From contig NC_049996.1 in the NCBI RefSeq assembly GCF_000003815.2, forward strand, positions 13,945,929 to 14,009,928: 64,000 nt of DNA. Direction: 5' to 3'. The position numbers and the translations under genes are program-made. Every line of letters starts with the position of its first letter. Within the stretch, counting starts at the first letter, position 1. Of the stretch, positions 1 through 64,000 are shown in pieces. Source of the stretch: Branchiostoma floridae (taxonomy: Eukaryota; Chordata; Leptocardii; Amphioxiformes; Branchiostomatidae). The notes beneath the pieces are model-generated. The model searched no databases and had not been told where the DNA came from. It saw only the letters and a program-made list of their open reading frames with translations.

Positions 1-591
1 TAGTCAACCCTGAGTGGGATGGTGATCTTTGGTTATCTAACACCTTACCGGCACATTATGCACAACGGGAATAAAGCTACAAAGCTCATCTATTTTATCC
101 TTTAAAATCAGTTTACTAGCCCTAACCCACACGAGAAAGAAACGTAATTAAAGAACGACCAGCTAATGATATAATTTTAGCACTGTTACTGTTATGCTGA
201 AGTTTTTTCTTGACTACGCTATGAGAGAATACTGGTAGTTCTGGATCCCTCTGGCCAAGAGGCAGGCGAAGATGATCCCAATAACCTGTAAACGAATGAA
301 AAAGATCATGCATGTAAAATAGGGGGAAATGACATGTAAATCATGTCTTCTTAAACTGAGACTTATATAGCAGTAGTAATTCTCATTGTATTAATAGGAT
401 CACCTGAACTTCAATTATATGCATCATATATGTACCAATTCCTTTGAACCATCATAATTTTTAAAAGTATAGCCAACAATGCTTTAACGAAATCTGTATT
501 GAACCACTCCACCTACACATGCACTATAAAATATGTAGTATAGCAAGCCCTATCATGTAACTCTATCATACATCATATTAAGGTTTCATAC

Positions 592-3500
592 CTGGACAAA
601 TAATAAGAGAATTCCCAGCACTGCCACCGTCGCGATGTGACTTTTCACGCCACTTTCCAGCTTGTTCAGACACCCCTGAAACATACAAAAATGAGAGAGT
701 TTGAAATGGCAAACGAATATTTCCCCACATAACATTCTTCGTAATGTAAACAGCATTTGATTATCATGAAAGCTCATCTGTACTAAGTAGTAATCATACT
801 ATAATGCCGACGTTCTTCCAACAAAAAGGTATACGCGGATCACATTTCAACGACCACTGTCGCCAAAGTTAGAATATTAGACACTGAACATTACTTTGTA
901 ATGCATCATATACATCAGGGCACTCCAGCCATCACTGAACAGAGACGGTGGGCGTTATAAACTTTCTGGCACATTTGACCAATTGTTGACGTCACATATC
1001 GAAAAGATCACCTGCTTACAAGATTACGTGTGTTTAACTCTAGCAAGTTTACGTTCTGAAGTGATTGGCCATTATTGATCCTGAAGAAGGCGACAGTGGT
1101 CGTTAAAAATTTGATCCGACTATACCTTTGTGTTGGAAGAAAGTTTAGCATTGTACCATAACATTGTACAAGAAATCAAACCCAATAGGTTACATTTTAG
1201 AGTTAGATTTTAGACTAGAGTAGTCGCTTACAATGCTGTTCAATATTGTTTTCCTGTCATTTTTCGTCACTTTCAATTAACCCATGGGCAAGGATTTGCA
1301 ATAAACTTATTATCAGCATACCTCCGTGTTGATTTTCTGTGCTACAGTTGTACCGTTCCCCAGGTTGGCTCCGCACGTGTCGTTCGGAGCGGCCAAGTCG
1401 AACTCGACCAGCGCTCGGATGCAGCACGACCCGGGGACACTCAGCGTGCTGCTGCCGTTCGAGCTCTGCTGCGGGAACCCGGAGTTCTCCCACTCCGTGT
1501 AGTTGTCGACTCCGCAACACTGCAGCTGCAGTTTGTGTTCAAAACAAATGTTGTGATACAGTAGAAGCCGTTTAATTGCACTCCCCATTTGCGAGCACAT
1601 TTTGTGCAATCATCCAGATGGTGCAACAATTGCGAAGTTGTTCAGCTGGACCACATCACTATGGGACTTTGGAATCGCGTGCAGTTAACAGAAGTGTGCG
1701 TTAATCCGTTGTGCAATTAACTGGCTTCTACTGTATCATAATTCGTCGTTCATCAATTCTTTATTGACCATGGCATCGAAAGCATGCCTTTTTCTTTGAT
1801 TGTTCTTAGCCCCGGATTTTATTTGAATATTCTACCTACTATTAAAAACATTTTAAACAGTTGTCACTAAAATCATGATGTGGAGTAACATTTCATTGTC
1901 TTCAGGTACAAAGTTGAATGTATTTTGTAAAGCTGCCGTAAACTTAATTTCAAAAGAACACACAGTCATGATCATACCTTTTTCTGTGCGAGGTCGAAAG
2001 CTTTCCTGTTTGCAGGATTCCAGCCCTTCAGGAAATCCATGAGGTCTTCCTGTATTCTGGACCGGATCTGGTATGAGGTAAAAGAGAATCAAAAGATGTA
2101 CTGGGGTCATCCTAAAGATCTAAACTAATGCGAAGCGTAGTTGAACAGTTTGAGCTTTGTTCCGGCACAAGGATAAACCCCACTATGAATTTTTAGTCGA
2201 TCTTGCCGACCTTCATCAGATGACTGATTCAACTGTGGTATTCTACCATCACGCCGTGGACGGTACATGCATTCATTGCAGACAAAACCTAGCAGTTGTA
2301 CGTAAATTGCACTGCTATTGAGAACGGTTGCATATATCCGGACTGATAAAGACTCTTGATTAAGATTCCAAAGGAGAATTTCCTACATACTTGGTTTTTC
2401 ATCTTGAATGCCAGTATCCCTCCGATGAGTGTCAGTAGTAGAAGTATTATCAAGAATCCAGCATACTGTAAAACAAAAACAAGTACGTCATACAACTCAA
2501 GTGTCGGTTGGCTTTGCAAACAATTCCTTAACCTTGTTTCACGCGTGTATCAAAGTTTCTAAACTTTCAGTCATAAACACCGCCTGTTTCTACATTCCTT
2601 AAATCAGAACTGCGAGTTATCAATGCTAACTTTCACTATCACTTTATTTATCAAGCTTTAAAAGTTGATTTGAACTAGAATACACGTGATGTCATCCTTT
2701 CAGTAAGGTAAAAAAAATAGTCGCACGTTCAACTTGATTCCATGCCTAGTTGTCATCAAAATCGATCGCAGATTTTCCACTGTTACATTGCTCCTCTATT
2801 ATGAGCATAATGAGCATAACCATGGTCTAGGCTCCAAGTAGATGTGTCAGCTGGATGAAAAAAAATAAATAGAAGAATTTTGCCAAATAGGGACAAATAT
2901 AAAGTTGTCATAGGATCTCAGTCAGTCTTTTGCAGTCTATCTATTCCCCTAGGCCAATTAACTCCTACTATATTTTTTTCCTAACTTGGCCAAAGTCCCC
3001 TATTACTCTTCAGCCAGGCGGGTCTGGTACAGTAAAAGCCAGTTAATTGTACAACGGATTACCGCACACTTCTGTTAATTGCACGGGCTTAAAAATCCCA
3101 CTTGAACTGGTGCGGTCCAGCTGGATAACTTCGTATTATTGCACCACCCGGATAATTGCACGAAATACCATGGAAAACGGGGTGTGCAATAAAACGGCTT
3201 CTATTAATGTATAGACTAACCATGTCCCACGTGTACGTAATAGACAGACAGGCTTATGATAATTGATATACTCACCGCTTTCAGAAGATAAACATTGTCC
3301 TTCTCGGCTCCGTAACACCCGACCACGGTCACCACGCAGATGATGAGGCCCACCACGAGGAGGAGAATCTGCGACACCGGAATGTCGGACCTGCTGAAGT
3401 CAAACACTCCATCCATCCACGTCAGGCCAGCGGCCGCCACAACCATCAACCCGAAACCTGCCACCTAGCGGAAATGTAATGAACTGTAGTCACGCCACAA

Positions 3501-5170
3501 AGCAGTGATTCGAGTAAGCAGAACCCATTTTTCGGCCCATGGGGATTTCTATAGGTAAGGGCCACAAGGTGACTGGCTTCGACGCGGAACAATATATAGT
3601 TGGGCGCACTTTAGGAATACCAAAAAGAGATATGTTCAAGTTCAAGTCACAAAATAATTTTTTTTAATCCTGTCCCTCAAATTAGGCTTTTCACCTCTCC
3701 TTCAACAAGTTTATCCGTACTACTTTATGTAACCGCGTCATGGACCCCGGGGTCGCGTATAAATACTGTGTTCTGCTACCTCAAGCAATTGGATATGATT
3801 TTCGAAACGGTCAGACGTTTCAGATAGTATCCGACTATCTTTCGTCAGTGACACTGAAGACAACTGGAAGAAGCTGTTTTTATACCCTGATCATGAACGC
3901 AAAAGATCTGAAGACTATTTTGGAATATCCCAAGTGTAGTTGTCTCTATATCTTTTTCTGTCAATGGACTATATACACACTATACTACTTTTTCAGATAG
4001 AGATTGTGGGCCGGTGATACTGCAGTTCCTAAAATATCGGTATGTGTCTTTCTATGTACCCCAATAAATACCAAAAATACATACAAATCCATCAAATGGA
4101 TCTTAAATTAAGTGGTCGGTGCCAACAGGCAAAAACGGAGGTATAAACGGCTGCCTGTCGACGGACAAAGGTTGCAATAGTTGAAAAGGTCTCCACAATA
4201 CGTCTTTCAAATGGAACACCCCCTAATGATCCCTAATAGTTTGTTTGTCAAAAACAGCTAGTTTCCCGTTCACTTGGCTAAATGTAATTACAGTGCGTGG
4301 GGTTGTGAAGTATTTGTTGGCACATGATATATTTTAAAATAGCCACATGTCGATAGTGACGTAAGAACAAGAGCTTCCGTATAATGCCCTTGGAATGCAA
4401 CATGGAGGTCAAATTATAGATCTATATTTAACCTCCTTGACGAATTCAAGCGAGAAGCGTCCGACATTGATTTTTCTATAGAAGAAACTGGATCGTGTGC
4501 AATGCACCAACCGTTTGTCTGTGTTTATCAAAACACAATGTCAATCATGATCTAATACGATGACGTGGTGCAGGTGTGTTCCGTGCGTTCTCAGTGTATG
4601 TTGCTGTCGATAGTAATTTGTAAATGGGGCATACAAGGGTAGTCATGCCACAGCACGAAATGTGGTACAAGGCAACAGATTACAATATAGCCCCAGGCAA
4701 CAGTTAGAAAAAATGACAAACATTAGCAGAAGTCTATAATCCTTTCAATTCGTAGAAAAAGGACGAGCATCATCTTTTGTATGTACGGATTGTCTTAAGC
4801 CACATACAAGTAATTACAGTCATGTGATACACAAACGCTCCCTTAATTATATCAAGTTTTTATTACGTATTTTAATTGATATTCAAAGTAGTGTATTCTT
4901 AACTTTTCGCGGTCAATACAGTAGTGAAACAGAAGGACATGAAATCACCGATCAAAGTCATTCTCACTACGGAAGGAATGAATGGTTTTAATCGTTTTGT
5001 GTACAATGATAGGAAGACGCCATTTTGAAACGTGACGTACTAGTATATATATATACAGGTGTTGTCTATATCTATATTTACTAGTAAATACTTACAAAGA
5101 AGACGATGTTGAACGCGATGAGGCAATACCTCATCATCTGGTGCCCGAGTCCGAGCTGCTCCAGCCCCAT
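592..5170 (-). CDS. Tetraspanin family membrane protein (partial, last exon missing)
   Basis: Four-pass membrane scaffold protein that organises partner proteins in the plasma or endosomal membrane. Coding exons in gene order: 5096-5170 (start MGLEQLGLG, first half of TM1), 3276-3464 (rest of TM1, TM2 and the loop GCYGAEKDN typical of tetraspanins), 2391-2465 (TM3, YAGFLIILLLLTLIGG), 1978-2067 (start of the large loop), 1322-1525 (CCG signature in LQCCGVDNY, then VPGSCC and DTCG), 592-675 (GCLNKLE, TM4 to LLFVQ). All borders have GT/AG and all introns are phase 0, which matches the joined reading of 239 residues. The large loop has the CCG, SCC, C and GC cysteines, a six-cysteine class. The short C-terminal exon expected after FVQ is not found to the left and is probably outside the window. 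Introns hold two pogo-like MITEs and one foldback element. Subfamily not assigned. Confidence 0.9.
803..1153. mobile_element. Non-autonomous DNA element with long terminal inverted repeats
   Basis: The left end (AACGACCACTGTCGCC at about 849) is the reverse complement of the right end (GGCGACAGTGGTCGTT at about 1088). The match extends outward, with mismatches, through TTCTTCCAACA, giving inverted arms of roughly 60 bp around an interior of about 220 bp with no coding sequence. It sits in the intron between tetraspanin exons 5 and 6. Superfamily not identified. Confidence 0.7.
1559..1733. mobile_element. pogo/Tigger-like MITE flanked by TA
   Basis: About 175 bp. The left end CAGTAGAAGCCGTTTAATTG and the reverse complement of the right end agree over about 24 bp. 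Each end is bordered by TA (1557-1558 and 1734-1735), the usual duplication of Tc1/mariner-pogo elements, and the CAG start is typical of Tigger-type termini. It lies only about 30 bp upstream (in gene direction) of the tetraspanin exon that starts at 1525. Confidence 0.75.
3030..3209. mobile_element. Second, diverged copy of the pogo/Tigger-like MITE
   Basis: Begins CAGTAAAAGCCAGTTAATTG after TA (3028-3029). It ends with a related but more diverged inverted terminus (GGCTTCTATTAATG) before TA (3210-3211). Same family and size as the element at 1559-1733, here in the intron between tetraspanin exons 2 and 3. Confidence 0.65.
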
Positions 5171-6079
5171 TTTGGAGTCTTGTCTTGATCTCAGTGGAGG
5201 CGAAAAGTCCACACTGTCCATCACATTTCTACCTACACACGTCGGCAATGTTTCGGACGAGAAAATGTCTCTTTTGGAGGTTCTACTCGGGAAATTATGG
5301 AACCATTCGTTCAAAGACTTGCGAGTTAAAAGGGCAGAGAAGAAGCTATGACGCCACTGGTTTTGAAAATAATCTAATATCTTAACGTTCACTTCAGAAA
5401 AAGTGCTTAATTTTGAAGGGAATGCTTGGATAACCCTTTAAATGATCAATCCGGTGTTCGTCATAACCCTTCAATACCCCCACCCCGGAAGTCGCTCAAC
5501 CTGTTCCACCTGGTGTGGACTGTACCATTTTGACCATGTAAGAGGGGAGGGGAATGTTTTCTAATGTTGACGAAAACATTTCGTCCTTTTCTAATGTTGA
5601 CGAAAACATTTCGTCATTTGAGGAAAACATTTCGTTATTGTCCACTACACTACATTTGCTGGGCACAGTTTATAAAGACACAAGAGGTATTTTCGTATGG
5701 TGAATACAAATCCTTACAATGATTCTATGATGACGGCGCAATATAGTGAGAATGATGTCCATCGGATCCCTTGAAGACAAATTCCAGTCCAATGAGATAT
5801 AAGACAACACCATAGAAGCTTGTTAAGTATTCTTTAATAGGAAACATCCTTCGTCCGTCGCAGCTTTAATTTCTGGTTGGGCACAAGTACAAACATTTCG
5901 TGGCCTTAAAAAACCCTTATGGTTATCCTGTCCATCTTTTTTCCACTATATCATCCCACTTTTACCTAAGTAGCACAATTCTACCACAGCAGTATAGATT
6001 AGACATTCTGTAAGACGCTAAACGATGTGCACTTAGAAAATACACATTGTTTAAGGAAACATACATAATTGTCTTCAAG
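5171..6079. other. Intergenic stretch upstream of the tetraspanin
   Basis: No convincing exon on either strand. The only structure seen is a short direct repeat at about 5560-5640, where a unit containing TTGACGAAAACATTTCGTC is repeated and then partly repeated again. The tetraspanin promoter should be here, but no clear TATA box or other core element can be pointed to. Confidence 0.6.
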
Positions 6080-6655
6080 CTGATACTAAGAATTTATTGC
6101 AAACACGTCTGACGAAACAACTTCCTGATTACATCAATAGTTTTCAAAGGACTTCTGACTCTCACAGCTACCCCACCCGACACAGTCAGAACCTATGCCT
6201 CAAACTACCCCTTGTACGGTTAGAATGTGGGAAGCGCAAGTTCTCTTATAGAGGTATTACTGCATGGAACAGTCTTCCGCCATCTGTAAAGACCTGCACG
6301 TCAAAATCTACCTTCAGAACCAAATGCAGGGCTTGGCTAGCCTGACCTCTGACCACTCAATGAAACTGACAACTTGATAGTATTTATTTTGTTACTATTA
6401 TTATTGTTTTCTTTAGTTTCGTACCATTATTTTTCATTCATCATTTGTATTAATATCATCATCACTAGCAGCATCTATTGTTATGATTAGTATTATTGTT
6501 TGCATCAGTTTCATTACTATTGTTGTCTATTTATGTTTGCCTATGTTTGTGATGAATATGTTTAATTTCTTTTATGTAACACGCAGGGCTCCACTGAAAA
6601 GCAGTGCAAGAGCACTGAGCTTGGACCACCCTGGATAAAGATTACAGAAATAAAC
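6080..6655 (+). mobile_element. 5'-truncated LINE: reverse transcriptase C-terminal tail plus 3' UTR
   Basis: An open frame of 82 codons (about 6097-6345) contains YPTRHSQNLCLKLPL and then FSYRGITAWNSLPPSVK, the arrangement found at the extreme C-terminus of LINE ORF2 proteins of the CR1/L2/jockey kind. No reverse transcriptase core or endonuclease is visible upstream, so the copy is 5'-truncated. The AT-rich segment after the stop ends near 6650 with ACCACCCTGGATAAAGATTA and then AGAAATAAA, a plausible LINE 3' end. The clade is inferred only from the tail motif. Confidence 0.7.
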
Positions 6656-6783
6656 AACAGGGCACACCGCTCATATATATGATCCAACGTTCCAAACCAC
6701 ACAAGTTGTGTTTTCATATTCCAGTAGCCCAACCCTAGTAGTTTAAACGTCGTACATTTAGTTCAGCCGCGCCACCTGGCGAT

Positions 6784-6906
6784 TTACTCAATAATTACAT
6801 TGTCATCATGCAGTAATCTCCTGTACTTCCGCTCGGCTCGGTACTGCTCATATTCTTTTCTCCTGGTTTCCCGCATGAAGCAGCATGCATACAGCATTCC
6901 CAGCAT
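6784..6906 (-). pseudogene. Isolated tetraspanin C-terminal exon
   Basis: After the acceptor TACAG (6907 onward) the minus strand reads MLGMLYACCFMRETRRK and continues as a charged tail ending HDDNVIIE and a stop: 40 codons in phase 0. This is the second half of tetraspanin TM4 plus the cytosolic tail, and its phase exactly fits the exon-6 end (FVQ) of the tetraspanin in this window. It lies upstream of that gene's first exon, however, so it cannot be its own tail in linear order. No further tetraspanin exons are seen to its right before the transposon. It may be the last exon of a disrupted tandem paralogue or an assembly-order error; either it is a relic or its partner exons are outside. 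Confidence 0.7.
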
Positions 6907-6977
6907 CTGTACGGGTAATGGGTAAGAAAATATAGATACTTATTAGTTGAATGTAAGTTCATCTGTGACAGTAGTCA

Positions 6978-7184
6978 GCATTATGTTACAATTTTAAACT
7001 CCGTGCACAAAAATAAAACTTTTACCAACAAGCTTTCGATCTGTCCTCTGATTTCGCTCAACCGAGACGGGGCCGATACCGATTTGCAAGCACAATTGAT
7101 CATTTGCTGACGTCTGATCGAAAGCTTGTTGGTATGCGCTTTATTTTTGTGTACGAAGATAGAGTTTAGAATTGTAACATACTA
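6978..7184. mobile_element. Foldback element with ~60-bp inverted arms
   Basis: The left arm (ATGTTACAATTTTAAACTC and onward through ACCAACAAGCTTTCGATC) is repeated as its reverse complement on the right (GATCGAAAGCTTGTTGGT through GAATTGTAACAT). The middle is about 60 bp and non-coding. A typical MITE; superfamily not determined. Confidence 0.7.
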
Positions 7185-8600
7185 TTCATTAGTTGTTTAA
7201 TGTATGAGTATGGCAATGGAACCTTCTAAAGAAGGCATTTAGATCATTAAAATCGATGGCAGTTCCCAGATCATCTCGCTAGGAAGGCAGTGTATACGAC
7301 TACAGAGGAAAAGGAACTGTGCACCTATGGACTGTGGTCGGATGAGGAGAACGAGGAGAGATGTAGTACAATTTAACTCATTAGAGCTTTGCAGGGCCAC
7401 ACTTTATATCACTGACCTAGGCAACCCTGCAGCAAAAGGTAGACATAATGTAACAAGAAAGCTTTTAAAAAAAGCTGGCCGGGGCGCATTTGGAAGGACT
7501 ACCTCAAAATTTCATGTTGTGTTCCAGTAAAATGTGCATCATTATTAAACTAGAAGTTTATATCTAAAATCTATGGGAAGTTGGCTGGAAACCTTTGTTC
7601 ACTGGTATAATTGGATTTTCCGGCGTACTTTTGTGGGCGGAATTGTATCCCTTGTGTGCGCTGTGTGCCGGATATAAAAATCGTAAAAGAAACTCCGGTG
7701 CGAGACCACAGCCAAAGGCGGGAAGAGGTCCCGGATGTGCATTGTCGTTCTTTCTTCGTGACAGAAATTTCACAGGCAGACATGGTACGAATATGTAATG
7801 AACAGATTATGGACGGTCAATACTTCTCAAGCTTCTGAATCGTTTGGATATGAAAATTATCGTGCTGAAGATATTTATACGTGTCTGGGGGATCCTACCA
7901 GACAACTTGTATAACCAATCAGAAACCAGTCTGCGATTCTCCGCCAATCAACGATCAAATTGGCGTGTTGCTTTCTACCACGTCCGTAATAGGGATGTCT
8001 GAATCTTAATTTGCATACGGCAGCATATAAACATGTTATGGTGGGTCCGGTGAGGCCGGAGTTGCGTCCTTGACTGGTTTGCGTGGGGTGCGGATCCATT
8101 GTGTACAGGTTTGTGTCCGATTTGGTGATTTGATAGAAAGAAATAACAATTTATGGAGTAGAGTTTGTTAAGCGAAATGTTTCTAGTTTGGTGATTTTGT
8201 GAGGTAAGGTTTGTTGTGGTGTATTTTTCTTAGAATTTTTTTTTGTGTAACACGTGTTTGGTCGATGTTTTGTTGGGCGTGATGACGGCAGAGGTTTTGC
8301 ACAATGTTGTGCAGGATGTAGGTGTAATGGGAATGCAGAGGTCAAGATGTAAATTCTCCTAATTAGTTGTAAAGAACAAAGAGTTCAGTGGTAGTGGTAT
8401 GCATAATTTAAGATCAATATATTAATAGCATTGTGACGCTGTTATATATACTGTTATGGCATGTTTTGCATGGGTAATTTGCAGATATATATCTATATTA
8501 TAGGCATGTTTATGAAAGTAATTTATCGTTTGGCACGAATTTTTTGCGGGTATTTAATTTATTGTTTTGTTTAATGTTTCAATATGTAACTTATATGTTT
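7185..8600. other. Non-coding stretch left of the RPA-like gene
   Basis: No convincing coding exon. At 7498-7530 there is a nearly identical copy of a short piece of the Helitron ORF (see 20299-20330), probably an old transposon scrap. The 7860-8600 part is T-rich on plus and presumably holds the promoter and 5' leader of the RPA-like gene; no defined promoter element can be named. The left border of the Helitron was not located. Confidence 0.4.
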
Positions 8601-8609
8601 ATTTTTTAG

Positions 8610-8692
8610 GTGTGAGTTGGACTGTCAGGTTGACTGAGGGACGACGGGACGCTAGATTCTTGGTCGTTTTGTTAGCAGTGTCTTGTGCTAAG
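8610..8692 (+). other. Possible non-coding 5' leader exon of the RPA-like gene
   Basis: Bounded by an acceptor-like TTTTTTAG (8608-8609) and a good donor AAG|GTATGTG (8693). It holds no long open frame. Splicing this leader to the acceptor TATTTTAG at about 8966 would place the coding ATG (8968) one base into the next exon. This is inference from splice consensus only. Confidence 0.3.
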
Positions 8693-8967
8693 GTATGTGC
8701 ACACTTTTAGGTGGTGTGGGTGTGTTAAGTAGTTTTATTAGTTTGAAACGATGTAGGTAAAGTTTTTTAATCAAATTGTTGCTATGGTAAAAGCGGTAGT
8801 GTGACTTGTTATTTTTGTATTACTTTTACATAGTATAGTGGGAGGTGTGGGGTATTTTGAGCAGTGAGAATGTCAAATATTTGAGGTTGTAGTGGGTATG
8901 ATCTAAGAGCTATTTTGAATAGTTATGCAGCGATATATTAATGAGATTTTTTTGTTCATATTTTAGG

Positions 8968-9945
8968 ATGGAGACACCATCGGAGATGTCGGGATATGTG
9001 CACAACGTGTCGCCAATGAAAGACGGGGCAAAGTCAAAGTTTTTCCGGTTTGATTTTCAAACTTCAGAAGACGAGTCTAGGAAAGGAATCTGTTTTAGTC
9101 CTCAGAAGAGGAGTTTCTTTTGTGAGAAAGAACAGAGCAGCAGCCCATGCAAAATCAGTAAAGTGAGCAGTTGTTCGATGAGATCAAGCGACTTTGTGGT
9201 TAATGAGAAGAGTTCCGTGGAGTCGACAGCAGATGTGGGATTTCCAGCAAAACGACCTAGTATTAGGTCTGTAAGTGTTAAGGACATTAGCTACCTCTCT
9301 GTGAATGATGTTGTAAGAGTCAATGTGAAGGTGCTTTCCATTGATAAAACAGAGAAAGTTACAGTTAACTCAGGTGATGAGCGAGAGAAGACAGATGTTA
9401 TCGTAGGTGACACAAGTGGAGCTGTTCGCTTGTGTGTTTGGCAGCCACATGTGTTAGAGTTAGGGCGTAGCTATGGTGTGGACGCTAAAGTTAAGTTGTT
9501 TGCCAGAAGACGATTTCTGAGCACGTTTCCTGAGTCAGTGGTGAACGAAGTAGGTCCTATATATGCCCCAGATGGGATTCAACAGATAGACCAGGTCAGA
9601 GCAACCGGTACAATCATTGGAAGTCAAGTACTTAGCAGGTTTTACAAATGTAACTCATGTAAAAGGAAGATCGATCCGACAGAAACAAAGTTTCTGTGTT
9701 GCCCTCACTGCAACATGAAGCAGTTGCGAGAGCGATCCAAGGAAGAAATGATTGTGAAAGTTGTTGTTGATGATCATGGTAAACATGTACATTTAACATG
9801 TTTTTCCAGTATCGTATCTACAATTATTGGTGAAGATTCATTGGCAATGAAGAGTGACGATGTTGAGGAGAAGTTGTTGGAACAAGAGGAAGTGGAATTG
9901 ATGTATGATGCATTCAGCAATACTGTGAATTCTGTTGGGGATTAG
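8968..9945 (+). CDS. RPA-like single-stranded DNA-binding protein of the Helitron
   Basis: 325 residues. Residues 1-100 are Ser/Lys-rich and probably disordered. Residues about 105-200 read as an OB fold of the replication protein A large-subunit type (VKDISYLSVNDVVRVNVKV, then DVIVGDTSGAVRLCVW). Then comes a zinc ribbon, C228-x2-C231 and C245-x2-C248 (YKCNSC and CCPHC), followed by MIVKVVVDDHGKHVHLTCF. The start is placed at METPSEMSG because the upstream in-frame ATG at 8941 lies inside a likely intron, before the acceptor TATTTTAG. RPA-like proteins are known accessory genes of Helitrons in plants and some animals, where they are thought to protect the displaced strand. It is convergent with the Rep/helicase ORF about 5 kb to the right. 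The open frame is intact. Confidence 0.8.
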   Translation: METPSEMSGYVHNVSPMKDGAKSKFFRFDFQTSEDESRKGICFSPQKRSFFCEKEQSSSPCKISKVSSCSMRSSDFVVNEKSSVESTADVGFPAKRPSIRSVSVKDISYLSVNDVVRVNVKVLSIDKTEKVTVNSGDEREKTDVIVGDTSGAVRLCVWQPHVLELGRSYGVDAKVKLFARRRFLSTFPESVVNEVGPIYAPDGIQQIDQVRATGTIIGSQVLSRFYKCNSCKRKIDPTETKFLCCPHCNMKQLRERSKEEMIVKVVVDDHGKHVHLTCFSSIVSTIIGEDSLAMKSDDVEEKLLEQEEVELMYDAFSNTVNSVGD

Positions 9946-10000
9946 TTGATGCATGTTATGATACCAATATTGGTGTTTTTATTGTATGTTTTAGTTTTTT

Positions 10001-10935
10001 AAATTGATCCATCAGAGGTAAAGATTTTGTGTTGCCTTTTTTGCCATATGAAGCAGTTGCAAGATCAATGCAAGGAAGAAATGGTTGTGGAAGTTGTTGT
10101 GGATGATCATGGTAAACCAGTACATTTGTCATGTTTTTTCAGTATTATATTTACAATTATAGTTGTAGGTTGATTGCCAATGAAGAGTGACAATGTTGAG
10201 GTATGATGCTATTGATGTATGGTGCATAGAGCAATACTTTTTGTTTTGTTGGTGATTAGTTGGTGCATGTTATGATACCAGTATTGTTTTTTTTTTCTTG
10301 TATGTTGTATTTTTTTAAATTGATTCATCAGAGATAAAGATTTTGTGTTGCCTTTTTTGCCATATGAAGCAGTTGCAAGATCAATGCAAGGAAGAAATGG
10401 TTGTGGAAGTTGTTGTGGATGATCATGGTAAACCAGTACATTTGTCATGTTTTTTCAGTATTATATTTACAATTATAGTTGTAGGTTGATTGCCAATGAA
10501 GAGTGACAATGTTGAGGTATGATGCTATTGATGTATGATGCATAGAGCAATACTTTTTGTTTTGTGTGATTAGTTGGTGCATGTTATGATACCAATATTG
10601 ATTTTTTTTGTATGTTTTAGTTTTTTTAAATTGATCCATCAGAGATAAAGATTTTGTGTTGCCTTTATTGCAATATGAAGCAGTTGCAAGATCAATGCAA
10701 GGAAGAAATGGTTGGGAAAGTTGTTCTGGATGATCATGGTAAACCAGTACATTTGTCATGTTTTTTCAGTATTATATTTACAATCATTGTTGTAGATTGA
10801 TTGCCAATGAAGAGTGACAATGTTGAGGTATGATGCTATTGATGTATGATGCATAGAGCAATATTGTTTTCTTTGTGATTAGTTGGTGCATGTTATGATA
10901 GCAATATTGATTTTTTTTCTTGTATGTTTTAGTTG
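10001..10935 (+). pseudogene. Three decayed tandem copies of the 3' part of the RPA-like gene
   Basis: Units of about 310-316 bp at 10001-10316, 10317-10627 and 10628-10935. Each repeats, with changes, the RPA-like gene from the zinc-ribbon region (ATGAAGCAGTTGC, GATGATCATGGTAAA) through its stop and 3' flank (TGCATGTTATGATA). All have lost part of the segment between the GATGTTGAGG motif and the C-terminus and carry in-frame stops, so they are not translatable as RPA. The copies resemble each other more than the intact gene, suggesting that one truncated duplicate was amplified. Confidence 0.8.
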
Positions 10936-11562
10936 GTTTTTCAGCTGAAAGTTGTCATCGTCTTGAGCATGTTGTTAAGCTCTGCAGGACTCTTTTTCAC
11001 TCAAGTTCATAGGTGCGCAAGATTTGTATGTTGACGCCTTTACTGCTGGAGTGGCAGACATAGTTGAGTGTGGTTCAGGGTTTCCAGGATAAGGCTTTCC
11101 TTATTGTTATCCGACAACATTTTGTCAAAAAGAAAAAGTCTATATCAAAACAAAGCAAAAATTGATGCAAATGATGCATTCCTATTCTGATCAAAAAGCG
11201 ATCACACAAAAAAAACGATCACAACGGCCCAAACTGTGTACCTCTGAACCACTTAGGAGGAATTACATGTAATCACCTGTAAACACAAATTTCAGTTCCT
11301 ATAAAAATCACACATATCACTTCCCGACCTCGATTTAGTTGTTGCATGTTATGATAACAATATTGATTTTTTCTTGTATGTTTTAGATGGTTTTTCAGCT
11401 GAAAGTTGTCATCGTCTTGAGCATGTTGTTAAGCTCTGCAGGACTCTTTTTCACTCAAGTTCATAGGTGCGCAAGATTTGTATGTTGACGCCTTTACTGC
11501 TGGAGTGGCAGACATAGTTGAGTGTGGTTCAGGGTTTCCAGGATAAGGCTTTCCTTATTGTT
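10877..11562. repeat. ~230-bp direct repeat separated by a ~225-bp spacer
   Basis: The segment beginning TTGGTGCATGTTATGATAG and containing TTCAGCTGAAAGTTGTCATC runs 10877-11108 and recurs almost unchanged at about 11336-11562. The spacer 11109-11335 is A-rich, shows no ORF and shares nothing obvious with its neighbours. It could be an insertion into a duplicated unit. It lies inside the Helitron between the RPA copies and the minisatellite. Confidence 0.7.
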
Positions 11563-13734
11563 AAGTCTCTTTAGCGTTATAATGTACAACCCTACGTGTT
11601 TGAAATCATGAAAGTTGTAGGATGTACAAAGAGTGAGGAGACTTTTGTTATATTTTTGTTATGAGGCCTTGAGGCCTTTGGTTAAGTTATCTTATGTTAG
11701 TTACGTGGTTTTGAGGAATTTAGTTAAGCCAGAGTCACTGTTGCAGATATTGCTAAGTGTGTTACATGGTTTTGATGATAAGGCTTTTGTTATTGTAAGT
11801 GTCTTTTAGTGTTCATAATGTTTACCTAAGTGTTTGAAATCATGAAAGTTGTAGGATGTACAAGGAGTGAAAACACTTTTGGTATACTTTTGTTAGTTAT
11901 GATATATATATATATCAATGGTTGAAGATGGACCAGTTTGTCATTGTGACATCATGTTGGTTATATGTTGTTTGGCTACAGAATTAAAGTTGGTTATAAG
12001 AAAGTTTTCAATGTGTTGTTTTGAAATCATTTGTTGGAGTAAAAATTAGGTAGTGAACCGTTTTTCAGTTTTTAGTTATGCTACTATAGTGATTCAGTTG
12101 TTTGAATTTATGTTTTGAACATGTCCAAATTAATGTAGATGGCGAAAGGCAAGAGTTCAACTGGGAAAAAATGCTGGTAAATGACAGGAATACCAAGGTG
12201 GTATAGTGACTTTGTCGTAGTAAATACTGGGTTTTAGAACACGGTGGCTCATGCAAGCTTTTTATGGCATTTTATTTGGGCTGGCACTGTTGTGAATTTC
12301 TGTGGGGTTCAGTAGCCAGGGTGCCATCATCTTAAGACGTTGCTGGTCTTCTAGTAGTGGAGCAGATAACATCAAATATTGGAGGAATTTTTCAAATTGT
12401 GATACAACTTGGTACAAATATTCATCTGACATTTGATGATGTATGTGGGCTACATGATTTGGTTTTTGTCGGGCCCCTAGGGGCACTTTTTGGTACTGCA
12501 GGAGACCTAGTGGGCTTTGTGGTAGGAGAACACAGTTTTTGCCAAATGGGGATGTCTATAGTTCAGGAGGTTGAAGTGAGAACGTTTGAGGCTTCAAAAT
12601 TTATAGTAGGGTGCAGAAGCAAGCTACAAAAATTAAGTATGTTTCAGTGCAGGGTACAATCTACAAATATGTGAAAATCAGCATAAATTTGCTGATTTGT
12701 TTCCTTCTAAAACCCTTTCTAGTAGCGCTATGCGGGGGTCATGTGAACTGCAGGTGAGGCGAAGTATTAGGCGGTAACAGAATCCAGGTGCTAGTTGATG
12801 CGAGGCGAACAAACACCATAATTCAAATTATTCGGTCGCAAACTTGACGCATTCCTCTACCATTCAACACATTTTTCACCTCCCTCTTATAAACAGAAGA
12901 ATGTCTGCAGCTTTTGTATTGTATTGCATTACTTTGTGCCTGAACTACGGTGTTTGCCAATAAATACTGTGTTATCTCCTCTTGTAAGCATGGTACAGTC
13001 ATGATTTTTGTGTGGTAGACTGCTGTTTGAGTAAGAAAGAAGTGTCGTAAGTTTGTTTCTGTTAGAAGCTTGTGTTGGAACTGCAGGGGCGTTTTTTGCG
13101 TGTATATATCAATGGTATATAGACACTTTTAGGCATTTTAAAAATCTGAAGTTGTTCAGCTTCTACTTTGGCACTGGCAAAAAAATGCACGTATAGTTTG
13201 AATGCAAGATGCTAGGAGGACCAAACTTATGTCCCTTTCTGTTCACCACAGCAGCATTCTACCATATCAAAATCATGTGCTTGTATTACAATTTGAAGAT
13301 GTTTGACTTAAGTTGATGGCAATTAGGTAAATGGGGATGTAATTGAGTAAATGGGGATGTAAGTGTGTTTTAATTCCAATGAGACTTAATAGACAAGAAT
13401 GTTACTATGGTTAGGAAATATATGTAGTCAAGAAAGAAGATGAAGACAAGATGCAAGGAGTGTTGTTAATTGTATATCAGAACTTTAATTGTAGAGCTAT
13501 CATTGAGGAATATGTACATATACCATTGAAGGTGCAGTATGATCTCTACAGATACAGTGATTTATATGAAAGTACCTTTTTGGAGTAATTTTTTGCGTGA
13601 TTGACGCGGCAATGGTGAAACTACAGGCAATGTGGATTCCATTGAAGCAGGATTCATGTTGCAATATTTGAACGGTGGAAATCACATTGAAAGCACGGTT
13701 GGAGTTTAAGTGCTGTTGTCGGTTGTGCAGGTGC
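11563..13734. other. Helitron interior without a recognised gene
   Basis: AT-rich DNA with many short ORFs on both strands, none with a recognisable domain. Short related motifs recur (for example GAAATCATGAAAGTTGTAGG at about 11605 and 11838), so part of it is internally repetitive. No promoter, RNA gene or splice-supported exon could be identified. Confidence 0.4.
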
Positions 13735-14420
13735 TGCATGGACAGTTGGAGTTCAGGTAGTGATGTCAGGTGCACAGCTAGTGCATGCAGTTAAGAAGTT
13801 CAGGTGCTGATGTCAGGTGTGCAGGAACTGTATGCAGGTATGAAGTTCAGGTGCTGCTGTCAGTTGCGCAGGTACTGCATGCACGGGTGGAGTTCAGGTG
13901 CTGATGTCAGGTGCACAGCTACTGTATGCAGGTATGAAGTTCAGGTGCTGCTGTCAGTTGCGCAGGTACTGCATGCACGGTTGGAGTTCAGGTGCTGATG
14001 TCAGGTGCACAGCTACTGTATGCAGGTATGAAGTTCAGGTGCTGCTGTCAGTTGCGCAGGTATTGCATGCACGTTTGGAGTTCAGGTGCTGATGTCAGCT
14101 GCACAGGTACTGCATGCACGGTTGGAGTTCAGGTGCTGATGTCAGGTGCGCAGGTACTGCATGCACGGTTGGAGTTCAGGTGCTGATGTCAGCTGCACAG
14201 GTACTGCATGCACGTTTGGAGTTCAGGTGCTGCTGTCAGGTGTGCAGGTACTGCATGCACGGTTGGAGTTCAGGTGCTGATGTCAGCTGCACAGGTACTG
14301 CATGCACGTTTGGAGTTCAGGTGCTGCTGTCAGGTGTGCAGGTACTGTATGCACGGTTGGAGTTCAGGTGCTGCTGTTAGGTCTACAGGTACTGCATGCA
14401 TGGTTGGAGTTCAGGTATTT
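13735..14420. repeat. 47-bp minisatellite, about 14 units
   Basis: Unit core GTTGGAGTTCAGGTGCTG followed by an ATGTCAGGTGCACAGGTAC-like stretch and GCATGCAC. Identical blocks recur every 47 bp, and in the left half every 94 bp, so a two-unit higher-order repeat is present. Units vary between GATGTCAG and GCTGTCAG. Since 47 is not a multiple of 3, overlapping Cys/Trp-rich frames stay open by chance; they are not genes. Confidence 0.9.
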
Positions 14421-14947
14421 TGGGGGGGGGCAACATGTTGTGAACCATAATGCCAAGAAAAGAGAAACAGGCTCATTTCTTTTATAATTTTTCAGTTTTG
14501 GTTGCATAATAGAGGTTGAATGCCCCTTTCGGACTGAAAAAAGGTGGTTGCTGGTTGGAGTTTAGGGTTGCTTGCTAGGGAGGGGGTCATAACTATGTAA
14601 AAACGGACGGGACTGTTTCAATGTGGTTGCATACGAGAGTTGGTTGCTTGCGAGGGGTGGTTGCATATAGAGGTTTGACTGTACATGTTAGCTGTTCCTA
14701 TTGTTGATACATGAAAATATATTGTCATTTCTGTATATGTAGGGGTTGTTACATTTAGCAAGTTTGTGATGTAACTTATAAGTTGCCGTGCATGATTCGT
14801 AGCATTGGGGAAATGACAGCACTCAGAGAATTGTAAGTTGTCATGCCTATCATAAAAGTATATGTATGTCATATTTTATCTGTTACTATGACATGTGTTC
14901 CAGTTTGTAGGGTCAGGTACATGTAGATAGTGTATACTGTAATATGA

Positions 14948-17900
14948 TTATGTGCCTTCTGAGTGTTCAGGCTTTGACTCTTCTACAATAGTTTTAGTTA
15001 GTCTGTCCATTTCTTTTATCACGGATGCAAATACTGAAATCTTGCTTGGTTTAAAGTCTAGTAATGCTAAGCCATCAAGTGAGGTAATTCTGCTGAGTGC
15101 AACATAGATTTGCCCAGGGCTGAACACTGTTTTTCCAATGTCAAGTACTGCTTTTGATAAAGAAAGGCCCTGTACCTTGTGTACTGTTGAGGCATATGAA
15201 AGTTGAAGTGGAAATTGGGTTCGATTGAAAACTGTGCTATAGCGTGCAAAAAATCTTGCTGTGATTGGTGCAATAAGAATAGCGTTGTTCTTGCAAGGCT
15301 GTTGTATTGTGCGGCCGACATTGGGGTTATCAAACTTAACATAAACTCCAGTAACGGTTTGTTCATTAAGGTTTGATTGTTCATTAGTTTCAGAGTTTTG
15401 AAACTCAAAGTCTTCGACAGTGCCTTGTGCACCATTTACAAGACCATCTTCACTTAGAATATTTCTCAACAACATAACACGGCATCCTTTAGCAAGATGA
15501 ATGTCCTTTTCAAGACCAGCTGTTTCACTTGAATCTGTTGATATGAGTTCATTTGTAGGAATGTCTTTTGCATTTACAGGACCATCAATCATTTCATCAT
15601 TTGCTTTAAGTACATGTACATGGGTATTTGTTTGACAGTGCAGTCTTTCAAGTTGCTCTTTATTGTACTGTGCAGCTTGCTTTCTTGTTGGAAAGATATG
15701 TAGAGCTGATGAAAATACAGAATGTTGAATTTCTGACTTTGTCTTGAGACGAGTTGAAAGGAGTGCAATATCTGGATTTGTTGGAAGTCCAATACGTACT
15801 CTGTTCAAAAGCTCTGTGTACTCTTTGTCACCATTTTGTCTGTGATTCACTGTCAGAAATAGGGGCTTAAAGAATGATCTCCACAAATGAGTAAGACATT
15901 CTTCCTGATTTTGTAAATCCTCAAATATAAATTTTCCAAACACAGGTTTCAACTGGTAGAAATCACCAAAGGCAATGATATTCAGGTTTCCAAAGTAGCT
16001 ATGTTGGTCACTGGTAGTGTCTTTGATCTCTGATAGGCGGAGGTGAATATGTTTTAGTCTATCATTGCTTATCATACTGATTTCATCGATGATAATTGTA
16101 TGAACATTGTTGAATTTGCGTCGAAGCTGCGACAGTTTTTCAGCACTGAGTGGTAGGTAGTCAGTTTTTCCTCGTCGGGTATGATCAACAGGTAGTGATA
16201 GAGCTGAATGTACCGTGGAGCCACCTATGTTGTAAGAAGCGACGCCTGTCGGCGCGGTAAGTACGACAGGAGTTGTTGGGTGGTTTGAAATTCTGATCAA
16301 GTATTCATTGATTACTTTGATAAGAAAACTTTTGCCACAGCCTGCTCCTCCTGTTACGAAAAGTCGCAAAGGTTGTGGTTTGAAATTGCTTTCATTAGGT
16401 GCTTGTCTTTGCAATTCAACAAAATGTGCCTTGATTGTGTTAAACACGTGCTGTTGGTCATGTGACATGTTCCTTAGTGCTTGGTAGAATTCATCATCAG
16501 TCATTGTGTTGCGGGTCAAAGCATTCCATGTCAGTGATTCATCATGTAGCATAGTAAGATTTTCAATTGTGCTGTCAACATTGTTGGTGGTAGTTTGACT
16601 GGTACCTGCTGCTTGATGTGCATTTCGTGCTGTCCATTGTGGATCAAGATAAAGCCCTTCAGTGTCAAATTCGTCGTTGATTTGTAGCTGTTGATGAGTC
16701 ACATTGGGTGCAAGAGTATCAGCAATTGATGAAAGATCATTTGACAGCAGGCGTACTTGCATTATAGCTTGCTCTATTTCTGATGTGAAGTGCATGTGTT
16801 GTGCAAGGCTGTAGTCAAACAGATTCTTTTTTGCAATGAAAGCATCTTGGGCAGAAGTGTAGTCACTAAGTATGTCATTTTCATTCCTCCAAGGGCAGAA
16901 TAGATATAACAGACCATAGAAATAGTCATCTCCATTTGCAGAACTCAGTCTTGTACCTCTGACACATGCATATTTGCGTCGTTTTTTTATCCATTTGTCA
17001 CACTGTTGCAACTTGAAACATTCACAGGCACTTGATGGTTCTGTTGAGCTCACAAAGTATGATGCAGCAAATGTGTATAATGACATTTTATCCCAGGGGT
17101 CACCATGAGGTCTCATTGCATAGTATTGGGCAGTGCCCTGAACGAAAATGTCTGTTGATGTATCATCAAGTTTTGCAAGTTCTTCTCTAGGTTTCAGCAG
17201 GCGCGTTCTACTCTTGGGTGGCTTTGTGTTGATTGAGACAGTTAGTCTTGAGGATCTTATCAGTGGTAGGTTTGCAAGTTTGTATCCAACTTCTTGTGCG
17301 CTGAGCAAACGATGACTAAGCACTGTATTGCCAATTTTGGCTAATCGTGTTCTTTGTGTACTGTCACGTGGGAGGTCAGACAGACCAGCAGAAATGGCCG
17401 TCTGAAGATTTTCGGGCTCAGCTTTTGAAATGTACATGCATGCATAGTAAGCAGCACCATACTTGGAGCCAACCATTTGTATGTCCATGTTGGATTGCAT
17501 GTGCATGAGCAATGTTGGGTTGTACGCATTTATCCAGATGTCTTGTTGTGTTCGTTTTGTGACATAAAATTGTGCACTTCTGTTTGGATCAACATCTAGT
17601 CTGAGCCTTGTTGTATCTGAAACTTCTCGAGGGAAGTAAAATCTGCAGTTCACTCGTCTCTTTTTACATGTGTTGGTGTGATGATGAGTCTGGTATTTGG
17701 ACACCAGTTCATACAAGAGGGAGTTCTTGTCATCTGGCAGTTGTGTGGAAAGATATTTGTCAATGAATGCAGGAGCATTTTGTCTTCCTTGTATGGTATC
17801 AAGGTCAGGGGCATCTTCAACCCAGAACATACAGTGCAAATGTGGAGAACCTCTTAATTGGAATTCCACACGAATCCAGTGATCTTTGATTCTACCAATG

Positions 17901-20900
17901 GGATGTTGTGGACTCTTCAGTATGAAGCGTAGAAGTGCATCAGTGCGTCTATTAAAGTGTATCGCACACATGACAGGGTCTGATCTCATTAGGTTCCATT
18001 TGTCTTGTTGTGGTAATGCTTTAGCTTCTTCATAGGTCAGGTCAGGATTCAGGGTCATGAACAATTCTGGCCAGTTTAAATCATTAGCAGACACAGTGAC
18101 AAACCATGTTGGTGGTCCAATAGTGTTTATTTTTGCTAGCAAGTTTAGCAGTTGGTCCTTGAAGTAAGCTGCTGTTCCACGTATATTCTTCATAAAAGTG
18201 TATGATGTGCTTTCAACATGTTGATCAATTTCATGATGCAGATCGCCTGCTGTTAGTGGCTGTGCTATGGATTGTGATCTAACATTACTCTGCTTTTGCA
18301 TTCTACATACAATGGATATCTGACTGTACAATTTCTTGATTTCATACGAGTTCAAGGCAAAGAAGAGCCATGGGATGTTTTTTCTCCAGCAATCATTGAT
18401 ATTGAGCAAACGTGATTGGAAGTACTGTAAGTCTGTTAGTTGTACATCACGCGTCTGTTTGAAGCCATTTTTACCATATGGGTATAACTGTGGAAAACAG
18501 TGTTCCTCAAGATCAGTCTCTTTAAATATGCTTTGTGGTGGTGATGTTTCACGTGGTAGTGATATCACTGGGACATTGTCTGTTACATTCTGCAACAGAG
18601 ATTGTAACTGGACATTTGGATTAATGTAGTTACAGGGAAAAGCTGAGAGTTCTTGGACAGTAGAAGGTGCACTTGAGAAGTCTGGTTCATTGGCGTCTGT
18701 GATCATTGGATTGAATTCACTTGACTTTTTTACCCAGTTTTCAAAGGTAGCTATGTTCACATGTGAATATAGATGATTATGCGTTACCAGCCATGTAAGA
18801 GCTTCATGCATTTTGGAAAATCGTACAATGTGTTGTGGGTCTGTTCTTTGTGTTTTACTTTCATTTGTCTGACAAGGGTGTACTATTACTAGCCCAGCTG
18901 TATCTTGGCTATGTGGTAACAGTTGGCAAGTAGTTTCAATGTTGGTAGGGAAACTTATGGCTTGACCTTGTTCACCAAATTGTCCACCTGGTAATACAAT
19001 TAACTTGATGAAGGTGTATTTCAAACTGACAAGTCTTGTTTCCATTCTACTGAGTTGTTTCAGGCATGTTGGAATGTCACCTGGATCCATATTGTTAGTC
19101 CAAGCATTGGGTATGGGTTTGTCTTTTTCAAGACAAATCAAACACTTTGAACAGAGATGATGTTGACCAGAAATATCATTGACTATTTTGTCTATGACAG
19201 CATTGTTGCAGTTTCGCACTTGGTCATGAAATAACAATTGTCTACATATGCTACAGTAGTACTTTGGCTGCTGTTTTATATAGCAATGAAATGCAGGAAA
19301 GTCTGATTTGTATTGTTCACTGGTATAGTCTATGCTATGTTCTCTAACATATTTTGTAGCCAATGTTTTTCTCACTCTATCACAGTTTTTCCTCTGTCGT
19401 TGCGTTTTTTCTTGTGAAGATTCTTGTTCAGCTCTTTTTGCTTTGCTAGCTTTGCGTGATGTCCTTTGTTTTGCAAGTCTTTCGGCTTTTTGCTCAGGGG
19501 TCTCATTTGCTTGTTTTGCTTTGTATGATGCTCTTCGTTTTGCAAGTCTATCGTCTTTTTGCTCAGGGGTCTCATTTGCTCGTTTTGCTCTTTCCTGTGC
19601 AAGTCTATCTGCTTTTTGCTCAGTTGTCTCATCTGCCTGTTTTGCTTTGTATGAAGCTCTTCGTTTTGCAAGTCTTTCATCTTTTTGCTCACGGGTCTCA
19701 TTTGCTTGTTTTGCTTTGTATGATGTTCTTCGTTTTGCAAGTCTTTCATCTTTTTCCTCAGGGGTCTCATTTGCTCGTTTTGCTTTATATGATGCTCTTT
19801 GCTGTGCTGCTTTTTGCTCACAGGTCTCATTTGCTTTCTTTGCTTTGTATGATGTTCTTTGTTCTGCAAGACTCTCTGTCTTCTGTTGATAGGTTTGTTT
19901 TTCTTGTTTGTCCTTGCATATTGCGCTTTGGATTGCAAGACCTTGCACTTTTTTATCATTTAAATTTGATGCTGCATTTGGTGACATTACTAATTGATTC
20001 AAGAGGCCTTCATTCCTGTTCTCTGGCATAGCACTTGGATGTTTGCTTGTGGTGCATGGCACAATGTTTTTCCCAGTACTTTGGTTACAATGTGGTGCAA
20101 ATGGAAATGCTGTGTTTGGTTGTTGTAGGTTCTCTTTCGTAGATACAAACTCTGGTTTAACCAAGGTGTATGTGTGTTGTTGTTGAACTTGAAAGCAGTT
20201 TTCTGACTCAATCATAGAAGAAACATTGCTAGTCAGATTGATAATGTGTATACCAGTAGGTTCAACTGATAAGAAAACATTTTCTGCTTGTACTGGGACA
20301 ACCTCAAAATTGCATGTTGTGTTCCAGTTAAGTTGTTGCAAGAATGAAACTAGATTGCTGTTTGAACTGTGCATGCTTAAAGTAGAAGTGCCATGGCTAT
20401 CTGGCAATGCTGTTATGGGACTTCTGGCATGTGAGTCATAAACAAAATACTTGTTATCAGCGTGCAACAATGCTACTGTTGAACCAGTTATTCCATGTGC
20501 TGTTATGAAAAGACAAGTGTTGGATTCAGCAAATGCTGCTTCTAGGGCTTTCTTTAAGGTGTAATAAGGATAGACTGCTTCTGTGGCAAATATGTCTCCA
20601 GTGTAAGACTCTTTTATTGATACACGTACAGTATTGTTGTAAAGTTGCAAATAGTCTGGAATATCATCAACGGAGAGGAACTCCACACCAGATCTTAGTG
20701 ATGGTTTTATGTAGGTGTATAGTGCATCTCCTTGAAAAAGTACACCATCAAGGTCTGTACTTGTCCAGGTAATTGCTTGTCTGCAAGTACTGTGGTTAAC
20801 AACTGCCATTAAAGCATTTGCAGTGCATTGTTTGCCTCTATTATCTCCACTGAAAATGATGTCACCTTGGTGGTATTTTCCCGATAAAATAGATTCACAC

Positions 20901-20902
20901 AT
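14948..20902 (-). CDS. Helitron Rep/helicase with N-terminal cysteine-protease-like domain (intact, 1984 aa)
   Basis: One uninterrupted frame starting MCESILSGK. Residues 1-205: papain-fold protease-like region with GKQCTANAL (Q25, C26) and FVYDSHARS (D156, H158); the Gln-Cys plus Asp-x-His layout resembles large-tegument-type deubiquitinases. Residues about 345-490: near-identical basic repeats (ASYKAKQANETPEQK type). Residues 540-590: cysteine-rich (YYCSICRQ, CSKCLIC), like the domain often preceding animal Helitron Reps. Residues 930-1160: Helitron HUH replication initiator with RGSPHLHCMFW (H1021, H1023) and the two-tyrosine motif AYYACMYISK (Y1153, Y1157). Residues 1510-1984: PIF1-like helicase with Walker A GGAGCGKS (K1524), Walker B IIIDEIS, GDFYQLKPV, NHRQ and a C-terminal VALSR motif. 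The Rep should nick and join the element's ends and the helicase should unwind it during rolling-circle transposition. All recognised catalytic residues are present. The protease assignment is by motif only. Confidence 0.92.
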   Translation of the reverse strand: MCESILSGKYHQGDIIFSGDNRGKQCTANALMAVVNHSTCRQAITWTSTDLDGVLFQGDALYTYIKPSLRSGVEFLSVDDIPDYLQLYNNTVRVSIKESYTGDIFATEAVYPYYTLKKALEAAFAESNTCLFITAHGITGSTVALLHADNKYFVYDSHARSPITALPDSHGTSTLSMHSSNSNLVSFLQQLNWNTTCNFEVVPVQAENVFLSVEPTGIHIINLTSNVSSMIESENCFQVQQQHTYTLVKPEFVSTKENLQQPNTAFPFAPHCNQSTGKNIVPCTTSKHPSAMPENRNEGLLNQLVMSPNAASNLNDKKVQGLAIQSAICKDKQEKQTYQQKTESLAEQRTSYKAKKANETCEQKAAQQRASYKAKRANETPEEKDERLAKRRTSYKAKQANETREQKDERLAKRRASYKAKQADETTEQKADRLAQERAKRANETPEQKDDRLAKRRASYKAKQANETPEQKAERLAKQRTSRKASKAKRAEQESSQEKTQRQRKNCDRVRKTLATKYVREHSIDYTSEQYKSDFPAFHCYIKQQPKYYCSICRQLLFHDQVRNCNNAVIDKIVNDISGQHHLCSKCLICLEKDKPIPNAWTNNMDPGDIPTCLKQLSRMETRLVSLKYTFIKLIVLPGGQFGEQGQAISFPTNIETTCQLLPHSQDTAGLVIVHPCQTNESKTQRTDPQHIVRFSKMHEALTWLVTHNHLYSHVNIATFENWVKKSSEFNPMITDANEPDFSSAPSTVQELSAFPCNYINPNVQLQSLLQNVTDNVPVISLPRETSPPQSIFKETDLEEHCFPQLYPYGKNGFKQTRDVQLTDLQYFQSRLLNINDCWRKNIPWLFFALNSYEIKKLYSQISIVCRMQKQSNVRSQSIAQPLTAGDLHHEIDQHVESTSYTFMKNIRGTAAYFKDQLLNLLAKINTIGPPTWFVTVSANDLNWPELFMTLNPDLTYEEAKALPQQDKWNLMRSDPVMCAIHFNRRTDALLRFILKSPQHPIGRIKDHWIRVEFQLRGSPHLHCMFWVEDAPDLDTIQGRQNAPAFIDKYLSTQLPDDKNSLLYELVSKYQTHHHTNTCKKRRVNCRFYFPREVSDTTRLRLDVDPNRSAQFYVTKRTQQDIWINAYNPTLLMHMQSNMDIQMVGSKYGAAYYACMYISKAEPENLQTAISAGLSDLPRDSTQRTRLAKIGNTVLSHRLLSAQEVGYKLANLPLIRSSRLTVSINTKPPKSRTRLLKPREELAKLDDTSTDIFVQGTAQYYAMRPHGDPWDKMSLYTFAASYFVSSTEPSSACECFKLQQCDKWIKKRRKYACVRGTRLSSANGDDYFYGLLYLFCPWRNENDILSDYTSAQDAFIAKKNLFDYSLAQHMHFTSEIEQAIMQVRLLSNDLSSIADTLAPNVTHQQLQINDEFDTEGLYLDPQWTARNAHQAAGTSQTTTNNVDSTIENLTMLHDESLTWNALTRNTMTDDEFYQALRNMSHDQQHVFNTIKAHFVELQRQAPNESNFKPQPLRLFVTGGAGCGKSFLIKVINEYLIRISNHPTTPVVLTAPTGVASYNIGGSTVHSALSLPVDHTRRGKTDYLPLSAEKLSQLRRKFNNVHTIIIDEISMISNDRLKHIHLRLSEIKDTTSDQHSYFGNLNIIAFGDFYQLKPVFGKFIFEDLQNQEECLTHLWRSFFKPLFLTVNHRQNGDKEYTELLNRVRIGLPTNPDIALLSTRLKTKSEIQHSVFSSALHIFPTRKQAAQYNKEQLERLHCQTNTHVHVLKANDEMIDGPVNAKDIPTNELISTDSSETAGLEKDIHLAKGCRVMLLRNILSEDGLVNGAQGTVEDFEFQNSETNEQSNLNEQTVTGVYVKFDNPNVGRTIQQPCKNNAILIAPITARFFARYSTVFNRTQFPLQLSYASTVHKVQGLSLSKAVLDIGKTVFSPGQIYVALSRITSLDGLALLDFKPSKISVFASVIKEMDRLTKTIVEESKPEHSEGT

Positions 20903-20940
20903 TGTTCACAATATATGTGTTCTTTGCTTGACTTTATTTG

Positions 20941-21255
20941 CACAATGCACAGTGCTCAGTGGCACGATTGAGTCTGGTGTGTGCAAAATGCACAGTGCTC
21001 AATGGCACGATTGGTCTGGTGTGTGCAAAATGCACAGTGCTCAATGGCACGATTGGTCTGGTGTGTGCAAAATGCACAGTGCTCAATGGCACGATAGGTC
21101 TGGTGTGTGCAAAATGCACAGTGCTCAATGGCACGATAGGTCTGGTGTGTGCAAAATGCACAGTGCTCAGTGGCACAATTGGTCTGGTGTGTGCAAAATG
21201 CAGTGCTCAGTGGCACGATTGAGTCTGGTATGTGCAAAATGCACAGTGATCAATG
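20941..21255. repeat. 42-bp tandem repeat just upstream of the Rep/helicase start
   Basis: About seven copies, the last ones degenerate, of a 42-bp unit containing GCACAGTGCTCAATGGCACG and GGTCTGGTGTGTGCAAAAT. The array begins roughly 40 bp upstream of the ATG of the minus-strand ORF, where the promoter or 5' end of the element should be. Because 42 is a multiple of 3, spurious ORFs run through it on both strands. Confidence 0.9.
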
Positions 21256-22138
21256 ATCTGTTAATAGGTCTCAAGGTCTAATTTGGTTGGATCAAGGACT
21301 CTCTTTCAAACCTCTTTGGTTGGATGCAAAATGTAATGCGTAGATTTCAGCAGAAGAAGTATAAATGTGTACTGTGTAAAATCTTATTGAGTACAGACTT
21401 TTGCTAGCTGTAAGTTTCTGTATATTACTGTGTCACTTGTATATATAGCAGAGAACAGTCTAAGGCGTCACTGAAACAGAAAGAAAATATTGTCTTGATC
21501 ACATAACATCTTACTAGTACCAACAAAAAGCAAAAATCTACAAAAGTTCAGGTGTGACATCTTGCCAACTGCTTTGCTGATTGTTTAACAGTTAGCTACA
21601 ATCCGTTGTTTTCTACTATTCTTTGGAAATGTATGTTTTAATGTATTAGAATCCGATCCATCTTTTCAACTTGTACGATATTTTTACAATCAAAAATGCC
21701 CTGCATAATGCCTCGCATCGGCTCAAGCACAGTGCACCATTAAACTATCTAAATTCTCGTCAATCCCCACACACTGGTTTTACTAAAAAAACTATATACC
21801 GTTCCTTGGAAATATGTTTCAATGTGTCCGAATTCATGATCACTATCTTTTCAAATTGTACGTTACTCTTACGATCGAAAATGTCCTGCAGGACCTCCTG
21901 CAGCTGCATATATAGACGCACGCCCCCCTCCCACCCGCACGTAAACTGTTCCAATCGTTGCACAATAAACTTGACTGTATACCCTCCACAAAATCTTTCG
22001 TCAAATGTCGTGCTCATTTTACTCACATGACACTACGCCTTAGAATGTAATGTTATATTTTAATACATCCGAATTCCAGAAAGATAACTTTACAAACTGT
22101 ACCAATTTCTGTACGATAAAAATCTCACCTCCTCCGCA
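21256..22138. other. Intergenic; about three diverged ~200-bp repeats at 21620-22130
   Basis: Three loosely similar blocks, each with a TGTTTTAATGT-like start, then a TTTTCAA.TTGTAC motif, then TACGATCGAAAATG or a variant. No coding potential recognised. The Helitron's right border should lie somewhere between 21.2 and 23 kb but was not located. Confidence 0.4.
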
Positions 22139-22148
22139 CCGTCAACGC

Positions 22149-22373
22149 CCGTGAGGGTATTTACCGGAATAACCCGAAATGACCCGGAATAACCCGGAAT
22201 AACCGTAATATTTCTTGTTCCCATGGCCATATATACATTATTTTATGCCAAAATATTGCATTCTGCGATCTTAACTTATCAAAGCACACTGTATTTCGGT
22301 AGCTTTCATCCTTTATTAAGGTTATTCCGGGTTATTCCGGGTTATTCCGGGTTATTCCGCTAAATACCCGGAC
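22149..22373. mobile_element. Short inverted-repeat element with CCGGAATAAC-type tandem motifs in its ends
   Basis: Left arm GGGTATTTACCGGAATAACC followed by further CCGGAATAAC-like decamers. The right arm is the inverted counterpart: GGTTATTCCG repeated four times, then CTAAATACCC. The interior is about 110 bp. A 10-bp direct repeat CCGTCAACGC lies at 22139-22148 and 22374-22383 and may be a target duplication, although a few non-matching bases separate it from the TIR ends. Confidence 0.7.
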
Positions 22374-22544
22374 CCGTCAACGCTATCGCAAAATGAACCG
22401 TGCGATTTAACGACAACTCCTCAAATGTTACATGACCAGTGTTTTACTGCAAATCAAGAAACATTTTCCTTTCCTAGACTTTGCTAATGAGCGCTGCAAT
22501 GTTTTCTGTACGAGTAGAGGTCATGGATAAACAGTATTCTTACA

Positions 22545-22671
22545 ACGTTTATTTGAAGGGCTAAGAAGGGCTGAGAATTGTCGTAAAAACGCACGGTACA
22601 TTGCGTTTATTTGAAGGGCTGAGAAGGGCTGAGAATTGTCGTAAAAACGCACGGTACATTTTGCGACCATA
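22545..22671. repeat. Tandem duplication, ~57-bp unit, two copies
   Basis: A unit containing GTTTATTTGAAGGGCT and AGAATTGTCGTAAAAACGC is present twice head to tail with few differences. Non-coding context. Confidence 0.8.
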
Positions 22672-23755
22672 GCAGACCCATCCAAGGACGAACCATTAAA
22701 CCGGGCACAAAGCCGGGCGCCTTCGGCGCCCCGGCAAAAATGCAAAGATTTGGCGGACATGCAACCAGTATCTCATTAGTTGAACATCTAATTGCGATGG
22801 ATAGTCAGAATCGTCATCTTCTTGTAAAGGCAGCGTTTTCAAGTGTCTGAAACATGTCTACCTCGTCAGGGTTTTTCGACATCAGTCCGTGCCCTTTTCA
22901 GGCCGATGACGTACGTGACAGCTCACACTGCCACCTCAAGCAAGGTGAGAAAAAATAGTTTTGACAACCCAACCATGATTATTACTCTCTATTCTCCAAG
23001 CAGAGATTGGATCGCGGGGATTTTAGTGGTCGGCCTCGAGTTCCCCCTATGGGAGGGAGAGGTATAAAATCCCGGCAACTAACGTTATATTTCCCGAGAC
23101 AGAACCTTTGATTGGAAAATGCAAAATCATTTCATTTTCATGTTATGTCATAAGTCGAAAGTGGTTGGAGCATTTTTGTAAAAGGACTACATTGTATCAG
23201 ACAAATTCAATATCTGCCCTGAAAAAAAGATTTTCTTTGTTGCTTCTCGGATTCTGCTGTCCTATTTATACCAATTTGAAGAAAAATTTTCACTACCTCT
23301 CCTGACTAACGTTACCAAATAAACTATGGGCCTCAAATTCTGGAATGTGTATTATTGTATTTCAGAATTGGGGCTTTGCTAATTGAGGACCACCATAAAA
23401 ATATTGATTCCTTGCATAAAATATGCCAAGGAAATCCGAAAAATTATTTGTTAAATCTGTTGTTATTTATGTTGCACAACTTGAGTAAGCCCCTCGATCT
23501 CTCCACCCTGGACGTTTTGCAAAAAAACTTTGATTTTAATTTTTTTCCGAGAAGCAACAAATTAAATTGGTGTGGAAAAGTTTAATTTCCACATGTAGTC
23601 TGAATTGTATTACTGAAAAGTTGATTCCAAACTAATAACATTGAGTGTTGTGAAAATGCCATATGCCATCAGTCACGTGCCATAACATATATATCTCTGC
23701 TCCCAACCCCACCCCTCCATCTTAGCTCAAACAGTATCAACCAACAACCCTTCAG
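22672..23755. other. Stretch with no recognised gene
   Basis: No domain-bearing ORF. A TCTCCAAGCAGAGATTGG motif at about 22993 resembles the TIR family described for 26847 and 42364. A short frame at 23355-23585 follows an acceptor-like TATTTCAG but has no recognisable product. Upstream exons of the gene at 23756 might lie here but could not be identified. Confidence 0.4.
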
Positions 23756-25862
23756 GAAGTGATGTTGCACAGGAACACTCTACATGCCAGTCTCACAACA
23801 ACAACATCTCAACAGTCCTCAAAATCATTGATGACATTGTCAACGAGTCTATCGTAGATGTCCAGAATGCAATGAAAGAAGAGCAGGGGGATCTTGGTCA
23901 TCACCATGGCAACTATGTGCCTAATGAACCATCTGTGAGTGAGTCCTCACACCCAGGAGGAGTACCTGTTTCCACTGTCCACACAAACCGACCCAGCAGC
24001 ATGCCTTGTGTGGTAAGAACACTGGAGTACCGGCCAACTCCCATAGCAGAGCTGAAGAGGCGCCAAGCTGCTGAGGTCAATGTTATGGCTCAGGAACATC
24101 CCAGCTCTGAATATGACCCCACATGTCCATCCACAATCATAGGGTACTGCCCAACTCCCATCACTGATTTGCACACGAGTGACACACAGCCAGAACAAGC
24201 AGCGAACAAGTATCAAGAGGCTTTTGAATATCGTGGAACAGACATGGAGTATGATCCTATAATGAATTACCGATGTTCGACTTTCGCAAAACAACAAAAG
24301 AAGAAATTGCCGGAAATCTCTGAGAAAGACTCTGAAGATGTTGGGTCAGCAAAGCCAGTCAGGAAAGAATTCAAAACTGGACAAGATCACCATGCTTCAG
24401 ACAGTTGTCAGGACAATTCTGATCCCATGGAAGTCCCTGTGGTAGACGATTTAAGTGATAATGACAAAATAAAGCTCCAAATTTCTGAATCAGATTTAAA
24501 CAATAATGAGCAAATGAATGTCACAGGGTCAGAGACAGACTTGAACAATAATAATGGGACAAACCTCAGAGGCTCAGAACCAGAAATGGCATCACTGACC
24601 AGCTTTGGTCATTCAATAACAGAAAACAAAATGGTGGCATTGATCTCAGACAGGGACAAGGATACAAAACAGCTGATCCAGTCAAAAAGCTCCAGTAAGG
24701 AAACTGAAGTATCAGGACAACTCAACAAACTGGTTGGTGACTTTAACGTTTCCTCTGTATTGGAAAGAGGTGACATCAAAAAAAGAAAAACCTCAAAATT
24801 TCTGAAAGATGGAAACATTTGTGAAGACCAGTCTCAGACCCCTAAAGTGAAAAGATTGAAGAAAAAAAGAGTACTGAATCTGTTACATGATAATCTATTA
24901 AAGTCAAGTTCAAAATTAGACACCACAGACAAAATCTCTTCGAAACTAAGGAGACGTGTGAAGGTGTTTGATGAGGAGGCTTGTCCCGAATATTTGCCTC
25001 AGGGAGAGAAAAATATTCACCTCAGGATGAGATGGCTTTTCCCGAACATTCGCCTCAGGATGAGAAGACTTGTCCTGAATATACTCCTCAGGATGAGAAA
25101 ACTTGTTCTGAATATTCACCTCAGGATGAGATGGCTTTTCTCGAACATTCTCCTCAGGATGAGAAGACTTGTCCTGAATATACTCCTCAGGATGAGAAAA
25201 CTTGTTCTGAATATTCACCTCAGGATGAGATGGCTTTTCTCGAACATTCTCCTCAGGATGAGAAGACTTGTCCTGAATATTTGCCTCATGAGAGAGAAGA
25301 TGACAACTCCGTTGACTTGGTGTCTGAAGAAGACCTCTCTAATGGTCTGTCCATTTGGGAAGAGAAAAGGAAATCAAAGAAAGCAAGAGATGAGGATATG
25401 CCAGATGGAGTGTATGTCAGCAGTACATCAGGTGAATATAACACAGTGTATGGAAAGTTAGTGAAAAAGGAAAGAAAGCAAATGGAACACTTAAAACATT
25501 CAGTATCCCTAACAAAGGGTCCATTCATCAAGCTGACAGATAGCTATAATCCTAAACTGGCTGAAAAAATGGAATGGATAAAAACAAAGGACACACACAA
25601 ACAAAGACAAGAGTTCTCAGTAAAAGGGAAAGGAAGATCATGTTACAGCTGCTGTTCATACTCTGGGTCCAAGAAAGGAGCGGGCTATGAGGAAGGCAGA
25701 GAAATGGGGGCACAGGAACCTCCAAGGTCACGGATGAGATTAACTCAAAAATCTAGCCGGCCATATGACCTGAGTTTTCAGGACTCAAACAGTGATTCAT
25801 TCTACAGGTACGAGGAAGAAATTAACCCATTAATGTTATACATCAGCAGCAGCTCAACGTAA
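23756..25862 (+). CDS. REXO1-like N-terminal region (partial or broken gene)
   Basis: Reading starts after a possible acceptor CCTTCAG (23755) without a clear initiator; the first in-frame ATG is 23872. Visible motifs are a helix-like VLKIIDDIVNESIVDVQNAM, two Tyr-Pro-Thr-Pro elements (LEYRPTPIAELKRR, GYCPTPITDL) and MEYDPIMNY. This spacing resembles the N-terminal Elongin-A-binding half of REXO1, a predicted 3'-5' RNA exonuclease. A long acidic and Ser-rich low-complexity stretch follows. At 24985-25300 are eight 33-bp units encoding PQDEKTCPEYT-type 11-mers. The 11-mers are read one frame off from the first part; the frame changes at an A5 run (25009-25013). The second frame continues to a stop at 25862; a donor-like CAG|GTACGAG near 25808 could instead splice on. 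No exonuclease domain is seen downstream. The family assignment is tentative. Confidence 0.45.
24985..25300. repeat. 33-bp coding minisatellite with 99-bp higher-order period
   Basis: Eight 33-bp units around CCTCAGGATGAGA, arranged as three unit types (coding MAF-EHS, KTCPEYT and KTCSEYS variants) that repeat together every 99 bp. It lies within the REXO1-like frame and keeps frame because 33 is a multiple of 3. Confidence 0.9.
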
Positions 25863-26621
25863 AGGAGTTGCCCAAAAACCTTGTCTACCCAGCACTGGAG
25901 TCTTCACTATGGAAAACATCAAAACAATTTGTAGTGAATGATAGAATGTACAAGTCTATGTCCAGCCAATTTGAAAAGTCTTTATTTGCAGAATCAAATA
26001 TATGCTTTATTGTTTAACTCTCAATAGTTAAATCACAAATGCATGTACATGACTGTACTTAACATGGTGATATTTGTTGATATTGCAATGAACAATCATT
26101 AAACAGTTTAGAACTGAGTCACACTTACACATCGTCTTCACTCACTTCACAATATTTCATATTTAATCAAAACTACAATTTGTATAACTAACTGGTCCAG
26201 GTATGAGGCATAAATTGTCCTCTTGAATTCGAACACCAAAACCTCCGGTCATTACAACACAGAATGTTTAAATACACTTGTTGACAGCAGATGATCCAAA
26301 AAATGCAACAGGAAGTAAGAAAAAATAACACCATCAAGTGTGGCAGCCTTATTCTTCATTGTGTGATTGGAGCATGTATGCGTTGCAAAATCCTGCTAAA
26401 CCAGCTAATATGATTGGTACCTAACATATTTGGAAATGATCTGTAAACTTCTTAGGTCCCTGCTATATGCACAATTTAATTCATAATTTATAGTCTTAAT
26501 ACAGATGAAAGGAAATTTCTGGTCCCCAGGAATCTAAGACTCCCCTAAGCCTTGTCATCGCTGCTCCAGTGAGGGATGATCCATTTCACAGCCGGGGGTA
26601 GATGTACAGGGCTGATCCATT
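25863..26621. other. Convergent 3' intergenic region
   Basis: Separates the plus-strand REXO1-like frame from the minus-strand aminopeptidase. AT-rich, no ORF of note. At 26560-26640 the last ~36 bp of the aminopeptidase exon and its stop region are present twice in tandem (GCCGGGGGTAGATGTAC in both copies). Confidence 0.5.
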
Positions 26622-29600
26622 TCAAAGCCGGGGGTAGATGTACTTGGCCGCCAGGGCGATGATGGGGGCGCCGGTGGGGACCCCTGGGAAGGGTCCGGAG
26701 GATCCAGCGATGTCCATGTGGGAGTAGGGCAGGGGCTGGGCCGAGTCACAGCCATGCTGGAGGGGCATATTGTGGCATTATTGTAGTGAAATAAATACTT
26801 ACTGGGGACATTTCTATGTTCTTGAAATGTACAGACTTGGTAATCTCCAAGGAGTACCTCCCATAGCAGATGCTCACTCCTAGGTCGGCTTCAAATCTTT
26901 GCCAGCTTTTGATAATATCTTATGCTGGTGTAGGGTCTGCTTGGAGATTACAGACTTGCAGCAGTGGGAACAATAAGCTGAAGCCAGTTTGATTTTCAGC
27001 AGAAAATTTATAGATGATCATAAAGCTTGCACTGAACCATTTTCCTCTGATGCTTGATGTACATTGTCTAGAGATCCATCCTAAATGTTTACGAAAACTT
27101 TGGAAAAGTCACACACTAGCAGCTAGTGAAATAATTCATTAAGAGTACAAACAGAATCATCACATAATATCTTCAGGGGGCCCAAAACAGTAATCTTACA
27201 ATAAAAACATATTGAAAATTTGAAATCCTGCTAACAAGCAAAGTCTCATGTTCAGCCAACAAGTCAATCTACACATTGATATTCCTAGTGTAAACACATC
27301 CCTGTTGGCAGATTGAGGCATGTGAGACATCCACACAACATCACAGAAAATTTGAAATCCTGCTAACAAGCAAAGCCTCATGTTCAACCAACAAACCCAT
27401 ATCTACACAATATTTCAAGTGTAAACACAACCACCTTGGCAGAGGCACATGAGACATCCACACAACATCACAGACATGACCCTAACCTTGTCCAGTCCGG
27501 AGGATTGCATCATGAAGGCTGCTGGGAACTGATGACCGCGGGGTGTCGCGGAGGACGGCTGGTTGTTACACTGCAGGACGTCCTCGTACTCAGATGGCCC
27601 GCGGACAAAGTCAAAGTCCTGATGTGTGCAAAGGTAAAGTTTAACTCACTCTTACTAGAGGCATCAAGTTTGGTTGATGTCCTTTTTACATAAATTTTGT
27701 AATGTAAGTCAAAAGGTGATTTTGGAGGACATGAGAAATTAGAGACCTACACAGTCATGGATGTATGACTTGAAACAATGTTGTGTTAAAAGCAGACTGC
27801 TGATGTGAAGTTTTGCAAACAACTAATTTGGTAAGCCAATTTCTAACCTATAGGTTGACTCTAGAAATATTCATACATCATAGTTTCTTTTTTCTTATAG
27901 ATATAATCCAATCTTAACTACAGGTACAAGATATTCTTAACATTTACTCATAAGCATAACATACCTCCTTACGCAGAGTGGAGATCTCAAATGGGTCGGC
28001 AAACTCGTGGCCAACTACAGAAGAGAAAAAACAATAGGATGAGAAAAAATCATATGCAGGTGAATGTCAGTAGGTGAATATCTCTTGGTTATGTGCAAAT
28101 ACTAGTAACCTACAACCCAAAATCTATGGACCTGAAAAACATTTCTTATCCACGGAAGACTAGGCTTACCTGCATGTCTTACTTCCTAGAATTAATATCT
28201 ATTGGAAAGTAACACTCTCTTGTGGAGTTTAGGACTCCTTTAAGAATAAGAAGAGACCCCCACACTAACCCTGCTGCATCTGCTGGGCTGTCTGCAGCTT
28301 CCTGGCCGGGCCGTTGTCCATGATGATCTGAGGAGAGACAAATTCATGACAGTAAGCAGGTTCTATCCAAGAAGTAAGATGTTTCACCAAGGAGTTTCTA
28401 TAGGATTCACGTTGGATGCATGACTGACTGGACATTGTGTAACAGTTGCACTCATACATGACTGTGCTGTACCTCTTATATTGTTAACAATACTATTTTA
28501 TCGTACTACTGTTATTTAGTAGTTGCTGCAATACGTTGTGGGAGGTGCAACTATCCAGAAACAAAGTTCATTCATTCATTCACTCAGTATTAATTTACTA
28601 CTAATATAAACATCATGAGTACAGATAGACGTGGAACTTTATTGCAGAAAAGTATTTCTGGCATATGGTCCATCGACAAATCTATGACAATTATTTGGAC
28701 AGACGTACAGAGTAGTTGGGTCCCATGGCGCGGATGGCGTGGCCCGTCAGGGTTGCTATGGTGAAGAGCTCTGGGTTGGTCTCCTTCAGTGCACGTTCCT
28801 TCATCTCGCACAGTGGATCTGTCATCACCATCCGACCCTCCGCATCAGTGTTCCCCACACGAACACGCACCCCCGCACGAGACGTGATCAGCTCATCTGC
28901 CACATAGCTGTCTGTGAAATAAAGACATTTTTATTAGACATACAAACGCACAAAAACCTGGTTTTAAACGTGGCACACACAGAAGACCCAAATCTTTATG
29001 TAATAGTAAAAAATAGAATGGCTAGTTTTGTGACAGGATGTTTTACAACACATCATCTCATATTTTTATCACTTTTACACCATATCCTGTGCACTGTAAT
29101 ACTTTTATGAAAAGCCCATGGCAAATTGTTCCCATTGTAGGCATTGTAACATACAGTTGCCTGTATCTAGATCTGTCAGAAGAAGTTAGATCTGGCAGGT
29201 AGACTAGTGAATGATACAGTACATAAAACATAACATGACCACACACACTCAGGCAAGGTGGTCAGGACACAGAAAAAGCCATGTGTTCCCAAACAGTTGC
29301 AGTAAAAACAAACAGGTGCCCTACCTGCCCCCACACTGTTCCTCACCATGGCCAGCATACCCAGCACACGCAGCTTCTTGGGACGGATCGCATTCAGGAC
29401 CTAAAAAAAATCAGTCTATTGTCAAGGTCTACATCTGACATTGTAGTGTCACATTAAGCTTTGGTAAATGTGACGCCGACCAGTGATGTTACCAGCAAAT
29501 AACACATGGTGCTACATGTAGGTGCTGCATGGGTACTTTTAAAAATTAGAGGGGTACACAGAAAGGGATGATTAATTGCCCAGCAAAACAAACCCAAAAA

Positions 29601-32600
29601 AATGAAATACTAAGACTCAGAAACTATAATCAAACTTCATCCACCAGTTTTATTTGTCAATGAGCTGGGCACAGAACAACCTCTAATCATCATAACAATT
29701 CATTCAGACACAGAAGAATGCTGGTGCCCTTAGAGATTTCTGAGCTGTAATGTGTTTGTCTGTTACCTGGAAGAAGCCAGCCACGGCAGCAGCTCCACAC
29801 TTGTCTCTGTGCATGCCCGCCATCACTCCCCCTGCCTTGATATCTGCACCACCTGTGTCATAAGTGATACCCTGGAACAGACAAAACATACATATATACA
29901 TGAACATCATCAGGGAATAGGGTCGTACCAAAACTTGTATTTATACTACTGATGTTACAAACATAGGTGATTTCTATGCATGTATCGGGAAGGTGTGCTT
30001 TCCAGTACTCCCAGCTTGGCTTAAATGCCGTCCATGACAGATGTTTTGTTCTACCATCACAACTGCAGCCAGAGTAACTGGGAAGAGGAACTGGCTTTAT
30101 TGTTTACAGCAGTGCTTTATAAGGAACTGTAGTTACCTTCCCCACCAGCAGCAGGGTCTTGTCCACCTCCCCCTCCCCAGTGTACTCCAGGTGGATGAGT
30201 CGCCCGTGATGACGGGACACCGCTGAAAATATTCACCAACCAATCCATCAGGGAAAAACAGAAATATGCTACACAACAGTTCTGAAATCTTCAGTGTTCA
30301 GTCAAAGAGACATTTGTACAGTAGTGTTTTATACAGTTCCCCAAACAAGTCCCATAAGCCAACCACACAGCAGAAGGATGAAATAGACAATAAGTCTGCA
30401 AGTTCTAAATAATTTTTGGCAGCAATACGGCCTGTATTCTCTTACTCATCGCATAGTTTTAGGGATTGGCTGACGTTTGCAGGTCTTTGAGCCACATTCA
30501 AAGTTATTAGATTTTCAGGCAGGAAATACTCTCGATTTTTAGGTAATTGGCGATTCTGTGACCTTCTGACATTGACTTGCAATCAACAAAAATGGAAACA
30601 GACTGCTTGACAGGTGCATCAACTCGATACCTTTGGCACAGCGGTTAACTGCGGCCAGGAGAGGGTAGTTCTCCTCAAACTCCGCAGCGTCAGAGGTCAC
30701 CCTCATCTTGATGGCAGTGTCCTTGAACTTGTCCTGCAGGTACTCCACCACCCGTGGTGCTGCCATGCGCTCCGGGTCCGAGCCCCCGATGTCACGGGCA
30801 ACAATCCTGGTTTTGCATTAAGAGGATTCCATCAGTCATATGGTACAACATATTGACCACCAGTATGCAATGAAGCTATACTACAGCTATGGAATAATTT
30901 TTGGAGATGTCTGCAGACAGCTGACCAACAAAAGTAAAAACGTCTTTCAGAATTGTTTAACTCAGTCGCAGTCTTCAGCAGTGTTACATAAGTTGTGAAG
31001 AGTTGAGAGAATTAAAAGGTGTCATTCTTCTTGCCTTCCACTCTCCAATGCCTCAACCCTTTTTGCTATGTTGTTAGCGGTCTCTTCAGAGACAGCCCAC
31101 ACCCCCAGTTGCTGAGCCTTGGTGGTACGGTCCGGAACATCCTGACGGATCTCCAGAGGCTACATCACAGAAATAACAGTTACAAATTATTTTAATGCTG
31201 GAGTCATATATATGTATATATCATTTAGATTGGCTTAGAACAATTAAAAGAGACCAAGGCATTTTCTCCCTTTTGATTATCAATCAAATCAATCAAAGCT
31301 TTTTTATTGTCTATCTATTAAGGCATTTTTTACTTCCATCTTCACAAAGCTAAACCCTCCTGCAATGGGTGTCACTGTTTAGCTTGGAATCGATCCAAGT
31401 TGTTAGCTGTATTTGCCTATATATTGGATGTCACTACTCCAAGTGAAACTAACAACGCTGGACTCCAGAGTGCAAAGTTTTGTCTCTGTACTCACCACAT
31501 ACAAAGCATGCAGTGCCCCCAGCGTGGCCACACCGCGGGCATGTACATATAAGGGATGGGCGGGGCACACCAGTAGCGGCGACTTACATCCTGCCTTCAG
31601 AGCCCTGTGGGAACACAAACATCTGCATTATTCCTGTAGGTTATATCAAGGAGCTTTGGTTACATCTATATATCACATCAAGTACCGGACTGAACTACTA
31701 TCATGTATAACTAATTGATAAGCATTGCCATTGGTATGCCTCATGTGCATCAAAAGCAGTTGCTGCCAAAATGTGTTCCAGACATTTCAATCTAGCATTT
31801 TGTACCTGTAACCCTCTCCTACTATAAATATTTTTAGCATATATAGGACTATGGCAGAGAAGGGTTGATAACAGCTCACCCACCTCTGTACACCCTTCAC
31901 TGCTGCATCATAAAACCTGCGGACGTCATCGATGTCACGTGTCACTGGGCCAGTACAGGCATAGATCTGGGGAGGTAAGAACACATTGGTCTCTTGTATA
32001 CAACATGATGTTCTTTTTTACAACAGCATAGAGGTACAATAAATTTTCCAACAGATAATACACAAAAATTTACATATCGATGGGCTTATAGTAATAAGTA
32101 CTTGTGTGCATTCATTCCACATTCAAATTCTACCCCAATTGTTCTCTGCAACAACTCTGAACAGTTCAGAAGGAATTTCTTTTTATTTGCAAAATAATGT
32201 GAAAGGTTTATTACAAGTATGAGGTGCTATGACAATGTTTCATATGTCCTTACCAGTCTCTTAGCAGGCAGACTGGGGAGAGGGATGACGACAGCCAGAC
32301 CATCCGCACCGCTGTCAACCTGGGCAATGGGACAAGGACACAAAAACTTTAAAGTAACTTGTCACAATCTCATCACTGTCAACATCACTTTCCTGTGAAA
32401 CATCTTAGTCAGAAATTGCAGAGTACCAGTAGCAGGAATCATAAGTCCCCAAAACATGGACCACAAGGTACCAAGTGTATTTGACCAGAAAATCTTCTTC
32501 ACACATTGGGAATGTCCAACTGGTCCCACCTCCTTGTAAGTCTGGATTGCCTCCTTGAGGACTTCCAGACTGCCATCTAGTTTGGAAGGGTCATCTGTGA

Positions 32601-33817
32601 CCAGCACGATTCCGTCCCATTGGCTGCCGCACAGCTCAGTGGTGGGCACAGTGGGGCAGGGAGTACTGTATGGTGACAGTACAAAGTGTCTGAGACTCAG
32701 AAACATTTGGTATGAGAAAGATAATGTTACATTTTTTGTCGAATCATTCAATCCTACATTTCTGCTTCAAAGTACATAAAGCAAATTCTACAATATATCT
32801 AATCTGAAATATGTTTGAGTTTCAACCACAGCTCCTTGGTGATACAGAAAAATTGAAACAAAAACAGAACAAAAGGGGACAAAATTCTGTCCTTCTCTAA
32901 CAGGTGGCCCACACCTGTATTTGATTGTAGCCTACCATTGGTTGCTGAGTGCAGATCACTGTTTGATAATCCATTGTTAAAGGTATTGTGTCTACAGTCT
33001 AATGTTAATAATTAGCACTGCACTGCCTAAATAATGAGGTAAATTACGAGGCTTGAGTTTACTTAGGGTTTCTGGCATTCCACCTAAAAACATCATTGTT
33101 TGGTATATTCACAATCATTTTCAGTTACCGTACTAAAACTAAAAGAGTGTGAGCAAGTAGAGTCAGGGAAATTTGTCAGAAATGATAAGTTGAAACAAGG
33201 TCGTTGGTTGAAATTATTATTTATGGGGTAGTCTAATTCTTGATAAAGGGAAAAACAGGAAACATTCATATGAAAGATCTGACCGAATTCAGTCCGGCAG
33301 AAACACACAATGTTTTCTTCTCCCTTTAGGTTTCCTTGGTGAGGAAAACATTTAAGCACAGGGACAGGGAAGTTTCCGTTGAGTGGTGGTGGCTTTGTCT
33401 TGAATTCTGCAAGAACGCTGAACCATAATTAGGAGTAACTTCAATTCACTTCAACTAGTTCACTTACGTTCTCCCCTTTAAAAACGAAAGAATAGCTAAT
33501 GATTGATGATGACGCCAAACTAACTTAAGGATTATGTCACGAAAATGATCATTTTGATGGAAAAACAAAAGGTCCGCAAGCAACTGTATGCAACCGGATG
33601 TAACGTTAACGGTACAGTTTACCATGAATATGGGGTAACATATTACTAAATTCAGGACAAAATGGCAAGATTAAGGTCGCAAAACCATCATTTGGCTACA
33701 CTTTGTGTATTACGAAATGCAAAGAAAAAATATGTTGCGACCAAATGCGATTTTAAAGCTAAAATCTGCTACGAATCCAGACTAACTCTCAATCACGTTT
33801 TACCTTGAGGCCGCCAT
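26622..33817 (-). CDS. M17 leucyl aminopeptidase, similar to invertebrate lap-2/W07G4.4-type enzymes (complete)
   Basis: Two-zinc exopeptidase releasing N-terminal residues, normally a cytosolic hexamer. Fifteen exons in gene order: 33804-33817, 32530-32665, 32254-32319, 31884-31966, 31496-31604, 31035-31159, 30631-30806, 30137-30222, 29767-29871, 29325-29400, 28709-28911, 28270-28327, 27965-28014, 27487-27618, 26622-26756. Phases close throughout, giving 517 residues and a stop, a normal length for the family. The N-terminus reads MAASSTPCPTV, then WDGIVLVTDD. Catalytic block VGKGITYDTGGADIK: K265, D270, K277; D288 in MHRDKCGAA; NTDAEGRM: D348, E350, R352. With bovine LAP spacing these are all the zinc ligands and the catalytic Lys and Arg, so the enzyme should be active. 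The C-terminus is AAKYIYPRL. Intron 6 uses a GC donor (see findings). Upstream is a short intergenic space to DCLRE1A, same strand. Confidence 0.93.
26847..26950. mobile_element. ~104-bp MITE with TAATCTCCAAG...CTTGGAGATTA ends
   Basis: Left end TAATCTCCAAGGAG and right end CTGCTTGGAGATTA are inverted copies. The interior is about 75 bp. It sits in the last intron of the aminopeptidase. The same terminal motif recurs at 22993, 40846, 42364-42440 and 57919. Confidence 0.6.
27205..27478. repeat. ~135-bp tandem duplication in the last aminopeptidase intron
   Basis: The segment containing TTTGAAATCCTGCTAACAAG and ending ACATCCACACAACATCACAG occurs at about 27213-27343 and again at 27350-27474 with moderate divergence. 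The second copy ends within a few bases of the splice donor of the exon at 27487. Confidence 0.8.
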
Positions 33818-35058
33818 GTTGGAAGAGAAAGACCACGCCCCCTGACCCTTGATGACCTGGGATATCAGCCAATCTGGTCACAGTCCGCAGTCAAACTTTC
33901 TCCAACTTTGCTTCGAGTTTGTAAACTTTTCCTGGCTTCCCTTTCATCGCTTCAATAACGATCTCTCCATTTATCCTCTCACCTCTAAAGAGTGTTTCAA
34001 TATTTTGGAAAGGCAAGGATACCAAACTAGTTAATTGATGATAGAGCAACACAAAAATATACACATGGAGTCAAATTTGATGCCACAGGAAAACAAGACT
34101 GGCCTTAAAAGTATAAAATGGAGGAACATCAACAGGATGTCATGTAACAACATTTATTTCATTCATATTCTTCCAACAGAAAAAAAGCAAATGAATTTGT
34201 TGGCACATTGATTTATTTTTTTAAGCTCTTAGAATATGAAATATAACATTAATTCAGTTATTGATCAATATTACTTTGTTGACTTCTTAATCTTTTCAAA
34301 AGAAGGAAAATTCCGAGAGCTAACTGGCTATAATATGTCATAAGTGTACATGGAAATCCGCAGAAATAAACTTTGTGATGTCTAACAGTATAACATGGAC
34401 AATATTCCAGCTGGTCAAGTAAATCGGTTGACCCAAATTGGAAGAAATACACAGCAGGAGTTTCTTCAGCACAGGCACAAACTTCACATATACGACGTTT
34501 TTTGTCACATCGCGCTGAGTTGGCATGTGCTATGCTCTACGACTATGTCACAAGTGTACATGTTATTATCCATAGAAAAGAATTTTGTGGTGTCTAACAT
34601 TATGACGTGGGCAATATTCCAGCCAGTCCATCATGTACACGTAGTGCAACAAGTAATTCAATAACATCATCAGATCCCCTTTCTGACCATGGGTCCAGAT
34701 CTCCTCTGCTCCAATCGTTTAATTAACTACATGATTTTCAACTTGTATCTGCATGATTTTTACACAATGCATCTTTTTCCAAGCAACTTTATAGCCACAT
34801 CGAAACAATTCTTGTTCCTTGACTTCGTAAAATGAAATGAAAGAACGAGTTAAAGACAAAGAGTCAAGCAAAGCAGACAGCTTTACATTCAAACAATAAG
34901 CAACATAGGTATCAATACATATTATAGCTTTAATTTATTTTACACACTAGTATAATAGTTCCAAGATCTCTCACAAATTAAACAAATTAACATTTTCATT
35001 TCTTACAGCTGTAAGATATTGAAACTTTATCAAATATGCTCTACATTAAGCCGTAGCT
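33818..35058. other. Intergenic region between aminopeptidase start and DCLRE1A stop
   Basis: Must contain the aminopeptidase promoter and the DCLRE1A 3' UTR. A diverged direct repeat about 207 bp apart is seen (CATAAGTGTACATG at 34338 and CACAAGTGTACATG at 34550, each followed by TGTCTAACA and ACAATATTCCAGC or a close variant). No coding exon recognised. Confidence 0.5.
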
Positions 35059-38000
35059 CTATTTGACCCAAGATGCCAAAGACTGCTGTTTCCCCTCCGA
35101 ATCCCACTGCTGGAAGATCTGCTCCATAGCACGGCGGGACTTGGGTGATCCGTTGTTGACAGTTGGCAGGATCTTCGCTGGCTGCAGGAACTGGACAAAC
35201 CGCTTCATCTCCGTGTAGCTGGAATGTTCACTGTATGGAATACCTGTATGAACAGAATTCCCTACAGGTTTACTCTACCCTACTGTCTTATTCATTCATA
35301 TAAGCTGTGTTCGTCTTTAGCCCCTGCCAATGACCTCATGCTTGACGGTTAGTTCAGATGATTTCAATACATGTATGCAATTTGAAGGGACACCACTCTA
35401 AAAGTGTAAACCACACCAAGGCAGTTAATACATATTCAGCATCATCATCTGGTCATGCTGGTAACATATTACAATGCAGCATTATGTTAGTCCCCTACCT
35501 ACAAAATGTATCAACTAAACAACAGCAAATAATGAAAAATTAAGAAATTTAAATGTCCTGAAAGTATGCCACTCAAAGAAACAAACATCCTATTACCATA
35601 TATGGTGATATTGCCATGTCTCTTTGGCCTGATATTAGCCACAGTGGAAACACTATTGTTGTGTGTCCAGCCTGTTGGTTGAAAGGCGAGCACACTGTCG
35701 TAGTGTGGCTTGTATCCCTCCAGATAGCTCTTTAGGCTCTGGGCAACAGAGAAAGGAGAGAAAAACAATACATTAGACTTATCTAAGTCTGGTAGCAATA
35801 CACCATACCTACAGTTATATGAAACTTACATGACAGCACTTTTTGATTCATATCAAAATATCAGTAAGTGCCTGTTTTCAACCACACAGGCACTGATGGT
35901 ATTCCAGTGCATGAGATTAAGACACATGTACAAGGCAAAACTATATCTAGTTGGCCTAAACATGTTAGAAGGATGTAGGGGCAAGCAAGACTACACATTG
36001 AACTGGTGAGGCCTGATACTTACATTGAATTTGAGATCCTTCATGGGCAGAACATGTAGTCTAGTTTCCCGACCATTCAGCGTGACCAGTCGCTTCACCT
36101 GATCAGAGTCCAGGCAGTCCAGCGTGTTCTTCTTGTCACGTGTCGCACAAACCTTGCAGCCCAAGGCTTCGGCTATGGCTAAAAAAACGTAAAATTAATG
36201 GTAGTGTTGGGGCTATGATCAGACTGATATCCCCGTGTATGGTTTTCTACTCCAATAGAAAAAAAAACATTGAGTGTGTGTGAGTGACAGGGACCAATAC
36301 TGTTTCTTTTTCTACCAATCATCTTCTGCAATTCAAACCCTGCCATCCTTCCTGGTATACCCATATTTTGGTGCTAAACATAAAATACAAACAAAAGTTA
36401 AAGCAGTAATACTCACCAAAGAAGACCCTCTCCTTCCCGATAGTGTAGGAGCCACAGACAATGAGAGTTTTGGGGTTATGTTGTACTGCCTCCACTGCCA
36501 CACCCACTGCAAAGTCTATCACTTCCATCTGAGCAGGGAAGCTGTAGGCTGGGTTACAGTACCTAGTACAGGCACACAGTGTCATCTTTATTTGCAAACT
36601 TGTACCCAAGTGAACAAACAGGTATGATAAAGTATAAAGTTAAAAAATATCTAGCCTATAAATCTATCTAATATTCCTACATACCATGCTGGGGGGTTGA
36701 CTTCTTTGCAGGCAGTGGCTAATTGATATTTCCACGATTTCAATGATAATTGGGTATTGTGATTAGTCATCAGAATGATAATACATCACAATACGGTTAT
36801 AGCAAAATGGAAAATTTCACATCAGCTTAGAAGGTGATGCAAGTCATTGATGGACCATTGGAGTGTTAGAAACTGCTACACGTGGCAAGAAATAAAGTAG
36901 CTCATCAACACATGATACTGCTAACTCCATCTTACCAAACATCCCCAAGGTTAATACAGAGGGTCAAACGGTCAGTTGTGAAGATTTCAGAAGTCTGGGA
37001 CTGTCTGAAGGCAAACTCTTTTCACAGCTCCTAAACATATAATGCCAAGTTTTGGCTTTTTTTCCTTTTATTTTACAATCAACAGCTAGAGTTGAGAAGC
37101 AGTAAGGCTTACGTGGTGTCCAGGTAGAGTGTGTGAACTTTGCACCCAGTCAGCGCAGGGTAACACTCCATCGATGTGTCTGCTCGAAAATCTCCTGTAA
37201 TTATGTAAAGGAGAAACACTTTCAGAAATGACACTCACTCACTTTCTTAGTCACAGTGGTAAAATTGTACCATTGGCAAAAACAATACCATCTGCTTTAG
37301 TAAGTACTGTTTGATACTTTTATCTTATTGATTGATTAACTAATTTGTATACAAGACTGCACTACAGTCATAGACTGGTTCACTATTAATTTCTCATGCT
37401 AACACACCAATCACAACAAGAACATGCAACAAGAACTAAAAATTCCTAATAGAATGCAGACTCTATGTTGGGGAGGTAACCTTGTCTTCCCTCATACTTG
37501 GTGATGTACAGGTGTAAGCATCAGACAGGTGTCTCACCTGTGTGCAGCAGGTTCTTCCCATCTGGCAGCTGGAACAGGAACATCACAGCACCTGGACAAC
37601 TGCACAGGAACACATACAATACAGTCATATAGTTGTTATTTCATCCTCTGTAGTGTTGGGCAGTGCACTTCTGAGGTAGTTACCTGGTCTAAATGCCTAA
37701 GTGGTGGAGACTGCCTGTATTACATCAAGCAAAATGTCACATGACAACTTAAAAGCTGAACTCTGAAAGCTGGCAAGTCATAAAAGCAGGCAGCAAACTG
37801 AAGGTCAGAACAACAAATGCCCCCAATGACTTTGTGGTCAACAGTGGGATAGCTATAAACTACATGCAAGTAGTTACTTTACATTAAGCTTGTAAGTTGG
37901 AGACATATGATAGGCAACATTGTATGAATATTTCCTACCATTGTATTCTGGATGCAGATTGCAATGAAAACATCTTGAATCTAAATAATTATCATATATT

Positions 38001-41000
38001 CTACTGAATGAAGGAAATGAAACCAGACCACTTACTGATTTGCCTCCAGCAGAGTGACTTGTACCCCCTCCACATCACAGGGGGTGTTCAGGGCGAGGGG
38101 ATGCAGGTACCTGTCTGCCACACGGATCTTCTTCTTCACAAGGTTACAGGTTACCTTGAAAACAAGATATCATATCCATCTTCAAAACCAATTAAGACTC
38201 AGTTGGCAAAATATTTAATTGTATGTCAATAGCACTGTATGGGAAACCAATGTGTACAGACACAGTGATATCAGTGCTACAAGTACCTTGCTTGAGTAGA
38301 TAGGATGTCGGAAGTGCTTGCTGAGACCCTGGTAATGATCATAGTGAAAATGGCTCAGGAAATACGCTGTGCATCCTGGGATAGTACCATAGCGAAATGC
38401 ATCCACTACAAATGTAGTTCCTGCATGTTGAAATAGTATAAATGTTAGAACATGGCTCAAGTGTGTTTCAAAAGCATAGTGTACATGTACATGCAGATCT
38501 ATAAGCCCACATGCAGATAAAATATAAAGTCAATTGCTTTTATCATTCCTACCAGGTATTTTCTTGTAAAACGGGCACTGTTTAGCTGCTGGTGCCCCCT
38601 GTGAGCCTCCTCGTGGGTAGGAGAATGTTGCTCCTCCATTCCAATTCCTGGTCCTGCCCATCTCAGACCCTGTCCCTGTCTGGGTCTTACCCACACTTCC
38701 TGTAATGTCCAATTGGGTAGACCTTCCTCCTTTTACATTGTGTTTGACCTCAGTTTTCACCTGTGCAGATTTTGGTACAGTACTCCCTGAGACTGGTTTG
38801 AAAAAGGAGAATATCCTAGACTGTTTCTTAGCTCCACCCTCTCCTTGACTGGAGGTTTGGGAGAAGGAAGATGTTTCTGTAACAACATTGTTCGCAGAGC
38901 TTTGGCTGCCTCCTACAGCATAATCAGAATCCTTATCTTTATCTTCCTTCTCCTTTAGATCATCATCTCCATCACTCTCTCCATCTCTCCAGTCAGACAT
39001 TTCCTGTACCAAGTCATCCAAATAAACATCAAACCCAGGTGTATAATTCTTGTCTCCACATTCCTCTTCATTCACAGGATCTCCATCACCATCCTGACTG
39101 GCAAAGATGTCATCATCACTGCAACTGTCACTTTCTTCTTGACTTGGCCTAGCTGGGTTTATTTGAGGAGTATCCTCACTGTTGTCTTCTCCAAACATGT
39201 CTATGTCACTTAAACTCTCCTGTTTTTCCACTGCTTCCTCTGTTTCTTCCATCTTTTGTACACGGCCTTGTGTGCTACTAACTTTTCCTTGGTCAGTTAT
39301 CTTGTCTTCAGACATTTGTCTCCACATACCCAAACATTTCTTTGACATGTTTNNNNNNNNNNNNNNNNNNNNNNNNNNNNNNNNNNNNNNNNNNNNNNNN
39401 NNNNNNNNNNNNNNNNNNNNNNNNNNNNNNNNNNNNNNNNNNNNNNNNNNNNNNNNNNNNNNNNNNNNNNNNGTCTTACCTTTCTCTTTAGCAGCCAAAC
39501 CTTCTGATGACGAGACTCTGGCCTTGTTGAAGAAAAACGCTCCTTTTCTTGGTTCGTCTTGAGAAAGTGTTCGAGCAACTTCTGCTTCTGAAATACTGCC
39601 TTTCTTCATACGCTTCAGAGAAGGAACTTCCTCCACAGAGTTGACTGAGAGCTCCCTTTTCCTTCCACCCCCCTGTTCCATACAGACACTGGTGACAGAT
39701 GATGTGGCAGTGTCTTTGCTGTCATGGTCTTCATCTCCTGTGTGTCAAATATAACACACAAAATACATTAGATATTCTATAAAAGGCCATACTTGCTTTC
39801 TCACTTTACTTCAAGGGCCATCTTAGTATGGTAAATGCAGCCTAAATGACATTACATTGTCATGGTCAATCTAACTATAATGTGGCCATGGGTAGTCTTT
39901 TAGTCATGCTGCTAGGAGGTAACAAAATCTTAGATTAGCTGATCCATTTACAAGAAACCTGTCAGTTATGATAAACTGCTCAAGGCACCCTGCTTACCCT
40001 GTGAGGGCATCGGGTGAGTGTCCTGCAGGTCAGTGTCTGGCAGCCCCGCCCTCCCCATTGCCAGCAGGGTGTGCTGGAACCTCCTGTAGTGGGAGGGGAT
40101 GGTGCAGTCACAGGACAGGCCTGCAGGGCATTCTGGTAAGGATTTAAGAAAGGAGATGTTCAGTATGTTTAAGGTTCTTTATCCCTTCTTGTAGCCTTAA
40201 AGAGACAATGTAGTCTAAAGAATAGAACCCACTTGAGCAACAAACTGTATCTGTTCATCCATTTTTACCTGAACTAAGAAATTAAGAAAAGATAGTTTTA
40301 GAGATTTTAAGTCCTACTATTTACCCCCTTCTGCCTGAATGGGTTGCTCCATGCACTCAGCCACGTGCCAGCGTGGAGACTGGACCAATAGGAGGCTGAA
40401 TGGCATCTGGCAGTTTGGGCAGAAACCCTCATGGATGACACGCTTTGGGGTCGTCTTATCTCCTGACTGCCTGCCCCGCGGAGACTTGCCTGGCGACTTG
40501 GAGGTAGTTCTTCCTACGATGCAGCATGTGCAAAAATTGAATGTATAAAATACTATAGACAAATTCCATAACATTTCAGGTAAATTATCCTTTATTGTGA
40601 CACACTAGTTCTTACTAGTTACTATAAACCAGCTAACCCCCGGGGATTCCCTTATTGTAGGAGTGCAGACATCCCATATACAGAATATGTGTAACCCCTA
40701 GGCCTACCATACCACCAGTATTAAATAATGTTTGAGTATCGGTTTCAGAGCATACATAGCAGTCAGGTTTGTTTTGATTGTATCAGCGGTCTGTACGTTT
40801 TTTTCTGGATGTGCGGGCACGCTCCAAACATGCCCGACTGCTACATCTGCTTGGAGATTAACGTTACACAACTCATGCCATGCCAGACACTGAGACAGCA
40901 GTAGACGCCCTCTTACCCGGTACCACTTAAGTAAACACTACAGACGGTTTAGACATTTTACACTCTACATAGCAACCATCAGACCTTTCCCTTTGGGAGT

Positions 41001-41159
41001 GGTGGCTTTCCTGTCGCGAGCCTTTCCTTTCGCCTGAGAGGGGGGAGGGTATCGGTCCACGCCCCCCTCCCCATCCGCCTGCTCCGGTCGATGTTGCCGT
41101 TCGCGTTTCAAACGACTTCTGTACCCCCAGATCTCCTCCTCGCTATCCTCCTGAGACAT
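35059..41159 (-). CDS. DCLRE1A: DNA cross-link repair 1A protein (SNM1A nuclease)
   Basis: A 5'-3' exonuclease that digests past interstrand cross-links during repair in the nucleus. Exons in gene order: 40985-41159 ([16 protein letters not shown] start), 40325-40513 (UBZ4 finger CPNC...HVAEC), 39998-40132, 39480-39737, 38553 to within the N gap (visible to 39352), 38287-38420, 38036-38154, 37538-37599, 37113-37194, 36417-36562, 36024-36178, 35597-35738, 35059-35243 (ends LASWVK). All visible junctions are in phase. Acidic middle region, then a PIP-box-like QSRIFSFF, then CPFYKKIPG, the conserved entry to the nuclease. Metallo-beta-lactamase motifs: HFHYDH, NHCPGAVM, HTGDFRAD; beta-CASP part: [40 protein letters not shown]. 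At least 860 residues are visible against about 1040 in the human protein; the difference is mostly in the disordered middle and the gap. Confidence 0.96.
39353..39472. other. Assembly gap (120 N) inside DCLRE1A
   Basis: Run of N. To its right a clean donor AAAG|GTAAGAC (39473-39479) ends exon 4. To its left exon 5 is already open, so the gap hides at least the end of intron 4, its acceptor and the first codons of exon 5. A translation straight through the gap is therefore not a true exon. Confidence 0.95.
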
Positions 41160-41240
41160 AGCTCGTTTGTTTTTCGGTACTACAATTCGCAAATTTAAAA
41201 GCGCTTCATTCCTGTTGGAAACATAGTCACAAACTCAAAT

Positions 41241-41340
41241 NNNNNNNNNNNNNNNNNNNNNNNNNNNNNNNNNNNNNNNNNNNNNNNNNNNNNNNNNNNN
41301 NNNNNNNNNNNNNNNNNNNNNNNNNNNNNNNNNNNNNNNN
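41241..41340. other. Assembly gap (100 N)
   Basis: Exactly 100 N, about 80 bp upstream of the DCLRE1A start codon, where its promoter and 5' UTR should be. A round 100 often denotes unknown length. Confidence 0.95.
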
Positions 41341-43058
41341 ACCCAGGGTAGCACGCTGAAGGTAGAGTCCAAGGCGAACGGTTGCCCTTTTTCAGTAAAA
41401 TCCTGCGCTAAGATTTAAATCGCGCACTTCAAACCACCGCGATCACTCCGTTTTCTCCCCACTGCAAAATTAAATCCCGCAGACATTCCTCCCTTTGTTA
41501 AATCGCTATGTAGGTAAGGTTTCCAGTAGTTTGAAGTACCCTCTAGCGATGAGTGTTTTACCCCTAAAGACCTGTCAGAAAAGCCAGGTATTCTAAGTTA
41601 GGGGACCATTACCTCTGCTTGGAGTTGGAGATGAGATATTGCTAAATGAAGGGTAATTCATGTGATGAAAATGTGGTATTTTCTGATTGATGTCAACTAT
41701 AGTCGCCTAGGTAGCAAACGTCTCAATGGATAATATTTCTTTAACTTAAACTTTAACCTTCTCTTCGTTCATTTCATCTATGATTATACTTTACTTCTTT
41801 TTAATCCCCCCCCCCTTCCTCCACACGTCAAACACGGAAAAGTCACACCCTTCATCCATCATGAAACTTTTGACAGCTTTTTCTCTTTTATCCCTCGCCA
41901 AGTTCAGTTTATAACTCAGTACAAACCTTATCTCAGCCAAACATTAACATATGATGCCGGCAAGTTTCGGAAAGACACAGCAGCGAAATGTAACTGTACA
42001 CGAACATGTTGACGTGACAGACATATTTATTCGTTTTGATGCTCTCAAATTGTCTGAATTCGAATATTCAAGCAGATGTGGGATGTAGGTTGGTATGTAC
42101 CTGTCAGTTCCTACGTTCGCTTGAATATTATGATTGAATAGAATGTTCGCGGTGGATTAATGTTCGCGGTTTTCGCGGTGTCCACTTCACCGCGAACTTA
42201 AAACCACCGCGAATAATCTTAATTATGGTATTAGACTGCAGTCTATGGTGTTACCGCGAACTTAAAACCACTGCGAAAAATCCTTTTTCCCGCTACCGCG
42301 AAATTAAATCCCCGCGAACTTATATGCATTTACATTACGTTACCGCGCGTATATATCTTCTGCCCATCTCCAAGCAGATGTCAAGATGGTAGCCAGTCCA
42401 CCGCTACGGTTTCCCCTCTAGTATCTGCTTGGATATTATTCAAACAAAATCATTGAAACAGACGTAGCTTTTCCCACTTTATTTCCACCATCAAGCAATA
42501 AAAGATATGCTTTACGCATTCTATGGCAAAGCTGATTACATATTGCGTACTCATTCAAAAGGAAAGCGAAGCTCCCATTTGCAGCGCCATTTTGCGAAAT
42601 ATATTGAAACTACACCCAGAAGTAACAGGTAGCAACTGATAGCTTTTAAATTTTATCATAAGGAATCTTGGATACGCGACCTTGCATAGTGGATTTATAA
42701 AACCTTACTTTAAGTCATTTGTATCAAATTTGCATAGATGAAATTTGTATCCTCGAAGGTATTGCTGGTAAATTTATCTTAGGCGACACTAACTTTATTT
42801 CAAATCTAAACTAAATTATTTGACATCAGTACAAAAAGACAGACCTGCAAGAGCGACACGAGAAGAAAAAAGGAAAAACATACAAAAATGACATGAGTAA
42901 AAAAAAGACATAAAGCAAAAGCAAAAGCTCAATACATGCAAAGGAGAGAGGAACAGAGTAGAAGAAAGTCGCGGTTCCGTTGATGGATTTTGTTCTCTAA
43001 ATGTTGGCGTCACTGGCAGAATGACGCGGTCACGTGATCTACTTCAGCATCACGTGAT
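41341..43058. other. Intergenic region rich in CCGCGAA-type repeats and a small MITE
   Basis: At 42130-42330 motifs such as ACCGCGAACTTAAAACCAC occur repeatedly in both orientations (GTTCGCGGTGG, CACCGCGAAC, TACCGCGAAATTAAATCC); a weaker block of the same kind is at 41400-41480. At 42364-42440 a small element carries TCTCCAAGCAGAT and its inverse ATCTGCTTGGA. No coding exon recognised. Confidence 0.55.
42130..42330. repeat. CCGCGAA inverted and direct repeat cluster
   Basis: Contains the palindromic pair GTTCGCGGT / ACCGCGAAC around 42170-42195 and then three direct copies of a CCGCGAAnTTAAA motif at about 42190, 42255 and 42297. GC-rich motifs stand out in an AT-rich background. Probably a dispersed non-autonomous element. 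Confidence 0.6.
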
Positions 43059-45523
43059 CTACTTCGCCATCACGTACGCTGATTGGAGGAGGCAGAGTAT
43101 GATGACGTAGAAGGTAGGCTGGGCAAAGATGGCGCCGCTCGCTGGAGAGAAAAAAAAAGGCAAAATTGAGTCTTCAAGGGGAATATTCAATGTGAATATT
43201 ATGTTTCCATTGAAATCAACCTTGTTATGTATTTGAATGTTTGCTGTTCTTGACAATGGAAGTTTTCCATCCATCCAATCGAAAACTGTATGTATGTTTT
43301 ACATTTTATAGACCTTTGGCCTTATGCTACATGTCTACAAACTATAATATAGAGTCATTTTAGCTTATTAATTCTAGCAGTTTACATCCGGCCATTCCTA
43401 GCTTGTTCAGCTTGATTAAAATTTGCACATTCAGAGCATGCGAGAAAAATATCATCCTCGTTTCCCAGTGAAAATCTGCATCAAAACATGTGAACTTTAC
43501 ATGTGAAGTACATCAAAACATGTGAACTTTACATGTGAAGTACATCAAAACATGTGAACTTTACATGTGAAGTACATCAAAACATGTGAACTTTACATGT
43601 GAAGTACATCAAAACATGTGAACTTTACCTTGCCTGACTTGGCGTGACTGGATGTTCATCCAATACGTCACTTTCTCCTCTGCAACAGTCGCACTATTCA
43701 AATATAAACAAGAGTTTTTTAAACATAGACGTCACCAGAATATGATGAGAGCCATACATTTTTTTAATGTACTTAAATAACGTAATTTGCATAAGGCCAC
43801 ACTGACTTAATTCTATGGATGGCATCAGTGCGCGCATTGATTTTCGCCTATTCCAAAAAAAAAAACTGTGGCCTCATGTCACCCAATAGCAACCCTGGTC
43901 AATCAAACGTTTTTGCTTGCCCGAGGATCTGCTCTCCAGTGTAAAGGGGTACATGGTCAGTGCATGTTCCAAGAATGGCAATATAAACATGATTGAAATG
44001 GCGTTGGTTGCCTATTACAATCTTATTAGTAGTGAACAGTACAAATCAAGCATTGGAAAGAATGGACTGGATTTATAGTCTTGTGGTTTAGCAGTATTTT
44101 TTTTTGCTACATTTTCGTCTTCTTTTTTCGCCTGCGCGCATTACCAGGGGATGTCATCCATAAAATCAAGATAGAAATCTTTATTGACACGACAAAGATA
44201 CAGCAACTTTAGTAACGACAACTACTAACGACATAACAACTACTTACAGTACAGCTAATCAGACATATATGGATATCTATAGGTATGAATAAATCAACAT
44301 ATTGGGTCTAGTATGTCATTTACACTATTGGTTCTTCTGTATAAACCGTGGATATATGTGGCCTATACTTGTACACAGTAAGGGTTATCGTCTGCCAGAA
44401 TGTAGTTGAATTTATCTATCGAGCAGAGAGTAGCAAATTCCCCGCAAAATTATTCCAGCGTGGCCAGTTTTTAATGGGGGTATAACAAAATCAAAAGGAA
44501 GGAACACTAGAATAGAGAGACAAGACGTTTTTTTCATCGTTTTCATTTTTTTTAAGCATACTGATCATGAGCTTACACGAACTGCACGTTTCCCACGCCA
44601 GTCGACGGAGCGGTCCAAGTCAGGGTGATGTTCTGTTTGGGGTTGGTGTTAGCGTGAGTCATGCTACTGTCGGCAGCGGTGCACTCTATAGCCTTGGTGT
44701 CGGTGGGCGGGCTGGAAAAGGTCCCGACAGGCGAGGTCATCCCGGGTCGGCGGGCCTGCAGCAGGAACCCCTTGAACACTGGGCCCACGATTTGAACTGT
44801 AACGTAACAAAGATTTTAAAAGAAGACTGTTTAGCCCACGATTTGAACTGTAACGTCACAAAGATTTTAAAAGAAGACTGTTTAGCCCAAGATTTGAACT
44901 GTAAGTGTAACGTCACAAAGATTTTAAAAGAAGAATGTTTAGCCCACGATTTGAACTGTAACGTTACAAAGATTTTAAAAGAAGACTGTTTACAAGTACA
45001 TGTATTGTTTCCAGTTTGTCTATGTTCCCATCACCAACAACGGTTTCTTGTAGCTTAGCCCCAAGAAACGAACTGATAATAATTTGTTTATTGATTGTTG
45101 TTCCAACACAATCTCTATATAACACTAGTTCACCTTTGTCCGTTGTATCTAACACCAGGGTACTTCGGCATATCAAGTCGACGGAAGGTTGTCTAAAACT
45201 GCATTATATTGAAAAGAATGTAACTTCAAACCACCGTGTATCTACTAGATATCCCAAAACATCCTGTTTTTAGGTACAACGGACATGGGTTACCATGCTA
45301 ATAAAGGTGAACTAGTTAAATTCCATAAGGTGCTAAATTACGTTTTTAGGCATTATATTAAAAACTTTACACAGTCAAAATAAGGACTTAACATAGCAAA
45401 TACATAAACTAACGTATGACAAGTATAACATTTGCAATTGCGACACACACAAAGTAACGCTCCTTGAGGGAAAGCTAAATGAGCATATGTGACAAATAAG
45501 CAATATTGAATTTTTATGATTTG

Positions 45524-45593
<70 letters not shown>

Positions 45594-47329
45594 GAAGTAA
45601 TATATATACATATAAGTATATTATAAGTAGATTGCAATAAAACCGCGTTTATTTTTGACAATAGTGAAATGAAACATCTCGACGAGAGGTAAAGTTGGCT
45701 GTTTTCAAAAGGGCTACAAAATATGGAATGGGGCTCACTTTGGCTTTAGCGAGAGGAGTGTTATATTTATTATAGTCCATTTTTATTTTAGTCCATCAAA
45801 AAAATGACTAGACTCGTAAAGGCCTGGCAAAATGCCGTGTTTCTGGTAATGGTACAAGAATTTTGTATTGAATTTCTTCACTTATGTCGGAACGTTTAAG
45901 TCTCGCTAGCGGTCGACACAAAAAAGACAAGGGTCGGCAGGTTTTTGCTAGTGCAGTAGAAGCTAGGGTCTACTCCTAGCCTTTTGTTCCCTACTTTTCA
46001 CAAAGTTCACCATTGTTTCCTGCATCAAAAGGGACCTGTGAAATGGACGAATGCGTAAATTAGATTTTTCCCTCTCTGTCGCTTGAAAAATAGATGTGTA
46101 TTGGATTCCACCTGTTGGATATCTGCAAGTCATGCTGTGTCATCCCCTTGGTCACGTAAGCCAGCCCTTTGTCTAATTTGCATATGAAAAGCGCTGCGAG
46201 GCAAGGTCAAATTTTCCCAGGGGAGAAATGTTCCAAATTTTTGTGAGTCATTATCTGGCTGAAGATCCAGTGAGAAAAATACCACAGTTTCTTGATCTTC
46301 GCGCTCTATATGAGTGGTAGGCAACTGATAACAGTACATAACTTGGATGTACTCAAAGTACATGCTACAATTCTGTCCCACAGGGGTAGAAGTACGTGCC
46401 GAAATTATGTCCAACACAGAATTGTTAAGTGTTCTCGACTCCCCATGTCGACGGCAAAAATTCCACTCAGCAACTTGCTGAACCAAATCGATGTTTTCCT
46501 GAGAAAACCTGACCGTAAACATCCGTTGAACGACTCTCTCACCCTATTGTCAGGATCGAATCGCTATCTACACTCGTGCTCTTTGGCAACAAAAGGCTTT
46601 TGTGCAACCTACCGTACAGTAATCAGGTGTCAGAGCGGTGAATCCATTGTGACCGTAAATGAACTTTATGGCGCACACGAATATGCGCGTGTTCGTGTCT
46701 ACCAGAGCCCGGCCTGGCCGAATTGTGATAGGGGACTTTGGCTAGCCTCCTTCACCGGCGTCTCTTGGGGCCTTTGAGTAACTTGGAATAAAAGTCTATT
46801 AGGAGTTAAACTGGCCTAGGAATGAACTGGTCGGCTGAAAAATACTGACTGAAATCCCATGGCAATTAATTTCCCCTGGCTATTTGGCTGAATTCTTCTT
46901 CTTTTTTTCTCCAACTGACGCATATACTTGGAGACTAGCGTCTGTCTGTGTACGCGTTGTTCTTGTTTTCTATATCAGTGAATGTAAGCATTCATAATCG
47001 TAAATTGATCAATACTCGTGATTCTTGTAGTCTCTCCAAATTACTATAGGTAAAAAAAAAACACGACATTCTGTACAGGTGGCCATATTTCTAGTATTGT
47101 ACAAGCACTCACCTGACAAGGTCCTCCCCGGGGTGTATTTATCCCCCACTACGATGGAGTAAGGACTGGCGGAGCTTTGCTCAGTAACCGCGGTGCCATT
47201 GTTTAGATGTCCCGGGCTCATGCTGGTGCAAGCCGAGGTGGGGGCTCCGCTTCCGCGGCCATCGCAGCCCGGGAAAAATGCGGCGACGAGGACGACACAC
47301 ACAGCGAGAACAAGTTTGCGTGCCGCCAT
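43059..47329 (-). CDS. Reeler-domain protein, secreted or GPI-anchored (gene A, complete)
   Basis: Four exons: 47113-47329, 44577-44796, 43629-43693, 43059-43141; phases 1, 2, 1 agree and give 194 residues. Signal peptide MAARKLVLAVCVVLVAAFF, then a Reeler domain: GSGAPTSACTSM, SPYSIVVGDKYTPG, GFLLQARRPG, PVGTF, CTAADSSMTHAN, ITLTWTAPS, VQFVATVAEEKVTYWMN. This matches the Reeler fold found in reelin, ferric-chelate reductase 1 and insect defence proteins. The C-terminal exon encodes SGAIFAQPTFYVIILCLL and ends YVMAK: small residues followed by a hydrophobic end, as in a GPI-anchor signal or a single TM helix. The function is unknown; extracellular adhesion or immune roles known for relatives are only analogies. 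Its introns carry tandem repeats touching the splice sites. Confidence 0.88.
43482..43628. repeat. 32-bp tandem repeat at the donor of Reeler gene A exon 3
   Basis: About 4.6 copies of CATCAAAACATGTGAACTTT-ACATGTGAAGTA. On the minus strand the first intron bases after exon 3 (GTAAAGTTCACATG) are part of the unit, so each copy carries another GTAAAGT donor-like site. Confidence 0.9.
43694..44576. other. Intron of Reeler gene A
   Basis: Non-coding. Two GCGCGCA-containing segments (43832 and 44133) lie near ATGGATGGCATC and GATGTCATCCAT, suggesting a worn inverted-repeat element, but the arms do not align cleanly. Confidence 0.4.
44783..44992. repeat. ~51-bp tandem repeat covering the acceptor of Reeler gene A exon 2
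   Basis: Four copies of a unit that includes CCCACGATTTGAACTGTAAC and AAAGATTTTAAAAGAAGA. Read on minus, each copy contains TTACAG|TTCAAATCGTGGGC, that is, the real acceptor plus the first bases of exon 2. Confidence 0.9.
45526..45589. repeat. (TA)n microsatellite
   Basis: About 32 TA dinucleotides in the first intron of Reeler gene A. Confidence 0.95.
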
Positions 47330-48507
47330 TTCCTCTTGTTTTGGAGTTTTGCTGACACACCCGTCCTAATGGCCCGTGCTTAAGGACGAAACGAGGCGAG
47401 TCACGTGATTCAACAACAGTTGTTGTAAGACCTGTTTTACAGGTGATTTTGTATGCAAATCAGGATAGTTGGTTTGTTTTTATGTTTTTACGACAGTGAA
47501 GCACACAAAGCTAAGCACTGCAAGACTTGGAAATTTTTCTCCATCATTCTACATATTTCTATGCGTGATATGTTTATAGCAAGTTTAGTAAGTTTTACTG
47601 CCTAGTTTCATTAGTGTAATTAAGTACAGACTCCCGAGTACACTTGTGCAGCGACAGGAATCATGGGTAACATGACAAAGGTGAAGGCATCTTATACATA
47701 ATTCAAGTACGTCTTGTTATGCAAATGATCGAGACAGTGGTGGAAAATAGGGGTGGGTGCCGGTACAGAATGTTATAAATGAAGTTGTGAAATAAAAATA
47801 AAAAATTCCTTTTTTTGTTCACAAAATTTTATTATCGTCTCTATCCTATCGTCTAGATATAGATCTAGAAATTTTTCAAACTCGTTGAGACCAGTTTGGT
47901 ATATAAAAAGAGTACTAGTATGCAGGTCAAACACGATTGGTATGTCGCTACACTAATTCATTATTTATTCATTTTACAAGGACTGCATATAACGTCCTTG
48001 ATTATTGATAACATCGCAGGTGCTCCGAAGAGCGCCTTCACTCGAAGCGCTCGGTACTGCATCAGGTATACATTTGCTAATTAAAAATAAACAGACAAAA
48101 GCACAAACAAATAATCAAGTATTGTGTTTATACCTTGCTATGAAAATATGACCCTGTCTTGCAATTGCTGATTTTGTGTGTAAACAATCACTGTTACATC
48201 CCTCTGTAAATGTATACAGACTAGTTCTATTGCATTGACCATATATGGTTTGACATATTACGTGACTGTGACGTAAGTATTGTCCGTCATGTTGGGTGAT
48301 TAAACCTGGACACTACCGGGTGTATCATAGAAGCTGTATATGTAATTACTGCCACATAACTAACAGATACAAATCAAGAGGCCTGAGTTCTTCAAGTTTA
48401 ACGTGATATGATCGTGGTCACTGCGTTCAAACATTCTACATTTGATTCTGCTATTCACTCTAATAAAAGGCGTACTTTCATTGTATAAAAAATACCAAAA
48501 CGTGATT
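47330..48507. other. Intergenic region upstream of Reeler gene A
   Basis: Should contain the promoter of gene A. No coding exon, RNA gene or clear element recognised. Confidence 0.4.
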
Positions 48508-50423
48508 CTACTTCAGGAAAAACGCCGCCTGCAGAAAACAGAGAGCCATGATGAGGTAGAAAGTCGGCTTGGCGAAACTGGCACCGCTGGCCGAACCTGG
48601 AACACAAACATGAAGTAAGTGGCCATTCACCAGCGACATCTGTCGGTTCCTATTAAAAGTGCAGAATTTTACTACAACAAGTGGCCTTGAACTGGTTGTG
48701 ACATTGCGCATGCTAGGCTGCCTCAAAAGCCTTCTAAAGTGTTTTAAGATACGCATGTATATGGATTGTTTACCACTTATATAATCATTCTAAATAAGGT
48801 ATGCCATCGAATCATTCTTAAGGCTTTCTCTATGACGTAACAAGTTAACAACCAACCTTCAGTAACTTCTGTTGACGTAATGTTCATCCAATACGTCACC
48901 TTCGCCTCTGCGACAGTGGCGCTAAAGCACAGAGGATGATAAATGATAATCAACATCAAAACTATTGCCACGATATATACCTAGTGAATGATATATACCT
49001 AAAATGTCTTAGTTATCTCCTACACTGGAACAAGGCAGTACGAGGGGGGTTCAATAAGTTCTTTGCCTCACCAAGAAATAACAAGCACAACTCAGATTTT
49101 CAGGCACAACTTCATAGTATGAAGTCTTTTATCAATATCCTCCAAATTTCAAATCATTGGAGTCATTACTTTCCAGGCATTCGTTTTTCCTAAATTAGAA
49201 GGTAAGTGGCGAGAAAAAAGTTGTGAGAATTGTGATCAGACATGTGTGGGTCTAGTTTCCCATGCCATAAATTAACAAAAGACGTTGTCAAAATGTTTGA
49301 TAATGATTCTCTTCCTATTTCAAGCAAAAAGAATTGGGTTTCTAACTTCCAGCAGCGCAAATTGACCCACACACTCAGGTCAGGTCAATTGTCCACGTTT
49401 TTTTCCTTCTCCCTCACCTAACGTTACTGGGTGTCGCCTGCAAAGTAATGATCACACTAATTTGAATTTTGGTACATATTTATATAAGACTTTATACTTG
49501 ACATCTATGCTTCGAAATCTGAGCTGTGCTTATTTTTTCTCGGTAAGTCGGGGACTTATTGATAACCCCACGTACATGTATAAAGTCTTATATAAATGTG
49601 TACCAAAATTCAAATTATTGTGATCATCATGTTGCAGGCGACACCCAGTAACGTTAGGTAAGGGATAACGAAAAAAAAAGGTGGACAATTGATCTGCAAC
49701 CTGAGGTGTGAGGTCAAATTGTCTGATCACACTTCACCCTTCTTTTTCTCCCCACTTACCTTCTAATTTAGAAAAAACGAATGCCTGGAAAGTAATGACT
49801 CCAATGATTTGTAATTTGGAGGATATTGATAAAAGACTTCATACTATGAAGTTGTGCCTGAAAATCTGAGTTGTGCTTGTTATTTCTTGGTGAGGCAAAG
49901 AACTTATTGAACCCCCCTCGTATTGTACCGAGAAGGCATATTTTGTGGTCGCCATGCACTTATTATATTAATAAGCTTTGCAAGACCTTCCTCACTTCAT
50001 CAAGGTGTAAAATGGGAGGTGAAAATACTACCTTTACCCTCTGTCTGTACTTTGTGTGTGTCACTGTTGAAATTGACACATACAAATAGCGTCACCGGAT
50101 GGATGACTGACGTGTAGAAATAAGTTACTAACTTGAGTGGAGTGCCACATTGTCCTCGTCTGTCCCAAAGCAAATAATAATAAAAAATCGTAAGGCGCCT
50201 TACATAAACTGCACACTACCGGCTCCGGCAGCAGGAGCGTTCCAGGTCAGGGTGATGTCTTGCTTTTCGTTAGTGTTCGCGTGCGTCATGCTACTGTCGG
50301 CAGCGGTGCACGTCGTGGTCTTGGTGTCGGTGGGTGCGCTGGAGAAGGTCCCGACAGGCGTGGTCATCCCGGGTCGGCGGGCCTGGAGCAGGAACCCGCG
50401 GAACACCGGGCCGCTGATCTGGA
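48508..50423 (-). CDS. Reeler-domain protein, exons 2-4 (gene C; first exon not found)
   Basis: Exons 50204-50423 (VQISGPVFRGFLLQARRPG ... WNAPAAGAGSVQF), 48857-48921 (IATVAEAKVTYWMNITST) and 48508-48596 (ASGASFAKPTFYLIMALCFL, ending AAFFLK and stop). Their lengths and phases (220 bp phase 1 to 2; 65 bp phase 2 to 1; final exon phase 1) match gene A almost exactly, so this is a tandem paralogue with the same Reeler and hydrophobic-tail design. NIT in exon 3 is a possible N-glycosylation site. No signal-peptide exon is visible in 50.5-51.8 kb. It may lie in the N gap at 51147-51246, or these exons may be spliced to the exon at 58161-58380. Confidence 0.8.
49041..49920. mobile_element. 880-bp TA-flanked foldback element (Tc1/mariner-like termini)
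   Basis: Begins CGAGGGGGGTTCAATAAG and ends with the inverse, CTTATTGAACCCCCCTCG. TA borders both ends (49039-49040, 49921-49922). The outer inverted arms run about 190 bp at high identity. Inside are a second, more diverged pair of inverted arms (about 49385-49560 and 49570-49720) related to the outer ones. No transposase ORF. It lies in the intron between exons 2 and 3 of Reeler gene C. Confidence 0.85.
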
Positions 50424-51843
50424 CTGTTCCGGCATAGCAGTGTTAATTCGCATCCTCCTTAGAATTTTTCATATTTAGCCCCCCCTCCTATGCTGGTTAA
50501 TCAGATCAGTAAAACATGATCTATTCTGTGCTGCTGCTACAGATATGAACCCCCAATCCACGTAGTTTGCTGCTGTAAGCCACATTTAAAGATAAAAATG
50601 CCCCAAAACCATAAAGATACTGGACCCATACACACATATAGGCATCATATCTGTGCATCCCATATATGTACGGGCTCAGTTAAGGAGCATTTATACGCGA
50701 CTTAAGGCGATACGTATATTTTTCTAAGGCTTTTCAGCAACGCTATTAAACCCCACCTAGTCACCATTTCTTTAAATAAAGCTCTTTGTCATGGTTGGAC
50801 TTTGCTCCGTTACTCGAATACTGTTGCATAATTATCCTTCAGCCAATATTTACACAAGCCTACCAGTACCAGGGTACGGGCCCGGGGTTCGTTCTTTTGT
50901 CCCCAGAGCGACAACGAGCAGTGACTTTGCAAAATATTATCAACAGAGCTTGAAAAGGCTACGTAAACAGCCAAGTTCGGACATTAACTTTCTTTTAACC
51001 CCTCTTATACAGCAAAAAACAGCAAATCAATTAGGCAGAAATATGTTCCTTTAGTAACGTTACATGTTCCTCAGTCCTCACACACAATTGTATAAACATA
51101 ATCGCATAACAACCTATATTTTGCGAAGGGAAATATCTGATGCCCANNNNNNNNNNNNNNNNNNNNNNNNNNNNNNNNNNNNNNNNNNNNNNNNNNNNNN
51201 NNNNNNNNNNNNNNNNNNNNNNNNNNNNNNNNNNNNNNNNNNNNNNTTTGCAAAGTTAATGAGAAAATGCTATGATTCAATTGCTTTTGATGACGGCATT
51301 TGGAAGTTATGTACAGGTGAACTTCATTTCGCTAATTATGCAAATGGTGTCCTCATTTGCATTAATCAGTAGAACTATTATAACTTTTAATGTCTTTCTT
51401 AAGGTAGATTGTCTTTTTCTTTGTGGAGGAGATGATTAACTGATAAACACACATAATACATGTACATTCTGCGAGGGTATGGGGTCGTGAAACTCTAGTT
51501 ATTACAGTCATTGTTGCTTGTACACTACGTTTGTGACCTTATTTCGGCAGCAATTGACCCAGGTGCGGCTTAAGGACTGTAGTTTTTGAACCACCACACC
51601 GGAAAGAACCCCTACCCTTTTGATAAGTGTGTTGGGTTCTTTAACGTGCTCGAGGTGTGGCTCTCCTTAAACTCAGAACCTTCATTTTAAGGTCCTAACG
51701 AGGGATGGCTAAAGTTAGGTAGAACAGGCGACAGTATAATTCCGGAAAACCTTGATAATTTCATAATTAATTGACAAGATAAATCAATATTTTTATATGC
51801 TATATCAAAGGATAATGAATACTCTAATGTACATTATCATCAT
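50424..51843. other. Region between Reeler exons, with a gap
   Basis: No exon recognised. Contains the 100-N gap. A TACCAGTACCAGGGTACGG motif near 50870 resembles the repeat family at 55446. Confidence 0.45.
51147..51246. other. Assembly gap (100 N)
   Basis: Round-length gap about 0.7 kb upstream, in gene direction, of Reeler gene C exon 2; a candidate location for its missing first exon. Confidence 0.95.
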
Positions 51844-52325
51844 TTAATCATGCTTATTAAGAGGGAAGGGTGAGAGAGTCTGCAGAGCGTCTTGATTCCG
51901 GTAGAGGGGGCTGCTGAGCTGTGGCCTGGTAGTGATCTGCTCTGATTCAAATGGTTCTGAACGTGAAAAAAAATAATCAAAGATATGTAAACGAATATAA
52001 AAACATAATCTGTGAAGAAATGATACAAATGCCAATATAAGACAAGTGATTTTTATCTGACGTGTTATCAATTTATTGATATTGAGACAAAACAGATTTG
52101 TAAAAGCTACAATTATAGTTCCTTCACTTGCATAGGCCTTTGTAGACGATAGAACTGCAAAGAATAAGGTAAAAGATTAACCTGTCTTAGTCTGTGGATC
52201 AGTTGTAGGTTGTAGATCGGTTTGATCTCGGTAGAGGGGGCTGTTGAACTGTGGCCCGCTTACAAATGCGTAGATAGTGGACTCCTGCACCGCTGCTTTA
52301 CATAATTCATCTTTTGAACTGGAAC
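51844..52325 (-). CDS. Two duplicated C-terminal tail exons (owner gene uncertain)
   Basis: Exon 52182-52325 (SSSKDELCKAAVQ ... SGPQFNSPLYRDQTDLQ ... TDPQTKT, phase 1 in and out) and exon 51844-51956 (EPFESEQITTRPQLSSPLYR and onward to PLNKHD, stop). Both have good acceptors, the donor AG|GTTAATC lies between them, and the phases match. Each contains a GPQ/RPQ-x-x-SPLYR-x-Q-x-x-LQ segment, so one exon is a duplicate of the other. The sequence is hydrophilic, with no signal or TM, and looks like a cytosolic tail. Phase 1 entry is compatible with a Reeler exon 3, so they could form an alternative 3' end of the gene starting at 58380, or belong to an unseen gene. No family recognised. Confidence 0.55.
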
Positions 52326-54097
52326 CTGAAAGATAAAAAAAAATCGACCATGCTATAAGTCATATAAAGCAGCTACATAATGAGGAAATATATGCCGTAA
52401 GTTCAAAACAAACATCGAAAGTATATTGACGTATATTGATGTCAAATCTAAAGACAAAGATGCCAATGCGAAAGAACAAAATGAAGAACATATTGTTTGG
52501 TTATTTGTTTAACGCCCCTAATCACATAGATTTCAAAATAGTTTTCATGATAATTTTCAATTTGTCCATTTTTTTTCGCACTTTCGCACCAGTTTTGAGG
52601 TCCCCATAGGATGTCATCCATATAATAAAATCAACATATTAGCCTTATGAAAATTTGAGTACTTCCAAAAATTGCAGGGGCGGCTAAACTTAGTATCTAT
52701 TCGAATATTACGGTATTCATTCGAGTTTTACGGAATAAGTACGAATTTTACGGAATACATTGTTTTTCGGAACATATAGTATTCTTCGAACTGTGGTTAT
52801 GCATGTGTACCTAAAACTGACATAAACCGATTGCCCTGCGTATGGCTACGTATGAATACTAGAAAGGCCGACATTTGCTTAAGAGCAAATACAGTATATT
52901 TCAGCCATACCCCTTCCCACGCAACATTGGACTGTTCCAAATCACCCCTGCGCAAAAATGGAACATCCTCTTAACAGTACATTATCCCCCAAAGTGGACT
53001 GGTACTGTGAATTGATTCCAGGTAAAAACAGAGCTTGCTTCTATTTTTCAGAAAATGACAATAATCACACCTTCCATTCAGAAAATTTTCATCATGACTG
53101 AAAATTGTTGAATGACTTCATGTAATGTCATTAACAATTTTCAGTACGATAACTAGGTGTAAGTTTAAAAAAGTATAAGCTCCTTGTGATGTGGGTACAT
53201 TTATTATTGCAGTGAACTTTTTTTATTCAAGTAGGGCATACGATTTAATAATTATCAAGCAGGTGCAGGTACTGTAGGAGCGTTTGTTTTCTTCAAGCTG
53301 TAAAACTGTTAAACTGTTTTACTTTGTATGCAATCAGCAATCGAGCCTATTCTTATTTTAGTTTAACAACTTCCTGCCAGACCCGGAAGATACGATTGAA
53401 CCTTGTTCGAGGATTTATTTTCGTCTGTCTGGTCAGTCTGTTCATACCCTCGAGGCTGGCGCTGAGAGTGTTTTATTGGGCTGAAACTCTGGCAGTTTAA
53501 AGTTACTTACACTTTAAATGTTCAAAGTATAGGTCAAACAACAACAGCACTAGGAAATGTGTCCACTATAGACAGGTGGTCACTATAGAGAAAATGCTGA
53601 TCTATTGACTAGGAGCCATACGTTACACATGATCATTAATCATATAAACATTGCACAGGTAAGCCAATTGTTTAGATGTACAATTAAGTTCAAATAATTC
53701 TGAAGAGAAATATTGATGAGAAAATAATCATTCTCGCCACTGTCTAACTTATAATTACGTATCAAAACTAAACGCAGATTTTCTAACTAACGCACCTTTC
53801 GCCGACTTCATCAAAGGACCGGCGGCTATCAATCAAACACGGCTGTTGATTAGACTTAGAGTTTCAAACAGCCATGTGCTGTGTGCCAGTTGACAGCGAA
53901 CTTCATGCTACGTGATGTTTTACATTGCTTGGGCCTTCTTTCCTACAGCGGTGCTTCTACAAAATATTTAGACTGTAACACTGAGTCCCACATGTTTTAT
54001 AGAATAGAATTTGACGCAGAACAGCGTTTTTTGCTGGGTATTTTTCTTGAAACATGTTCGTGGGAATATCAGCGAGGCGGCGACGTAGGGATATCAG
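52326..54097. other. Non-coding stretch, probably intronic
   Basis: AT-rich, no exon recognised. In particular no copy of the Reeler exon 3 (ATVAE.KVTYWMN) was found here. A GGATGTCATCCAT motif at 52609 also occurs at 44150. Confidence 0.4.
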
Positions 54098-55445
54098 ACC
54101 GTCAACAAAAGTCGCACGGCGGCTAACGGCGCATCGAAGATACTAGCGCTATAAATAAGCGCTTCAACTAAGGATGGCAACCCGTACAATATTTTTGTAT
54201 ACTGTTGAGCTAAGTAAAGTTTGTTGTTTATGAGGTTTTAGTTGTCTTTGAAGCTTTGACCCGAAATATTTTAAAGTCAAACTGCTGAAGAGAAGTAAGT
54301 GACTGCTACGATTATCGTAGATATGGCCCTAAAAAAACTGATAAAAGAAGCCTTCTCAATAGTCTAAAATGCAAGAGCTTCCGGGGGGGCTTCGCCCACC
54401 TGGGACACCCCCCCCCCCCACCCCCCACAGTGGCCCTCCCCCTGGACCCCGCCAGGGACATTCGGCGGCCCCCGGACCCCTGTCCGACGCTTTGAAAAAA
54501 TCCTCGCGAGAAGTCTGTACGGCCTGAGTCTTCAAGTTAACGTATTGTGTGGTCCCGCTTATGAATATTAATTAGCCTTCGCTTTCCTCTTCGCTGATTG
54601 GCTGAACCATTAATTGAATTAACTCTTCCTGCCGGCTAGACGCAGGTGCAGATGTCGGCTCTGTGGGGTGAACGTCCGAAAGATCATGGCATGGAGAACG
54701 AAAGAAAACCAATTTCCCCTAAAAAAAGTGCTGTAATTAAGCCTTTTACAGTACTTTAAGCCAAAAATTTTACTTGGATCATTTTACCAACTATCTTATG
54801 CCTATCTATACCAAATGTTACTCATACCAGGGTACAGGGGTGCAAAATATACCGTTATAAGACCGTCAACAACAGTCGCACGGAGCTAACAGCGCAGCGA
54901 AAATACCATCGCTAGCGTTTCAACTTCGGATAACAAGTTATAAGTACTGTTGAACTCAGTAACGTTAAAGTTTGTTTTAGTTGCCTTTGACGGTTTGACC
55001 TGAAATAGTGTTACGCTAAACTCCTGAAGAGAAGTTAAGTGACTGCTGCGATTATCATAGATATGCCCCTAAGAACTGATACAATATAAAGCCTTCTGAA
55101 TAGTGTAAAATGCGAGAGCCTTAGGCGGGCTTCGCTCCCCCTGGCGGGAACACTGCTATATACGGGATCATGAGGCCCCGCTTATGAATATTAATTAGCC
55201 TTTGGCCTCCTCTTCGCTGATTGGCTAGGTCTTTGATTCAATCAACTCTCCGGCTGACGCGCACAGGTGTGGCTCTGTGCGGGGTCACGGAAGGTCACGT
55301 CAGGAGGCCAAAAGAAAACAAATTTCCCCTCAGAAAAGTGCCAAAATTAATCATTTTAAAGTTGTTTATGTCAAAAATTTGACTGGAATCTTGTTACCAA
55401 GTATCTAATGCCTATCTATACCAAATTTCAGGTCATTTAATTGTA
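54098..55445. repeat. Large direct duplication, two diverged copies of ~600-750 bp
   Basis: Copy 1 about 54098-54845 and copy 2 about 54861-55460. Shared landmarks in the same order: AGACCGTCAACAA.AGTCGCA, CTGAAGAGAAG, GTGACTGCT.CGATTATC, CTTATGAATATTAATTAGCC, CTCTTCGCTGATTGGCT, ATGCCTATCTATACCAAAT, ACCAGGGTACAGG. Copy 1 has an extra C-rich block (about 54400-54500) that is mostly missing in copy 2. Confidence 0.8.
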
Positions 55446-56010
55446 ATACCAGGGTACAGGAGCCAAAAGTGTCCTTTTTTGGTCAAAAATTGGCCAAAAA
55501 TCGCAGAAATAAGCATTTTGTTGCACTGTACACCAAAAGTGTTATTGAATTTATATGAAGGTATTATCAAGGCACATCTGTGTCAGATTTCAGCTCATTC
55601 GGTTGCAATACCAAGGTACAGGAGCCAAAAGTGTCCTTTTTTGGTCAAAAATTGGTCAAAAAATCGCAAAAATAAGCATTTTGTTGTACTGTACACCAAA
55701 AGTGTTATTGAATTTATATGGGGGCATTATCAAGGCACATCTCCGTCAAATTTCAGCTCATTTGGTTGTAATACCAGGGTACAGGGGCCAAAAGTGTCCT
55801 TTTTTGGTCAAAAATTGGTCAAAAAATCGCAAAAATAAGCATTTTGTTGTAGTGTACACCAAAAGTGTTATCGAATTTATATGGGGGCATTATCAAGGCA
55901 CATCTCTGTCAAATTTCAGCTCATTTGGTTGTAATACCAGGGTACAGGGGCCAAAATATACAGTTTTGGTCTAAAATTGACCAAAAAAATCTCAATAAAA
56001 TCATTTTAGA
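55446..56010. repeat. ~162-bp tandem repeat, three full units and a partial
   Basis: Starting at ACCAGGGTACAGGAGCC, units begin near 55449, 55610, 55773 and 55935. Shared blocks include AAAGTGTCCTTTTTTGGTC and CAAGGCACATCT. Overlapping frames stay open by chance. It continues the motif found at the end of each copy of the 54098-55445 duplication. Confidence 0.9.
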
Positions 56011-56252
56011 GGCAGATATGAAAAAACTGAGAAAAAAGCATCAAGGTATTGGCCCATTCTACCCCTGTGCCAAATTTCAGGTCATTCGGTCCAGGAACGG
56101 CGGAGATGAATCACTTTGAAGATTTGACAGGAGAAAGAAAGAAGAAGAAGAAAGAAACATTACGAATACAATATATTTCACCATACTATGTATGGCTGAA
56201 ATATAAATATGATTTTCAATTGTAGTTTAGTGTTAGTGAGATCGTTGCAAGA

Positions 56253-56349
56253 GCTCTCTCTCTCTCTCTCTATCTATCTACGTAAACCTATCTACACCTA
56301 TCTATCTATCTCCCTCTATATATAGAAAGACAGATAGATAGACAAATAG

Positions 56350-56425
<76 letters not shown>

Positions 56426-56435
56426 AGAGAGAGAT
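56253..56435. repeat. Compound microsatellite (TC)n, (TATC)n, (TA)n
   Basis: (TC)9 at about 56253-56270, then TATC/TATAGA tracts, then (TA)n from about 56353 to 56421 and a GA tail. It lies immediately downstream, on minus, of Reeler exon 2 (56491). Confidence 0.9.
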
Positions 56436-56490
56436 AAAGGCGACAAGTGAAATGTGGATCCAAATCAAGTCACAGTCAAAGTATACTCAC

Positions 56491-57582
56491 ACGAACTGGA
56501 CGTTCCCAACAGCAGGAGAAGGAGCGGTCCAAGTCAGGGTGATGTTCTCTTTGGCTTCAGTGTTGGCGTGAGTCATGCTGCTGGCTGCAGTTGTGCACGT
56601 CGTGAGCTTGGTGTTGTTCGGCGCGTCGGAGAAGGAACCCACAGGAGTGGTCATCCCGGGTCGGCGGGCCTGGAGCAGGAACCCGCGGAACACCGGGCCG
56701 CGGATCTCAACTGTAAAGTTACAAAGATAAGGAACAAAATGCTGTTTATAGAAAGGCAGCGTATGTAAACTCTCTGATTCATCTTTGTTGTCAAGAAATG
56801 ATTTTGTTTGTCCCCTTCTCCTGTCCAGGGTTCTCCATCAAAGGGATACGGTTACATATACTAAATGTAGTGGCGAGTAGAAGCAGAACTTAGGCAGATG
56901 TCTGGTATTGAAACGTCAACAGGTAAGTTAACTGGTTGTGTAAAAGAAAACTCTAATATCCTATATGTATTTCCATTGCCTGCCGTTTAGTGTGTACCGG
57001 GTTTTGCCTGTCAGATATCAGCACATCATGCTTTGTTGTCGCCGCCGGAACAGAAATTCGACTGCAGAAGACCACTTATTGTAAGCACGCAATCAGTACA
57101 GTCAATGGTGTAAGGTTTACATTTCCCATTCAAGGTAGCCAATCAAGCATGGCCTTCATAGTTGGTAGAGAAAATGAAGACCTCTTCAATGAATGAATGG
57201 TCCTTACTGAATTACAACCATGGCAAGCAAACAAGCTTGTGAATGGTATGTAAACTTGTACTGGTTGAAGTAAATAGACATACCATGATAATGACACGTT
57301 CAGGTCTAGGGAAAAACATGTTGTGTTTCCTGTTTCCCGACCTACTCTAGAAAAACCTGCCGACCCCTCGTGCATTTCAGTTTTGTTAAACTGTACTGTG
57401 TAACTAGAGTTTAAAAAGACAATTGGCCGAAGTGTAGAAATAGAATTAAGAAAATAACAATCCCTATTTTTTTAGGGATGAAACACGACGATTTGTCATT
57501 GGCCTCAGTACGGCCCTACAATTTCTTGAGGTCAAAATACAAATACGTAGGCAGCCCCCCCCCCAGCACACACACAATAATG

Positions 57583-57637
<55 letters not shown>

Positions 57638-58380
57638 AAGGTACATGTGTATGGGTGGTATACAGGATACTCTGTTGACAAGAATGACTCAGCAATGTAC
57701 CAGTTCTTTTGTTCTCTTGACATTGAGAAATGAGGAAACGTAAAACGAAGCTCGGCAGTCTTATACCAATACTATGGTTTGTCACGACGGTTGCTTTCAA
57801 ACATTGTTGGATAGTCCTAACCGTACATTCATGTACGTTACCTATCGTCCAGGCCTTCTTTTAAGGGGTTGTGTATAGTAGAATTGGGCAAAAAAATGGC
57901 CGAACAATTGTACCCGACCATCTGCTTGGAGAGTACTCTTGTGTTACCTTACCTGTAGCCTCCACCAGGCCTTCCTACGGAGATACGGATAGTGTACGTA
58001 AAATTCGCTAGGAAAGGGAACAAATGTCCGTTACAGTGAGCCCACACTAGCTAAGGTTAACATTCTCCCTGCGCCGGCCATGGAAACCCCAAGGTGCCCA
58101 AACTCCCCTGGCAAACTTTTCTCCTTTGAGTGGTAGTTAGTCTGGTAGAAACTGCTTTACCTGAGACAGTCCCTCCCGCTGTGTAGGTGGTAGCCCCCGG
58201 GACGATAGAGTAGGGACTGGTCGAAGTTTGGGCGGATACCGTTGCGTTGTTGCTGTCCAAATGTCCCGGCTGCATGGTCGTACAGGCTCCGGACGGAGCC
58301 CCCGATCCAAAGCCCTCACATCCCGTGAAAAGTGAGACGACGAGGAATAGCACAGCACTCACAACTTGTGGGGCAGCCAT
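56491..58380 (-). CDS. Reeler-domain protein, exons 1-2 (gene B, partial)
   Basis: Exon 1 58161-58380: signal peptide MAAPQVVSAVLFLVVSLFTG, then GSGAPSGACTTMQPGH and SPYSIVPGATTYTAGG. Exon 2 56491-56710: VEIRGPVFRGFLLQARRPG ... PVGSFSDAPNNTKL ... TTAASSMTHANTEAK ... WTAPSPAVGNVQF. Lengths (220 and 220 bp) and phases parallel gene A. The next exon should enter in phase 2; none was found before 52325, whereas the phase-2 exon 48857-48921 further along would fit. So either gene B has lost or hidden its 3' exons, or 58161-58380 is the first exon for all downstream Reeler exons and 56491-56710 and 50204-50423 are alternative second exons. Confidence 0.75.
56711..58160. other. Intron between Reeler gene B exons 1 and 2
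   Basis: Non-coding. Contains a (CA)n tract at 57589-57636 and, at 57917-57934, an ATCTGCTTGGAGAG motif of the TIR family described under findings. Confidence 0.6.
57589..57636. repeat. (CA)n microsatellite
   Basis: About 24 CA dinucleotides. The Thr/His and Val/Cys frames through it are artefacts. Confidence 0.95.
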
Positions 58381-61300
58381 TTTCTAACGGATCACACGAA
58401 CTTCTGCTTTGCCTACGTGCGTATCCAAGCACTCCGCCTGACTTGCTGATAATGCCTTTGTTTGTGTTGTCAATGGCGGTGAAGTCAGGGTATCACCACA
58501 CAGGTGTATCGTTGATTCAAAGAACCTTCAGTTGCCATTCAAACCGTAACGGCCATATCAAGTGACGTCATAGTTCGGAAACCTGAGAAAGCAGCCTGCA
58601 ATGAGGGAGTGAAAAGTGTGAAACGTGAGATCTGGCCAGTCGCTAAATGTATTGCATTGGCAAAGCAATGGTACCCTTCTCCTTGAAGTGATCTTGATCA
58701 GATGTACATGTATGAAACAAACGATTAAACATGGAGTCAAAGCGCATCTAGCTCGGTTTGACAGCTGATGCACATGGCAGTCAAACAAACATATATAGAA
58801 GTCCGAAACACTCAATTCTGCAATTTATAAGTCGAGACAGTTACACAGAGGAGTCTCAAAGCGCTTCTAGCTCTGTTTGACTAAGGAACATGTCCGTCAA
58901 GCAGATATAGAAGGTATACATCACTCCATGACTTGGAGGGATAGAATCTTAGCTCACTATACCATTACGAATCATTGTTATCGTCATTGCTTATCCATTT
59001 TGTTCTTTGTATGTAGCACTGTTGAAATAAGTTATCAACTTGAATACAGTGCCACGTTATCCATATGTCTTTGTCCTAAACAAATTCTACGGAAATGGGG
59101 TTGAACATAAGCATGTTAAACCACACCCTGTGGGGTTAACATTGATTGATAGATGACGTTTCAGTGCAACCAAAACGTCAAACTGCAGGGCCACTATTAC
59201 CCTCACTGTGGCGCTCCATCTCTTTCCTTTAGCCATGCAGCAGCTAATAAGCACAAAACGATGCCATAGCTTACATTGCTCCCCTCCTGACATATCAACT
59301 AAGTCGCAAACACAGCGGTTGATTTTTTTGACAACAGATAAACTTTGCATAAACGTATATTTTCTTTATACGACCTTCCCATTGAACCACTTGCTTACAG
59401 GCTTCCAATCTATTTGATTTAATATATATTTTATATAAGTGGTCTGTGTGCTACAGATCTAATGCTAAAGGCCCGGGGAAATCCACACGTTAAGTTGTCT
59501 AGCGTTTCTAATGGACTAAGAGACCTGGAGCTTTATGTATTAAGATTCACGTAGAGATGTAGTAATGTTTGAGATATGAGAAAGTAACCTGCAATGAAGA
59601 AGTGAAATACTTTATAAAGAGTGTATGAATGAAAGGGTGTAACACGTTTGATATTGATGGGGAGTGATTTTTTTTAAACCAGGTCTTGGCCCACAACCAG
59701 GTCTTGGTGGATAAGATAAATGTAAGGTAAAGTGATAGCCCTATGTCCTTGAACAAGGCTAGGCAAAAGGCAAGACTTTCCGTTAATTACCAACTTTGAA
59801 ACATGTAATTAACGCTTGCCGGTAATGATTTATATCCTTCGTGCTCTTGCGCGTAACATGGATTTGATTTATTAGATTATCTCATGAAGTGGTGTGTACA
59901 TGTACGTGCAACGCAATGCCCGTTGGAAGACTAATTGCAGCTGCAGGGTGTCCAGACCACAGCAGCAGCATAACACAGTGAACACACACAATGAGCGTTG
60001 GAACTCAGGCAAGAAAGTACCACAAGCAGCCCAGTCCATTTAAGATATAGAAGTGTTTTAATCATATTCAATACAGACATGTTAACAAAACGATATCGTT
60101 GGGTTTCTAGACCAAAACAATCTACATGTACGCTATCAATACCATATGTACACTAATATAGAGACCAACTACCAACGCTTAACATATGCGCAATATTTCC
60201 AAGAAAGAGTATTAAGTAATCTGGACTAATCCAATGGGTTACTGTATAACCTGGCTGTGTTAAAGTGATCATCTCTACTTAAGGACCACCTGGCCAATGT
60301 GACAATGTTTTGGTAGCCATAACTACCATAAACAGTGGTAATAATTCTTTTACTCATTGACACATTCTCGTTGTAGGCAGTGACCACATGTCCACAAAGA
60401 CCAGATTTTCTCGGTGCCCTGATTGGTGTTCTTGGGCAGTTTTGACTGTCGCTGTTTGCTGGTCGATACAACACGAAATATTGTTGACATTATGAGTAAG
60501 ATGCGAGTGTTCTATACTAGTATATCAACGGAACTTTATGAAGCTCTAAGCGCGTTTCTCAAGAGCCGATGGTACAATAGGGAAATAATGCAGCTGTAAG
60601 ACATATTCTGAGCAACGGCAGTTATTGCAGATGCAGATCTAGCTTATATTCTTTTATGTCTTATTTTCTTTTCATCGGTACAAAAACACAGGGTGGCAAT
60701 CCGTTTTTTTTTTACTCAATGGTCACCACGTAACAAGGCCTGAAGGCCACTCAAGGTTACGGGTTACATGATTGGAACTGTAACAGCAACTCTTCGCCCT
60801 AGGTCAGAAACATCATGATTGAGACCTGCCCAATTGTTCACTATGAGTGAGGACTAACTGACCCAATAGGCAAAGCAGGGGTTACGAGAGCAACCTGGTA
60901 TATACATGTATAGTAAATACTAGTAGCTTGGTTGTGTATGATCTTTTGATGGGCTGAATATTAACAATTGTAAGGTACATTCGACAACGTCTTGTGTTTT
61001 TGACCACAATATTTATGTTTGTATTGCTGGGAACGTTACATTTTGTTGCCCGTGCAAGACTTTCAGTTTAAGTAATACATCCTGCCAAATGCTCATATGG
61101 CTAATGTATCCGTCGCCTGGGGAAAATAGCTTTGAACTTACATGTACAGATTTCACTATACATCATCTAGATTGTCATGTTGTCAAATTTTGTTTTAGAA
61201 TATTGAAGGCACAACAGTTGCAAAGGGCTTTTGTAGACGGCTAAAATCTTTATCCGTCTTGTTATTGTATCCCTCTCTTGCGTTTACATATATATATATA

Positions 61301-61545
61301 TATATATATATTCATAAAAAGACATAGAGTCACATATATAATGTATCTGACCATATTTACCACAACTAGTCCATCCATCTTTTAGTAAGGAAACTATAAG
61401 CAGATAAAAGTATCGACCTTTTGGTTTTGTGTAAGATCTTTTGATTGGCGAAAGGTATGAAACAACAAGAACGGTTACTTTGATACACTCGCAAAAACAA
61501 ATGATACATGGCATCTTTGTGACTAAGTTGACCAGCAAGCTTAAT
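58381..61545. other. Intergenic region with no recognised gene
   Basis: Should contain the promoter of Reeler gene B near 58.4-58.6 kb and the 3' UTR of the GPCR near 61.5 kb. Two short related blocks (AAGCGCATCTAGCTCGGTTTGAC at about 58740 and AAGCGCTTCTAGCTCTGTTTG at about 58859) form a diverged direct repeat about 119 bp apart. A short (TA)n lies at 61287-61311. ORFs such as 60226-60474 minus have no recognisable domain. Confidence 0.4.
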
Positions 61546-62359
61546 CTACAATGAATTTGACCCGATGAAGGAGACAACGCGGCCATTTTCTCGCCTTCGC
61601 TGTCGATTTCTGGTCTCCACTTCGCCCTCGGACATGATACGACTTGGGCTGTCACTTTTGAGATCCAACATCTCAGTCTCGGGAATTCTCGCGAGACGAA
61701 AGTTCTCCTTCCCAGCAGCCTTTGTGTTGAACGTAATCTTGACCCCTTGCTGTCCATCTTCGTTGACCCCGAAGGTGACTTTCACTCTCTCAAAAGCCGG
61801 TAGTGATTTTTCAATTTTGTTCATCTCTAATTCGGTTGTTCTGAACAGAAGACAAAAATACGAAGAAAAATTGAACGACACATAACGCTGGTACATAATC
61901 TAATATATAAACCTTCACATGGTCTAGCCTAACTAGCTAAGTACTACCCTGTTCATTCTTACTCAAGGACATTCATAGACATGGTGGCGGGCCACTTCAG
62001 CTCTGTCCTGCCACTTGCTACATTGATACCTGCACAGCATGTCTGGAGCTGACAATGGGGAAAAACCGTCTGATCCAAGTCATTAATTGATCTACTTTAA
62101 TTTGGTTTGGAGAAGGAGAGGAAGACGAATCGGAGCTAAACAATATGTTTCCCTTGTGTAAAGATGCACATAATGTTCAGCCTTCTGGAAGCAGAATGTA
62201 ATGGTCATAATCACCTCGGTGTCTGTATTGCTCGTCTGTTGAAACTGCTTCCCCTCGGCGCTTTCTTGCGGTCACACCGTGTCTTGAAGGCGAAGTAGAT
62301 CCACGGGTTTACACAGCTGTTCAGGCTGGCCAGCAGCATGATGATGACAAATGCCGAAC
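61546..62359 (-). CDS. Class A GPCR, last two exons (TM7 and cytosolic tail)
   Basis: Exon 62215-62359 enters in phase 1 after acceptor CACAG and encodes SAFVIIMLLASLNSCVNP followed by WIYFAFKTRCDRKK: TM7 with the NPxxY motif as NPWIY, then helix 8. The donor CCGAG|GTGATT joins in phase to exon 61546-61840, encoding TTELEMNKIEKSLPAFERVK and a long Ser/Arg-rich tail that ends FIGSNSL and stop. LNSC.NPWIY is characteristic of vasopressin/oxytocin-type and related neuropeptide receptors, so a peptide receptor of that broad branch is likely; the ligand is not determinable. TM1-6 are not in 62.4-64 kb and must lie to the right of the window. Reading through the donor would give an in-frame stop at 62211, a possible short-tail isoform. 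Confidence 0.78.
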
Positions 62360-64000
62360 CTGTGGTGTTAAAGATAAAGTTTTTGTTAAACTCCTTCCCA
62401 CATCATAAGTTCATTGGTCGGCGCAGAGTTGTGCCAAGCATTGATGGATACATTTATGTCCTACCTGAGTCGAATTTACGTTCGATATCGGTGTTCCATA
62501 GTTCGATTCGAACTCGCTCTCGAGCTCCACTGTCGAAAATTCGAACCAAACTGCTTGGTGCCCGGTTCTTTTGTTCGAATTATTAAACGAATGAAGTTGT
62601 TGACGCGATGTGTATTTTTGTCACGTCTTTTGCTCTTTCTTTGCAATTAACTTGAGTTTCCTTGGCTTGGCATGCTATATCCGTATCACCCTCGGCCCAG
62701 GCCCTCCCGGAGGCCGAACCGACCCGCGGTCGAGTTGTACCTCGGGCGAAACGAAAATACTCCGTGTTGTATTCTGTATTCAAGGGGTTATAATCCACTG
62801 GTGGCCGGCGTCATCAAGACTCATACTTTTACCCATACGTGACATTTGTAAGCAGAGGAAGCTGTCTATACAATATGTCATTCGCTCATTCATTTAAGTC
62901 TGATGCATGACGGCTACAGACGCCTACAGTACTTACAAAGAAGGGTGTATGTAACCAAATGTTATAAAATGCCTCGTCATTACTCAGCCCGGAAATAAAA
63001 CGCACGACGCCAGACTCACACCAAGACTCCTTCACCTTGTACACAATTTGATAGACAAGAAAATGGTAGTCTCAAAAAACTGCATGAATTTGCATCCGTA
63101 CTCCACTTGAAGTCGTAGGATTAACGTTATCATAAAGCGAAAGCAAATTGCAAACCAAACTGATCTATAAAGAAGACAAAACTTGCATCCTACGGCGTGT
63201 GTACAACTCTAGATCAAAAGCAACTGTCATGTTGTAGAAGATATACATTCACTCACTACGTGAATGCATTATAGATTTTTTGCCACACTCATTAAAGTTC
63301 TAAAGACTCAATTTTCACGGTGGCTTTGATGTTACCAAAAGTCATTTGTATCAATTTTCCTAGTATTGAGTTGCTATCAAGACAGTACTGTTTCAGATTG
63401 GCATTAGGTTTGTGACTGCTGACATCTCTCTATAGCAGCTATTATAGAATAACATTAGTATGGAGTGCACGTGAATTATGTGTTTCTCAAACGTGCAAAC
63501 CAGAGAGGGAAATGCGGGAATACAACGTTAAAGATAATACATTGATTTTGTTGGCAGCCAATAAAAAACGGTATATTGATGCACCAGAAGCCTTCTCAGC
63601 TTGAAAAAAATACTTAACAAGTAAAATAATGCAGTTTAATACCGTAGTAAAAGCAAAATGTAGTGTTTTACGTTGAACGATTTGTTTCTACAATTATCTA
63701 TAACATTGCAACCCAATAAAAAGCAATAATATATTACGCCTCTTCATTGACATTCAACCACAGCAACGGTAACCCGTGTCCATATGTTTCAATACTTGTC
63801 TGAAGTGCGAGTTCCGTTTCGCTAAATTGCTGCGTGCAATCCTGTCTGAAATTCGTGCAATTTACTACTTAATGAGTCCTCACAAGCGCCACGGTCTAAT
63901 ACAGAGAGACTTGGCAATCGGTGCGCCTCTTGCAATTTTCTAACATATGGATAGCATTCATGAAAAATATAAGTACGTTATTATCTGATTTTAATGAATA
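62360..64000. other. Upstream intron of the GPCR gene
   Basis: No exon recognised. A run of TTCGA-containing segments (62470-62580) is noticeable, including GTTCGATTCGAA, but no clear repeat unit could be drawn. Confidence 0.4.

Follow-up and report, generated by a model that had tools for sequence, protein, structure and literature searches.

Rolling-circle transposons carrying a tegument-type deubiquitinase (VTD) domain are known from zebrafish, where the VTD deubiquitinases of the Helitrons/Helentrons DrT1 and DrT2 were assayed and crystallised (Erven et al., 2022, PMC9741609; PDB 8ADD). Ubiquitin and NEDD8 probes both label these close relatives, which also cut chains of ubiquitin, and VTD Helitrons are stated to carry a C-terminal AP endonuclease. 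The element described here lies in a window (the whole 64,000-nucleotide stretch of Branchiostoma floridae DNA that was analysed), and resembles DrT1 and DrT2 in having a VTD with Cys and Asp-x-His in one frame with Rep and helicase. It differs from them in that no AP endonuclease was found, in having one VTD and no OTU match, whereas DrT1 is described with two VTDs and DrT2 with an OTU, and in its STPR repeats, a term that occurs 0 times in the text of PMC9741609.

Two further groups invite comparison. With Helitron2 (Bao and Jurka, 2013, PMC3627910; Fusarium FoHeli, PMC5148889) the element shares asymmetric inverted repeats and hairpins at both ends, a 3′ repeat set 26 bp in from the end, an apparent T-run target and, as far as the available descriptions go, the lack of an endonuclease; unlike them it has a protease, a word found 0 times in the main texts of both papers, and an RPA-like gene, which FoHeli lacks in the available account. 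The Helentrons and proto-Helentrons (Thomas et al., 2014, PMC4067079) share its Rep motif 2 signature and, probably, its separate RPA-like gene; in contrast to Helentrons as outlined there it yielded no endonuclease, and its ends are unlike those given for proto-Helentrons (5′TT, 3′CTAG, A^T target). The herpesvirus large tegument protein protease (PF04843; 6PPB) belongs to the same domain family, which here sits in a transposon protein. Literature on amphioxus, Helitrons and tegument proteins gave no title on the window element among the matches listed, and scans of a viral and a prokaryote collection each found no relative.

We suggest that the window probably holds a young Helitron2-type rolling-circle transposon, predicted to encode one large protein (RepHel) that joins an HUH/two-tyrosine Rep and a Pif1-like helicase to an N-terminal VTD-type deubiquitinase with an intact triad (Table 1). 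The initial annotation had reported one stop-free frame of 1984 codons with HUH, two-tyrosine and helicase motifs, and this is present exactly where described, with an in-frame stop two codons upstream of its ATG; the calculated chance of so long a run without a stop in random equal-base sequence is about 4e-42. The frame lies on the minus strand, which the initial annotation had left unstated along with the element ends, the RPA-like gene and the STPR repeats. The domain order is VTD, linker, STPR repeats, DUF6570, Rep (HUH/Y2) and Pif1-type helicase.

Table 1. Features of the window element; positions are those of the window, residues those of RepHel.
Feature	Positions	Strand	Remarks
Whole element	7452..22740	minus (RepHel sense)	~15.29 kb; edges common to other genomic copies
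5′ asymmetric terminal inverted repeat GCCGGGGCGC	22726..22735	minus	overlaps 5′ hairpin 22716-22730
42-bp tandem array	20939..21255		between 5′ end and RepHel start codon
RepHel frame	14948..20902	minus (20902 to 14948)	1984 aa, ATG to stop
VTD (tegument-type deubiquitinase) domain, by homology	20294..20902	minus	residues 1-203; triad C26, D156, H158
STPR-type basic repeats, 23 residues	19403..19915	minus	residues ~330-500
DUF6570	18752..19120	minus	residues 595-717; E 2e-19 (Pfam)
Rep domain	17423..18295	minus	VEFQLRGSPHLH motif and YACMY pair
Pif1-like helicase	15053..16393	minus	residues 1504-1950; E 9.6e-26
47-bp tandem array	13693..14416		~15 copies, 3′ of RepHel
316-bp tandem array	9897..10931	plus	holds decayed duplicates of RPA-like gene 3′ part
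Putative RPA-like ssDNA-binding protein	8941..9945	plus	334 aa, convergent with RepHel
3′ asymmetric terminal inverted repeat GCGCCCCGGC	7478..7487	minus	26 bp from 3′ end, adjoins 3′ hairpin 7460-7476

Pfam places Helitron_like_N at residues 870-1025, and the Rep part matches Helraiser (7LCC) at E 5.8e-8, covering H1021-L-H1023 and Y1153-x3-Y1157. PIF1 is matched at residues 1504-1693, the helicase part also matches Pif1 chains in the PDB, and all four frames that were aligned share the Walker A (GCGKS, K1524) and Walker B (D1606 E1607) motifs unchanged. The STPR repeats score 31.5 bits over residues 383-452 (Pfam STPRs, cut-off 27), match the FMBP-1 structure 5D23 at E 7.6e-6 and keep a period of 23 in all four families looked at; no paper in the open collection searched contains both "STPR" and "Helitron".

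The ends of the element (inverted repeats, hairpins, T-run) are of Helitron2 type, and the reference RepHel compared with its Rep was Helraiser. Helitron2 ends carry asymmetric inverted repeats of 8-15 bp, the 3′ one 20-30 bp from the end, and those of the element are 10 bp long, with the 3′ repeat lying 26 bp in. Hairpins are present in the predicted folds of both ends; against shuffles the 5′ region has a z of -1.99 and the 3′ region one of 0.06, so the 3′ hairpin is no stabler than shuffled sequence. The outermost sequences are T-run-GCCGGGG and CTTGTT, not the 5′-TC and CTRR-3′ of Helitron1. Among copies with exact end matches, all 19 distinct flanks have a T-run at the 5′ edge and 15 of 18, window included, have a T directly after the 3′ edge, to be compared with the Helitron2 rule of insertion after TTTT and before T or C. 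This T-run leaves the exact 5′ boundary uncertain within four bases (22736-22740). Ends first guessed from base skew and Helitron1 rules, TCTCTGC (21454) and CTGG (7926), were abandoned since other copies extend to 7452 and 22740. No empty insertion site was found; the right flank has one other locus (C4, L024), which resembled such a site but was rejected because its far side does not match the window.

A less probable placement, though one to be taken seriously, is inside the Helentrons, with the endonuclease lost or unseen. The Rep motif VEFQLRGSPHLH, with S before PHxH and invariant in four frames, bears the Helentron motif 2 signature of Thomas et al. (PMC4067079), and VTD Helitrons are said to carry the endonuclease (PMC9741609). 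Against this, the C-terminal AP endonuclease was found neither in the window element nor in two sister families: the RepHel frame has no Pfam match to an endonuclease, and none turned up in either strand of the stretch separating the RPA-like gene from RepHel, in the minus strand on the RPA side and on the 5′ side, or in the 1.5 kb downstream of sister loci L004 and L006. Downstream of L006 there is a SET_TTL match (E 1.5e-9, two frames), which we discounted since its strongest part coincides with a tandem array. The aligned RepHel frames of three families, moreover, stop at the same place, and the element ends are of the Helitron2 kind.

The N-terminal domain is a VTD-type deubiquitinase by homology, from which its activity and substrate are predicted. 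Over residues 8-175 RepHel matches DrT1-VTD2, a zebrafish Helitron deubiquitinase with a crystal structure (8ADD), at E 5e-13, with 46 of 161 aligned residues identical, and the match rises to E 2.1e-16 with a VTD profile built from three families. Q25-C26 and D156-S-H158 lie where the initial annotation had put them; C26 and D156-x-H158 fall on the catalytic motifs of 8ADD, and all 4 of the frames aligned, which come from three families, have C26, D156 and H158. Herpes_teg_N (PF04843) matches residues 11-161 of the window protein at 24.1 bits in Pfam hmmscan, just below the cut-off of 25, and the sister frames L004 and L006 above it (34.0 and 29.9 bits); under the scoring of the genome search all 70 PF04843 matches, window included, exceed the cut-off. 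The herpesvirus tegument structure 6PPB is matched at E 6.4e-4 with the three-family profile and at 0.024 with the single protein, while other herpesvirus families have no match in the frames scanned, and OTU has no Pfam match within the RepHel frame. A single-sequence AlphaFold model of the domain (pLDDT 34.7) was too low in confidence for use on a flipped-triad papain-like fold. The profile and 8ADD matches over the N-terminus bear out the proposal of a tegument-type cysteine protease fused into a rolling-circle transposon frame. The layout is not, as had been thought, unfamiliar, because Erven et al. (2022, PMC9741609), on the available text, had described, assayed and crystallised it.

The initial annotation had also raised self-cleavage of the polyprotein. 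A papain-type cysteine protease by homology might process RepHel or cut another non-ubiquitin target, but we regard this as improbable: the characterised relatives cleave ubiquitin (PMC9741609), and D79/D80, aligned with D376/E377 of 8ADD, keep acidic residues equivalent to those linked to contact with the ubiquitin tail.

The domain is also under purifying selection between families. Its dN/dS is 0.21-0.36 in three between-family comparisons, so that it is being maintained; Rep has 0.08-0.11 and the helicase 0.12-0.18, and the linker with the STPR repeats is high (0.41-1.2, one comparison saturated).

The element is young, judged by its copies. Its 5′ 341 bp recur at 99-100% identity in at least 37 places besides the window and all 40 places scored carry its 3′ 322 bp without a difference, so the proposal of recent activity stands, the copies being near-identical rather than old and diverged. 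At 100% identity the Rep-helicase core has a single further occurrence, with a split frame; because the window core alone is unbroken, present mobility rests on a small number of copies or on others masked by runs of N, and the centre of one 14.3-kb copy is N at 3001 of 3001 positions. That single unbroken core might suggest a dead relic with a frame open by chance, which we consider highly improbable given purifying selection between families, near-identical copies at many places and a second near-identical sister pair (L006/L007) on two contigs. One-ended copies are not claimed: among 18 loci starting at the 5′ end, eight apparent short stops run into N, and of the remaining loci L040 ends at a contig edge, L027 continues into different sequence and L032 carries an internal deletion.

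Tegument-type domains match at 70 places in the genome, all 70 stop-free, and 61 sit in frames shorter than 1100 aa. Frame lengths around the domain recur (425 aa at 17 places, 386 at 9, 1022 at 6, 283 at 4), pointing to putative subfamilies that kept the VTD and lost the Rep-helicase core. The sequence read was that of the 1022-aa group (L009), whose 1021-aa product keeps VTD, STPR and DUF6570 and ends inside the HUH motif, and could thus attach to element DNA in competition with the full transposase. KP competes in this way with the full transposase of the P element. It is conceivable, if unlikely, that the deubiquitinase has a life of its own, deletion-derived subfamilies having multiplied with an intact VTD and no Rep-helicase core; if so, shortened copies may provide the enzyme in trans or have a regulatory role.

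In the Helitron2-type transposon that we favour, Rep would nick the element ends and the Pif1-like helicase would unwind DNA, with the basic STPR repeats perhaps helping to hold it and a separate RPA-like protein coating the single strand. The VTD would act on ubiquitin chains (probably K48-type) attached to the transposase or to host proteins nearby, and by stripping them may spare the transposition complex from degradation. The RPA-like protein scores below cut-off in every profile (Rep_fac-A_C 22.8 bits against 28.5; NCBIfam SSB E 1e-6 and rpa1 1.5e-4), and its single-sequence AlphaFold model (pLDDT 32.2) is useless for the fold. Three sister RepHel genes have stop-free homologues no more than 6 kb away; among the matches listed there is none near L006, L007 or L008, so the partner is not universal. 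Arrays like the 47-bp array (70-73%) occur in L002, L006, L007 and L008.

VTD-bearing Helitrons as such were published in 2022; what is new here is a VTD in an element in which no endonuclease was found. Transposons with a herpesvirus-type deubiquitinase now include such elements, and the enzyme is therefore not confined to Helentrons, contrary to PMC9741609 in its available text. Its presence outside endonuclease-bearing elements bears on where herpesviruses got the domain, and a young, multi-copy family that includes an RPA-like partner would allow direct tests of what a deubiquitinase does in transposition.

The long stop-free Helitron frame of the initial annotation is real: RepHel, the window's 1984-aa frame, runs on the minus strand from an ATG to a stop. 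The HUH, two-tyrosine and Walker A/B motifs noted in it are also present; the alignment of the Rep part with Helraiser (7LCC; E 5.8e-8) takes in H1021-L-H1023 as well as the paired tyrosines Y1153 and Y1157, and both Walker motifs are intact. The STPR repeats show a 23-residue period in all four families examined, and their Pfam score (cut-off 27) is above threshold in the window (31.5) and at L002, another locus of the genome (76.2), is 17.3 in the sister frame L006, and is unlisted for the sister frame L004.

Coordinates of the RepHel frame, its domains and the neighboring RPA-like gene
Feature	Position	Strand	Basis
RepHel frame	20902 to 14948	minus	ATG to stop
Herpes_teg_N-like	RepHel residues 11-161		Pfam
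STPR repeats	RepHel residues 383-452		Pfam
DUF6570	RepHel residues 595-717		Pfam
Helitron_like_N	RepHel residues 870-1025		Pfam
PIF1	RepHel residues 1504-1693		Pfam
RPA-like gene	8941-9945	plus	334-aa frame

The papain-type, deubiquitinase-like N-terminus noted initially is supported: RepHel residues 8-175 matched 8ADD_A (E 5e-13; 46 identities in 161 aligned residues). 8ADD is DrT1-VTD2, a zebrafish Helitron deubiquitinase whose activity requires C322, D451 and H453 (Erven et al., 2022, PMC9741609). RepHel C26 pairs with C322, and D156-S-H158 with the 8ADD D-x-H motif, which is the single Asp-x-His of the aligned stretch as judged by eye and whose position, counted by hand, is one residue off the published number. 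RepHel D79/D80 align to D376/E377, residues tied to the ubiquitin tail in DrT1-VTD2 (Erven et al., 2022). A profile of three element families (the window, L004 and L006/L007) improved the 8ADD match to E 2.1e-16 and matched a herpesvirus tegument protein at E 6.4e-4, in a list that also held an unrelated fimbrial chain at 0.0012. The Pfam tegument model (cut-off 25) scored 24.1 in the window, 34.0 in L004 and 29.9 in L006; a single-sequence AlphaFold model of this tegument-type deubiquitinase domain (VTD) reached a pLDDT of only 34.7.

Searching the genome (513 Mb, 431 contigs) yielded sister frames of 2033 aa (L004) and 1955 aa each (L006 and L007, near-identical on two different contigs), with the same layout and 70-71% protein identity to the window. 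C26, D156 and H158 are invariant among all four. Three pairwise between-family comparisons gave dN/dS values of 0.21-0.36 in the VTD, 0.08-0.11 in Rep and 0.12-0.18 in both DUF6570 and the helicase; between families the repeats gave 0.41-1.2 and the linker 0.42-0.61, its third comparison being saturated. These values indicate that the VTD is maintained by purifying selection, and the linker and repeats far less so.

The element's edges, 7452 and 22740, are common to other genomic copies. Written in the sense of RepHel, the 5'-terminal sequence is T-run GCCGGGGCGC and the 3'-terminal one is GCGCCCCGGC CAGCTTTTTTTAAAAGCTTTCTTGTT. Two 10-bp terminal repeats are inverted copies of each other: the 5' repeat overlaps a hairpin, and the 3' repeat lies 26 bp from the end and adjoins a second hairpin, no more stable than shuffles. 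This end structure is that of Helitron2 (Bao and Jurka, PMC3627910), which inserts between TTTT and T (PMC5148889). Counting exact end matches only (others, such as L012, were excluded), all 19 distinct flanks have a T-run before the 5' edge, and the 3' edge is followed by T in 15 of 18 cases, the window among the 18, by A in two and by G in one; the flanks thus appear to fit insertion between TTTT and T. No empty insertion site was found among genomic matches. The right flank (22738-26472) matches contig C4 (L024) at 91.5%, ending within the T-run at the element edge, and the far side of L024 has no match to the window's left flank.

Pfam found no AP endonuclease within the RepHel frame. Scans of the interval between the RPA-like gene and RepHel on either strand, of 7926-11000 and 20906-23705 on the minus strand, and of 1.5 kb of downstream sequence at L004 and L006 found no endonuclease either; on the left they reach to within 474 bases of the element's edge, and 5' of RepHel they cover the minus strand. 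VTD Helitrons are said to bear the endonuclease and to be Helentrons (Erven et al., 2022); the Helentron Rep signature, as defined by Thomas et al. (PMC4067079), is present in RepHel. Because of its ends, its content without a detected endonuclease and this signature, we tentatively place the element, from its sequence, as Helitron2-like by ends and content and on the Helentron side by Rep motif.

The RPA-like gene, convergent with RepHel, matches ssDNA-binding models, all below cut-offs. Its homologues, free of stops and 351-365 aa long (identity 32-34%), lie less than 6 kb from sister RepHel genes on C5 (L004), C15 (L003) and C18 (L043), on the same strand as RepHel there but on the opposite strand in the window; none of the 26 matches listed (29 candidates scored) is near L006, L007 or L008. 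The gene therefore appears common to at least four families, though not all. A 316-bp tandem array (9897-10931) holds three decayed copies of its 3' part, with two stops each.

The plus strand is G + T rich across 8000-21400; the limits of this stretch, at about 7961 and 21440, fall within the true element ends. Fourfold sites of RepHel follow this bias (plus strand, 132 G vs 63 C), and those of the RPA-like gene depart from it (16 vs 25). Near the element's 3' end, 7496-7531 (36 bases) is 92% identical, in the same orientation, to 20296-20331, part of the RepHel frame just after the VTD triad. Elsewhere in the window, minus-strand stretches in 38215-39744 (weak metallo-lactamase match, E 0.022) resemble a DNA cross-link repair gene of SNM1A/DCLRE1A type, and 47009-47365 and 58057-58383 presumably belong to reeler-domain-like genes for two similar, apparently secreted proteins.

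Checked for age and divergence, copies proved near-identical. The 5' end (~341 bp) recurs at 99-100% identity in at least 37 places besides the window (40 of 306 candidates scored; one further row was a flank-only match), and the 3' 322 bp is identical at all 40 places scored (236 candidates; the rows do not include the window itself). Position allowed 11 pairs of ends to be matched up, with spans of 2.2 to 19 kb. The Rep-helicase core (all 22 candidates scored, giving 24 rows) occurs at 100% in two places only, the window and contig C309, where the frame is split, and elsewhere at no more than 87%. Eight of the 18 loci that start at the 5' end run into N, and in one 14.3-kb copy the central part is entirely N; further cores may sit hidden in such stretches of long copies.

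The tegument model matched 70 places in the genome (72 candidates scored), all above cut-off and free of internal stops, and none of 14 control genomes. Frames are shorter than 1100 aa at 61 of the 70; open-frame lengths, which N runs can alter, include 425 aa (17 places), 386 (nine), 1022 (six) and 283 (four), the 425-, 386- and 283-aa groups being known from lengths alone. In 11 of the loci examined a deletion joining 7773 to 17841 removes the core, and the L009 product, of 1021 aa, terminates RGSPQ inside the HUH motif. Shortened copies, judged by sequence matches, thus keep the tegument-type domain. Because they are nearly identical, their stop-free state is no proof of selection, and we read the intact shortened frames as hitchhiking, unless expression indicates otherwise.

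Homology predicts that the VTD cleaves ubiquitin chains. Its likeliest role would be to keep the transposase, or proteins that work with it, from being degraded, the same protective role that has been suggested for Helitron VTDs (Erven et al., 2022).
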